DNA of 64,000 nt, taken from assembly GCF_964199755.1 (NCBI RefSeq), contig NC_133904.1, positions 496,001-560,000 on the forward strand, given 5' to 3'. The notes below the pieces were generated by a model. That model did not search any database and was not told the origin of the DNA. It saw nothing but the letters and a program-made list of their open reading frames with translations. A program made the position numbers and the translations under genes. Every line of letters starts with the position of its first letter. Position 1 is the first letter of the stretch. Positions 1 through 64,000 of this stretch are shown in pieces. This stretch comes from Larus michahellis (lineage: Eukaryota; Chordata; Aves; Charadriiformes; Laridae).

Positions 1-420
1 CTTCCGTTCTTGTGTATGTTATCACGTCCTGAGCGTTCACCCAGCCCCCCCAACACCCAGTGGGGGCTGAAATTTTACACAAAATGTCATATTTATCGAT
101 GTTTTCAAATGGTGCTTGACGGGCAGAGGTTGGTGCCGCTGCCCGGAGGGTATGGCGCCGCCGGAGCGTCGGGCACGGGCACAGCCCGGAGCTCGCCCCT
201 GCGGTGCCCCCGGGGCCGGTGCGGGGCAAACGCGGGGCTGGGAGCTGCCGCGGGCACCAAGGGAATGAGACACCCGCCGGCGTGATGTGCTCGGAAAGAG
301 CTTGTTGCCAGATATAATGGAAAACGCAGCGGACAAACAGTGTCCAGGACGGAGGGGGGTGGGGATGTTTGTACTTTTTACTCATCTTAATAAATATTTC
401 ATACTGTATCTACAGAGCTG
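1..420 (+). other. Possible 3' UTR end of an upstream gene
   Basis: No convincing coding exon is visible here. The stretch around 300-410 turns AT-rich and contains an AATAAA at 389-394 followed by a T-rich flank, which is what the last part of a plus-strand 3' UTR looks like. In mammals the gene just before AP3S2 in this orientation is ARPIN, so this could be its tail. That is inference from synteny only, because no ARPIN protein sequence is visible in the window. Confidence 0.25.
389..394 (+). terminator. Possible polyadenylation signal AATAAA
   Basis: A canonical AATAAA hexamer lies in an AT-rich context at the end of a moderately GC-rich stretch. No gene body for it lies inside the window, so assignment is uncertain. 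Confidence 0.3.
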
Positions 421-1069
421 GGTTTGTCTATAGCTTTGCCTTTGCTTTGGCAGCACCAAGGGCCAGCTCACGCTCAGGTCGGCTCAAACCACCCCCATCC
501 CCCTTTTCATCACAATCTGCATAATTGCTGCATTCTGCACGCTTTCGTCTTACAGCAAGAAAGTCCTATAAATATACAGAATATTCAGCTGTTGAAATAA
601 TTTGCTTATATGTGTCCCTTGTTGATAATCATAAAATGAAACCAAACCACTCAAGCCCCCATAAATCAAGGCTCGCTCTCTGCAGACGAGTTCTGCAATT
701 ACCCTGACGGGCTTCACAAGCGCGCGCTGAATGGCCAAGGCGTAAAATGGGGAACAACGAGAAGAAATTCTGCGAAGAGGCTGGGCACCACCGACGGAAA
801 AGGCTCTTTCAGTTCTGCCTACGGTTCTGTTCTTCCAGAAACCCGGTGTTTTCCTGGAGGGCAGCCGTGCCACGAACCCCGGCGTGAGGCCGGACGCCCG
901 CGATGAGCTGCTCTGCACGGGGCAGCCCCGGGGGCCGAGGGGTGAACCCCCCCGGGAGCGCGGAGCAGCCAGGGAGGATGCACACCCGCATCGCCGGGGC
1001 ACAGCCCAGGGCAAACCCAGGAGGGCAGCTCCATCCCGGCCTGAGAGCGGTAACTCTCAGACGGCTCCA

Positions 1070-2095
1070 AAAAAACCAAAAGATTGCAATTGGCACAGAG
1101 CTGGGAGATATTAGTGGTGTCCCTCAGGGGTCAATACTTGGTCCAATTTTGTTCAATATATTCATTAATGACCTGGATGAGGGGACAGAGTGTACCCTCA
1201 GCAAGTTTGCTGATGATACCAAGCTGGGAGGGGTGGCCGACACTCCAGAGGGCCGTGCTGCCATCCAGCGTGACCTGGACAGGCTGGAGAGCTAGGCAGA
1301 GAAGAACCTAATGAGGTTCAACAAAAGCAAGTGTAAGGTCCTGCACCTGGGAAGGAAGAATGCCAAGCACCAGTATAGGTTAGGGGCGGACATGCTGGGA
1401 AGCAGCTCTGAGGAGAAGGACCTGGGCGTCCTGGTAGACAGCAAATTATCCATGAGCCAGCAGTGTGCCCTTGTCGCCAAGAAGGCCAATGGCATCCTGG
1501 GCTGCATAGGGAAGACTGTGGCTAGTAGGTCGAGGGAGGTCATTCTCCCCCTCTACTCTGCACTGGTGAGGCCACAACTGGAGTACTGTGTCCCGTTTTG
1601 GGCTCCCCAGTTCAAGAGGGACAGGGAACTACTGGAGAGAGTCCAGCGTAGGGCAACCAAGATGATTATGGGACTGGAGCACCTCCCTTATGAGGAAAGG
1701 CTGAGAGAGCTGGGACTCTTTAGCCTGGAGAAGAGAAGGTTGAGGGGGGACCTGATTAATGTTTACAAGTATCTAAAGGGTGGGTTTAAGGAGGACGGAG
1801 CCAGGCTCTTTCCAATGGTTCCCAGTGACAGGACAAGGGGCAATGGGCACAAGCTAGAACATAGGAAGTTCCGTTCAAATACACGGAAAAACTTCTTTAC
1901 GGTGAGGGTGACAGAGCACTGGAACAGGCTGCCCAGGGAGGGTGCGGAGTCCCCTTCTCTGGAGATTTGCAAGACCCGCCTGGATGCAGCCCTGAGGGAT
2001 GTGCTTTAGGCAATCCTGCTCTAGCAGGGGAGTGGGACTAGATGATCTCTAGAGGTCCCTTCCAACTCTGAAGATTCCGTGATTCCGTGATTAGA
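1070..2095 (+). mobile_element. CR1 LINE, 5'-truncated, 3' end of reverse transcriptase ORF
   Basis: This is a chicken repeat 1 (CR1) non-LTR retroposon copy in plus orientation. Translation in the frame of position 1110 gives typical CR1 reverse transcriptase blocks: [19 protein letters not shown], the FADDTKL catalytic motif near 1204-1224, and then the conserved C-terminal thumb region ([39 protein letters not shown]) ending at a stop at 2007-2009. The frame is open over about 300 codons except for one in-frame TAG at 1293-1295, where CR1 normally has Trp in LES-W-AEKN. The 3' end at about 2075-2093 carries the CR1-type short direct repeat (two copies of ATTCCGTG). It is truncated at the 5' side near 1070 and is not itself mobile. 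The good frame preservation suggests a fairly young insertion. Confidence 0.93.
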
Positions 2096-2174
2096 GTTCA
2101 GGTTTTATGGTGCCTGTGTTTCAGTACTCGAGAGGGGAAAGTCCTCTGTGAGGAAGGGCATGCCCTCTTTTTGT

Positions 2175-2462
2175 AAGGGCATGTAGCGATAGGATGAGGG
2201 GGAACGGCTTCAATCAGGAAGAGGGGAGACTGAGATGAGATATCGGGAAGAAATTGTTGGCTGGGAGGGCGCTGAGCCCCTGGCCCAGGCTGCCCAGAGA
2301 AGCTGTGGCTGCCCCATCCCTGGAGGGGCTCAAGGCCAGGCTGGACGGGGCTTGGAGCAACCTGGGCTGGTGGGAGGTGTCCCTGCCCAGGGCAGGGGGT
2401 GCCACTGGGGGGGCTGTAAGGTCCCTTCCAACACGAACGACTGGGTTTATGATTCTACAGAG
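2175..2462 (+). mobile_element. CR1 LINE 3' tail, second copy
   Basis: This is a short CR1 3' fragment in plus orientation. It holds the characteristic stretch encoding EPLAQAAQRSCGCPIPG followed by the noncoding tail (GGTCCCTTCCAACAC near 2421, then GATTCTAC at 2451-2458). It lies about 80 bp downstream of the other CR1 tail and belongs to a visibly different subfamily, because the C-terminal wording differs. The coding part is too diverged to read through cleanly. It is a separate insertion, older than or of another subfamily from the 1070-2095 copy. Confidence 0.85.
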
Positions 2463-5400
2463 AGCGAGTCCCACAACCCTCATGGATGTGTGTCCCGGCT
2501 GGGAACAGGATCCGACTCCCTGGAATCCCCATCCTTACAACAACAACTAACGCTTCCCAAGAGCGGCCACCGGCCAGGCCAGTCCTGGACACCTCGGACC
2601 CTCCCAGCCAGTCCTGGCCATCTCTGTCCCTCCCGGCCGGGATCAGCACCTCCCCAGCGGGGTCCAGGACGAGCACGGCCGAGCTGCCGTGGGCTGGCAC
2701 CTCCCTGCATCCCCCGCTGGCTCCGCGCCCGAGGGCACGTTATGGCCGAAACCTCTGCTTGGAGTGTCCCGAGCATTCAAACCGGAGCCGCGTCGGCGGG
2801 GACGGGGGGTGTGATGCCGGTGAGGTGTGGGGGAGAGAGGAACTCAGCAAGGGAGGAGGGAAAGGGCCGAAGTGGTGGCAGGTCGCAGGGTGGGAGAACA
2901 GACTGAGGGTGAAGGAAGGGAAAACCAACCAGGGAGTACTTCGAGAATTACAGATCTGAAAGAAAAAAGCAGGGAAAGGACAGAGAGCTCGTTAAAAGCT
3001 GGGTAATACGGACGAGCAATGTCAGGAGAAAGGGCAGCGAGGGGAGAAGTGACCCGGCACCATGGAGCACGGACACGAGACGCAGCTGCTACTGAGAAAC
3101 AGGAAAGATAAATTTAGAGGCCGCCAGCGAGCGCTCTTCCTCCTGCAGCTCTGCCCGTCCTTCCTCCCCCTCCTCTCCCTCATGACCAGGGGCAGGACAT
3201 GGGCTCCAGCCCAGGGTGGCTTCTGCTTGCCAGGGGCAAAGCCCGGCTCCCCGCAGCCCGGTGACCCGGGGACAAGCCCAACCCTGGCGCCGTGGCTCCT
3301 AGGGAAGGACGTCGAAGGCTTCAGCGAGCCCTAGAGATTTCACTTCTGCACCGACTTCTGTTTGTGGCCCCAGCCTGCAATCCCCCACGCAATTCCCCCA
3401 TCTGGCCACGGCAGCTCCCACGCCGCCCAGCAAAGCGCACCTGGGAGCGCAACGCCGATGCAGAAACGTGGTTTCACATCCACAAGACGTGGAAGTAGAA
3501 CAACGGACACGTCCACGTGCTGCCTCCCAGTTAAAACACACTCTTCCCCAAACTGACGTGCGGAGATAAAGCCTCTGAAGGACTGACTGATATTTCCTTC
3601 TTAGTCAAAACCTCTTTGTGTCTGTCATTCGCTGGCGGCGCTGGAGATACCCACGGGTTTGCGTGCCAGGGGGAAGCGTGTTCGTCAGGGGCCCGCAGAA
3701 TGTGCTGAAGAGCAAAGGGGGACAGATGAAGAACAGAGTCTGGATTTTAACTAAATTCACGCGTTTCGGTTGCTCGGCGTCACAGCATCCATGTAAAACA
3801 CACTCGCACTGGAAGTAGCTTTTCTCGCTGCAGCACCGAGGCCCCCGGCCCGTGGGCGCTTCCGAGGGGCAAACACACGTGCACACGTGTGCGCACACGG
3901 GCAGCAGCGGGAGCTGTTGAGCAGGGCCATTTTCAGGCCATTTTTAGGCCGTTTTCAGGCCAGTGCTGCGCCCCATGTTCAGCATCAATAACCCTTTCCC
4001 GGCCCTTTCCAGCCCCCTGCTCTGAGGGTGGGTTTCGGTGCTGCCCCCACCTTCCCCTGCAGCCCCGGACAGGCACCCCCAGCCCCCCCCGTCCCACTCC
4101 CCCCCTCCAGCCTTGGCCGGGGGGTCCTCAGCCCGTGGAGCTGCCTCCGGGTGCTGACAGCCCCGTGGCAGCACCCGCAGCCCCGACCTCCTGCAGGGCT
4201 CCTGTCCCCACCATCGCTCCCGCCCCCGCTCCTGCCACTGCTGCTCCTCCAGAGCCGTAAGGACCCCCGTCGTTAAATGTTCTCCACCAAAATCTCTCTG
4301 CTTGCACGTCTGTCCTCACCAGCGTTTTCCAGGTGTCACCCCCCCAGTGCATCAGACGGATTCTCATCCCCGTGACCCCGACGTGCTGCCACCCCTGGGG
4401 ACGGTCTGTCAGACCCTTCCCTGTCGCTCACGCTGTGACCACCTCCCTGACACCCCCTGCCTGACAACGCTGCGGCATTTCCAGTGGCATGGTCCCTCCC
4501 GCTTCCCCCGGGGAGCAGCATCCCATCCTTCTGCACTGCCACTCATAGCCGCATCCCAAAGCTCTTCACCTGAGCTGCCGGCAGCAACGCCCAGGTCCGA
4601 CTCTTGGTTGATACAGTTAATTTTTAACCTTCTAAGGTGAAGAACAATCACAAATTTTCCTCCTTTGTAGGTTACTACTCAGCTACCCACAGGAAATGTC
4701 ACCGTCACCGCGCTCTGCACCGCGCTGCCCTTTCCCTCCTCTGAGCCTCTCCTGGAGAGCAACTATCACTTTTGGGGGTAAAGCGGGATTTCGCTGATCT
4801 CCCGCGTGAGCTGTGCACTGCTGAGCCGCGCAGGGCCCTGGGGCAAACCCCGGCGCTTCTGCCCCTCACCGCACCGGCAGCTGGGTCCAAACGTACACCG
4901 GTCCCTCCAGAGGCCCCCGGCTCCCGATCCCCCGTCTCACTCCCACAGACCCGCAGAGACCCCGTGTAACTTGTTCGGCCCTCCAGCCTTGAGCAGGACA
5001 TTGTCCCTTTCAAATGAAAAATAACGTGCCTTGGGTTTTTTTTAAAACCCTTTGTACACGGGATGGCCCTGGAGACTCCTGGGCAGACCCCAGGGCTGAG
5101 GATGGACCTGGGTCTGACGCAGCGTCCTGCCCCTGCCCGGCCTCCGCTGCTCCCCGTCACCCCCTTCTCGCTGATTTACCCCGGCAGCAACTTCCTACAG
5201 GTTTTTCTTTGCCCTGCACAAAAGGGTGACCCCGACACTGCCTGTCTCCCTCCGTCCCTCTGCTGAGAAATCAGCCCTGGCCGGAGAAGGAAGGACGGAA
5301 GGGTGGAAGGAAGGAAGGAAGGGTGGGAGATGAGGCTTTTCTTCTCACTTGAGAATGCTCGCAGCGACCCAGGAGACCTGGCATCTAGCAAACAAGTAGG

Positions 5401-7680
5401 CTTCCCCCCCCGGTCACTTCTCCTTTGCTAAAAAACCTACGCTACTTTGTGGAGAACATTGTGCAAGTGTTCAGAGAAGCGGGAGGATGGCGACAGCACA
5501 AAGGCATCGTGGAAGCTCCATGCTCTTGCCAAGAGATTTTTACGCAGGGAGCTTACATGTTGTTCCTACTTGTTTTCGTTAGGAATACTTTACCATCACC
5601 GGGATGATGGACAGAGAGTTGAGAGTAAAGACCACCGTCAGGAAAATTTAAAATCATGTTTCCCCTGCCCCTTAATTTACAGTTTGGGAAAGAAACTGCA
5701 CTAGGTGCGCGTTCTCCCAGCGGGAAGAATCCTGCTCCTGCACCGAAACCCGGGCAGAGGAGAGTGGTGGCTCCAAGGGCTTCTCCAGCACAGACCTCCC
5801 CCCAGCCCACTCCAGCAAAAGCACCATTCCTGGCTGACTTCATGCGTTTCACTCCACTGCACCAGGCCTATTTTGACAGAAATGAGTTTTTTAGGGAACG
5901 CCACGCCTGGACGCTGGTGGGCTGAGCCGGGTCCCTGTCCCAGCGCAAATGTCACCACGACGTGCTGCCATTTGTGGAAGGACCACGGGAGGAGCAGAGC
6001 GGTGCTCGGGCTGCAGGAGGAAATGTGGGACAGCGGGACAAAGGGAAAACGCTCATCATGGGATCACAGTCCTCTGTCCCCAAGGTCAAGCCCTGCGGGA
6101 AGGCTGAGGTACCTCAGCGGGGACCGTGACTCATCCCGAGGGCTCCTTGCCCAGGGCAGGCACAAAGATCCCGGCACATCTCAGCTGCCCAGCACCGTTC
6201 TGCCACCAAACCCCCGCCGCCTCCACGGCGAGCACGGCCCCAGCAGTATCGGGGACATCTCGCGGGTGCCCTCGGTGCGGGTGCAGCACGGCCGGGCCGA
6301 GGACAGGAGCTGCCAGCGCTCGCCCTCCCACGGGAGGGGACGTCATGGGCCAAGGGAAACCCAACGCTGCGGTGGGCAGCGGAGCGGGGGAGCCACGGCA
6401 ATAAAACCGTCCGGAACCCCCTGCTCCCGGCCCACGGGGGACGGCACTGGGCCGTCCCCTCACCTTGGGCCTGGCAGGACACCGAGGACGTGACCCGCTC
6501 AGCTGATGCTAAGGTGACCGTGCTCCAGCAGACGCTGAATCAGAGCCTAATTCTCAACAAAGAATAAACGTAAAATAAATGTAAGGCGTGTAGGCAACAC
6601 TCGCTCACAGGACTTTATGCTGGCACGTTCCTTGCGGTACAAACCCACCGTTTTGCTTATTCCCTAACGTTTCCAGCTGCACAGTAGAGCAGCACGACGT
6701 CTGCGCTCCTCCCTCTCTACACTGCCTTTCCTCAACTAGTTCATAAATGAAAAACCTTCCTTGTGTTGTGGCCCAACAAAACCAGCTAAAAACACTTTCT
6801 CAGAGATTAAACCAAACCCTGCCAGCGTCCAAAGGAACAAGAGGCGACACGCTGCTCGGGCACCGTGGAAGATGCTCCCGCTCCCCCCGCCTCAGGTACC
6901 CGGGTCTGACCCTCCCAGCCGCCTCCCAGGCTTAGGCTGGGAACGTTCCTCGGCGCGTAGCACGGCTCAGGTTACTGTGGTCTAATTTACTATTTTAGGG
7001 GGATATAACGTGATCGCTATTCAAAGGGGGCGTTAATGGAAGCCCACCAGCAGAGAGGAGCCCGGCACAGCTGGGGGTGACCCGGGCTCTGCCCGTGGTG
7101 GCAGGGGCCATGCCGGGCTCCCACGGGGGAAGCTGTGACTCAGGGGCGGGAGCCGGGGACAGGTCACAGCCCTGCGTCCTGCTGCCCAAACCGTGTTTGC
7201 TGGCAAAGCTGCGGCCCCCAAACCGCCCATCAGGAGACGGTGACCCCCAGGGGCTCCAAAGGGATGCTGAGGTGAGGGTCCCTGTTGTGACCTCTCAGGG
7301 GCCTCCCTGGGAAAGCCGTGGGTCTGGGGACTCCCTCCAGCCGGGGACGCGCTGGTACAAAGGCCGAGGCCGGCCCAGAGCAGCACCTGCACAAGCCGGG
7401 GATGGCGGCGTGCGGCGTCGCGAGGCTGGGCTGAGCCAGAGGCGCAAGAAGCCGCCGAGCCGAGGTCGGGAGCGCGGAGCAGAGCAGGAACCCCACGGCA
7501 GAGCCCGGTGGAGCTCATGGCGCTGCTGGGTCCGGGCCCAACGGGAAGACGGGATCCGGGATGCCGCCTTCCACTCCCATCGCTCCCCCTCCTCTGCCCA
7601 CACAGGCTGCTTACAAAGAAACTACTAATGATTGACTAATTAATTAATTATAACTAATTTAACCACCGCATCCTGTTGAT
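2463..7680. other. Intergenic or intronic stretch, no gene recognised
   Basis: About 5.2 kb with no recognisable exon on either strand. The open frames here are short, Pro/Ala/Gly-rich and lack homology that I can recognise, as expected for GC-rich noncoding DNA. A purine-rich GGAA-type repeat lies at 5283-5328, and AT-richer islands lie at about 6540-6700 and 7620-7680. I see nothing else that can be supported. Confidence 0.5.
5283..5328 (+). repeat. GGAA/GGGT purine-rich short tandem repeat
   Basis: The strand is almost purely purine, built from runs of AAGGAAGG with interruptions. It is a simple-sequence tract of about 45 bp. Confidence 0.7.
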
Positions 7681-8442
7681 TAACAGGGAGCTATCAAAAG
7701 GCTGCACAAATGGGGCCCGGGACGAGCCGCCGGCCCTGGCAGGGCAGCAGGAGACGAAGCAGCCCCCGGCCCGGCAGCAGCAGAGCCCCCGGCCCGGTAA
7801 CCTCCCGCGGGGCCATCGGGGGTCCCGGCACCGGGAAACCTCGGGGCGCCTCCGTGGCCGGCGTGGGACAGTGCGGCGTGGGCCCCCCCGGAGTCACCCA
7901 CCCATTTCACTTCACACCCCCGCCCCTGCTGCTGTCGATACGGGGGAGCTCAGCCGGGACACCCACCCCCGGCACGGTCCCCAGCAAACTGTCCCCAAAC
8001 TTCGCCCGCGGCCCCGCGCCGGGGACCCCACGGCTTTGCCCCCCCCTCTCCCCCTCCTCGCCATCAACTCGCCGGCCCGGCCCCCCCCCCCGCCCCCCGC
8101 CGGCCCGGGGCACCCCGGGGTGCCGCTGGGCGACCGTCCCGACACCCACCCGCCCCGTCCCCCTCCGGGCACCCCCACCCAGGCGCGGGGTGTCGTGTCC
8201 CTCCCCCAGCCGCTCCCGGGGCCGCCGCATCCCCCGGGGCCGCCGCGCCCCCTCCCTCCTTCAACAGGTACCGGCCCCGCGGCCGGGCCGGGCCGCCCTC
8301 CCCGGAACTTCCCCGGCCCCGCCACCGCCGGGAAAGTTTGCGAGCGGCCACGGGGAAAAACTTGTCGGCGGGGAGCGGGGTCGGGGGTGGGGGGGGGAAA
8401 GGGGGGGGGCGGCGGACCCACGTGCGGAGCGGGCACCGCCGG

Positions 8443-8448
8443 TGCGTG

Positions 8449-8481
<33 letters not shown>
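8443..8481 (+). repeat. (TG)n microsatellite inside the CpG island
   Basis: A nearly uninterrupted TG dinucleotide tract with one early C interruption, about 19 units, embedded in GC-rich island sequence. Confidence 0.9.
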
Positions 8482-9060
8482 CCCCTTCCCGGTCCCTCCC
8501 GCCGCCATCGCTCCCGTCCCCGCGGCGGGGGGAAGCGGAGGAGAAGGCGGCGACGACTCGGTGTCCCCCGGCTGCGCACCGACGGTCCCCTCCGGTGGAG
8601 TAAGGGGAGGGGGTGGGGTGGGGGGGGCGGTGTGGAGGTCGGGGAGGGGAGGGGGGGGTGGGGGTGGGCGACACGGACACACGGACACACACTCACCGTG
8701 CGCTCCCGCGGCGGCTCCGCGGGGTGCGGGGCGGCGGCGGCTGCGGGCCCGGCGCTGGGTGCGCAGGAAGGAAGAAGGAGGGAATGAGGCAGGGCTGACG
8801 TGAAGGGATGCAAAACAGCTCCTCCTAACTCGGCCGCCGGCGGCCGCCCTTTATCTCCCCGCCGTGCCCCCGCGTCCCCCCCACCGAGTTTCCCCAGCAC
8901 CGACATCCCCCCCCGCCCCGACATCCCCGACATCCCGCTCCCCGGCCTCCCCCGCAGCCGGGTCCGCCCTCGGTACCGCTTGCGGGGAACAAAGCTGCGG
9001 GGCGCGGCTCGTCTGGTGGGAACGGGGTTGGGGGGGAACGGTGGGGATCCCCCTCCTTAC

Positions 9061-9134
9061 GCCGTGCGGGGCCGGTGCGGGCGCGGGGTCGGGCTGGCCA
9101 GCCCGACCCCGCGCCCGCACCGGCCCCGCACGGC
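9061..9134. repeat. Perfect 74-bp palindrome, two 37-bp arms, no spacer
   Basis: Bases 9061-9097 are followed directly by their exact reverse complement at 9098-9134. I checked all 37 pairs by eye and found no mismatch and no loop. The symmetry breaks immediately outside (9060 C against 9135 A). Arms are about 85% GC. Such structure is either a genuine cruciform-prone palindrome or a fold-back error in sequencing or assembly. Confidence 0.9.
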
Positions 9135-9149
9135 ATCTCTTTCACAGCG

Positions 9150-10400
9150 GCCACCCAGGACCCCCAACCCCAGGGGTCATTTTATCCGTGGGATGAGCAC
9201 CCCTTGGGTTTTTGGGGGGTTATTGCCCCATAGAGGGATGCTCCCACGGTGCCCGGAGGAGCCGTGGGCGTCGGGATGGGTGGTGGGACCCCGATTTCCC
9301 GGTGGGCATCGCTCGCCTCCTCCGCGGTGAGGGTGGGTGTACGGGAAAGATCATCCGCGCCCCAGAAAACGTGTGCAGGTTTGTGTCGCACCAGCTGGTG
9401 GACAGACCCCCCCCAAAAAAAGAAAGGGATGAGCAGAATTTGGGATGTTCCAGAAATCTGAGGGTCTTGGGGCGGGGGATGCTCTTTAACCGCCCTGGGG
9501 TTATTCACAGGCAGCGATGGAGGGAGAGGCCAAAGTCCGCCATGGTGGGGCGAGGGACGGGGCTGCGGTGGCAGGAGGTGGCAGGTCCCCAAAAGGAGGG
9601 ACAGGGCCGTGACCCGGCATGGTGAGGGGAGTGGATGGCGACTGCCAAGTGTCTCTCAGCTGGGGATGGGGGACGGGAGCGCTCGCCCCCTTGGCCAGGG
9701 GGGTGAGGGTCTCCTCCTCTTGGGAGAAGGTGTTCGTGAGGGTGGCCAGGATGCGGCTGCTGCGTCGGGAGAGGGAGATTCTTATCTCCATGGAAGCAGG
9801 TGGAGCTGGACAGACTAATCGCAGCAAAGAGTTTGTCTAAAAACGCAGTCCTTTGTCTGGCAGGCACACTTCTGGTTTTCAGTGGGTTTTTGTATTCCCG
9901 GATGAAAATTGGCCTCGCCAGCCCGTTTAAGCTGTCAGTGTGGGTTCTTACGGCTCTCCACACCCGCTGTGTGTCAGAGAGGTGACCAAGCTGTCACCGT
10001 GTTCCTGCTGTCGGGCCGGCCCAGGTGGGAACACTCCCAGAGACCAGCCCCGGTGCTGGGAACCCCCCCTGGACCCCCATTTCTCTCCCGGTGCCTGCCA
10101 TCCCGCCTCGCCCCGGGCGCTGCGCTGAGGACGGGTTTGCCTGCGCCGGTATCTGCAAATATTAAAGGCTCAGAAACGCGGCTGAAGGAATTCTCTCCCC
10201 TAAATTCCCGCAGCGTCCGTTGCGTGCGCCCGGAGCAGGGTGCGGAGCAGGATGCAGAGCCGGGCACATGGCGAGCGCCAGGCGTCAGCGTGGGGAGGCC
10301 CCAGCGCCCGCGGTGGGACCGGGCTCAGTGGCACGGCAGCCCCCATGGGGGCGGCCGAGTGGGGAGCGGCCCCCAGCACCCGCCTGCCGGGAGCAGCCCC
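9150..10400. other. Spacer, no gene recognised
   Basis: No exon with recognisable homology on either strand. Composition falls from island-like to moderate GC near 9800-9960. I see no repeats or elements that I can name. Confidence 0.4.
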
Positions 10401-10410
10401 GCGGCCACCG

Positions 10411-10674
10411 CAGCCAACCGGGACCCGGGAACACGCGGCTGCGTGTCCTCGGCCAATCAGGACGGGGAGACACGAGGCTGCAGCAGGCTCAGCCAATCAG
10501 GACAGGCAGATATGAAGCTGCATCAAGCTCAGCCAATCAGGACGCCAGGCCGGGAGCACCCACAGCCTATCGCAGCAGAGGAACACCCGGTGTCTGCAGA
10601 GGTCTCAGCCAATCAGGTGTGGCGGAGGTGAAGCCCAGCCAATGGCTGTCCCCGAGTGGAGGCCCAGCCAATCG
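10411..10674 (+). promoter_or_regulatory. Array of CCAAT boxes (NF-Y type) in a 40-bp tandem repeat
   Basis: Motifs of the form AGCCAATCAGG or close variants begin at about 10411 (AGCCAACCGG), 10451, 10491, 10531, 10563 (variant CCTATCG), 10606, 10636 and 10665. The first four are spaced exactly 40 bp apart and the surrounding bases (GGAC after the box, AAGCTGCA or AGGCTGCA in the middle) repeat as well, so the array is a degenerate tandem duplication. Later copies are spaced about 30-43 bp. All boxes are in the same orientation. CCAAT followed by CAG/CGG is the established NF-Y recognition sequence, and multiple boxes at spacings near 30-40 bp are typical of strong NF-Y promoters. It lies 2.2 kb upstream of the AP3S2 start codon, and its target is unknown. 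Confidence 0.75.
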
Positions 10675-10689
10675 CTCTCCCTCAGCGGA

Positions 10690-11820
10690 GGCCGGTGCCT
10701 CCCGCCGTCCCGGAGGCCGTCGCGGGGAGGTGTCTGTGGGGACGTCCCACCTGGACCCTGCCGGGGGACGGTGCCACCTGGGGACGTCTGCCCAGGGCCG
10801 GGGGGGGTGTCTCCATCCCCGCAGACACCCCCAGCCCCGCCGTGGCCACTGGCTCTGGGTGACGCTGCTGCAGCCAGGCCTGGGGCAGGGGACCTTAGGG
10901 GTCCCCTTTACCTCCCGCGGCCTTCAGCCTCCAGCGAGAGGGGCTCTGCAACCAGCAGGGTGGGCTCGGTGGCCAGAAGAGCTGAGAACACGAGATTTCC
11001 TTGCTGCCGTTGAAGCTGATTTTGTGATTTCTCGACCCATAACGCCCACAGGCAGCAGCAGATGGTGGCCATCTCTTTTTGCAGACACCTGAAGTTCTTC
11101 CCCTCTCCTTTCCTTGCGAGCCAAGGACTTGGGCATCTTGTCATTCTCCTTGCTCCCTCCTGGCACCCCCTAAATGTCCCCTGGTGAAGTGCAGGGTCCC
11201 ACCCTGGTCACTGTTGGAGCTCCCCCGTGCTCAGCAGACCAGGGACGGCCACGCTTGGCGGATACCTGCCCTTCGCGCCCCCAAGTCCTCCCGCAGGGCG
11301 GCCCCCGCACGTTTCTGCCGAATCTCAGCTTGTTGGCTTCGGACGACATCTTTAACTCCTCAGGATGGGTTTGCACCCAGGGCCCGTCCTGCCGCCACCT
11401 CGGGCCCGTCCTGGCTCGATGCCGCCCACCGCGTTGGTGACCCCGTGCTCTGCTCCAGGTCCTCAGGGAGACACAGGCAACGAGGAGTCCCTTGCCACTC
11501 GTGACTTGGACACGCCATGGTCTTTAGATTGTACCCGACCTGCTTGTGCCGTTTCTCCACACAGATCTGGGATCCTGCGCCCTTCGCTCCTGCTTGTCCA
11601 GTTCCTGCTCCTCAAAAAGCACCCGGTGCAGCTGCGGGCGTCTGTGATCCCTTCTCCCCTCCCTCTCCAGAACAACCCTCGAGCAGAGGGAGTTATGCAG
11701 AGATCTGCCACTGGTGGTGCCCACGCAGGCAGCGTCCCGGCGGGTCACGGGCTCCGGTGGGACCCCTCACCGGGAGGAACTGCTCGGTGCTGGGACAGCC
11801 CTAGGCCGGCAGCCCCATGA
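10690..11820. other. Spacer upstream of AP3S2, no gene recognised
   Basis: Moderate-GC DNA with no recognised exon, repeat or motif cluster. Open frames on both strands are short or low complexity. Confidence 0.4.
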
Positions 11821-12099
11821 CACCACTCGTCCCCCCGAGCCGCCCCGAGGGCCCGGCCCGGCTGATGGGACATTGCAGCGGGAGTTGACCCGGGGGGGGG
11901 CCTCGGGAGCGGCGCACCCTGGGCACCGCCGCTGGCGGGGCTGGTCCTGGGGGGCTGGAGGGGGGCTGTGGGGAGGGCAGGAAGCGGCGGGCAGCCGAGT
12001 GTCCTCCCGTAAAGCCCTCGGTGGCCTGGCCTGGCCCGGCTGTCCCCACGCCACGGGACTGGGGGGTCTCTCCCCTCCCCACAGGGCAGGGGCTGGCAG

Positions 12100-12215
12100 G
12101 GCAGCGGGGCAGGAGGCAGTGGGGCAGCAGGCAGGGAGCAGGCAGGAGGGCAGGAGGCAGCGGGGCAGGACGGCGGCAGGCAGGGTGCAGGCAGGGTGCG
12201 GGCAGGAGGCAGCGG
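12100..12215 (+). repeat. GCAGGAGGCAGCGGG-type degenerate minisatellite
   Basis: Repeated GCAGG, GGCAGGAGG and GGCAGCGGGGCAGG blocks with irregular unit length, inside the AP3S2 promoter region. Confidence 0.7.
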
Positions 12216-12420
12216 GCCGGTCCCGCCGGTGACCTCTGACCCCGCCTGCGAGCCCTCCCCATGCCGGGCGGGGCGCTGGTCCTTTAAGAGGGGGCGTGGT
12301 CTACCGCCCGGCTCCGCCCTCCGCTCGCGCCGCCGCGGCCCGGCAGCGCGCGGCTGCCGTCGCGCCGGGGCTGGTGCGCCCCCTGGTGGCGCGGGCGGGG
12401 AGCGGACGCCGGGGCCGAGG

Positions 12421-12467
12421 CCGGGACCGGGACCGGGACCGGGACCGGGACCGGAACCGGAACCGGG
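12421..12467 (+). repeat. (CCGGGA)n hexanucleotide repeat upstream of AP3S2
   Basis: About five perfect CCGGGA units followed by two or three CCGGAA variants, about 440 bp upstream of the AP3S2 start codon. Every unit contributes a GGG run on the plus strand. Confidence 0.9.
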
Positions 12468-12902
12468 TCAGCCCGGCTCTAGACCCGCCCATGCCCTGCC
12501 GCATCGCAGCCCGCGGGGAACGTCTGACCCTTCCCGCTCCGCCCCAGTGTCTATCGCTCTCCCGGAGGGGGCCGAGTCAGCCCCCGGTCCAGTAGCCCGG
12601 TCCCGGGGAGCCCCCGGCCTTGGCAGCGGGAGAGCGGCTGCGGCCCCGGCTGGTCCCTGCCGGAGAGGGGGCTCTGAGCATCCCCCCTGAGCCCGGTCGC
12701 CGAGGCCCGTCCCCGGGCGCTGCCGGGGCGCACGGTCCCCGCGGGGCCGCCCGGGCTCAGCCCACCGGGGCCCGGGCCGGAGCGCCGCCCCGTCGCCGCC
12801 GCCGCCGCTTCCGGGGCGGGTGAGGGGTTTCCTGCGGGGAGGCTGCGGCCGCGGCGGCCCTGGTGCTGCTCCCGGCCCGGCCCGGCCCGTCCAGCCGCCG
12901 GG

Positions 12903-15900
12903 ATGATCAACGCCATCTTGGTGTTCAACAACCACGGCAAGCCGCGGCTCGTCCGCTTCTACCAGCACCTGGTGCGGGGACGGGGATGGGGATGGGGACA
13001 GGGACCGGGACGGGGACGGGGACCGGGCTGCCCGTGGGGCTGGTGGCAGCGGGTCCCTGAGCCCGGTGTGGGGCTGGGGGTGCCGGGGGTCCCTCGGGGT
13101 GCCCCGTGGCCAGGTCACCCCCATGGCTGTGCCTGCGGTGGCAGGGCCGGCCGGGAGCTGGGACCTGCTGCCACCCGGAGCTGGCGGCTCACGGCGTCCC
13201 GGGGGCAGCGGGGGCCGCGGGTCCTGCAGGCCGTGCACCCATGGGTGCTTGCCCTCACCTCCCGTCAGGCAGAGGAGGTCCAGCAGCAGATAATCCGGGA
13301 GACTTTCCACCTGGTGCTGAAGCGGGATGACCACATCTGCAATTTCCTGGAGTGCGGCAGGTAACCCACGTCCCCTCCGGCGATGGGGGCCGCGCAGGGC
13401 CGTCCCTGTGGCCGGGGGAGCCCCGTGGCAGCGTGTGTCCCCCCCCCAAAGCCCTTCACCCCTCCTCGTGTCTCCGCAGCCTGTTTGGCGGCTCGGACTA
13501 CAAGCTGATCTACCGCCACTACGCCACGCTGTACTTCGTCTTCTGCGTGGACTCCTCGGAGAGCGAGCTGGGCATCCTGGACCTCATCCAGGTCGGTCTC
13601 TCCGCAGCCGCGTTCGCTGCCCCGAGGTGGCCGGTGGGTGCCTTCCCCCGAAGCACGGTCCGTGTTGGGGGGCCCGGCCCCCACAGCGTTCCGGTGCACT
13701 TCGTGTCTGTGGCATCCCTGTGCCAGACCTTCTGGAGGTGGCTGAAGCTGTTCGGGGGCTGCCATGGGCAGGGGATGCTGCAGCGTGTCAGCCGATACGC
13801 AGCCCCTCCACCTGGGAGCACCAGGGGAGGTCAATCCAAATGAATTTCTATAAAAAATAGAATCATAGAATCATTTAGGCTGGAAAAGACCCTTAAGATC
13901 ATCGAGTCCAACTGCTAACCCAACACTGCCAGGCCCACCACTGACCCATGTCCCTCAGCACCACGTCTGCTCAGCTTTTAAACATCTCCAGGGATGGCGA
14001 CTCCCCCACTTCCCCGGGCAGCCTGTTCCAATACTTGACAACCCTTTTGGTGAAAAAATTTTCCTTAATATCCATCCTAAACCTCCCCTGGCACAACGTG
14101 AGGCAATTTCCTCTTGTCCCATCGCCCGTTCCTTGGGAGAAGAGCCCGACCCCCCTGGCTACCCCCTCCTTTCAGGGAGCTGTGGAGAGCGAGAAGGTCT
14201 CCCCTCAGCCCCCTTTTCTCCAGGCTGAACACCCCCAGCTCCCCCAGCCGCTCCTCACAGGACTTGTGCTCCAGACCCCTCACCAGCCCCATTGCCCTTC
14301 TCCAGACACGCTCCAGCCCCTCAGTGTCTTCCTTGTGGTGAGGGGCCCAAAACTACAAGTGTATTTTAAAAATTGTGTGCGAACGCTGCGGACTTGTGAA
14401 GGGGCCTTTGCTAGATCCAGCTGAGGGCAGGCGGGAGTGCTGGCGCAGGAGTTGGCAGAAGCCACTTGTCCTCCTTGGGTCACCCGCCCTGTAGTGCGGG
14501 TTCCCGTAACTCAGTTCCCGTAACTCGGGCTGTTCGGGTGGCTGCAGCCCTGCCCCGGACATGGTGACAGCCATTGTCCCAGCACTGCAGCAGATCAGGA
14601 CGTCAACGCCTGGGATTCCCCCCAGAACGGCCAAGCCCCCTGTTTCGGTGCCCTTGACCTCGTGCCGGGCCCCTTGCACTGGGGCTTGACCAGGTCCCCG
14701 CAGTGAGCGGCTCCGGGGACGCAGGCGGCGCCTGACGGCACCAGCGGGTGGGCACACGCCACTGCTGGGAGGGAGCCCTCCCTGCTGCCCAGCCCGGCCC
14801 CACTGTGCCCCATCTTTGCAGCCGGCCCAGCCATGGCTGGGCTCCCGCTCCATCTGCGGCCCCTTCCCAGGACAGACTCTCCTGGAGCAGCTCTGCGCTT
14901 CTTGCTCCGGTTTCCGTGGTGCAGCAGGGACTGGCACCGGTGCCTGCGTGGCAATCCCTGACCCGCGCTGCCTCCGGCTGCTGCTGCGGCGCTGGGGGTC
15001 CCGGGCAGCCCCCGGGTGGAGCTGCCTGTTTGCCCCGGGAACTGGCACTTCCCTGCCAGGGAGGGGAGATGGGGTTGTTGAGGGGGGTTTGTCCCCGCTC
15101 CGGTGCCAGTACGGGGCGCAGCGGCTGCTTTTGCAGTTTCTGGTCAGGGCTGCAGGGTTTTGTGCCTGCGGGCCCTGGGGCTGCGTGTGGGCAGCGTCCT
15201 GACGCGTCTTCTGTACTGACCTGCCCTTTCCGCCTCCTCAGGTGTTTGTGGAGACGCTGGACAAGTGCTTTGAGAATGTCTGCGAGCTGGACCTCATCTT
15301 CCACATGGACAAGGTGGGTTGTAGGCTCTGTGCGCTCCTCCCAGCGCCTGCCTGCCCCGGAGCCCTGCCCTCCCTGGAGCCCGTGCTCTTGCGGACAGGA
15401 GCTGCCAGTCCTTGAGCTCTGGAGCTCTTTAGGAGAGACCGGTGGTGCGTTAGGCGTTGCTTTTTTGGGAGAGAGTGAAATCCTGGCTGTTGGCAGTGTG
15501 GGGGCTTCTTAAGCCGCTCACATTGTGGCCCCCGAGATGCGAGACGCTGGGCTGTGTTCTGAGCCCTCGGGTACGCTGACACTCGCCCTGTTGCATTGCT
15601 GCTGCGGGGCTGCACTCTCTGCTGCAGCACAGCCCTGGGGGCGGGGGGGCTGTCCCGGGGGCTGACACCGACGCTGGGTAACCCTGCTGCCTGGTGACAG
15701 GGATCCGCGCTGAGGGTTCGCTCTTGCTCTTCTGCAGGGCAGGCTCTGGCCTCGTGCAGGAGAGTTTCGCCTCTTCCCCTGTGCCGGGGGACCCGCTGGG
15801 ACTCCTGTTAACATTGGACTAGAGCTGCAGGAAGAAAAAAAAAAGGGGAAGGAACAATGGGAGTGTTTGGAATACAAAGTGTTTGGTAAACTTTTGTTTG

Positions 15901-18900
15901 AGCCACAGCCTTTGATGCTTCCTCTATAGCTGGGCAGATCTTCTGGGCGGAAACCTATCCTCTGATTATCTCGGAGATGGGGCTGAAGATAACCGGGACT
16001 TGGAGAGAGAGGCTTAGCTGACGTGTGCTGGACTTGTGTTGCTGTTGATAAGGGTTTTCTTGCTTTGTTGAAGAACAAAACGTGCCAACAAAAAGAGGAG
16101 TGGGGGAAAAAAAAATCAATAAGGCTGTAAAACGTTCCCTTTCTGTTGGCGATCCCAGCTTACGAACTCTGGCAGAGGAGGGGAGTTAGCAAATCTTCTC
16201 AGAAGGCGAGCCGCATCAGCTGAATGTACTCGCAACTTTTATTTCATAATTTGCCCGAGTGTAAACCTCAAGAAATGTTACAAGGTTGATTATCTCGTCA
16301 GCAAAAGCGTTCTTATCAAAGCAAGCAAAAGGCGAGGAAGGAGGAGTGAGGCGGAGGGAGGCGTGCTGCCGGAGAGGGCATGGCAGCCGCCCAGCTCACC
16401 TCTGCCCACATCTGGCGGAGGATGAGCCCTCGGTTAATTATCTTGTGGTGTGGCCAAGGCCGGGCAGCTTTACACTCCGTCCGCAGCCCACGGGCAGAAG
16501 AGATTACCCTGCTGGTGTCTGTTTCCCTGGCGGTAGCACGGATCTCCCTTCCTCCGACCTCTCCTGCCAAGCGGGGGTTGGAAGGAGACGGGAGTCGGAG
16601 GGTTCGGATAGGGGAGGCCCTGGGCTCCTCACCCCGGGGCTGTGCTGCCAGTCCGGTTGTTTACTTCCCATCCTGTGCTCCCAGCTGTGACTTCAGTCCT
16701 TGGCGGCTATCAGTTGGTCCTTTTATCTCTCTTTCTATATTTGGCATGTATTTATTTCTCGGATGTGTTCGTGTTGAGTGCCGGTGCTTCCAAGAGCTTG
16801 GTTACAGCTGGGCAGCGTAAGGGGTGCTGGGAATACAGGAGTGTCCTGCCGCTCCCCGGGTCTTGCCCCTCGGATGCCCGGGCAGGGCGATGCTCCCATA
16901 GAGCCCTGCCTCCAGGACGTCAGTGTGTCAGGAGCCGCATGGGGCTCGGTGCTGCCCTCCGCTCTCACATGGACTGCAGAGCTCCCGAGTTCCCGACTGG
17001 AACAGGAGAAATGAGGGCAGCGTTAACGGGAGAGCGCTGATGTGTCAGGCAGAGACGTTGGCTGTGAACATCCCCAGCCCAGCAGGTTCTGGCGGGGATT
17101 TGGGCGCAGCCTTGTCTGGGTCCTGTGATTTTCTGTTACTGCCTTAAGGTACACCTTACACTCCGTGTTGTCCCTGAAATGGGAGCTGCTGCGGGTTTTG
17201 GGTCCCTGGCCTTGCAGCGGGCAGCTGGACGGGGCGGTTGGGTGTGTGGTTCTCGGGCACCAGTGACACCAGCGCTTCCAGGCTGTCGGCTTTGGGAGCC
17301 GCAGCCGCAGGGCTGCGGGGATCCCTTTTTCGCAAGGGGAGGCTGGAGCCACGAAGCCGCGGGGAGGCTCTGGCCCAGCCCCTGGTTGTGCTTCCCACCT
17401 TGGAGGAGAACGTGAGTTTCGCTAAGGCAGCTGCAAGGTCCTGGAGAGGGCACGGTTTGTTCAGGAAGTGCTGTGTTTCGGGTTGGAAAACAAAAGCTTG
17501 CTTGGGATGTCTTCCCTCTTGGTTTTGGTCCAACTTGGGCTGAAGCCAGATCTGGAAGGAGCAGCATTTCCTGCGGCCCGAATGCTCTCCGGTTGCGGGG
17601 AGCTGGTAGCACCATCCGGTGCGGCGTTTGCCGGGGCTGGGCCGAGCAGAGGGAGAGCGGGAGCAGCGCTGCGGGTGCCGGGAAGGTGCGGTGTCACCCG
17701 CGGCTCGCCCCGGGCGCTGCCTGACCCCGCGCCGTGCTGGTGCTGTGGGAGCGGGACGGGCCCCGGGGGGAGACCTGCGGGCACCAGGCTTCCCGCTCGC
17801 ACTCAGCCACGTTTCCCCCTTCTAGCAGGTTCTCTGGCATGCGTTATTTTTCATGGTATTGCCCTGGTGGTACGTGCCACGCAGCGCAACCTGCCCTCAT
17901 GAAACCATAAAACAAGATAAAAACTTAACCATCTTCCAGTAATAGCCTCTTACGCGGAAGTAAGCGGAGACCCATAAACGGTTTATCTGCGCTGGGCGGG
18001 GGTGGGGAGCTGCTGGCTCAGCAGGGCGAGCGGGGCCCAGCGTGCGCGGCAGCGACCGCGATGGGCTCTCTCCTGCGGTGGCTGCGGGGCACGGCCGGTC
18101 CCCGGTGGGAGCAGCTCGCGGCCGTGAGGCTGCTCTGCTTCATCCCGGGACACGGGCAAGGGAGCAGACTCTCTTAGCAGTATCATGCTTTTTCTGTGCG
18201 TGTGTCGCGGTCCCGCCTTTCCTAAGAGAAAGCAAAGAACCTGGGCTCTGGCCTGGCTTTCTGGGTTGAAGAAACTGGTTCTGGGAAGGAGCGTCCTGCC
18301 CGATGGCTCCAGAGACCCTGGCGTCTCTGCTGCCCCTGGGCCCCTCCCCAGCACGCAGGGTTCCTGCCTGTCCCCGGCCCGGGGGGCATCAGACTTCAGC
18401 CGAGGCGTCGGAGACGGGCAGGCAGGGTGTGCCAGCGGCACGGGCCGGGACGAGCCTCGCCAGGGGCTGCCTTGTGCCTGCTGGCCCGGCGGGTGACACT
18501 CGCTCCGGCCCCTGTGGTGGGTGTCCCCCAGAGCAGAGGTACAAGCAGTGAACGGGGCTGCTGGAGGCCCCCATGCTGGGGACCATGACCGCCCTCTTGG
18601 TGTCGGGGCTGTGGGGCTGAGGGCAGGATGGAGCTGGATTTGGGGCTGGATTTGCGTCTCTCGGGGGAAATGCCAGCACCCAGCGCGCTTCCAGACCAGC
18701 CTGCAGGCACTGGGGCTGCTCCTGGCCGTCCCTGCGCTGCGCCGGGTTCGCAGCCTTCCCTTCCTTCCCTTCCCTCACAGGTTCACCACATCCTGCAGGA
18801 GGTGGTGATCGGCGGCATGGTGCTGGAGACCAACATGAACGAGATCGTGGCGCAGGTGGAGGCCCAGAGCAAGCTGGAGAAGGCGGAGGTGAGCGGCGAT

Positions 18901-19551
18901 GCTGCGGCTCTCCCCGCGGGGGTCGGGAGCTGCCGCGTGTGGGTGTCTCCAGTCTCTGCCTGAGTCCCTGGGGGGAGGGCTGGGGAGGGCACCCCTCCCC
19001 AGCTGTGCTTCCTGCAGTTTAGGAGTGTGGCAACGGCTGTTCCCATCAAGGTTTATAATCTGAGGCAGCGAAAGGTTTATTGCCCTTGTTTGCCCTGTTG
19101 TGAAGACGCAGCGTTGCTGCGGTCGCAGGGAAGCACCACGCTGCCCCTCCGGCTCCCGATCCCGCGCTGTTCGTGGGACGGGGTCCACCGCAGGGTGGGA
19201 GGTGGACGTGGGGGCTGCTCCCCGTGTGCTCGCGCCGAGCTGCACCTGGGGGGATGTGGCTGGGCCCAGGGGCTCGGGGCAGGCAGGGCAGCACGGAGCA
19301 GGGCTCGGTTTGGGGATGCTCCTGCTGCAAAGCACGGGGCTGAGCCGGGAACAGCCGGGAGCCCCTGGCAGGGGGGCTGCGGGGGGCAAGGGGACGGTGG
19401 TCACTGGTCCCTCCCGTCGCAGGGAGGCCTCTCGGCCGCTCCTTCCCGCGCAGTCTCGGCTGTGAAGAACATCAACCTGCCAGAGATCCCTCGCAACATC
19501 AACATCGGAGACATCAACATCAAAGTGCCCAACCTGTCACAGTTCATGTGA
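12903..19551 (+). CDS. AP3S2: AP-3 complex sigma-3B subunit, six coding exons
   Basis: Small (sigma) chain of the AP-3 adaptor complex, which sorts cargo from endosomes and the trans-Golgi to lysosomes and related organelles. Coding exons are 12903-12971, 13269-13360, 13480-13591, 15242-15313, 18781-18888 and 19423-19551. All introns are GT-AG, phases close, and the total of 582 nt gives 193 aa, the usual length. The protein starts [20 protein letters not shown], contains [52 protein letters not shown] and [18 protein letters not shown], and ends [16 protein letters not shown]. The Met-Asp-Lys, Leu-Gln-Glu-Val-Val and SQF ending match sigma-3B better than sigma-3A (AP3S1). The longin-like fold is carried by exons 1-4. 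The start codon is the first in a GC-rich leader in good context. Oddities: LECGSLFGG replaces the usual LEGGSLIGG, a run of G tracts follows the first splice donor, and a reversed CR1 sits in intron 3. Confidence 0.97.
12972..13030 (+). repeat. G-tract repeat at the start of AP3S2 intron 1
   Basis: GGGGAC/GGGGAT/GGGACC units follow directly on the exon 1 splice donor (GTGCGGGG). There are at least ten GGG or GGGG runs separated by two to four bases, so the nascent RNA should be able to form G-quadruplexes. Confidence 0.75.
13857..14362 (-). mobile_element. CR1 LINE 3' fragment, reverse orientation, in AP3S2 intron 3
   Basis: Read on the minus strand this is a CR1 tail. The 3' terminal repeat (ATGATTCTAT) lies at about 13857-13873, and upstream of it come the typical noncoding tail and a coding stretch giving [20 protein letters not shown], then RGLRGDL. 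It is truncated at its 5' side near 14362. It lies entirely within an AP3S2 intron and is antisense to the gene. Because its tail sequence differs from those at 1-2.5 kb, it is an independent insertion. Confidence 0.92.
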
Positions 19552-20236
19552 GCGTCCCGCGGCGGGGAGGGCTGCCCGGGCACGGGCTGTGGCCTGGGCT
19601 GGCTGGGAAGAGGAGCTGGGCTCTGCTGGGCTCCCCCTGCCCGCTCTGGGTCTCTGCCCCCGCGGCACACGGAGAGCCCGGCGTGCTGCCGGGGTGCCGG
19701 GCTGGCTGGCAGAGGGTAGGGAGCGGTGATGGGGCTCAGCGGGAGCTGAGGTGGTGGTGCTGCCTGTCTGTCCGTCACCTTGGACCTGGGCTCGGCTCCG
19801 CTCTCTGGTTTCCCAACAAGGGTGGCCTTTCTTCCCCTCCCTCCTCCCTCCCTGTGGATGCCCAGCATCTCCCCTCACAGGGGAAGAGCCAGTTCCTGCC
19901 TCTCCCAGCACGTCTTGGGATTCCTGGTTGTAAAAATGCACCTGTAGCTGATGGTTCCTGCAGGAGCCACAGGTTGTCATCTCTTCCATCCTCCCCGGGA
20001 CGGACTGTCCCCTGCCCTGCATCCCTGCGCCCGCCCTGGTCCTGCTCGTGGGGTCTGGCTGGGGGTGGAACCGGCCTGGTCGGGGCTGCTCATGGGGCAG
20101 CTGCGAGGGCTGGAGCTGGGGCCAGCGCGGGCAGAACCTGCTGGAGCTGGGGGTGCTGGCAGCGAGGGGGGGCCGCCTGCTGGGCTGGCAGGGCTGGGGC
20201 CAGGCTGGGGCCTGCTGGAGCATGTCCCTGTGTCCT

Positions 20237-20242
20237 AATAAA
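20237..20242 (+). terminator. AP3S2: AP3S2 polyadenylation signal AATAAA
   Basis: A canonical hexamer 686 bp after the AP3S2 stop codon, followed within 30 bases by a TG-rich flank (CCTTGTG...CATGTCTG). It is the first good signal after the stop and implies a 3' UTR of about 0.7 kb. Confidence 0.75.
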
Positions 20243-20259
20243 CCACCTTGTGAACCTGC

Positions 20260-23000
20260 CTCCATGTCTGCCGTGGGTGCTGCTGGCCCGGCGCCGGGGG
20301 GAGTGCCAGGAGGGGGCTGTGGGGGCCAGGGGCTCTGCGCAGCTCTTGCAGGGTGGCTGCAGCCTTCGGGGACTCTCGGCTGGCGGGGAGGCTGGGGCCC
20401 AGGGGGTGAAATGGGTCCTGGACCCCACCTGGGGGAGGGATGGGGTTGCCGCAGCATGGGCTGCAGGGCAGGGTCTCTGGCTGCAGCTGCCCCACTTGGG
20501 CTGTGACAGCGCCGTCCGCTGCTCTGGGCCTTTGGGGGCAGGGGCAGCAGCCTGTCTGCCAGTGCCCCCTGCCCTCCTGCCAGCTTTCCTGCCTTCTCTC
20601 TGCCGCAGAGCATCCCTGGTCCGCTCTCGGGGCAGCTGTGAGCCCCGGATGGCTCGGTGGGGGCTGTGGGCCTGGGGATAGTGTCCCCCACCGAGGCCTG
20701 GGGGGAGCGGGGCTGGTCCCTGGGGGTCAGACTGAGCATGGCTGCAGGGGACGGGACAGGCAGCAAGGTCCCTGAGCAGCGGGTTCCTTGAGCTGGGTGC
20801 CCTGTGCCCCTGGCTCTGCCACGGCTCCATCTGGCCACCAGCCTCTGGGGTAGCTCAGGGGGCCCCTTCCTCTGCTTCCCCTCCACGGCCGGTCCAGCTG
20901 CGCTCCCGCCGGGCTCTGCCTCCACTTCCCCTGGCAGGGAAACCGTGACTCTGCCTGGAAGGAATTTTCCTGCTGTCTCCCCTCCCTGCAGCTTAACCCT
21001 TCCCCAGCTGGCCGTGAGCCACCACCAGTGGCTAGTGGAGGTCAAGGAGCCGGGCAACCTGCTTCCTCTTCTCTGCCAGCCCTCTTCCTGCTCCTGCTGT
21101 CAGCTGCCGGAGCAGTGTGGTGGATGGACCAGGTGAGCAGTGCTGCGGGCTGTGTCCTGGGGCTGGGACACGGGGTCCGACAGGCACTGGGACAGGCAGA
21201 GGGAAAAATCCAGCTTGCCCCACAGTGAGGAACTTGGCGTGGTGCCCTCGTCCTGTTCTGCTCCAGGCCTGGGGTGCTGGGGGGGGTCAGGCTGGGGCAA
21301 GTGGCCCTGGCTGCGATGGGCCAGCCATGGCCGTGCCCAGCCCCACACTGTGGCACGGCAGTCTCCGGTGCAGGACGTGTTCGTCCACACGTGCTTCCTC
21401 TGCAGCGAGGAGATGTTTGTGCTTGGCCGCCTCCGGTAACGGCTCTGGCCTCGCTGCCCCTTCCCACATCCCACCGGAGCCGTGGGTCTGCGGGAGGCCG
21501 AGGAGCCGGGGCAGGGTGAGTCCCTCTGCTGCTCCCGGCCGCCCGCTTTCCCCTTGCCCGTGGGCAGAGACGATGGGGTGGCTCACCCCGGGATGAGCAC
21601 GGTCAAACCCCGGGGCGCCCTTTTTGCCACCTGGGAGGGCTGCAGCCCTGACCCCGGTGGCCACGGGGAGCAGCCCCAGCCTGGCCCGGGCAGAGGTGGC
21701 CCTGCAAGCCCTGGCTCCTCAGCTGCCCAGGGACGGGAGCCCCGGGTGACCTGGCAGGGCGCAGGGAGGAGGGAGGAAGGTGAGGTCTGGCTGCTGCGGG
21801 CAGCAGCGTTCCTGCCCAGGGCAGGGCTGTGAGGCATGGGGCGCTGGCCGTGACCCTGCGTGTCCCAAGGGGCTGCAGCCGGGTCACCGGACCCCTCCCG
21901 CACCCCGAGGCGAGCTGGGGGGACGCAGCATGTGCAGGGATGTGGGGGTCAGTGCTCTCCCATCCGAGCTGCCGGCGTGGTCCGGAGGTGGGAGACGTGG
22001 CTGTGTCTTGGGGCTGGCTCCCGGCTGTCGGCTCCCGGCTCTGTGGCCTGTCCCTGGCCGGACTCTGCTTTGGCACTGCGGGCTGCTGGGTTGTGCTGAG
22101 CTCAGCCGGGGTGCCTGCCGGACCGTGTCCCCCGACGCCAGGGCCCCCTCCCCGGCAGCGAGGCGGAGGGGAGCGCGCAATGGAGCCTGGCACGGGCCCA
22201 GCCCTTCCGCAGGTACCTGCAGTACAGTAGGCAAATGTTTATCCTTGCCCTGCCAAGCCACCGGGCGAGTCCGAGTCCCGGCCCCGTGCCCAGGCTCTGC
22301 TGGGTCACTCCCTGAGCGGGGGGAGCTCGGGGACCGGCTGCCTCAGGGTGCTGCACCCGCAAAGCCATCCGTGCCCTGACCACAGCCCCGCAGGTTGTGA
22401 CAAGGACCGGGACGTCTCTGAACCCGCTGCTGCCTGGGCAGGGGGTGCCAGGTGGGTCTGGGGCACAGGGTGCTGGGCTGGGGGGCTGGGCGAGGGGCAC
22501 CCCCCAAGCAGGGACACCATTCCCGGCACGCCGGGGTGCTCTGGGTGCTGTGGGCAGGTGGCACAGCCTGGCTTGGTTGCCGCTGGGTGATGGTTTGTCC
22601 CCTTTCCTGCGACCCCCCCAGGGATGAGCGTGCTGGCCAAGGCTGGTGTGAGGGAGGGGACCCTTAGCAGGACCCCGGGGGGGCTCTGGGGTGTAGGGGC
22701 TGAGCGGGCGGGGGGTTTTTATCCGCAGCAGCGGGGCACTGCGGTCCCCAGGCCGGCACGCAGCCCCGGCCAACGCCTCCCAGCTGTGGCGCTGGGGGGT
22801 CTTGCAGCCCCGCGGGGGGGGTCCCGCAGCCCCGGGGGGGGAGACCCGCTCTACCCGGGGCTGGAGGCGCCTTCCCCCAGCAGAGTCCCGCTCCCGCAGG
22901 GGGTGTGCGGGAGCCCGCGCTGGGCTCTGCCCCGCGCTGCCCCCCGCTGCCCGGCCCCCCCGCCCCGGGCCGTGCCCCCCAGCCCCCGTCCCGGCCAGCA
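20260..23000. other. AP3S2-ANPEP spacer, no gene recognised
   Basis: About 2.7 kb of GC-rich DNA. Long open frames exist on both strands, but they are low-complexity and carry no recognisable domain. No known gene lies between AP3S2 and ANPEP in other vertebrates. I find no repeat element. Confidence 0.5.
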
Positions 23001-23009
23001 GCCCAGGGG

Positions 23010-23235
23010 TTAAGGGGGCGAGGAGGTTCGGGTTACTTCCCTCGGAGCTTTAGGAGGGAAGTTTCCTCCCGCTGGAGGCTGAGCTGGCGGAGCGGAGAGC
23101 CCGGCACCGGGCGCAGGCAGGGCGCAGGCAGCGCGCAGGCAGCGCGCAGGCAGCGCGCAGTCCTGGGTGCCTCGATGGCGACGGGGCGGGCGGGACCCCC
23201 GCGGCCCCTCGCTGCCCGCGGCTGAGCGCAGGAAG
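23010..23235 (+). promoter_or_regulatory. ANPEP: Candidate distal promoter and noncoding first exon of ANPEP
   Basis: A CpG-dense block ends in a consensus splice donor (GGAAG followed by GTGAGC at 23236). It contains a 17-bp near-palindrome at 23053-23069 built around GGGAAGTTTCC, which resembles ETS or Rel sites, and a 10-bp GCGCAGGCAG repeat at 23111-23159. A 16-codon open frame starts at an ATG at 23175 and stops at 23225. Human ANPEP has a distal myeloid promoter several kilobases upstream that uses ETS sites, so a spliced noncoding exon here, 2.3 kb before the ANPEP start codon, would fit. This is inference, and splicing is not shown. Confidence 0.35.
23111..23159 (+). repeat. GCGCAGGCAG decamer tandem repeat
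   Basis: About five copies of a 10-bp unit (GGGCGCAGGCA, then GCGCGCAGGCA variants) in the CpG-rich block. Confidence 0.85.
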
Positions 23236-23239
23236 GTGA

Positions 23240-25385
23240 GCGGGGGGAGCGATGCCGCTGCCGTCGTGGGCGGGGGGGCAGACCCCGAGCCGGGGGTCCT
23301 GGGGGTCCCCACCCTGGGGGGGTCGTTGGCTTGGGGAAAGGCGCCGTGTGGGTGCACGAAGGGGCCGGCGCGGGGCTGTGGGGTGCGGGGCAGGCGGTGG
23401 GGCTGTGGGGTTCGTGTGCAGGGGGGTCATAGAGCACGTATGTGATGGGGCGGGCTTTGGCGGGGGGGGTCGGTCCATGAGGGTGCGTGAGGTTACGGGG
23501 CTGCGGGATGTGCGCGCGTGCGAGGTTATGGGGCGCGTGGGGCCAGAGCCTCAAGGGAGCTGTGTGCCCACGTGCGTGACACCCGTGTGCCCTGTGTGTG
23601 GGACACGGGACACGCGTGTGCGCCGTCTGCAAGGGCCGCGGGAGGAGGAGGCTTTGCAGTGGGGGGAGCAGCAGCCGGCGTGGGCTGGGGGAGATGGGGG
23701 GCGTGGGGTGGTGCAGGCAGCCCGGGGAGGGGGCTCAGAGCAGGGTGTGGGGGCCGCTGGCGTCAACAGGGGAGAAGTGTGTGAGGGGGCCGGCCCTGGG
23801 GCGAGCCGGGGTGAGTGACTGCACGCCATGCCCGAGGGGAGTCTGTGTGGGGAGGGCCAGTGCCTGCAGGGGCACAGGGTGCCCGTCAGTGCGGGACGGA
23901 GGGCGTGCAGGGTGCCTGGCACCTTCACGGCTGCTGCGGCCCCCGGTCCCTGGGGGACTGTCCCAGCCGTGATTTGGCGTCTGCTGTTCCCCACACCCTG
24001 TGTGGGGGGTGTCCCTGGGGGGTGTCCCTTCGGCCAGGGCAGGGACCGGGGCACAGCGTCCCTGTGCTGTGCCGCGGGGACGGCCAGGCCGTGGGGACGG
24101 CCGGGCTCCACAGCGCAGGGGTTGCCCAGGAACGCCGCGGCATCCCAGGGCCTGCTCTGCCGGGAAGAGTGACACTGGCGGGTGCAGCTGGGCGCTGTTG
24201 AGGACAGGGCACGGTTCCCTGAGGACACGCTCAGCCTCACCCCACCTTTGCCCCAGAGGTGCCTCTCCCAGCAGGACGTGCCCATGTCACCCCGCTGGAG
24301 AGACAGATCTTGGGAAGAGGAGTTTCGGTTCCCAGGGAGAGACCAGCGCTTCCCCTCCCCACCCTGCCCCTCGCCGGGACTTTGCTCCATGGTTTCTGCT
24401 GTGCCCGCTCTGACGCCCCAGCCCAGGGACGCCTCTGGCAGAGCTCCCGGGGCTGACCCACAGGGCCTGGGGGGCTCGGGCTGCTCTCCCTGCCAGGGCA
24501 GAGCTCTCAGGAGACGTGTGCGCCCTGAGCCCCGGCTCAGTGTTTGCGTGGCTCCAGCCAGACCCCTGGCCAGGGGCTCTGCGCCGTGGGGCGCGGGTGA
24601 GGCTGTGCCCACGGGATCCCCCATCTCCCAGCCATGTGCTGTGCGGCTCGGGACCCCCAGCTCGCCCGGGCTGCGGCTGGCGGGGGGGCTGAGCGTTGCC
24701 TGTGGCACGTGCAGGCTGCTGGGTGCCCCGCGGTGGGTGGCAGCGGGCATGTGCCTGCACAGGCTGGGTTCACAGGGCCTGGAGTTTGACCTCCAGGTGC
24801 GAGCCCGGTGACTCAGCCCTAGACTTCGAGAGGGCTGCGGGCAAGGTGGGCTCCCCAGCACAGCCCGGGCTCCACCCGCGCCGCCCAGACCCCCGCGGCT
24901 GCACCCTGCGCCCTCCCGCTTTGCCCCTGGTGCCTGGGCAGCCTGGCGAGGTGCACCCCTGCCAGGCCGCGGGTGCCACCGTGCCCTCAGCCCCAGCAGC
25001 AGGTCCCTCGCAGGCAGAGGGGCAGCCAGGACCCCCCAGTGATGATGCAGACCCCGTCACTTGAGGGCAAACAGGGCAATGCTGAACCAGAGGGTGGGCT
25101 CGGGTGCCGGGGCTGCCCGCCTTGCCCCGCGGTGAGGTGGGGATGTGGTCGCCGGCTGTGACCACCCGCTCTGTCCCTCCTTTTGCAGGGCCAGGCAGGT
25201 GCTTGGGAGGGACCCTGGGAGTCCTGGCTCACAGTCCGTGCCCACGCCCGCGCTGCCCATCCCCAGTGGTGCAATCCCGAGCTGCTGGTTTCACCTCCCG
25301 CTCTAGTGGCACTGGGTTTTAGTGCTCCTGCAAGGCCAGGTGGCGGGTGGGTGGAAAGCTCATCCTGGGGGCTGTCGCCACCCTG
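23240..25385. other. Spacer or first intron before ANPEP coding start
   Basis: GC-rich DNA with a short GTG-rich section at about 23480-23620. No recognised coding exon on either strand. If the exon ending at 23235 is real, most of this is ANPEP intron. Confidence 0.4.
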
Positions 25386-25510
25386 AGCCTCATGCTCGTT
25401 TAATACTTCACTCATTAACTTGGACTAATAAACCTCAAGTGAGCGAGAGGCTAAAAGCCGTGCCAGCCAGGCAGCACCTCCTGCGTGAGCACCGCCGCCG
25501 CAGCACCACC
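25385..25510 (+). promoter_or_regulatory. ANPEP: ANPEP proximal promoter and 5' UTR
   Basis: An AT-rich island (about 25395-25440) sits in otherwise GC-rich DNA. It holds CATTAAC at about 25411-25417, which is half of an HNF1 site, and TAATAAA at about 25425-25431, which could act as a TATA-type element about 80 bp before the start codon. In mammals the epithelial ANPEP promoter is proximal, TATA-containing and HNF1-driven, which matches this arrangement. Site quality is only moderate. Confidence 0.45.
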
Positions 25511-28500
25511 ATGGCAGCCGGTTTCTTCATCAGCAAGAGTGTGGGCATCGTGGCCATTGTGCTGGGCCTGGGGGCTGTGGCCACCATCATCGCGCTCTCG
25601 GTGGTGTATGCCCAGGAGAAGAACAAGGGGCATATCTCAGATCCTGGCAATGCTGAGACCACCACTGCCGTCGCTGAGACCACCACCACCGCCATCCCCA
25701 AGACCACCACCACCGCCGTCCCCAAGACCACCACCACCGCCGTCCCCGCCACCACGGCTGCCTCCAGCACCACCACCGTCCCCGACAACCCCTGGAACCG
25801 GTGGAGGCTGCCGACGACGCTGATGCCAGAATCCTACGAGGTGACCCTGCAGCCCTTCCTGACGCCCAACGCCAACAACATGTACATCTTCAAGGGCAAC
25901 AGCAGCGTGGTCTTTGTCTGCAAGGAAGCAACCAACCTCATCCTCATCCACAGCAACAAGCTGAACTACACCATGCAGGGGTCCTTCCTCGTCTCGTTGG
26001 AGGCAGTGGATGGCTCCAGTGCCCCTCTCATCTCCAAAACCTGGCTGGAGAGCTCCACCCAGTACCTGGTGGTGCAGCTGGACGGCCAGCTGCAGAAGGA
26101 CCAGCGCTACCGACTCTTCAGCATCTTCACGGGGGAGCTGGCTGATGACCTGGCCGGCTTCTACCGCAGCGAATACATGGATGAGTTGGGCGACACGTAG
26201 GTGGAGGGCAGGGGGCCGAGGGGGGTGCGGGGCTGGCCTGGGGGTGGCGGAGGGCACGGGGGGGGTTTGGGGCTTCCCTCCCACTGGGATGGCGGGATGG
26301 GTGCGGGGAAGCCTCCGTGCCCCGCTGTGTCTGCATGCCACCCCCAGCGAGGAGGGGGCTGGGGAGCGGGCAGGGTGTGGGGGGAGCGGAGGGATCCGGG
26401 GGGGTGCTGGCCCTGCAGAGGCCCCCCCGGGTGCTGACGGGGTTTGCTTGCAGGAAGGTGGTGGCCACCACTCAGATGCAGGCAGCAGACGCGCGGAAAG
26501 CCTTCCCCTGCTTTGATGAGCCGGCCATGAAAGCCACCTTCACGGTGACGCTGATCCATCCCTCCGACCACAAAGCCATTTCCAACATGCCTGTCAACAG
26601 TGAGTGGGGCGGGGGGAGCCCCGGCGGGGGGGCCCAGGGGCCTGGCAGGGCTGCGCGGTGACCCTGTACCCTCTGCTCCCCGCAGGCACCCAGCAGATGA
26701 AGGACGACAATAAGTGGAACATCACCACATTCCAGACCACCCCCAAAATGTCCACCTACCTGCTGGCCTTCATCGTCAGCGAGTTCGACTACGTGGAGAA
26801 TACCTCGGAGAACGTGCTGGTAGGCTGGGGGTGGGAGACACCCCCTTGCCCGCCGGGGGGGTCTGTGCCCGGGCAGCGGCTGAGCCCCATGTCTCTCCCC
26901 TCCAGATCCGCATCTGGGGCCGCCCCAAGGCCATCGCTGAGGGCCAGGGCGACTATGCCCTCCAGGTGACTGGCCCCATCCTCAAGTTCTTTGAGGAAAG
27001 CTACAACATGTCGTACCCGCTGCCCAAGTCCGGTGGGTGCCACGGGGCGGCCAGGTCTCCGAGAGGAGCTGCCTGCCGCGGGGGGGACGGGCAGTCCGGC
27101 TCCCCGGCAGCAGCACACCAACGGGACCCCTCTGTCCCCCAGACCAGGTCGGCCTCCCCGACTTCAACGCGGGCGCGATGGAGAACTGGGGGCTGGTGAC
27201 CTACCGGGAGAACTCGCTGCTCTTTGACAACAACTACTCCTCCATCAGCAACAAGGAGCGGGTGGTGACCGTCATCGCCCATGAGCTGGCCCACCAGGTA
27301 CCCCCCCGGACCCCCCACCTGCCCTGCTGGCTGGCTGGGCCTGGCTGACGGGGTGCTGTGCTCCCCCGGCAGTGGTTCGGGAACCTGGTGACGCTGCAGT
27401 GGTGGAACGACCTGTGGCTGAACGAGGGCTTCGCCTCCTACGTGGAGTACCTGGGCGCCGACTCGGCAGAGCCCTCCTGGAACATCGTGAGTGCTGGGGC
27501 CAGCGGGCAGGGGGTGCAGGCACCCCCGCCACCCCTGCACCCCCGGGGGCGTCCCCCGCGGCCAGGAGGGCGCAGGCAGGGCTGAAGCGGGTGCTGGCAC
27601 TCACCCCCGCAGAAAGACCTGATGGTGCTGAACGAGGTGTACGCGGTGATGGCGACGGACGCCCTGGCCACCTCCCACCCGCTGACCTTCAGCGAGGAAG
27701 AGATCAACACCCCGGCCCAGATCAGCGAGGTCTTCGACAGCATCGCCTACAGCAAGGTGGGCGCACGGGCACCGGGGCGGTGGGGTGGGCTGCGGGGTGC
27801 CCCGCGCGCCCGGGGTCTCTCACCCGCCGTCTCTGCAGGGCGCGTCCGTGCTGCGGATGCTCTCCGACTTCCTCACCGAGGACGTGTTCCGGGAGGGGCT
27901 GCAGGTGAGGCTCTGCTGGTGCCAGGGGGCACCGAGCCCCAGCGCGGGGTGGGTGGCCCATGGCAGGGCCCTCCCCGGGTGCTCTGTGGGTGTCCTGCAC
28001 CCCGGACCTGCCCCTGCCCCTGCCCACCTGTCTCTCCCGGTGCCCTCTCACAGACCTACATCAAAACCTTTGCCTACGGCAACACCAACTACACGGACCT
28101 CTGGCAGCATTTGCAACAGGTAGGAGGGGGATGGCGGCTCCCGGCTGCTCCCCCCAACACCGGCCCCTTCCCCGCCGCTGCCCCAGCTCTCGGGGGCTGC
28201 TGGTGAGACGGGGTCCCAGCCACGTGGCTGCTGCGCGCTGGGCGAGGGGTGCAGCGCCAGCTGAGCCCCGCGCCCCACCCGCACCCCACGGCACCGGTGA
28301 CCCGCGGCGCTGCCCCCCCCCGCAGGCTGTCGAGAAGAACAATGTCGTGCTGCCCAGCTCCATCGGCGGCATCATGGACACCTGGACGCTGCAGATGGGC
28401 TTCCCCGTGGTGACCGTCAACACCCTTGATGGCACCATCAGCCAGAAGCACTTTCTGCTGGACCCCAACTCCAAGGTGGACAGGCCCTCCCCCTTCAAGT

Positions 28501-31028
28501 GAGTGGCGTGGGGGCTGTTGGTGACGGGGAACTGGGGGGGCCAGGGGGCAAGGGCTGGTCCCACCACCTTCCTGTCCCCGGCACAGCTACAGCTGGATCG
28601 TCCCCGTCACCTGGATGACGAATGAGACCATGGGGGACAGGTACTGGCTGACCAAAGTCTCAGGTATGGTGTGTCCTGCCCAGGCTGGGAGCAGGTGTCT
28701 TGCTGCCACCTCCCCTGCCCTGGCGGAGGTTGGGGTCCCCCAGGGGGGACACCGGTGGGGGGGGCTGAGCCTGGCCTCCCTCGCGGGTGGGGGGCGACTC
28801 TGTCAGACCCTCCTCTCCCCCTCCCAGACACCAACGACACATTCAAGGTGGGCAGCGCCAGGTGGCTCCTGCTGAACCTGAACGTCAGTGGGTACTTCCG
28901 CGTCAACTACAACCAGGAGAACTGGGAACAGCTCCTCGCCCAGCTCTCCAGCAACCACCAGGTACGCGGGGCCAGCCGGGGCCATGGCGTGGGCTGTGGG
29001 TGGGCCCCCACCTTGCACACCCCCACACCCCACGCACCCCACTCAGGGCTGCCCTGCGACGCCGATTCTGCCCTCTCTCAGGTCATCCCCGTGATCAACC
29101 GTGCCCAGATCATCGATGATGCCTTTAACCTGGCCAGGTGAGCCGCACCGGCTGCCCCGGGGGGGTCCAGCGGGGTGGGAGCCCTGAGAGCGGGCAGCGG
29201 CCGTGGGTTCGGAGGGCTGACTCTGTCCTCCCCCCTCACAGGGCCAAGTACGTCAACGTGACCTTGGCCTTGAGCACCACGCGGTTCCTGAGCCAGGAGA
29301 CGGAGTACATGCCCTGGGAGGCAGCGCTCAACAACCTCCATTACTTCCAGCTGATGTTTGACCGCAGTGAGGTCTTCGGGGTGATGACGGTGAGCGGTGC
29401 CACCCGCCCAGCCCCGGCCCCCTTCTGCCGCTTGGCAGAGCCCCGTGCCAGGGGCACGGGGGCGAGGGGCTGAGTCCGCACCCAGAACTGGGTTGGGGGC
29501 TGCTGCTGGTGCCACCGGGCGCTGACCGTCCTCCTGCCCCCCAGAAATACATACGGAAACAGGTGACGCCCCTCTTCAACCACTACAAGAACATCACCGG
29601 CAACTGGAACAACATCCCTGAGGACCTGATGGACCAGTGAGTGCCACGGCCCCGGGGCTGGGCTGGACTCCCGGGGTCTCCCCGGCCACACCAGGATGGT
29701 CACCCCAGTGTGTGCTGGGGACAGGGCACGGCCCCGCTCGCGACTCGGCACCGGCTGGTTGGTGCCTGGCTGTCATGTGCTGGTCCCCAGCCCCGCGCCG
29801 CCCCTCTCTCCCCAGGTACAACGAGATCAACGCCATCAGCACAGCCTGCTCCTACGGCATCGCTGAGTGCCAGGACCTGGCCACCAACTACTACACGCAG
29901 TGGCAGCAAAACATCAGCCATAACCCGTGAGTCCCCAGGGTGCCCCAGTGCCACCATGGTGGACGACCGCCCAGCGAGGGGCTCCCAGCTGAGATGGCTC
30001 TTCTCTCCCGCAGGATCCCCCCGAACCTGCGCTCCTCCATCTACTGCAGCATAGTGGCCACGGGCGGGGAGGAGGCCTGGACCTTTATCTGGGACAAGTT
30101 CCAAGAGGCCACTGTCGTGTCCGAGGCTGACAAGCTCCGCACGGCCCTCTCCTGCAGCCGCGAACCCTGGATCCTCAACCGGTGGGTGCGGGGTCCCGGC
30201 TGGGCGCCGCGACTCTGCCCCTGCCGGCCCCTCACCCGGTGACGTGTGCCCCCCCAGGTACCTGCAGTACACCCTCGACCCCAAGAAGATCCGGAAGCAG
30301 GATGCCACCGCCACCATCAACAGCATCGCCAGCAACGTGGTGGGGCAGCCCTTGGCCTGGGACTTCATCCGCGGCAACTGGAAGACGCTCTTCAGCCAGT
30401 GAGCACCGCGGGGGGGCTGCAGGGGGCTGCGGGGGGCTGGCTGGGGCGGGCAGCATCCCCCATCTGCCCGTGCCCCTTTGGGGGGTGCTGCTCTACCCGG
30501 GACCCCCGGCTCAGCCGTCCCTCTGCTCTCCCAGGTATGGGGGCGGCTCCTTCTCCTTCTCCCGGCTGATTTTGTCAGTGACCCAGCGGTTTTCCACGGA
30601 GTTTGAGCTGCAGCAGGTGAGGCTGGACCCTGGAGCTGGCACCAGGGATGCCCAGCCCCGGCTGCGGCGGGGGCACGGCTCTGTGCTGGCGGTGCCTTGC
30701 AGCTCGCCCTTCGCCAACAGCTCCTGCGCCCCATGTGCCCAGGGGTCCGGGCAGCCAGGGCACTGCTGGGGGCTGTCAGGGGCTGCCGGGGTTGTGCCGG
30801 GGGGCCGTCGGGGGGCTGCTGGGGTTGCCCCACACCCGTTCCAGCCCCTCTCCTCCCCTGCAGCTGCAGCAATTCAAGGAGGACAACCAGGACGTCGGCT
30901 TCGGGTCGGGGACGCGGGCGCTGGAGCAGGCGCTGGAGAGGACCCGCGCCAACATCAACTGGGTGAACGAGAACCAGCAGACGGTGCTGTCCTGGTTCCA
31001 GGGTGAGATCATGGCTCCCCGCCGCTAA
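25511..31028 (+). CDS. ANPEP: Aminopeptidase N (CD13), 20 coding exons, M1 zinc metallopeptidase
   Basis: Type II membrane ectoenzyme that removes N-terminal neutral residues from peptides. Exons: 25511-26196, 26454-26599, 26686-26819, 26906-27032, 27143-27297, 27373-27486, 27613-27756, 27839-27904, 28054-28119, 28326-28498, 28587-28663, 28828-28961, 29082-29137, 29242-29389, 29545-29636, 29816-29926, 30014-30181, 30258-30398, 30535-30616 and 30864-31028. All are GT-AG, phases close, and 2985 nt gives 994 aa (human 967). A short cytoplasmic N-terminus precedes a membrane segment at about residues 10-33. A Thr-rich stalk follows (about 45-95), longer than in mammals, made of a 24-bp repeat. 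Active-site parts are all present: GAMEN at 375-379, HELAH at 411-415 split from WFGN by intron 5, third zinc ligand Glu434 in [12 protein letters not shown], and catalytic-site Tyr500. The ERAP1-like C-terminal half ends with [15 protein letters not shown]-like sequence. The start is the Met before the membrane segment. It is the intact orthologue, tail-to-tail with the next gene. Confidence 0.98.
25668..25765 (+). repeat. ANPEP: 24-bp coding minisatellite in the ANPEP stalk
   Basis: About four copies of a 24-bp unit coding for (A/T)TTTTA(V/I)PK-type octapeptides in exon 1, just outside the membrane segment. The Thr-rich product should be heavily O-glycosylated. Confidence 0.9.
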
Positions 31029-31399
31029 CGCATGGATGCCACGCAACGCACTCTCCGCCCGACCCAGCTGGCACAGGATGGGCTGGCGGGGGCTGAACTG
31101 AAGCTCATGGACCCCACTGCCCCACAGCCGTGGGGCTGGACCCTCACCCACTCCCCAGCTCTGCTCACTCCAGCCACCGGCCCCAAACGCTCCCTCCTGG
31201 TGGCCCCGGCCCAGCCTGGCCGGGTCCTGGGCTGCTCGGGAGGGGCTGGGGCCAATGCCCACGGCGGGGCCTGGCGCCTGTATGATGGGCGATAGGGTGG
31301 AAATGGGGGGCTTTTGGCTGGTGGGGGGGTCCCGCTGCCCTTGGCTGCCCGGAGCGGCGCTGGGCCCTGCAGGCTCGTGCAAGGCTTGGGGGAGGTGTA

Positions 31400-31405
31400 A
31401 ATAAA
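31400..31405 (+). terminator. ANPEP: ANPEP polyadenylation signal AATAAA
   Basis: A canonical hexamer (GTAAATAAAGG context) 372 bp after the ANPEP stop codon, giving a short 3' UTR. Confidence 0.85.
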
Positions 31406-32088
31406 GGCTTGCACAACAGCTCTCACCACTGGACTGGGGTGCTGGGGGGCACGGGGGGCACATACCGGCCTGGGGGGGCTGCACTGGGGCCCGGGCAGGA
31501 AGCGCCTGGGACCCTGCGGTGGGCACGGGGTGGGGGCCGGGAACGCAGAGCCCCCTGGGCCGTTAGGAGCCCGGTGCTAAGTGGCTCTGGGGGCTTTGCC
31601 GACGCCAGCCCCCCGGCCCCTCCGTCTGACGGCTGGGTGCGATTTCTCCTGCCGGGTCCCGGCACCGCACGGCGCCTGGCCTGCCCGGTCCCTCCGGGCA
31701 TGGGAGGTCTCCCCACTGTCCCCTCGGAGCAGGCGCTGTGGGGTCGGGGCAGGAGGCAGCCACGGCTCCCTGGGCTGCCCTGGCAGGAGGGGGTGCCAGC
31801 AGCTGGCCCCCCCGGGGACCGTCCCCCGTGGACTGCCCGGGTCCCCGCAGGGAATGGTTTGGGCAGAGGGACCCGACGGGCGGGTGGGAGCTGCTCTTCC
31901 AGCGGTCAGTGGGGCTGGGGAAGCGCCCTGGGTGGGGGTTCCCTCCGTCACCCCAGCTCTGGGGACATCTCTGAGCTGCGGGGTGGGCTGGCTGGGGACA
32001 CCGAGCCCCTGGCGCGGCGTGGGGTGCCCCTGGCGCAGCGACTGGGGTCCCGCAGTAACGAGTCGGAGCGCAACAGTGCAATGGCAGC

Positions 32089-32094
32089 TTTAAT
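32089..32094 (-). terminator. Probable polyadenylation signal (ATTAAA) of the minus-strand MESP gene
   Basis: TTTAAT on the plus strand reads ATTAAA on the minus strand, about 300 bp past the end of the minus-strand MESP reading frame. It lies about 690 bp from the oppositely oriented ANPEP signal. ATTAAA is the commonest variant signal. No better hexamer is visible nearby. Confidence 0.5.
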
Positions 32095-32577
32095 GAGCAG
32101 CCCTTCCCCGGCGTCCGTCCGGCACGGCTCTATGGGACGGCCACGCCGCCGTCCCCCACACGGCCGCTGCGGCTGGGGGTGCAGGATCAGCTCCAGCCCC
32201 CCCAGTGCCGTGCTGGGGTGCAGCTGGGCAGGACGGGGTCTGCACGGGGGGCCGGGCAGACGAGCCTGTGCAGGGCGGGTGGGCTGCCGAGCTGTGCAGA
32301 AAGAGCTGTGTCAGGCGAGCGGCCGTGGGGCGGTACCGCGCCCCCCACCCCACACCCCGGTGCCCCCCACCCCGCACCCGGGCTGACTCTCCGGCTCAGC
32401 ACGCATCAGTCTGTGCCCCCCAGCGCAGGCAGACCCCCCCGGCCATGGCGTGCAGGGGGATTTGCTGAAGCAGCCCTGCCCGCGCCCTGCGAGGAGCATC
32501 CACCCCCCGGCCCCGCTGCCCCCGAGGGCGGTGGGTGCGGGAGCAGGGGCTGGGCTGGGGAGGGGGCTGTGGGTACC

Positions 32578-33554
32578 TGGCAGTGCGCAGGCAGCTGGGA
32601 GCCACGCGTGGGCGTCTCGGGGGGCCCTGCGTCCGTCAGTCCTGCCCCAGGAGGCTGCGGGGGGGCTGCAGGTTCCAAGCAGCAGGAGGAAGCCGTCCCG
32701 GTGCCCGTGGCGGTGGCGCGTGTCTGGGGGGGCTCCAGCGGGGTGACTGCTCCGAGGCTGCACAGCGGTGATGACCAGGACCCCGAGATGGAGACAGGGG
32801 TCCTGTGCAGCTCCAGGGGGATCCCTGCGACAGGGATGTAGGGGGGCAACCCCCAGGCCTCCATGCCCGTGTCGGGAACCCCAAGCACCTCTGGGGGGGT
32901 CCCCGCAGCAGAGCCACACGGGGGTGATCCCCAGGCACCCGTCCCCATGCCAGGAGCCCCGTGAAGATCCAGGGACGTCCCCATCATGGGAGGGGACCCC
33001 CAGCCCACAGTATCAGGGGACGAAGCATCCCGTGGGGCTGGAGCTGGTGGGTGCAGGCGGGGGTCCGGGGCCTGGCAGCACCCCAGACCCTGTGGGCAGA
33101 GGGGGCAGTGCCGGGGGGCCGCCCCCCGCCGCCGGGCCAGCGCCTCCTCGCTGAGCCCCAGCAGGGCCGAGAGGTGGGCGATGTAGCGGATGGCGAGGCG
33201 CAGGGTCTCGATCTTGGTCAGGCTCTGCCCCGCGGGCACCAGCGCGGGCGGCAGGTAGTGCCGCAGCCTCAGCAGCGCCTGCGCCAGCCGCCGCATCCGC
33301 AGCTTCTCCCGCTCGCTGGCGCTCTGCCGCGGGCCCCCCGGCCCCCCGCGCCGCCCTGGCTCATCCCCACCCCCATGCTGCCCCCCGGCTCCCGGCTGCC
33401 GGCCCCGCGGGGGACATGGGGACGCACGGGGGGGCTCTCCAGAAGGGGTTGGGGAGATGGTGTCGACGAGCCCCCTGGCCCGGTCCTGGAGCAGGGCATG
33501 GCCTGCTGGGGGCTGGGGACCTCGGGGCAGGAGTGGGGCTGGGGGTCCATCCAT
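32578..33554 (-). CDS. MESP2: MESP-family bHLH factor, minus-strand copy (exon 1; last exon uncertain)
   Basis: Mesoderm-posterior type basic helix-loop-helix transcription factor, which in vertebrates acts in presomitic mesoderm segmentation and early cardiac mesoderm. From Met at 33554 the frame reads through a Pro/Gly-rich N-terminus into the bHLH (about residues 76-130; basic part [14 protein letters not shown], helix 2 [20 protein letters not shown]). The family CPLCP motif follows at 150-154, then a tail of WGSPP-type repeats. A donor (CAG then GTACCC) at 32578/32577, in phase 0, matches the intron position of the sister gene. The last exon probably lies at about 32396-32485, but its acceptor and frame are not certain. 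Residues from just before the bHLH to GMEAWG are almost identical to the plus-strand copy. The symbol follows from human order (ANPEP beside MESP2), because homogenisation prevents assignment by sequence. ANPEP converges on it and its sister diverges from it. Confidence 0.85.
32830..33345 (-). repeat. Left arm of a 516-bp inverted repeat shared by the two MESP genes
   Basis: Reverse complement of this segment aligns without gaps to 37666-38181 with three mismatches (33330 against 37681, one near 33020 against 37991, one near 32848 against 38163). It covers the bHLH, the CPLCP motif and part of the C-terminal domain. Sequence outside the arm falls sharply in similarity. Confidence 0.95.
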
Positions 33555-33600
33555 GGCTGGGGTCTGCTCTGCCGCCCGCCTCTGGGGGTGCCCAGGCAGC

Positions 33601-33728
33601 CCTGGCTTTATGCGGGGCAGGGGCGCGAGGTGACACCTTTGCGACCACCTGGAGGTGTCAAAACCTACAGAGCCTGGCTGGGGCCGGCCGGGAGCCTGGG
33701 AATGCTGGGCCCATTTGCAGAGGTGTCA
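33601..33728 (-). promoter_or_regulatory. Core promoter with T-box-type sites, minus-strand MESP gene
   Basis: On the minus strand, GCATAAAGCCAGG at 33613-33601 forms a TATA-like element about 50 bp before the start codon, closely matching the sister gene. Upstream lie AGGTGACACCT at 33628-33638 (back-to-back T-box half-sites), an E-box CACCTG at 33646-33651, AGGTGTCA at 33653-33660 and AGGTGTCA at 33721-33728. Tbx6 is the established activator of vertebrate Mesp2 through such AGGTGTBA half-sites, so this is probably the presomitic mesoderm promoter. CTGGGAATG near 33697 only loosely resembles an RBPJ site. Confidence 0.6.
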
Positions 33729-33899
33729 TTTCTGACTCCTCCGGCCCTTAATTGGCGCTGCCCGGCGCTGGGAAGTGTGCAGGGACCAATTCACACGGCC
33801 ATGAGAGATGCTAACGCGTCGACCAGCCCTGCCAGGGCCCGCACCACCCCGCACGGCACCACTGCTGTGCTGCTGGGGGCAGCGGGGACTTGACCTTCC

Positions 33900-35940
33900 A
33901 GTGCTGGGACGCTGAGCCACCAGCCCTGACACCCAGCAGTGTCCCCACACCTCCCCTGCCCTCTGCACAGCTCCCAGCCCCGCGGGCCGGGGGTCCTGAG
34001 TGTGCCCCCAGCTCCAACCAACCACCTGGAGGGGCAGGGGGATGCAGGAATGTGGCAGCCGGGCTGGTGCGCTGGTGCCGGGACCAGTGGGCTCCTCTTC
34101 GGGTGACGTCCCTTGCCCTGGCCGTACTGCCTTGTTCTCCCTGACCCAGCGGGATGCAGCCCCGGCTCTCTGAGCTGTTGGCGTGCTCTGGAGAAGCTGG
34201 AGGCACAGCCTGAGTTTTTGTGGGGATCCAGCAGGCTGTGCCCCCCCCCCGAATGGAGCTGAGGCTCCCCGTGCTGCTTGTCCAGCTGGTGCAAACCCCA
34301 GAGCCGGGTCGGGGTCCCCGAGGCAGCGGGCAGCAGTGTGCTGGGGTGCTAAGCCCTTTAGGATGCTCCAGGGCAGGGGACGCTGCCAGCACCCATGTGC
34401 TGGGGACGCAGCAGGAGCAGGGGGGAGGCAGCTACTGGCCCTGCTCTGGGGTGGGCAGCGCTCCCGGCTGCAGAGGGCCATTTGCCGGGATGCGTTTGCA
34501 GTTCTCCCGCGGGCTGGGCACAGCCTCTGGGCACCGTCCCTGCCAGCCGTCCACGTCCCGGCCGGAGGTACAGGAGCTCACAGCCAGGGCCAGGAGCCCT
34601 GCGGCCGTACGATGCCCAGGAGGTGCGCCAGAGCAGGGATGGTGAGTCCAAGGTAGACAGTAAGGCACACTGGGGAGGGCCCCCGGCAGTGCCCGGCGGG
34701 ACCCCCTCAGTGGGAGGGCTGGCGGCTCCTGGGGGCATGAGTCTGAATGGGCACCGACCGCCTGAGGAGGGCTTTGGCCAGCTTTGGCCAGCAGCACCAT
34801 CAGGAGCCCTGTGGCTGAGCCCCATCCCAGTGCCCTCTCCCCATCCACCCACGGCCCTGTGCCCACGCTCCTTCAATAAGGGCTGGAGGGACACGGGGGT
34901 GACCCCATCCCCCCCGAGCTGTGGGGGGCTGTGGGCTCTGCCTTGGGGGGGCTCTGACCCCACGGCCAGCGCTGTGACAGCCCAGCCGCGCTCCAGCACT
35001 TGTCTAAACACAGGGGGAGGTGGGAAGCGGCTGCTCAGCGGGGCCGCAGAACTCATTACCCAGGAGCTCATCAGCTAATGAGACCCAGGAGGGGGCCTGG
35101 GAACGGGGGGAGCGGGGCCAGGGCAGTGCCGAGGGGCGTGCGGGGAAGGGCCTGCGCCCCAGGCCGTGCTGTTGGGTGCAGGGCACCCCGCAGAGCACCC
35201 TGCCGCACTCCCGAGGCCAGGCTGCCCATGGACCCCCACTGCAGCCCCCAGCCCCAGAGACAGGCTCTGGGATGGCATCAGATGTTTGTGTACCCAGAGA
35301 CGTGCTGTGGGTCCGGGTCGGCACCGGCACCCTTGGACCTTGGTCAGGGCAGCGGCACGGCACTTCCTCCAGCGAGATGGCAGCGGGAATTAATAGCAAT
35401 TAACTCTGGTGCTTTTGTGCCATGTCTGCGATGTCCGTGGGAGATAATGCCAATTTAGATGCCGATATCCTCATGGCATGCATGCCTGGAGCAGGGCTTG
35501 GCCAAGGGCCGGGCTGCAGGGGTGACAAATCAGGGTGCAGGTAGCTCCGAGCAGCACAAGGGCCGGGTGCCACGGTGTGGCTTGGTGGCAGGATGGGACC
35601 GTGGCAAGGGACCACAGGGTCCCCACAGCCCCTGCACCGCTGGATGCCCAGGACCCTGCGACAGCCGCATGATGCGGGTTTGAAACACTGGAGATCGCCG
35701 TGCCCAGGCTCCCCACGAGGCCGGGGCACCCGGGGCTGAGCAGCGTGCCTGGCTTCGGCAGCGCGGCGAGGACGGCGGGAGCACTTGGCCACCGCTGGGT
35801 GATAAGCAGGGTTTATCTCATTGCCTCTGCGTCATGGCAGTGCCAAGGAAAACTGAACAAGCTCCATGTGACCACCAGGAAACACGAGATGGTGAGCAAC
35901 GAGGTGCCCGCTCACCCGCCCCGTCGCCAACACTGTCACG
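33900..35940. other. MESP intergenic region, left part
   Basis: About 2 kb between the divergent MESP genes without recognisable exons. AT-richer, possibly conserved islands lie at about 35035-35095 (CTCATTACC, CTAATGAGA) and 35375-35465 (GGGAATTAATAGCAATTAAC and GATAATGCCAATTTAGATG). They are candidates for enhancers of the flanking genes, on composition only. Confidence 0.4.
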
Positions 35941-35942
35941 GG

Positions 35943-36190
35943 GAGGGGCCGGCCCTGCGCCCCACTGCTGGCTCTGCGCCCCACTGCTGGCCCTGCGCCC
36001 CACGGTGCCACAGCTGGCCCTGTGCCCCGTGGCCCCACAGCTGGCCCTGTGCCCCACTGCTGGCCCTGCGCCCCGTGGCCCCACAGCTGGCCCTGTGCCC
36101 CGTGGCCCCACAGCTGGCCCTGTGCCCAGCCCCATGCCCGACAGCTGGCCCTGTGCCCCACTGCTGGCCCTGTGCCCCATGCCCAGCTCC
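35943..36190 (+). repeat. Minisatellite of CCACTGCTGGCCCTG / CCACAGCTGGCCCTGTG units
   Basis: Irregular tandem copies of two related 17-27 bp units over about 250 bp. Open frames across it are only translations of the repeat. Confidence 0.9.
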
Positions 36191-36224
36191 GTGGCTGATA
36201 CCTGATATTGGGGAAGCCTGTGCC

Positions 36225-36405
36225 CACCCGGCATTGGGGGGGCTGTGCCCACCCAGTATGAGGGGGTCCCACACCCGCTGCCGTATCCCCGGGGCCGTGC
36301 ACACCCGGTACGGGGGGGTCCGTGCCCACTGCCGTATCTCCGGGGCTGTGCCCACCCAGTATGGAGGGGTCCCGTGCCCCCCGCTGTACCCCCGTCGCCG
36401 CGCAC
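36225..36405 (+). repeat. Minisatellite with a unit of about 58 bp
   Basis: About three degenerate units, each containing GTGCCCACCCAGTATG-like, GGGGTCC and CTGCCGTAT segments. Confidence 0.75.
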
Positions 36406-36990
36406 AGCGCCGTGTGGGGGTCACGTACCCCACGGCACCGCGGGGCCGTGCTGCCGGCGGGGGGGGGCGTGCTGCCGGGGGGGGCCGTGCCGGTGCCGGT
36501 GCCGGGGGTGGTGCTCCGGCCCCCCCGCCCGCTCCCTGATGGATTTTCCTTCCCTTCCCGGGGCCGGGTTTCCCTGGAAACCTTCGCACCCGCCGGCACC
36601 GACACCTGCGGGGCCTGGGAACGCGGCGGGGGGGCCCCTCCCAGCCCCGCCCCGCCCGCCCCGGCCCCCCCCGTGAGGGTCCCCGCGCCCCGGCCGCCCC
36701 TCGGCGGCACCCGACGGCACCGGGCGGCGGTCGCGGCTCCGCGCCGAGGCCCCGCGGGCGGCCGGGCTCATTAGGGACAGCGTGTGAAACGCCATTAGCG
36801 GGGGCTGCGGGGGACCTGCCGCGGGAGGGCGGGCCGTGCCCCCCCGCCCCCGGCACCGGGCGAGGGGGTCGGTGCCCCACAGAGCCAGGCTGGGCACCGG
36901 GGCTGCCCCGCTGGGGCCTCGCTGCGCCGTGGGGGACGTGGACACCCGGAGCTGGCAGCTCGCACCCCACTGCAGGCCCCACTGCAGACC
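36405..36990. other. GC-rich island between the MESP genes
   Basis: CpG-dense DNA with CCGGTGCCGGTGCCGG-type runs and no recognised coding content. It contains CATTAGGGACAGCGTGTGAAACGCCATTAG at 36769-36798 in two separated homeodomain-like blocks. Role unknown. Confidence 0.4.
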
Positions 36991-37017
36991 CCTCTGTGTG
37001 GACCCCACGGCTGACCC

Positions 37018-37135
37018 CCCCCATTGCAAACCCCACGGCAGACCCCACGGCAGTCCTCCCCCCATTGCAAACCCCACGGCAGACCCCACAGCAGTCCCCC
37101 TCCATTGCAAACCCCACGGCAGACCCCCACTGCAG
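37018..37135 (+). repeat. Tandem repeat, about 45-bp unit (CATTGCAAACCCCACGGCAG)
   Basis: Two and a half units of about 45 bp, each starting with the quoted 20-mer followed by ACCCCACGGCAGTCC-like sequence, with few differences between units. Confidence 0.9.
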
Positions 37136-37364
37136 GCCCCGCTGAAGGCCCTGCTACAAGCCCCGCTGCCAGCCTCCTTGCAGCCCCCGCGTGGGGCCCA
37201 AGCCCCATCCTGAGGTCGGTGGCGGGGGGGTGAGGGCTGCCGGGGGGGGGTGGGCAGCACAGAGCCGCCTCACACCGCCGGGGTAAAATTCGTCACCCGC
37301 GTGTTCAAAGCCGGCTGCCCTCAGCCCCCCCCGGCCTTTGAAGTGCTGCTGATGCTGGCCACGA

Positions 37365-37399
37365 AGGTGCCACTTCACACCTCTGGCCCTGCATAAAGC
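37365..37399 (+). promoter_or_regulatory. Core promoter with T-box sites, plus-strand MESP gene
   Basis: AGGTGCCA at 37365-37372 and TCACACCT at 37375-37382 (AGGTGTGA on the other strand, a full Brachyury/Tbx6 half-site) form a closely spaced inverted pair. GCATAAAGCCAGGGC at about 37391-37405 follows, and the start codon is at 37439. The TATA-like block is shared almost exactly with the minus-strand MESP promoter. Confidence 0.6.
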
Positions 37400-37438
37400 C
37401 AGGGCGGCCGGGGGACACCGGCACTCGGCCCCACAGCC

Positions 37439-38838
37439 ATGGCCCGCTCGGCAGCCCCTGGCCTCCCGCTCCCCGCCACCGCCCTGCTGCAGGACTGGGG
37501 CTGCCGCGGACCCCCGGACCCCGAGGGCTACAGCAGCAGCTCGCCTGCACCCTCGCCCGACTCCTGCGGCCTCTCGTCCCCCGCCACCACCCGGGGACCC
37601 TGCCGCGGCCCCGCCACCCCTCGCCTGCGAGGCTGCTCCAGGGGCAGAAAGGGGGTGCGGGGCCCGGGGCCGGGGGGCCCACGGCAGAGCGCCAGCGAGC
37701 GGGAGAAGCTGCGGATGCGGCGGCTGGCGCAGGCGCTGCTGAGGCTGCGGCACTACCTGCCGCCCGCGCTGGTGCCCGCGGGGCAGAGCCTGACCAAGAT
37801 CGAGACCCTGCGCCTCGCCATCCGCTACATCGCCCACCTCTCGGCCCTGCTGGGGCTCAGCGAGGAGGCGCTGGCCCGGCGGCGGGGGGCGGCCCCCCGG
37901 CACTGCCCCCTCTGCCCACAGGGTCTGGGGTGCTGCCAGGCCCCGGACCCCCGCCTGCACCCACCAGCTCCAGCCCCACGGGATGCTTCGCCCCCTGATA
38001 CTGTGGGCTGGGGGTCCCCTCCCATGATGGGGACGTCCCTGGATCTTCACGGGGCTCCTGGCATGGGGACGGGTGCCTGGGGATCACCCCCGTGTGGCTC
38101 TGCTGCGGGGACCCCCCCAGAGGTGCTTGGGGTTCCCGACACGGGCATGGAGGCCTGGGGGTCGCCCCCCTACATCCCTGTGGTTGGGACCCCCTCGGAG
38201 CTGCACGGGGCTGTCGCCTCCAGCGTGTCCTCCTGGCTGTCCCCTCCTCACTGCGCAGGGGCAGGGGCCCCCCCAGACCTCCTCGGCAGCCCCCTCCTGG
38301 ACGCGGGGCTGATGCTGCCGGAGTTTGTGGATGCAGGGACAGTCACCCAGGTACGTGCGCTGGCAGGGATCGGGGGGAGCCCTGGCGGTCCCCAGTGTGG
38401 GGTTGGCATGGGGCAGGGCTCAGCCCCCGCGGTGCGCTCAGAGCCGCCTTGGCTTGGGGCAGTGCGGGGACTGGTTTTGGGGTAACAGCAGCCTTGTCTG
38501 GGGGTGGGAACGGGGAGGTGTCCCCCCTCCTCCCTGCAGTGAGTGCACGTGGGTCCCTCAGCCTGCTCCGATCCTCCCCGGTGCCATCCTCCCTCCCGTT
38601 TGTGGCATCCCATCAGCTGGGACAGGCCTGAGGCCGTGGTCCTGCTTGGCCCTGACCGGAGTCCTCCTGGCGGGTGGGCTCTGCCAGCCCCTCTTCCAGC
38701 ACCCCCCCAGACCCCAGCCCTGCCCTGGACCCTGCCCTGGCCGGTCACCCTCTCACCCACCCTCTGCTCCCCCAGGACCTCTCCACGGACCTGTTCTCCC
38801 TCCTGGAGGCTCTGTTCCCGCCACAGCCCCAGGACTGA
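37439..38838 (+). CDS. MESP1: MESP-family bHLH factor, plus-strand copy, two exons
   Basis: Mesoderm-posterior bHLH transcription factor. Exon 1 is 37439-38350 and exon 2 is 38776-38838, joined in phase 0 (CAG then GTACGT; CCCCAG then GAC), giving 324 aa. The N-terminus has the family-like ALLQDWGC and a Ser/Pro stretch ([18 protein letters not shown]). The bHLH spans about residues 82-136, followed by CPLCP at 156-160, a Pro/Gly-rich middle, and the short final exon [20 protein letters not shown], an acidic-hydrophobic tail that may be the transactivation end. The start Met lies about 40 nt after a TATA-like box flanked by T-box sites. Residues from about 78 to 242 are nearly identical to the minus-strand sister. 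By human gene order this is the MESP1 position, but the symbol is tentative because of homogenisation. Chick literature calls this pair cMeso genes. It diverges from its sister across 3.8 kb. Confidence 0.92.
37666..38181 (+). repeat. Right arm of the 516-bp MESP inverted repeat
   Basis: Matches the reverse complement of 32830-33345 with no gap and three mismatches, so 99.4% identical. The inner ends are 4.3 kb apart. Confidence 0.95.
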
Positions 38839-39027
38839 CGCAGATGAGCCCCCGGCTCCCCGGTGCCGGAGCACCCGCTGCCACGCGGCCCCACGACGCA
38901 CCGGCGGATGCCTGCAGCTCGGGGAAGCGTGTCCCCCCTTGGACAGCTGGGAGGTGGGGGGACGAGCTACCTCTTGTGTGAGCCCGCAGCTCTGCTGGAC
39001 GTGCCAGGGCGGCCGCGACTGTACATA

Positions 39028-39033
39028 AATAAA
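39028..39033 (+). terminator. MESP1: Polyadenylation signal of the plus-strand MESP gene
   Basis: AATAAA in the context ACATAAATAAACCC, 190 bp after the stop codon and followed by a GTG-rich flank. Confidence 0.85.
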
Positions 39034-39039
39034 CCCTTG

Positions 39040-40420
39040 TGCCCCTCCGTGTGTCACCGCGTGGCTGTTCCTGCGGCAGGAGCTGGGCACGGGATGGGGT
39101 GCAGCACGTCTGGGCCACTGCGTCACCTCCGGGAGTGGGTTTGGGGCCGGGAGAGGGTGGCTGAGCAGGGTTAAATGTGGGCACATGGGGTCCAGCAACA
39201 GGCAGAAGCGTGGGGCCGAGGTGACCCCATCGGGATGGAGACCCCGCAGGTGGAGGGGAGTGCGGGGGGGGCTGAAGACCGGCCCCTCTGCCCCCCAGCC
39301 CCTCGTCGGCTCCCTGCAGGGTCTGGGGAGTCCATTAGAGGGGCCGTGGTGGGGACTGACAGCCGGGTGCGAATGTGCTGGGGGGGCCCTTCCCCGCCCA
39401 CTCCGGGGGCCCTGGGGCAGGGGGTCTGCAGGGCTAATGAGCCCCACTTATCTGTGAAATGGCTTGCTAATAATGTTAATTCCCTCTGCCAGGGGGGCGA
39501 AGCCTTTGAGATGCAAAGCAGGTCCCCTGCCCTCCCCCAGGCTGCAGCTCCCCCCTGGCCAGGGCTCATGGGCCTTGGGGACACCCTGTGGCCATGGGGA
39601 CATGCTCCGGCCGTGGGGACAACCACGGTCTGGGGGAGCAGCTGGCAGAGGCAGGGCTGGGAGAAGGGACCTGTGGGTCTCTGGGCTCCCCAGATGCACC
39701 CCAAAGTGAGGGGCCTTGTGCACCCCGATCCCCGGCCCTGGGGAGGCCAGTGCAGCACCCACCAGTGCTGGGGCACGCTCGGGCTGGGGGGCTCCCTCCC
39801 ACGGCTGCTGGGCATCTCCCTCTGCCCAGCTCCTCGCCCAGCTCCCCCGTCCCGCACATACTGCCCTGCCCCGCGTGCGTGTCCTGGGGACGGCAGCCGT
39901 ACAGGGTGCCGAGCAGGGGCCACGCCAGCCCCGCGCCGCTGGGATGGGGTTTGGGATGAGCCGGTGGAGCGGGAGCGGGCAGAGGGGGACGGAGCTGCCT
40001 GCGGGCGGGTGGGGGGGCAGAGCTCAGGGCAGAGCTGTGTGTGCACGTGCCCAGGGACGTGTGCGTCTGCGTCTGCACCAACAGGAACGTGCATTCGTGT
40101 CCCTGTGTGTGTGTGTGTGTGTCCCCGTGTGTGAGCACTGTGCACGCTTACGTGTCCGTGTGCGCGTGTGGGTGGCGCGGGGCGAAGGACCAAGCCGTTC
40201 CAAGCGGGCTGGCTACGTCAAGGAGCAACCTGAGCTACCAAGGGCATCCCACCGCCCGCCTGCTGAGTGTGGCCCAGCAGCAGGCAGGAGGGGGCTGCAG
40301 GCGCCGGCAGTACCTGTCCTGCTCCCTCTCTTCCCCGGGCCCCCGCCAGCTCACTGCCAGCAGGCACGGCGCGGATGCGGGAGCCCTCGGCACGGAGAGC
40401 CGGCAGCGCGTGAGCAGTGG
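39040..40420. other. Spacer between MESP and the GnRH receptor gene
   Basis: No exon recognised. An AT-rich block at about 39430-39520 holds CTAATGAGC, CTTATCTG (GATA type), TAATAATGTTAATT and ATGCAAAG (octamer-like), and looks like a compact regulatory element. A GTG-rich simple-sequence stretch occupies about 40030-40175. Confidence 0.45.
40030..40175 (+). repeat. GTGTG-rich degenerate microsatellite
   Basis: Repeated GTGTG and CGTGTG blocks with short interruptions, including an uninterrupted TG run at about 40103-40122. Confidence 0.75.
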
Positions 40421-40427
40421 CCCCGAC

Positions 40428-42683
40428 ATGGCCGGGCCGGGCGGTGCTGGGCAGGACACCCTGGCTGGAGGTGAGGTGGGAGGGGGAAGGGGGTACCTGG
40501 TTCCGGGGGGCTCCAGAACTGGGCTGGGAGGGTCTCTGTCCCCGTGTAGGACCACGAGGGATGCTCGGGGGTGGAGGATGGGTGGGCAGCAGGAATGGCC
40601 TGGGGTAGGTGGTGGGTTGGGGTCAGCAGAGACTGTCTCCCCCTGCCCTGCTTGGTGCCAAGGACCCCCAAAGCTCTATGGGGCGGGGGGGTGTCTGGAG
40701 GAGCCGCGGGGCTGCAGAGAGCAGCTGAAGATGGGAATGCAGTGAGATAAGGTGGGGGTTGCGGTGTGGGGCAGGGAGCAGGGCTCCAGGGAACGGACCT
40801 CCTACACTGAGCGTGACCTGCCCCCCCACCAAGCCCCCACCCCAGGGTCCCCTCCGGGCAGGCTGCCGCTGCCTGTCTGCCTGTTGCGGCAGGAAGGAGC
40901 CATCCGGACGCAGAGCCTGCAGTGGGGAACGCCAGCGCAGACCCCTCCAGCAGCCTGCCCCCCCCGGAGCGGGGCTGCGCCTGGAGCCCCCAGGCCGAGG
41001 GCGGCGAGGAGCCCCTGCGACTGCCCACCTTCTCCCCCGCCGCCCAGGCCCGCGTGGCCGTCACCTTCCTCCTCTTCGCCCTCTCCGCCGGCTGCAACCT
41101 GGCGGTGCTGCGGGCGGCGGGGGGCCGGCGGGGTGGCCGGCGGTCCCACATCCGCCTGCTGCTGCTGCACCTGGCGGCCGCCGACCTGCTGGTGACGGTG
41201 GCGGTGATGCCGCTGGATGCCGTCTGGAACATCACGCTGCAGTGGCGGGCGGGCGACCTGGCCTGCCGCCTCCTCATGTACGTCCGGCTGCTGGCCATGT
41301 ACGCCTCCGCCTTCGTCACCGTCGTCATCAGCCTGGACCGGCAGGCTGCCATCCTGCGCCCGCTGGCCATCGCCCGTGCCCGGAGGAGGAACCGCATCAT
41401 GCTCTACGTCGCCTGGCTCCTCAGCGCCGGGCTCTCGGTGCCGCAGGTACCCGTCCCCGGGGCTCCTCTCCAGCCCGTGCCCCGTGGCAGATGCCCACCT
41501 GCCCCCCAGGGTGTCCCCGGGGCTGGTGCCGCCGCGAACCCTGCAGGATGGGGATGGAGAAGGCTTGGAGGGAGGCAGCCGAGCCGGGCAGTGAAGGAGG
41601 GGCTGTGGCATCGTGCCCCTTCCATCTCAGCTCCCGCCCTGCTGTGTGCCCCAGCCCCGGGCAGTGGGGAGCGGAGCTGGCACAGGGACCCAGTCCCACG
41701 GGCAGGGTCTCACCCTGTGGCTCCGGTGGTCCCCGGCTCCAGAGCCCGGTACCCTGCCTTGGGAAGGCGTGGGGTCCCCCATCACCCCGCGGCCCTGGGG
41801 AGGGGGCTGCCATCCCACCTCTGCTCTGCCTCCAGCTGTTCCTCTTCCGCACCGTCACCCTCCGCCCCCCGCACAACTTCACCCAGTGCACCACGCGGGG
41901 CAGCTTCCCCCGGCCCTGGCACGAGACTCTCTACAACATGCTCGGCTTCACCTGCCTCTTCCTGCTGCCGCTGCTCATCATGGTCTGCTGCTACGCGCGC
42001 ATCCTCCTGGAGATCTCCCGGCGCATGGGCTCCAGCCTCTGTGAGTGCCCAGGCACCCGGCTGCCACGTCCCCGTGCCTGGGGGGCTTTGCCGGGACCCT
42101 GGGATGGGGGGAACCGAGGGGAGCTCTGGCTGGGGCTGTGCGGGGACCCCCCAGCCCTCCCTCAGGGCATGGGGTCCCTGTCCCAGCCGGGCTGCTAAGC
42201 ATCCCCCACTCCGGGCTGTGCCCTCCAGTCTCCTCCCGGGACATGTCGCTGCGGTGCTCCAGGAACAACATCCCGCGGGCACGGCTGCGCATGCTGAAGA
42301 TGAGCCTGGTCATCGTCTCCTCCTTCATCCTCTGCTGGACCCCCTACTACCTGCTGGGGCTGTGGTACTGGTTCTGCCCGCGGGCCATGGAGAAGAGGGT
42401 CTCGCCAGCCCTCACCCACATCCTCTTCATCTTCGGCCTCTTCAACGCGTGCCTGGACCCCATCACCTACGGGCTCTTCACCATCCCTTTCCGGAGGGGC
42501 TGGGGCTGCCCCTGTGGGCACGGCCCCGAGCCCCAGCCGCCCTCCCCGGCCACCGGCTCCTTCCGCTGCTCGGCCTCCTCCCTGCCACGCAAGCGGGGTG
42601 TCCCGGGGGCGCGGGGGCAGCGGGTGCCCGCTGGGCCGGGGCTGCCTGCCGGGGCTGGCTCCTGCCAGAGCAGCTCCCTGTGA
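40428..42683 (+). CDS. GNRHR: Gonadotropin-releasing hormone receptor, non-mammalian type with C-terminal tail
   Basis: Rhodopsin-family GPCR for GnRH, which in pituitary couples to Gq to release gonadotropins. Proposed exons are 40428-40470, 40923-41446, 41836-42040 and 42229-42683; phases close and give 408 aa. The first exon supplies MAGPGGAGQDTLAG, and its last G joins TG of exon 2 to make Val15; the later exon alone has no ATG. Seven membrane segments are visible: TM1 with Asn73, TM2 with Asp102 (HLAAADLL), TM3 ending in DRQ 153-155, TM6 with CWTPYY 293-298, and TM7 with DPITY 334-338. Asp in both TM2 and TM7 and a cytoplasmic tail from about 342 are features of non-mammalian receptors, because mammalian type I has no tail and Asn in TM2. 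NNIPRARLRMLKM before TM6 is a GnRH-receptor signature. N-glycosylation sites occur at Asn17 and Asn117. Exon 1 is less certain than the rest. Confidence 0.93.
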
Positions 42684-42933
42684 GCCGGGCACGGCCCCGC
42701 GCCCATGGGGGTGCCCCGGGGTGCTCAGCAGGCACCGAGGCTGCGGGCTGGAGGGGACCGGCGGCAGGACAGCGAGGGCAGCACGGGCTTGGTGGGGACG
42801 GGGTCACTGCCGCTCTTTTCCCACACCCCGAAGTGCCTCTGTGGGCTGCGGGGCTGGCTTTTGGGGGCCCCCCCAGTCCCCTCTCTGTGCCTGCCCAGCC
42901 CTGCACAGCCGCTGGAGCAGAGCCCAGCCCAGC

Positions 42934-42939
42934 AATAAA
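42934..42939 (+). terminator. GNRHR: GnRH receptor polyadenylation signal AATAAA
   Basis: AGCAATAAAGAG lies 251 bp after the stop codon and is the first canonical signal. Confidence 0.8.
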
Positions 42940-42959
42940 GAGTCCCGCAGCCACCTCCT

Positions 42960-44040
42960 GTCCTGCCCTGCCCGTGTCCCCAGCCATGAGCCGGGCTGCG
43001 GTCCCCAGAGCCAGCGCTGCTGGGACGGGTGGGTGGGAGCCCCAACCCTGGGGGTGGCTGCTCCAGAGCTGGTCCTGGCTGCTCCGGTCTCTGCCACCGG
43101 GGGGTCCCATGGCCCCCAGGGATGGGCAGCTCTGAGGGTGTCCCGCACAGTGCCCAGGGCTGGGTGCTACCCTCTTTGCGGCGGCTGCGGGGGCTTTTTG
43201 TCCCCGTGGGGCTCCTGGCCCCGGTGGTGCGTGGGGCTGGTCCCCGCTGGTGGCGCGGAGCTGGCAGCAGTCCCAGGGCACCGTGCTGCCTGCAGCAGCC
43301 TTGCACCCGCCGGCGGCTCCGCTCGAAACAGGAGCTCTTGGCTCCTGGTGAAGGTCATTGCGAGGTGCGGGGGCCCGGCTGCTCCTGGCTGCGCGGCAAC
43401 TGTCCCAAGGCCAGCGCTGCCACTGGAGCTGGCGCGGCCCGTGGGACCAGGAGAACTGGGGAGGGGGCTGCAGCGGGGCTGTGCGTGCCTGGGCCCCTTG
43501 CTCTCCCCCTGCACCTCGGAGCAGCCGGTCTGAGCCCTGCCCGTGGCTCCGGGAGCAATGCCAGGAGTGAGGGATGGCTCATGGGAACGGCCCCGGCCTC
43601 CCCCCGGCGCAGGGAAGGGTTGGGGGCAGAACCGGGGTGTGCTGCAGCCAGGACTGAAGCAAGAGGCGTCTGCCCGGAGCTCCCCGCTTTGCTGCGGTGG
43701 GTCGCTGGGCTCCATCACCCCCTTCGGTCCCTGCTGCCAGGGGGGACCCAGACCTGGGGATCTGCCCTTAGCCCCGGGGAAGTCGCGCTGCCAGCGTGGC
43801 AGCTGTGGTAACTGCCTACATCAAAATGTCTTCTCCTGACAGGGGTCTGCCGAGGGCTGGGGGGAGACGGGCATCACCCCGGCGGGTACCGAGCCTGTCT
43901 GCCGCGCGCTGGGGGGTCGAGTGCCCGATGAGGCAGGAACAGGCCGGGCGGGCTGCAGGCAGGGACAGCCAGCTCAGCAGCCACCGTGGCCACATCGGGG
44001 TGCCCATCCGGGGAGCGGTGCCCAATAATGGCAGCATGAA
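42960..44040. other. Spacer between convergent GnRH receptor and TMED3 genes
   Basis: About 1.1 kb without recognisable exons or repeats. The genes on its two sides are convergent. Confidence 0.5.
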
Positions 44041-44055
44041 GCACAGTCGCGGGGG

Positions 44056-44061
44056 TTTATT
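44056..44061 (-). terminator. TMED3: TMED3 polyadenylation signal AATAAA (minus strand)
   Basis: TTTATT on the plus strand, about 1.07 kb past the TMED3 stop codon, inside GGGGGTTTATTACGC. It implies a 3' UTR of about 1.1 kb and is the only canonical signal seen there. Confidence 0.7.
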
Positions 44062-45132
44062 ACGCAGTGGCAAAGTAAAACAGCAGTGGTGGTGCTGCTC
44101 CGGCTCCGGAGGAGTGATCCTCAACCCGCTCAAGGGCTGGCGGCAGCGGCCAGTGCTCTGGTCTCCATGGGGCTCTCGCACAGGGTGGCCTCCCCGGGCT
44201 CTCAGGGGGGAGGTCTCTGTTTTGGGGGGCTCCAGGCTGCAGTCCCAGGGGTGCAGGGGGGTCCTCGCTGCTGCTGGGGCGGGGATGGGGCTTCCTCAGC
44301 ACGGGTTGAGCAGAGCTGTGCCCGCTGCCGCTGTCTGCTGGGCACCCCAGGCATGGACTCCTGCAAGGATGAAACTACCATCTTGCTCGGGGCACGGAGA
44401 AGGGCCTGGGAAATGCTTCGCTGTGAGGACGGGGGCTCGCAAAGCAAAGGAAATCACCCAGCAAAAAGCTCCTGCTGAAACCTCGCCTCCGTTTTTGAGC
44501 CAGCGGCTCCTGGGATGCTGTTGCCGGCGTGGGCCCTGCGGCGGGGAGCGTGTGCCTGCCCCGGGGAGAAAGGGGAGCTGCGCTCGCCCCTCCTCTGCCC
44601 GCGGGCACCGAGCTGGCAGCCGCAGGGCAGCTCCCTCTGGGATAACGGCACCCGGCTCGATGCAGGAGCGCTCGGGAGGTGGGCGCTGGGTGGGTCAGCG
44701 CTGCCCCGTCCCCTCGGCAGCCCGGGCACAGCTCCCCGCCCCGCGGGCGCGAGCGGGCAGTGCCCGGCCTTGCTGGATGCCCGGCTGCACCTTGCAGTCA
44801 CATCGGGCTCTGAAGGTGCACCAGGCGTCGGACAAGGGCCCAGGTGGGGCTGGCGAGTGGGGACAGAGCAGCCGGGCAAGGGGACGGGGCCACAGGGCAG
44901 GTGAAGGCAAAGCGGGAGGTGATGCTGGGGTGGCCCACGGGCTCGGGGATGCCCATGCTTGGGTGACCATTTTCCACCTGGCTCGGCAGCGTCACATCAT
45001 CCCCTGCTCCCCTCCAGCCGCCTCCCCGCAGCAGCACCTTGTGAAAACCAGAGGTAAATGTGAGCCGGGAGGACGCTGGGACGCCGCCCGCCCGTCTTCC
45101 CCCCGCAGTTCGGGCACAGAACGGCTGCGGCT

Positions 45133-47008
45133 CTAGGTGCTGGCCCCGCCGCTGCCGGGTCTCTTCTCGGTGAAGAAGCTTTTGAGCAGCATCACTTGCC
45201 CAATGCTGACCACAAAGAGGATGAGGGTTTCCCCAACCGACCAGTACGAGACCCGGCCGTTGAGGTCTTCGGCTCTGCTCCGGTCCTGCGCTTCCCGCAG
45301 GCGGTAGTGAGTCTGGGAGTCGATCACCGTGTTCAGAGCCTCGTGGATGGTGACGCAGGCGGACTCCATCTGGGGAGACAAGCGTGCTCCATCGCTCCTG
45401 ATGCAGCACAGCTCGGGCCCGGCGCTCGCGGCCGAGGGAGCTGAGGATCGTGCTGGGGCACCCGAGCGCAGGACAGCAGCGCGCTGTGCTGCTGCGTCTC
45501 TGCCAGCCCCGACCCGAGAGCGGTCCCGCTCAAAGGGGCAACGCTGGAGACCGGCTGGTGGAGGGAGCCTGCTCTGAGCACCGGGGCACAGCCGAGGCGC
45601 TGGGGGCCAAGGGCAGGGTCTGGGTCCCAGCCTGGGGCACTGACATCCCTGCGGGCTCACCCCAAGGGATGGAAAAGCTCCGCTGCTCCTCCCTTGTGCA
45701 GGACGGAACTGGGTGCTCAGGCCAGGGGAGGTTCAGGCCCAGATCAGCCCCCCCATCCCTCTCTGCCCGCGCCGCTGGGAGGGGGACGTGGCCTGCGCAC
45801 AGCGGGGCGGTTGGCTGGCGGTTGGCACTTCTGCATTTGGTGGAGGGGAGGGTGGACGAGCCCCCAACTGCCATCCTGTGGGGCCGTTTTGCCGCAAGCG
45901 GGAGTTGGGGCAGGACCTTTCTCCCGCAGCGGCGTGCGGTGACCCACCTGTGTCAGGGCGGTGACGCGGTTGCTCATGTCGGGCAGGATCGGTGGCTCGT
46001 CGCCCACCTGGAAGTCGAAGTAGATGGTTTTGTGGGAGAAGGTGGAGAACTCGTTGCTGAAGCAGAAGGTGTAGACGCCCTGGACTTCGGTGCGGTGCGG
46101 GAAGCTGTCATACTGCTTCTTGGTCTCCTTGTAGATTGTCCTGCCGTTGGGGTCCTCCACGAAGCAGTCCACGTCGTAGTGTCCCCCAGTGATCACCTGC
46201 GCAGGGAGACGCAGGTGGCACCTGCTGAACTACGTGGCAAGAGCCTCCCGCCCCGGAGGGAGCAGCTCTGCCCGGCCCCACGCCTGTGCGCACAGCCGTG
46301 CCCGCAGCGAGCAGGCGCCGTGCCCATGGCTGCCCGCCACGGGACGGGGGCCCAGGCTGGGGGAGCCCCAGGGGAAGCTGTGCCCCACGGTGCCTGCAGC
46401 TCAGGTGGGGTGTCCGGAGCTCAGGTAGGGGTGCCTGGACAGGGCGACAGCCCTGATGGCCGGGCCGGGGGCTCCCGTGGCCGCTGTGGGCACACCCCAG
46501 TACTGTCTCTGAGGCGGGCACTGCCGGGCAGGGGGCCAGGGCTGGGGACGTCGCCCGGTGCTGCACGGGGGGAGCTGGGGGGTGCAGGGGGGAGGCGCAG
46601 CTGCGGCACTGTCTGGGGCTCTGCGGGGCATGGCAGGGGCACGGGTGGGGGAACACGGGCAGGGGCTTGGGGCACACAGTGGGGAATGCGGGCAGGGGCA
46701 CGGGGCCGGGGGTACAAGTGAGGGAGCACGGGCAGGGGGATGGGTAGAGGACCACGGGCGGGGGGATGGGGGTAGAGGTGGGGGAACGCGGGCAGGGCCA
46801 CGGGGCTGGGGGTACGGGCAGAGGGCGACGGGCACAAGCAGGGGCCGGGGCGCGGGCAGGGCAGTACCTGGTAGTCCAGCGTGAACTTGGTGCCGCGCTC
46901 CAGCTCCTGGTGGAAGCACTGCTTGTCGCTGTCGGGCAGCTCGAAGGTCAGCTCGGTGCCGCCGGCCCGCAGCGCGCCCAGCAGCAGGGCCAGCGCCAGC
47001 GCCCGCAT
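45133..47008 (-). CDS. TMED3: p24-family cargo receptor TMED3, three exons
   Basis: Type I membrane protein of the p24/TMED family (gamma class) that cycles between ER and Golgi in COPI/COPII vesicles. Minus-strand exons are 47008-46868, 46196-45948 and 45369-45133; all junctions are GT-AG in phase 0, giving 208 aa (human about 217). A signal peptide ([17 protein letters not shown]) is followed by the GOLD domain: [35 protein letters not shown] and [20 protein letters not shown], with the conserved Cys pair in CFHQ...CFSN. A coiled-coil region lies in about 131-165, the membrane helix at about 172-192, and the tail [10 protein letters not shown] carries the di-Phe ER-export motif. The ending PGSGGAST differs from human. 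Three further in-frame ATGs lie upstream (47020, 47041 and 47053) because of a 33-bp duplication. The chosen start gives the cleanest signal peptide. It is convergent with the GnRH receptor gene and co-directional with ANKRD34C. Confidence 0.96.
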
Positions 47009-47071
47009 CCCGCAACGCATCCCGCCGCTCCCGCTCCGCATCCCGCAACGCATCCCGCCGCTCCCGCCCCG
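47006..47071 (-). repeat. TMED3: 33-bp tandem duplication at the TMED3 start codon
   Basis: Two in-frame copies of an 11-codon unit (CATCCCGCAACGCATCCCGC on the plus strand and its continuation) that place four ATG codons in 46 bases. The copies differ at one base near the end. Confidence 0.85.
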
Positions 47072-47079
47072 CCCCGCCT

Positions 47080-47300
47080 GACGTGGCGCCCTCCCGGCAC
47101 CGGCACCGGCGGCGCTTCCGCTGGGGGCGGCCCCGGAGGCGGTGCCTCCCCCCGCCACCCCCCCCCCCCCCCCCCCCCCGCCCCCGGCACCGGGCACCCC
47201 CCGGCAGCGGGAGCCGAGCACGGCCGGGACCCCGCACGGCGGGGCTCAGGCCCACGCCGAGCTCTTTACGAACGCCGCGATGACATACGAAATCCACGCC
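47080..47300 (-). promoter_or_regulatory. TMED3: TMED3 CpG-island promoter with poly-C tract
   Basis: CpG-dense DNA immediately upstream of the TMED3 start, with a GACGTGGCGCC segment near 47081 and a run of 22 C at about 47158-47179. Promoter role is inferred from position and composition. Confidence 0.55.
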
Positions 47301-47309
47301 GTCCCACGG

Positions 47310-49240
47310 CATCCCCCGCCACCGCGCGCCGGGGGCAATAAACCCACCCAAATAGCCCCGCGCCGCTGGCGCTGCCCGCTCCCACGCGCAGAACGCGGCA
47401 CCCTCCTCACCCCAGCCGCGTCCCCTCTCCCAGCGCCCGACGAAGGCCCCAAACGGTGCTTAAAAAAAAAGGACAAACGCAAAACATCGGAATATTTAGA
47501 AGTGAACGGAAAAGGTGGACTACAGGATTTAAAATTGCACGCTACGAAATATAAGACAAACGTCACTGTTATAGGGAAAATAGGCCTGAAATTCAATATA
47601 TAAGACATTTGACCTGCAGAAAGTATAAACTTTAAGGCTGTAAAAATATAAACCCACTTTTACTCTAAATAGCATATTTAAATCTAAAATGCACTTTCAG
47701 AGAACATTCCTGTGCAGTTCACACCAAACTGCGACGCTGCTCTGTGCAGGAACTGTACAAAGCTTTGCAACAGCCTGGAGAAAGAGGGCAATTGCCCTGG
47801 GCACGGAGCCGGCTGGTCGCCAGCAGTTTTGAGGGGCGGATGGAAGCGCGAGCTGGGCTGATGGAGACGAGGGCAGACCCCGACACCAGCCCCGGCAGGG
47901 CGACACTGCTGCCACTTGCGTGGCAAAGCCCCGCTGCCCGTGCGGTGGGCGTCAGGGCACGTGAGGCTTCCCTCAGTAACCTCACAGGCGATGCTCTCGC
48001 TTGGCCTTGCACAAGCGGCACCACGTTCGGGGTCGGCTGCAGATCCGAAACACCCGCCGAGCCGGCGGCACAGGGCCGAGGGCTGGTTTCTCTCCACAGC
48101 CGGCTCTGTGGGGTGGGTTTGGCTGAGACCGACGGCAGCTACAGCGCACATCCAGCCCCCCGTCCCAACGGAGCGAGGGGTGAGGAGCCACCCCACCACC
48201 CACCTGTGCCTGGCTGGGCTGGGGCCGGGGCCGTGGGGGTGGAAGGGGGGGTCCAGCGGTGCACGGTCTCGCTGCCCTGATGCTGCAAAGCTGCCACGTG
48301 CTGCTGGTGCAGGCGCAGTCCCGCGGCGGGGCGCTGGGTCCCCCGTCTGCAGGGCTGGGTGCTGGGTCCCTCGTCCTGGCTGCGGTGCTGAGCCTGCAGC
48401 TTTCCTCTGCTGGGACCAACCCCTGACGCTCACCACGTGCCATCCTCGGCGACGTGGCGTCCTTGCTCCCCCATCCTTGGCAGAACCTCCTGCGCAGGCA
48501 GGCTGGGAGCGCTCCCCACCCAGGAATTTGGTGCTCGGAGTTGCTCAGTGCGGTGGGAAATACCCCCGAACCTCGGTCGCTTCAGAGACAGAGACGAACC
48601 CGTTCCCGATCCAGGCCCACCGAAGGCGCCGGGTTGCAGCAGTAACGGGTTTAGCTCAGCCTCCGGAGTTTCAAAGCGCTTGGGAATCTCTGAGGCGGAG
48701 AATTGTCTCCCTCTCCAGCGCGGCGAGGGACCGATACATTCAGTGGCTGGGGAGGGGGGTTTCTGCTCTTCCAACCCCCTGCAGCATTAACCTCCTCTCC
48801 TTCCTGGTAGGCACTTCACAAACACACCAGCCCCCTGGCGCGGGGCTCCGGACGGGTTTTGGTGTCAGAACCGGCGGGATGGAAGAAAAGCGGATTGTAA
48901 CTAATGAGGAATAGGGGAGCTGCAGGCCGGAGCCTTGGTGCGAAGGGTGACGATCCCAGATGGCCTGGGGTCGATCTCCCAGGTACCACCTCCTCCCGGG
49001 GAAAGGTCGAGGTGAACGAAGAACGCAAGAGAGACTCCGGCTGTTTGGGCTGGATGCCCGGGCTCCCCCTACAGGTCTGGCAAGTGGGAGCAGGAACCCC
49101 CCGATTCCCCCCCCGGGCACAGATCTGACCCCCACGGCCGCCAGCGCTTCCCCGGGGCCGAGCGACCGCTCTGTGAGGGAACCGTCACGTTTCTGCAGGG
49201 ACAGCACTGGTTTGGTGACCTTCCTGGGAAGCAAACGGTG
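47310..49240. other. Spacer between TMED3 and ANKRD34C, including the probable ANKRD34C 3' UTR
   Basis: An unusually AT-rich block lies at about 47460-47720 in otherwise GC-rich DNA. Downstream of the ANKRD34C stop (toward lower coordinates) a 3' UTR is expected, but no canonical minus-strand AATAAA is evident before the TMED3 promoter, so its end is unresolved. An AATAAA at about 47335-47340 is on the plus strand and fits no gene. Confidence 0.4.
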
Positions 49241-49246
49241 GCATGG

Positions 49247-50854
<1,608 letters not shown>

Positions 50855-50897
50855 TTACTGGTGGGCAAAGGCGACGTCGGCCGGCAGCTGCGGAAGG

Positions 50898-52789
50898 AAC
50901 CGTGAAGGAGAGATGAGGCTTGCTCCTCAGCCCCGGCTCTCACCTTGCCCTGCCTTCCTCGGGGGGGGTTCATGCTCTTGGCACCGCTCCACATCCCACC
51001 ACGTCCCTGAGCCCGTCCACCCCACTCTGTGGCACCAGGAGCCCCCCCAAGCCATCCCCCCTGCCCGTGGGCAGCGCCCACAGCCCCCTGCACACGGGGT
51101 CCACTGCTGCCCAGGGGGTGCCGGGGGGGTGCAAGGCAGGGGAGTGGCCGCGGGAGCAAAGGCCTGGTCTCCTTGGGGTCCCCTGGGGAGAAAGGGCTGA
51201 TCTTTGCCAGCGGGGAGCTGCCTCAGCCCTGCCTTCTCACCGCCGTACTGCGCATCTGCTCCATGGCGTTGGCCCCCTCTCAATAATCTCGTCTTTAGCA
51301 CAGAGTGCGTTTTCCGATCGGCCATGGAGCCTCTGCGCTCCCTTTGTTCCAGAGGACGTGGCTGCCAGGGCCCTGAGGGCACCAATTACCCTTAATTGGC
51401 CTGAGCAGCCTCAGCTGAGACCCCCAGGACCCGCCCTCCCTCTGCCCCGGGGCTGGGGGCTCTATTTAAATGCTGGCCCAGGCCCCCAGTGCTGGTTTGA
51501 GCTCTGAAGGTGCCTGAGGCTCCATCCACCCGTCAGACCAGACTTGTCCACTGGGCTTTCCTCATTGACCTGGGACCTGACTTGCCACCTTGCCCTGGCC
51601 TGATGATTGCTGTTGGTGGGACCTGTCACTGGCTCATCCCTGCCCTGCTCGTGAGGTCTCGCCCCCAGCCTGTCTCGTGGTCACCCTCAGCTTGGGGCTT
51701 GCCCCTCCTTGTGAAGCAGCCTCAGCAATAGGTCTCAGTTCATCTTGCCTCGCTCTTTTCCAGCTCTGCTTGCCCAGTAGCCACACTGGCGTTTGCCTGG
51801 ATGCAGCCCATTTCCCCAAGTGCCAGAGAAATCGGGCTGGTCCTGATGCTGAGATGGTTTCCACTGCGTCTTCCAGGTCTCTCAGGCGGTAAGGCAGAGC
51901 CCACTGGAGACAACGTGAGCATCTCCCAGCACTTCTTGGTCTGGAGCCACGGACTTTGCTTCCCCACTGCTGAAGGAAATGCGAAGCAGCTGCGGTCATG
52001 CTGTCCGTAGCCCCACGCTGCTTCTCGGTGGTGTGAGCCACTCGTGCAGGAGAGTGCTGTGAGAGCAGCTTCTGCTCACGGCAGTCTCTGCAGCAGCACC
52101 AGCTCAGGAGGATCAACAGGCATCGTCTCTGCTGGCAAGTGCTTCCCTGCCACAGCCTGGCCTGGGCTGGCCACGGGAAATTCAGCCAGGTAAGGCCCCC
52201 GAGCATCGCTCCACAGCCACGCTACGCACCCCAAGCGCCTTGTGTCCCTGAGGAATACCACCACCCGTCCCCTGCAGCTCCGAGACCTGGTGGGCTTGGT
52301 GCACACCGCAGAGGTAGCGGCTCGGGGCTGCACTGGAGGCACCAGCAGATGCCCAGCACCATGGAAACACCACAGAGGCGCAGACACAGACCCACTGCCG
52401 GCGTGGCCGGGGGCCCTGCTGCCCGCTTGCCCCACGCTCTCCTTGCCCCTTGCTGCCTGCCCAGCCCTGAGCTGCAGTTTTCCCTCCCCGGGCCGTGCCC
52501 GTCCCTTCCCCGGAGCACCCCCACCTGCGGGGGGCCCGGCCGAGCCTGCCCGGGTCGCTCCGGAGCCCTGGGCAGCCTGCGCTCCTCGGGCCCCCCAACA
52601 GGCCCCCCCCGGGGCACGCACAAGCTGCTCTGCCCGTCCCCTCCGTGCCCCGGCGGACGGGGATCTGCAGCTCCGGGACTTGCTCGCACGGGGGGCGTCA
52701 CCCCCCAGCCCCCTCCCCGCAGCCCTGTCCGTGAGCTGCCCCTTCCCCCCGGGGGGCCCGGGTTAGAGTCCCCCCCTGACGGCTCTCAC
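50898..52789 (-). other. ANKRD34C: Probable ANKRD34C 5' UTR intron
   Basis: The interval is bounded on the minus strand by a donor (GAG then GTGAGA at 52789-52788) and an acceptor (TTCCGCAG near 50898). It contains no recognised exon. A TATTTAAAT box at about 51462-51470 in the plus orientation, preceded by TTAATTGG, might mark an independent promoter, but no downstream gene is seen. Confidence 0.4.
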
Positions 52790-53180
52790 CTCCGCCTCCT
52801 CGCCGGTCGCGTCCCCCGCTCCGCGCTGCCGCCGCAGGGTCCCGGCCCGGGGGCAGCCGCCTCGTCCCGTCCCGCCGGGCTCCGCGGAGGCACCGGAGGG
52901 AGAACGGGGACCCCGGGGCCGGTGCCCCCCCCCGCCGGGGCCGCCCCGCTCCCGCTGTCCGCGGTGCTGATGGCGGGGTGCCGGCGCCCGGTGCCGGGCT
53001 ACCCCTGCGGCCGCCCCGGCGCCCCCGCCCGCATCGTCCCTTATGTGCGCTCCGGGCGGCTGCGTCACCCGCTGCCCGGCCCGCACCGGGGCTGCGCGGG
53101 GACGGGGGGCGGCGCGTCCGCCCCCGGGAGGGTGAGGGGAGCGGCGGGGCGGGGGTGTCCGTGCGCTGCGGGGGTGCGTC
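52480..53180 (-). promoter_or_regulatory. ANKRD34C: CpG island, probable ANKRD34C promoter and untranslated first exon
   Basis: A dense CpG block of about 700 bp. On the minus strand, sequence from about 53030 to 52790 ends in GAGGCGGAG followed by GTGAGAGCC, a strong donor. No ATG-initiated recognisable protein occurs in it. As ANKRD34C lies downstream on this strand with an acceptor just before its start codon, an untranslated first exon is the simplest reading. Another gene reading to the right cannot be excluded. Confidence 0.45.
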
Positions 53181-53229
53181 CCCCTGCCCGCCGGCGGGGG
53201 TGTCCGGGGGCGGGGGTCTGTGTCCCTGC

Positions 53230-53830
53230 CCGCCGGCGGAGGGGGTGCGGGGGTGTGTGTCCGGCCGCGAGCGGGGGGGGGGGGTGTGTGGGGTGTGTGC
53301 GGGGTGGGAGGTGCGCGGGTGTCCGTGTGCGGGCTGTAGGTCCGTGGGGGTGAGTGTGTGTGCGTGCGGGGGGGGTGTGTGTGGGGTGTGTGCACACGTC
53401 GGAGGTGTCTGTGTCCGTGCCGGTGTGCGGGGGGTGTGTGTGTGTGTGTGTCCCCATGTGTGTGCCAGGTGTGTCCCTGTGCGTGTGTGTGACGGGCACA
53501 GAGCCCTGCGTGTGCTGCCGTGGGGGGGTGTGCCGGGCGTCTGGCTGCGAGGGTGTGCTGTGGGCGTGCGTCCCTCTGTGGGTGGCATCCTTGCATCTGT
53601 GTGTCCAGGTCCGTATGTCCTTGCGCGTGTGCATTTGCGTGTGTGCCCATGCACAAGGGTGTGTGCGTGTGCGGGGGGTGCCCATGTCCCCGTGTGTCCA
53701 TGTGCCCACGTGCAGTGGGGGGGGAGCTGTGCCACACGTGTTCCCTGGTGCCATGTGTGCCCAGGCGCTGGGGGTGGACGCACACTGGTGCGCGTGTGCT
53801 GCCAGTGCCCCTGTGCCTGCTGCTGTGCTG
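53230..53830 (+). repeat. Long degenerate GTGTGTGC-rich minisatellite
   Basis: About 600 bp dominated by GTGTG, GTGCGGGGG and GTGTCCGTGTGC blocks with irregular spacing. It includes pure TG runs at about 53434-53450 and a G run at about 53274-53284. Open frames on both strands across it are Val/Cys- or Thr/His-rich repeat translations. Confidence 0.85.
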
Positions 53831-54299
53831 CACTCCCCACGGGTGTTACGGTGCCCAGGTATCACTGCGAGGACCCCCCAGCACTGGTGGGGGCTCCCTG
53901 GGGGGCTGTGCTGCCTCCGCCAGCGGAGGGTTTCTGGACCCAGTGGGACCCAGCTGTGGGCAAACTGGTCTGAGTCCACAGCCAACCCTGCTTGGAGACC
54001 CGCTGAGGTCCCCTCCGATGTCAGTGACCCTGTGGTCTGAGTGTGCATCTGGGGTACCCGAGTGCTCGGTGCGGGGGGAAGCCGGAGTCCCTGCGTACTG
54101 CTCGCTGGGGCTCAAACCTCCCCTTGATGGCAGTGGGAAGTTACTGGGACCAGTGGTCTTCTGCTCTCCCTGCGCAGGCCTCTCCGGTCCCCGAATCCCT
54201 CACCCAGGCAGAAAACCGCTTTTCTGCAGTCTCCAGCCCATTTTACTCCGCGGCTGCTGGGAAGATTGTCTCTTTAGGACTGGTCCCAGCAGAAACAGG

Positions 54300-54860
54300 T
54301 AATTAGGTGGAAGGTGGGGAAATGGTCATAAATGCACAATAAACGCAGAGTTACACATGGCTCTGTAATTTACCCAACTACTGCTGGCTGTAACGGTATT
54401 TCTCATAGCACTCTCTTAGATTAGATTAACATTAGGGGAAATTTCTCTTGTGATTACTAAAATACAGTCTAAAATTGCAACCTTCTTTGATAAAAGATGA
54501 TAATAATAATAATCAGAGCTCACAGAGAAATGAAGTAGGTTTTGTTACGCTAGCAAACATTTAGGAAAACCTTATGGCAGCTTCCTTGTTAGCTCCAGTA
54601 AGGCAGAGACTTCTCAGTAGCTTCTTACACTGGCCATAGAAGCCCTGAAAATGCGTGTGTTTGTCTATTCATTTTCAGATGCATGCACACACACCAGATT
54701 ATTTGTAGAAAAGCTGGACTTAAAAAAAAAAAAAAACCCACCCCAAAACAAATTTAGAACCAACACACTTCTGTAACGTGGGATTACATAAATGCCTGGC
54801 AATTTATAATTAATTTATGAAATACCAAAAAGCGTTTTGTCTGCCCTGCTTTTGCCTTAG
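54300..54860. other. AT-rich block, no gene recognised
   Basis: About 560 bp of markedly AT-rich DNA, including an (ATA/AAT)n trinucleotide at about 54500-54513 and an A run of 14 at about 54723-54736. No repeat family or exon that I can name. Confidence 0.5.
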
Positions 54861-57800
54861 GACTTGGGGTTGGGTCACCGGGGAGAGGAGCTGCAGCCCC
54901 GGCACAGGCTGAGATGGCAGAAATTGCCCCAGGCAGGTGGAAACCGGCCCCTCAGGCGGGTGCTGAGGGGTCCCATCTCCCGCCTTGGCTTCTCTCTGCA
55001 GTGCCGGGGCTGGCCACGTCCTGGAGGGCAGGAGATCTGCCATCAGCTTCATGGAAAGGTTTGTCGGGGCTGTTTCAAACTGGGGGGGTCGCTTGCCCCC
55101 AGCGTGCAGCGTTGAGCTGTAGCAAGGAGTGGGCTGGCCGTGGCTGGAGGCAGAGGGGTGCTGAGGTGCTGAGAGTCACACACAACCTTCTCCAGGCTCC
55201 AATTACTCCTCCTGGTTGCTCTCCTCTTAATTAGGAGTGTCGGCAACAAGCAAAGGGGAGCTGACACCCCCTGACCTGCAAGCAGCCCTCCCTCATCCGT
55301 GAACTTTGCCGTTCCCATGAGTTACGGTCCCTGGGTCAGAGCCCCAGCTGCAGTGCCGGGCTCTCCCGCTCGCTGCCCAAGTGGCTGCGGCGCTGCCGGG
55401 GCTGGGCCTGGCTGGAGAGCAGGAGTGACCTCTCCTTGCCCGTGTTCAGACCTGAAGGTTTGCTTTCCTGCTCCGCCAGCCTGAACTCACTGGCTTCCCG
55501 GTGTCGGCGGGGTGGGAGATGCCCCGGCTCCCAGCAGGAAGGGATGAGCTCCGGCTGCCCGGATGGAGAGGGGCTGCTGTGGCCGGGCTGCCTGCTCTTG
55601 GCTCCGGTGGCAGGGCTGGACGTGGGCCACCATGTGCCGGCTGGGGAGAGCCCTGCCGGGGCTGCGCTGCTGGGACCACGGCCTGGGGGTGGCTGCGGAG
55701 GGGGCTGAGCGCTGATGATACCCCCCAGCCCCTTTCTACACAAACCGCTGCTGTGTTTGTCTTCTGCTTCCTTTTTTGCTGAATAATTCATAATGAGTGA
55801 TTAACAGAGATGCCCTTCCCCCCCCCCCCCCGCCCCTTCCTATTCGCACACGATCACAGGTTGTGTTTTTTTCAGAGCTATTAGTTATTCACAGTGATTT
55901 GCTGAGTAATGTCTGCGCTGCTCCTCGGGCTGCGGTTTAACTCCCTGGTGATTGACCGGGGGATCCGGGCAACCGTTCCCGCTCCCTGCCCGGGTACCAG
56001 GGCTCGGGCACAGCACGCCCAGGGCCAGCTCACCAGGCTCCAAGCATGAGGTTCAGTCGCTGTGAAAGCAAGATGGGATGTGCCTAAAATGGGAGCTTTT
56101 GGTTAGATGGGCGATAGGTTAAGTAGGAGATTTGGGCTAAATATCCCTGCTCCCCCCGTGGTTTACCAGGATAGCGGACAGGAAGGGGGCTTGGCTGAGC
56201 CCAGGGAGGTGTAGAGACACCTGGAAAGTGTCATCTGTGTTGCCTCAGCTTTAACCCCACTGTCCTTCTGGACTGAGCATCTCTAGGTCACCTCTGCTGC
56301 AGGAGCAGCAGCAGCGTGACTCGCTCTTTGGTCGCTGCCAGCCCAGGTGTAGGTCTCAGTGCTGTCTGACCAGGGGAGAGCGAGGGAGACGGAGCAGGGG
56401 TGGGCCTGGGGCCCCTCAGCTCATATGATGTTTATAACCCGGTGCAGGGTGTCCGCAGGAGCTGATTCCTTCCCCCGTCCCTGTCAATCCACAGGGAGAG
56501 GAGAAGCTCTGCCGGCACTGGGGAGGCAGCGGAGGAGCCCGGGGCAGCGCGATGGCTGTGCTGCCAAGGCCAGCCCGGCACCTCCCGTGGCCGCCGGTGA
56601 GCGCAGCGAGCACACGGCTCTCCAGGAACCGCTGCTGCAGTTATCCCGGAGAGCCGGGACCTCCAAGGAGGGAATGGGAATGGCCCCTGCCTGCTGCAGG
56701 ACAGCCTCTGGATCTGCCCCATCCTGGCTATGCAGAGCCAACGTGTCCACCTACCTTCATCCTCACCGGCATCCGTGCCATCCCTGAGGATGCCATGGCA
56801 ACGGGGCTGGCAGGGATGGCTGCGGGAGGAGAAGCCGCAGCTCCGGTGCAAGGGCTGCGAGTGCTTGGTTTGATCCTCGGCGCTGCAGAGTGCCCTGGGC
56901 AGGCTTGGGGGCTGCCGGGGGGGTGGGGTGGCCAGACCCAGCCAGTTTGGGGCAAGACGAGGGTGGAGGCGGTTTTGCAGGTGCCTGGGGTGCCATCCTG
57001 TGCGTGCTCTGGGCTCCGCTCTGCCCGAGCAGCCCTGGGGCAGCAGCACGGGGGACACCGGTTCCCAGAACCCTTATCCCAGCGGAGGGGCTCCTTCTCC
57101 CCCACTGTGCCTTCCTCCCGGGCAGAGAGAGAGGTGAAGGTGACACAACTGTGACACCGAAGAGAATAGCAGAGATGTCGAGTGCTTCCTTGGCCACTCC
57201 AGCAATATCTCACCGCAGACGAGCCGTCGGGCAGCTCTCATCGGCTTATTACAGCTTTCCAAAGTTATAATTAGAGTCTGGCCCAGCCCAGAGGAGGAGT
57301 GAGCTGCTTTCAGCTGCTTGCTGGGACCATAATGGGCCTGTCTGGTTTGTGTGTGCTGCAGCTGTGACCCGCAGGGGCTGCAGTGATGCCGCAGGGGGCC
57401 GAGGCCACGGGCGCAGGCTCAGGGACGGGGTGGCACGGGGCCATCATGGCTCTTTGTGCTTCGAAAGCCCCGGGAGGGGCTGCAGCTCAGCCCATGGCTT
57501 GTCCGAGCCTGGTCTGTCTCCTGGGGAAGGGGCTTCTCCCGAAGGCTCCCCTGGGAGCAGCGGTGCCCGAGCAGTGGGGGGAGGACGCAGACGTGGTGGG
57601 ACGCCAGCCCAGCCTTGCTGCTCCAGCTGCCTCGGCTAAATAGGGACGGTCTCCCCGGGGGCCGCGTGATGCTGGTTCTATTTCGGGTGTTTTGCAGAAC
57701 AGCTGGTGATCATCCACCCCGCCGTGGGGAGGGCTGCGTGCGGCTATTTCTGCCAGCTCATCCACGCGCAGCCGCTTTTTATAAACACGCGTCCCTGGAG

Positions 57801-59140
57801 GGATGAGCACAGGTGAGGGAGGGCTGCCAGCGCCGGCGTTTTGGAGAGGACCACCGGCGCTGCTGCCACCCTGCACCCTGCCGGGGGCACGGCCCGCGTC
57901 TCCTGACCCACGGGGCACAGGGGGGTCCGCATGCCCGCCATGGGGCAGCCAGGGGTCCCAGCCCTTCAGCGTGGCTGTAACTCGCAGTGGTCTGTGTTTG
58001 CCCCTGAGGTGGGAGGGTGCTGCGGGTGTGTGGTGCTAATTAGGACGGGCGGCAGGTTTATGAAGTTCAGGGTCAGGCCCTCAGCCCTGCCCGCGCTCTC
58101 TGGGGGGCCAGCAGGTCCCTGCCGGCTCCCGGCCCAGCTGTGCTCCTCGGTGGGTCTCGCAGGCGAGGGGACCGGCCATTCCTGCGGCATCCCACGTTTC
58201 CCTGCGGACCCGAGCGGGGCCAAAGCCCGGTGAGGGTTTGCATCTGCTTTAACCCTGACCCTGATTTCTCCTGCTGGAAAAATTAAGCAAGCAAGCACCA
58301 GCTCCCAGGGTGTGATGGCGATGAATTAGCTAATATCCATGATGGCCTCTGCCGGTGACAGCCCTGTCCCTAACACCTTGTGTGGCCACGCAGTGCTGCA
58401 CCTGTGCCGTGTACAGCTGCCTCCGCGTCCCCTCCCGTCCCTGGCTTTGGCCAGTGGGTCGAGCTGGCTGCAGTGCCGGGGAAGAACAGCCCGGGCACAG
58501 GGACATGGCGCAGGCACAGCCGCACCCCGGCCGGGCTGGGGGGGCAGCAGCTCGCCCTCGATGCGGGGGCACCAGGAGCGATGGAGCAGGCGGCCGTTTG
58601 CTCCCGTGTCCTGCAGCATCGCCCCTCGGCAGGGCTGGGGGAGCTGGCAAAGCTCTCCAGGGCTGGAGGGGGGGTTCAGGGGGGCCCACACCACGTTCCT
58701 CCTCCAGCATGGCCGCAACCGAGCCCTTCTCGCATCGGCAGGGCTGGGCACAGCCCGGCAGAGGGGATGGATCCTGCACCCGTGCTCCCTCACCTTGGGC
58801 TCTGGGAGCTCCTGGGCCCCAAACCCTTCCTGACACGTCCCGAGTCAGGCAGCCTCAACCTTTCCCTTCTTGCTTTTAAAAGGTCTAGGCCCCCGCTGCC
58901 CAGGGGATAAAGAGCAGCGGGGCTGGATGGGGTGGGCAGGGCGAGGGGTGCAGGGACAGGCTGCTGGGGCGCTGAAACGCCGCTGTCCCCCTCCCACATG
59001 CCCACCTCCCTCCGTCTGCTGGGGTCCTCCCTCCCTTGGTCTCCCCAGGCCCGGCTGTCCTGCAGGGCGATGTTATCTCCAGCCGCGGAGGGGCTCTGCC
59101 CAAACCGGTGGCCTCCTGCCCCGTGCATCGTCGGAGGTGG
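54861..59140. other. Right-hand noncoding region, first part
   Basis: GC-moderate DNA with short AT-rich islands at about 55780-55930, 57230-57275, 58040-58070 and 58240-58340. A run of 14 C occurs at about 55819-55832. At 57138-57158, AGGTGACAC and GTGACACC form inverted T-box-type half-sites. No coding exon recognised on either strand. Confidence 0.4.
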
Positions 59141-59150
59141 GAGGCAGCGG

Positions 59151-59213
59151 GTGATGCAGCGCTTCCGAAAGCGGCTGCATCACTGTGAGCGGGTCTCACG
59201 TCTCTATAGCAAC
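59151..59213. promoter_or_regulatory. Imperfect palindrome next to an X-box-like site
   Basis: GTGATGCAGC at 59151-59160 is mirrored by its exact reverse complement GCTGCATCAC at 59174-59183 around a partly symmetric 13-base centre. GTCTCTATAGCAAC at 59200-59213 matches the RFX X-box shape (GTNNCC-like half, then RGCAAC) in its right half fully and its left half partly. TAAAAATAG lies at 59221-59229. Together they suggest a compact regulatory module. Confidence 0.45.
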
Positions 59214-59229
59214 CGCGGGGTAAAAATAG

Positions 59230-60680
59230 TGCAGCAGCTTTTCGGAGCTGTCGGCCCTGGCAGCGAGAGCTCCCGGGATGCGGTGCTCGGGGGAGCAGGG
59301 GTTCACCCGCCGGGCAGGGCTCGCCGTGCTGCTGGCTGTCCCAGGGATGCTCCAGGCGGCCGAGGGAGCAGGATGTGGGGCTCAGGACACTGAGCACGGC
59401 GGCGCAGAGCCCCTGCCTGTCCCCTCGGCCCCGCAGCGCCCGGGCTCGCCCAGCGCTGGCTCCTGGCCGAAGGCACGGTGATGGGCGTTTGCACGCTCTT
59501 AGGTGACCGAGCGCCAAGGATTTGCCGTGCCCGGAGCACACGCGCACGGTCACCGCTGTGTTCCTCAGCGTGGGTTCAAGGCTGCCCTCCCTGCCGCTGC
59601 CCCATGTTGGATGGGCAGCTCTGCAGCCGCCTTGGCCACCACGAGTCCTGGGTGGCTGTGCCTAGCTGTCCCCCTCCCCGCGCCTGGGGCTCCCGCAGGA
59701 GCCGTGCCCTGGGTCTCGGCCGTGCCCCCCGGGCAGGGGCTGCGCTCAGCCCCCCGGGCTCTGCACGGCGGCGCTGGCTGCCCACCCTGCGGAGGCCGGG
59801 AGCTGTCAAAACTCTGGCACCAGGTGAGCACAGAAGCAGCCCAAATTTTTGGCAGTGATTTTCGGGGCCAGCCTGAGGGTCCCCAGGGGGTTTTGGGGGC
59901 TCAATTCTGACTGTCAGAGACAGGGATCTCCAGCTACACCACAGCCAGCTTGGGCTCAGCCCAGGTTTGGGGCAGGTTGGGGGGGGTCATCTGTCACCCC
60001 CAGCGGTTTGCGGAGGGGGGGGCACAGGAGAACTGGGGCTTCGCTGCGGTCCCGGGGTGCTGCTGTGGTGACCGAGGCAGGGCTGTGCCCAGGCAGGGGT
60101 GGGCTGTGCTGCTTCCCAGCACTCCCCATGCTTTGGGGACCCTCCGGGGGTGTTCCCCAGGGACGGGGACGCCTGGTACATGCAGCCTCTGCCTGTTCTG
60201 CACAGACCCACTCGCTCCGGTGCCACATGGTGCCACATGTGCCGGGGCTGCGGCTGTCCCGTTGGTGGCCCAACTCTGCAATGCTCACTGGGACCAGGGC
60301 TGGGCAACTGGGTGCAGCATCCTCTGCTGGGCATCGCACCGACCTGGGGACACCGAGGGCACTGGTGGCCTCCTCCACGTGCCGTGAGGACAGCCCGGCT
60401 GGCGGCCAGCAGCTTCACGGCATCGCTCCCTGCTGCGGAGATGGAGACCACACGTGGAAATCCACTTGTTCCCCTTTGCCAGTGCCTCCGCGGGCCCGGC
60501 TCTGCCAGCTGCTCCCCGGCGGGACAGGTCTGGCATCGCTTCATTTTCCACTTGCAAACAAAGCCCCAGAGGGCACCTGCCCAGGGAGAGGAGGAGCCCG
60601 GGAGCGAGCCCCCGTACCACGCCAGCGCTTCGCCCTGCCCTGGGCACTTCGGTGCCTGCCTCCTCCCGATCCACGTCTGA
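59230..60680. other. Right-hand noncoding region, second part
   Basis: GC-moderate DNA without recognised exon, repeat or motif cluster on either strand. Confidence 0.4.
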
Positions 60681-60925
60681 GGCGTGAACAAAGTTTAAAA
60701 CCTTGCTGTAAGCGGGGATTGTTTGGAGATGGGGGAGATCTGGGTCACTCCATCTCTGCTCGACAGTGTGGTGCATTAATTAGACTTCGACTCTAATAAG
60801 TTGTGTTAAGGTCTGAAAATAGAAATGCCACTGCCATGTGTCACTGAACAGCGACTGCTTCTCATTTTCTAATTAACGGTTGACATTTTTCTCAATTAAC
60901 TCAATGTGCTGGCCCTCAGATAACT
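60680..60925. promoter_or_regulatory. AT-rich block with homeodomain-type sites, candidate enhancer
   Basis: A sharply bounded AT-rich block within GC-rich DNA contains CATTAATTAGAC at about 60774-60785, CTCTAATAAG at about 60790, TCTAATTAACGG at about 60868-60879 and TCAATTAACTCAA at about 60892-60904. Clustered TAATTA/AATTAA cores are typical of conserved developmental enhancers. No coding potential. Conservation cannot be judged here. Confidence 0.4.
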
Positions 60926-61425
60926 GCAGTTTCCATCCCTTGGATCCTGACCGCTCGGCTCCAGGGAGCCGGGCTGCGGGACCAGGCGGGACGCAGGGTG
61001 ATGGGCTCAGGGGATGCTGCTGTGCCGGGAGTCCTCCCTCGCTCAGAGTGGCGCCGGGAGCTGACCCGGTGGCAGAGGGGCTGGGGGCAACCCTTCTCCG
61101 CCCCATCCTTGACCCTGGGATTTCTGGCCCCGCTGTCTCCATCAGCGGAGCCCCGGGCTCCAGAGAAGGGTCACTCCAGAAAAACCTTCCTTTTCCCCCT
61201 CCTCTCACACGAGGATCACGGGTCGGGTGGGAATGTATTTTGAAAGGGGCTGGAAGAGCATTTGCAAACTGGCTCCTGTCTGCGCGGAGCTGGGGAACCG
61301 CGTTTCCTCCGGCCACGGTGCAGCCTCTCACCTGGCTCCCCTGGGCCACCACCAGCGCCGGGTGCCCCCGCTCCCCTCTGCCCCCGCTCCCCCCGGGCCT
61401 CCCTCTCTCGTCCCCACAGTCGGTG

Positions 61426-61439
61426 GTTGCCTTGGCAAC
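61426..61439. promoter_or_regulatory. Ideal RFX X-box GTTGCCTTGGCAAC
   Basis: Two perfect inverted half-sites (GTTGCC and GGCAAC) around a TT centre, equal to the consensus bound by RFX dimers. It lies in GC-rich DNA with no gene recognised on either side. X-boxes of this type are found in promoters of cilium genes and in enhancers. Confidence 0.65.
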
Positions 61440-61939
61440 GTATCCCTCTCCGTGCACTTTTTCATCCTTTTTCCTTTGGAATCTCTCCGTTCTCGCACCT
61501 CCACGTTGTGGTTTGCTTCGTCTGGGCCGCGCTCCGGAGGATCCGCAGAGAATCCTGTTGGGTCGAGAGCCATGGAATCGCGCCCCGGGCCAGGCTGGGG
61601 TGGCGGAGGCGGGCGGAGGGAGGCGGCGCTGGGAGCTGAGGACCGTCGTCCTGCAGCTGGGTGAACGGTGCTGCTCCGTCTCACCCCGGTGGACGGTGTC
61701 CTGTGTCCTTCCCACGCCGCGGGCTGTCACAACGATGCCACCCGCTCCCCAAAGCCGTAACCCCCCCCCGGGGTCTCCTGGGGCCGGGGCAGGTCCGGGT
61801 GGCAGGTCCCCGCAGCGGGTTTGGGAGCAGGTGGGCAAGGCTGGGGCTGGAGCTTGGAGTTGGGCTGGAGCCTGTGACAGAGAGCGGTTTCACACGGGGG
61901 CTTTCGAACCCGCTGACTCCCGAGTTAACGGGCAGGCGT

Positions 61940-63998
61940 AGGAGGAGCTGAGTGGCAGTTCAATTTGTAGCGATTATTTGCCAATTAAGCTGTGCGCAGG
62001 CAGCGTCTGGGACGGGAGAAAAAGGCCGCGCGGTCCGAGGACAGGGGTTGGAAAGGCGGAGGGGAAGGTGGGAGCGCGAAGGCGAGCAGGGGAAGGGACG
62101 GGGCTGGTGGTGCCGGCACCCTGCGCCCGAGACACGGCACGTCTCCAGCCATGCCCAGCGCTCGCCCCCCCCGCTCCATCTTTCGCTCCCGCTCCGCCTG
62201 CGTCCGGCAGGGCCACAAGCCCGCCGGTCGCCCCCGAGACACCGCCGTGGCCATGGGGGGGGTCACGCCGGGGCTGGCGAGACACGTGGGTGCCCAGGGG
62301 CTCAGGGCCTCTCCGGGGAGTGAGCTGGGCAGTGGGCAAGAACCTCCACGGGGTTTTGTGGATCTTTCGGGGGATTTTACCTGTTTCTAACCTGGCGGGT
62401 CCCTGCCCTGAGCTGCTGGAATGGGTTTGCTGCTGCAGCCCTGACCCGCGGCGTGTGTGCCATCGCTGGGGCGCCGGAGTGGCCGTCGTCGAGGTGTTTT
62501 CTCACGTGTGCTTCGCGGTTCGATGGGAACAGAGAGATGCAGGCAGTAGTTCTCTACCCGCTCCTCTTTTTTTTAATTCTATTTCATATTATTAAACTAC
62601 ATGTTATAAACGTTCATGGCAACGAAATCAATGCAAAAATATTCCATTCTCTCATTTCGCTGGTTTAATTTTAGAAACTCGTTTTCTCTTGAGAAGTGAT
62701 TACAATGGTCTTTGGGTGGCATTTCACTTCTCACCCTGTGAGGTTAGAAGCGAAACGCAAAGCAGCGCGCGGGACAGCAAAAGCGAACGCCCAGCGCCTC
62801 GGCGCCGGGGCGGGCAGGGCCGCGGGGCTGCGGACCGACAGGCGAGATCCCGCGGTGCACAGGACAGCGCCTTCCAACAGGAACCGAGAGACCCCGCGGC
62901 TGAGTGGGGGCCTGGGGGGGACTGGCTGGAGCCCGCGTCTCCCCCACCCCGGCTCTCCCTGGGGAGCACCCGTGGGACACGACCGGCAGCCGCTGCCCTG
63001 GGGGGGTCTGCGAGCGCCCACCCGCACCCCGAGGGTTGGTGCCCCCCTGCACCACGAATGGGTGCTCCTCGAGACTCACGGGTGACACCAAGGAGGGGGG
63101 TCTCTTCCCTGGCCCCCCTGCTCGCTCCCTGTCCCGCTGTGGGAGGCACACGCGGTGCCGCTCGCCCTCCCGGCCCCGTCTACCACCCTGAGCCTTGGCA
63201 AAGAGGAGCTGACGGGTGAATTTTAGCAGCGTGTGCGTGAGGCCTGGCGCGGTGCCGTGAGTGCCGGGGCGGCTGTGCCCGAGCCGTGCCGGGAAAAGAC
63301 CCCACCAACGGGCTCCGGCATCGGCCGCCGCCGGCACTGCTCTGCCCTACGGCGCTGGGGCTCGGCGCTCCTCACCCAGGAACCTCATTTCGCCAGAGCA
63401 AAGGGTTAAGAAACTAAACCAGCTTGTTCTTAACTCACTGTTACAATAACCGCAAAACACAGGAGGATTTTCTCCCCCTGCCCAATTTCCTATTTCTCGG
63501 GGTGGCGGCTGGCAGCACGGGGGCTGCCCTGCCCGAGGACCACGCGGAGCACGTGTGTCCAGTGCACCGAGCTCCTGCCTTCTGCTCTGCGGGGACCAGG
63601 CCACGAGCTGGCAGCCGCGTTTCACCAGTGTCCTCTGACGAATTCCCATTCCAGACATTTTTTGTGCTCCAGGTGGGTTGGGTAAACACTGGCCCTGCTG
63701 CTCTGGCACTCCTGCCTTATGCGTGTAGCGTTGAGACCCATCACAGCAAACAGACTTTCATCTAAAAATCATCTTGTTTTAAGCTCGTTTATATAGAAAG
63801 TAATTTTGTTTTGACCTCAGACCACTTCTGCCTGATGAAATGTTCATTCAGGATTCCCTGGCCAAGGGCAGCGCATGGGGGGGGGTGGAGGGTCACGGGC
63901 AGGGCAGTGGGGCAGGATGGAGCCCGCATCGGGGCCTCTCCATTACCCACTGCCGACGGAGAGCAGCTGCGCCTGTGCCGGGGCTGCGGGGGTCTCAC
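61940..63998. other. Right-hand noncoding region, last part
   Basis: No coding exon recognised. AT-rich, possibly regulatory blocks lie at about 61955-61995 (CAATTTGTAGCGATTATTTG, then CCAATTAAG), 62560-62720 and 63390-63500, and GC-rich, CpG-containing blocks at about 62000-62300 and 62750-63400. Open frames are low complexity. Confidence 0.4.
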
Positions 63999-64000
63999 AC

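Follow-up and report, generated by a model that had tools for sequence, protein, structure and literature searches.

A near-identical 516-bp coding tract in two inverted, predicted MESP genes of Larus michahellis, and gene conversion as its probable origin

MESP genes, which are expressed in early mesoderm and in presomitic mesoderm, direct early mesoderm and somite formation. In human and mouse the Mesp genes are arranged head-to-head, and 93% of the bHLH residues of mouse MESP1 and MESP2 are identical (PMC4506290); mouse Anpep adjoins Mesp2, on the side facing away from Mesp1 (PMC8791502). The gene pair described here, found in a stretch of 64,000 nucleotides of Larus michahellis DNA that was analysed as a whole (the window), is like the mammalian MESP1/MESP2 pair in its head-to-head arrangement, in having ANPEP beside the MESP2 position, in its near-identical bHLH and in a C-terminal region unique to each protein. 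It differs in spacing, with the start codons 3.9 kb apart vs. a separation of approximately 16 kb in mouse and 25 kb in human (PMC4506290, PMC8791502). Conversion goes unmentioned in the passages of these two papers that describe the pair, and we found no earlier report of gene conversion in the MESP pair in the open-licence PMC literature, covered mostly as titles and the starts of abstracts. Where the term 'gene conversion' appears in the relevant passages of PMC10445033, it refers to GC-biased conversion at WDR93 and not to the MESP pair.

The two genes, here called A and B, were predicted from the letters of the window and are listed with the other features in Table 1. In both genes the length of exon 1 is a multiple of three, so that both introns are in phase 0. 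The second exon of gene A is given as tentative because the likeness of its exon 2/3′UTR region to that of gene B lies within the range of shuffled sequences (93 of 500 at least as good). Pfam HLH (PF00010) matched arm B with an E value of 4.4e-13, and the nearest solved chain to the protein of the pair was NEUROD1 (E 0.00018); MESP by name was returned by none of these library searches (Pfam HLH, PDB-chain match NEUROD1). We assign both genes to the MESP type as a prediction, based on presumed residues of human MESP1/2, on synteny and on the naming in the original prediction. Human MESP1/2, in sequences that we assume to be accurate, share 51-52 of 62 core residues with the genes of the window. 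Downstream of gene B lies a rhodopsin-family receptor frame (40817-43132, plus strand) with gonadotropin-releasing hormone receptor chains as its best match, and an ankyrin-repeat open frame is found at 49250-50854 on the minus strand (Pfam Ank_2, E 3.6e-19).

Table 1. Positions of the features in the window; gene models are predicted.
Feature	Position	Strand	Details
ANPEP (aminopeptidase N) coding stretches	25307..27384	+	N-terminal open frame 25307-26197; GAMEN, HELAH and WFGN at 27172-27384
Gene A exon 2, tentative	32187..32291	-	acceptor TGCACAG; model 360 aa in all
Gene A exon 1	32577..33554	-	ATG at 33554; donor CAG/GTACCC, phase 0
Arm A	32830..33345	-	within gene A exon 1 (MESP2 position)
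Spacer between arms	33346..37665		4320 bp; both N-terminal coding parts, both promoters, intergenic DNA; not homogenised
Gene A proximal promoter block	33585..33647	-	ATAAA box, AGGTGT (T-box-like) core
Gene B proximal promoter block	37356..37419	+	ATAAA box, ACACCT core
Gene B exon 1	37439..38350	+	ATG at 37439; donor CAG/GTACGT, phase 0
Arm B	37666..38181	+	within gene B exon 1 (MESP1 position)
Graded 3′ edge of tract	38182..38209	+	21/28 identical to 32829-32802 of gene A
Gene B exon 2	38776..38838	+	model 324 aa in all; AATAAA at 39028

Direct alignment of arm A with arm B gave 516 bp with no gaps and three differences, at offsets 15, 325 and 497 (G, T and T in A; A, C and C in B). In frame (A/B) one of these is synonymous (Pro/Pro) and two are nonsynonymous (Ser/Pro and Leu/Ser), and realignment thus reproduced the arms exactly as they had first been described. 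Each of the three is a transition, and two belong to the CpG-decay type (CpG to CpA/TpG), as expected of fresh mutations, and this was counted in favor of conversion. The arms contain the last codons of the N-terminal part, the bHLH, the CPLCP linker and mid-protein sequence; the tract starts 16 bp ahead of the RQSASEREK codons and includes the whole bHLH and 108 further codons. On the 5′ side the adjoining 9 bp are identical at 6 of 9 positions and the 28 bp further out at only 7 of 28, while on the 3′ side identity is 21/28 in the adjoining 28 bp and 15/28 in the following 28 bp; the 5′ edge is therefore abrupt and the 3′ edge graded. The flanks had also been claimed to be very different, which agrees with the low identity beyond the 5′ edge and with pre-tract coding DNA that aligns like shuffled sequence.

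A repeat finder (seed 14, minimum 40 nt, range 25000-45000) returned the MESP arms as the only inverted pair, at 626 nt and 92% because its match extends into the flanks. In self-BLAST of the whole window the pair appeared as 37657-38209 / 33354-32802 with 97.6% identity; the same search gave a second, old inverted similarity of approximately 370 bp between 1595-1966 and 13984-14353 (65% identity, 5 gap openings). The spacer between the MESP genes carries several GC-rich tandem arrays with periods of 12 to 73 (35951-36499 and 36964-37174), possibly recombination-prone DNA. No structural trigger was observed at the 5′ edge when the single 51-nt stretch 37650-37700 was folded as DNA (z 0.20; 112 of 200 shuffles folded at least as well). 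The formation of double-stranded RNA between the two MESP mRNAs was rejected by reasoning, as both mRNAs carry their arm in the same orientation.

When the tract was compared with its coding flanks by the Nei-Gojobori method, its 145.8 synonymous sites held one difference and its 367.2 nonsynonymous sites two. For the flanks we obtained pS 0.711 and pN 0.408 ahead of the tract and pS 0.583 and pN 0.407 behind it, rough values from weak alignments, since the pre-tract coding DNA aligns no better than shuffles (56/500). At these rates, taken from poorly alignable flanks, 85-104 synonymous differences would be expected in the tract vs. 1 observed, and the binomial probability of one or fewer at the lower flank rate is 1.7e-53. 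In the gap-free codon alignment of exon 1 sequence (876 bases, 176 mismatches) the longest run with three or fewer mismatches was 518, a length reached by none of 10000 column shuffles, the largest of which gave 95.

Within the tract, the bHLH has no differences at all, and the 108 codons past it have two nonsynonymous and no synonymous differences; amino-acid constraint is therefore no explanation. A stricter form of constraint would act on the nucleotides themselves, with selection (e.g., for an overlapping element) keeping the arms identical and no conversion taking place. GC3 is 1.00 in the bHLH of both copies, which does narrow the synonymous choice there. Yet the lack of synonymous differences holds also for the 108 post-bHLH codons, where GC3 is 0.75, and 10-11 of 62 residues are different in the human core, whose sequence we again assume to be accurate; the sequence is therefore not frozen. 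Constraint of this kind is, in our view, scarcely credible.

The open frame assigned to ANPEP matches PDB aminopeptidase N chains (best E 1.1e-62) and Peptidase_M1_N, and the GAMEN, HELAH and WFGN motifs follow downstream on the same strand. ANPEP adjoins the head-to-head pair on the gene A side, in the order ANPEP - MESP - MESP. As this order is mouse-like, gene A takes the MESP2 position and gene B the MESP1 position. Most simply, the arrangement would predate the split of the bird and mammal lineages, approximately 320 million years ago. In therians MESP1, MESP2 and ANPEP are described beside WDR93, while in sauropsids the portion of that account concerned with the WDR93 flank places other genes there, so the wider synteny has been rearranged (PMC10445033), a point counted against the main account.

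Comparison of the two proximal promoter blocks (63-64 bp) showed 50 of 64 columns identical, a score that none of 500 shuffles equaled; the blocks are judged to be homologous and far more diverged than the tract. Their motifs are presumably ATAAA boxes and T-box-like cores. With its mouse-like order, its diverged promoter homology and its common intron phase, the MESP pair looks old, older than the tract it carries, which backs the premise of an old duplicate pair made in the original prediction. Elsewhere outside the tract, similarity was equaled or exceeded by 3 of 500 shuffles for exon 1 after the tract and by 8 for the intron.

These comparisons bear also on the possibility of a recent partial inverted duplication, in which approximately 0.55 kb was copied into a non-MESP gene to give a chimera. 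Such an event is compatible with pre-tract coding and exon 2/3′UTR similarities that stay within shuffles (56 and 93 of 500), but it does not account for homologous promoter blocks (0/500), for the same donor phase with an in-frame, gap-free swap, for the modest similarity directly after the tract (3/500) or for the mouse-like ANPEP order. Promoter homology, phase, in-frame swap and ANPEP order together indicate that a MESP gene already stood at each of the two places, and we consider the chimera very unlikely.

For the distribution of copies we searched the genome of 1.4055 Gb in 616 contigs; both searches score best candidates only, and their match counts are lower bounds. The DNA search gave at least 7 matches, the two arms and 5 short ones (46-120 bp, 75-89%), and the protein search at least 8, of which two were the arms and the other 6 shared 34-54% identity; the best of these 6 lay on C3 and is, we assume, mesogenin-like. 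Thus at least two full-length matches were returned genome-wide, and the two returned both lie within the window.

Assembly collapse, which had been offered as an alternative to conversion, is unlikely, because a collapse would remove a copy, whereas here both copies are placed, with unique flanks and with differences private to each; in addition, the window has no N and belongs to a 51.9-Mb contig. An artefact of assembly or polishing could take other forms, with arm reads misplaced, differences overwritten by the consensus or an arm duplicated by misassembly. Arms of approximately 0.5 kb at 74-75% GC are indeed difficult for short reads, and a perfect 74-bp palindrome elsewhere in the window could hint at local consensus errors. 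This palindrome (9061-9134) has 37-bp arms, no spacer and 89% GC; perfect spacerless palindromes are unstable in cells, and this one could be a genuine hairpin or else an error introduced by fold-back or by the consensus. Against an artefact stand the placement of the copies 4.3 kb apart between unique flanks, their three private differences and the N-free sequence on a long contig. By reasoning, mis-mapping requires arms that are already very similar and could only exaggerate a real tract. Polishing could have erased some true differences between the arms. We regard an artefact as improbable, although less so than the chimera.

What can be read directly in the window is the tract with its edges, both genes and neighbouring ANPEP, and from these we infer an event: very probably, the tract results from recent interlocus (non-allelic) gene conversion between old, inverted, head-to-head MESP paralogues. 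A bounded, near-identical tract within diverged paralogues, silent sites included, is the pattern by which gene conversion is recognized. The original prediction had proposed recent conversion between inverted copies, and the tract, its edges, the silent sites and the age of the pair favor it as the best reading. In this event, one MESP copy would have been broken within its exon 1 and mended, with no crossover, on the template of the inverted copy 4.3 kb (4320 bp) away. Approximately 516 bp would have been copied, covering the whole bHLH and 108 codons, and the N-termini, promoters, introns and C-termini would have stayed diverged. The graded 3′ edge could reflect constraint or have been left by a longer event in the past; it is not predicted by a single clean conversion event and was counted against this account.

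If neutral change proceeds at 1.5-3e-9 per site and year, the three differences over 516 bp correspond to 1.0-1.9 million years (95% intervals together 0.2-5.7) and the single synonymous difference to 1.1-2.3 million years (intervals 0.03-12.7). Under these assumed rates the conversion would be about 1-2 million years old, with an interval that is far wider.

In the 62-residue core, with the human sequences presumed correct, genes A and B are identical at 62/62 residues and the human pair at 61/62, vs. 51-52/62 across the lineages. Such a pattern is expected of concerted evolution in both lineages, and within-lineage constraint could add to it; as a comparison of protein with partly presumed sequences, it serves as a lead only. 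Pattern searches for orthologues gave 121 matches in a genome-contig collection and 16 in a viral-contig collection, with none confirmed in either. For chicken, the relevant part of one report places four genes on one contig, two named Mesp and two 'pMesp', with a fifth gene (pMespo1) on a separate contig (PMC2862960). The four-gene contig listing is not reconciled with a simple MESP pair and was counted against the main account.

It is conceivable, though we lean slightly against it, that the DNA-binding module of MESP has been repeatedly homogenised since before the bird-mammal split, with a shared bHLH in each lineage, diverging promoters, N-termini and C-termini, and possibly rare crossovers. 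If so, a shared bHLH per lineage would keep the binding specificity and the interchangeability of both MESP proteins. Occasional crossing-over between the arms would also invert the spacer and fuse the half of either gene with its promoter and N-terminus to the C-terminal half of its partner, so that the names 'MESP1' and 'MESP2' would no longer apply consistently from one end of a gene to the other.

The more limited reading, a recent gene conversion, could already account for MESP paralogues whose DNA-binding domains are near-identical but whose ends are unrelated, and it would help to keep the two proteins interchangeable. Trees built from the bHLH could assign MESP1/MESP2 orthology wrongly and give the appearance of duplications specific to a lineage. 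A crossover in the arms, hypothetical here, would invert the spacer.

Similar cases are known in other animals. The Drosophila Amy-p/Amy-d and Hsp70Aa/Ab genes are also linked inverted duplicates with near-identical coding sequences ascribed to ectopic conversion, and the flanks of the Amy genes evolve independently; as presented in the relevant sections of that paper, the Drosophila case covers several species, with paralogues more alike than orthologues in each, whereas the MESP case comes from one genome and concerns an intra-exon tract in a transcription factor (PMC3924832). Among developmental transcription factors, the Dlx genes of Capitella teleta likewise form an inverted pair for which conversion was inferred over the DNA-binding domain. 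According to the part of the report dealing with this pair, the Dlx genes are tail-to-tail and the main tract is 150 bp, with the 5′ homeodomain and intron, while the MESP genes are head-to-head and share 516 bp of bHLH and mid-protein sequence (PMC3199776). In sauropsids, NANOG of archosaurs and turtles is likewise an inverted developmental transcription factor pair; in the passage on these inverted tandem duplicates conversion is raised as a possibility and no tract is demonstrated, unlike for MESP (PMC3894937). Set beside these systems, the MESP tract is a clean case of a known process, and it is notable because it covers the DNA-binding module shared by two patterning genes.
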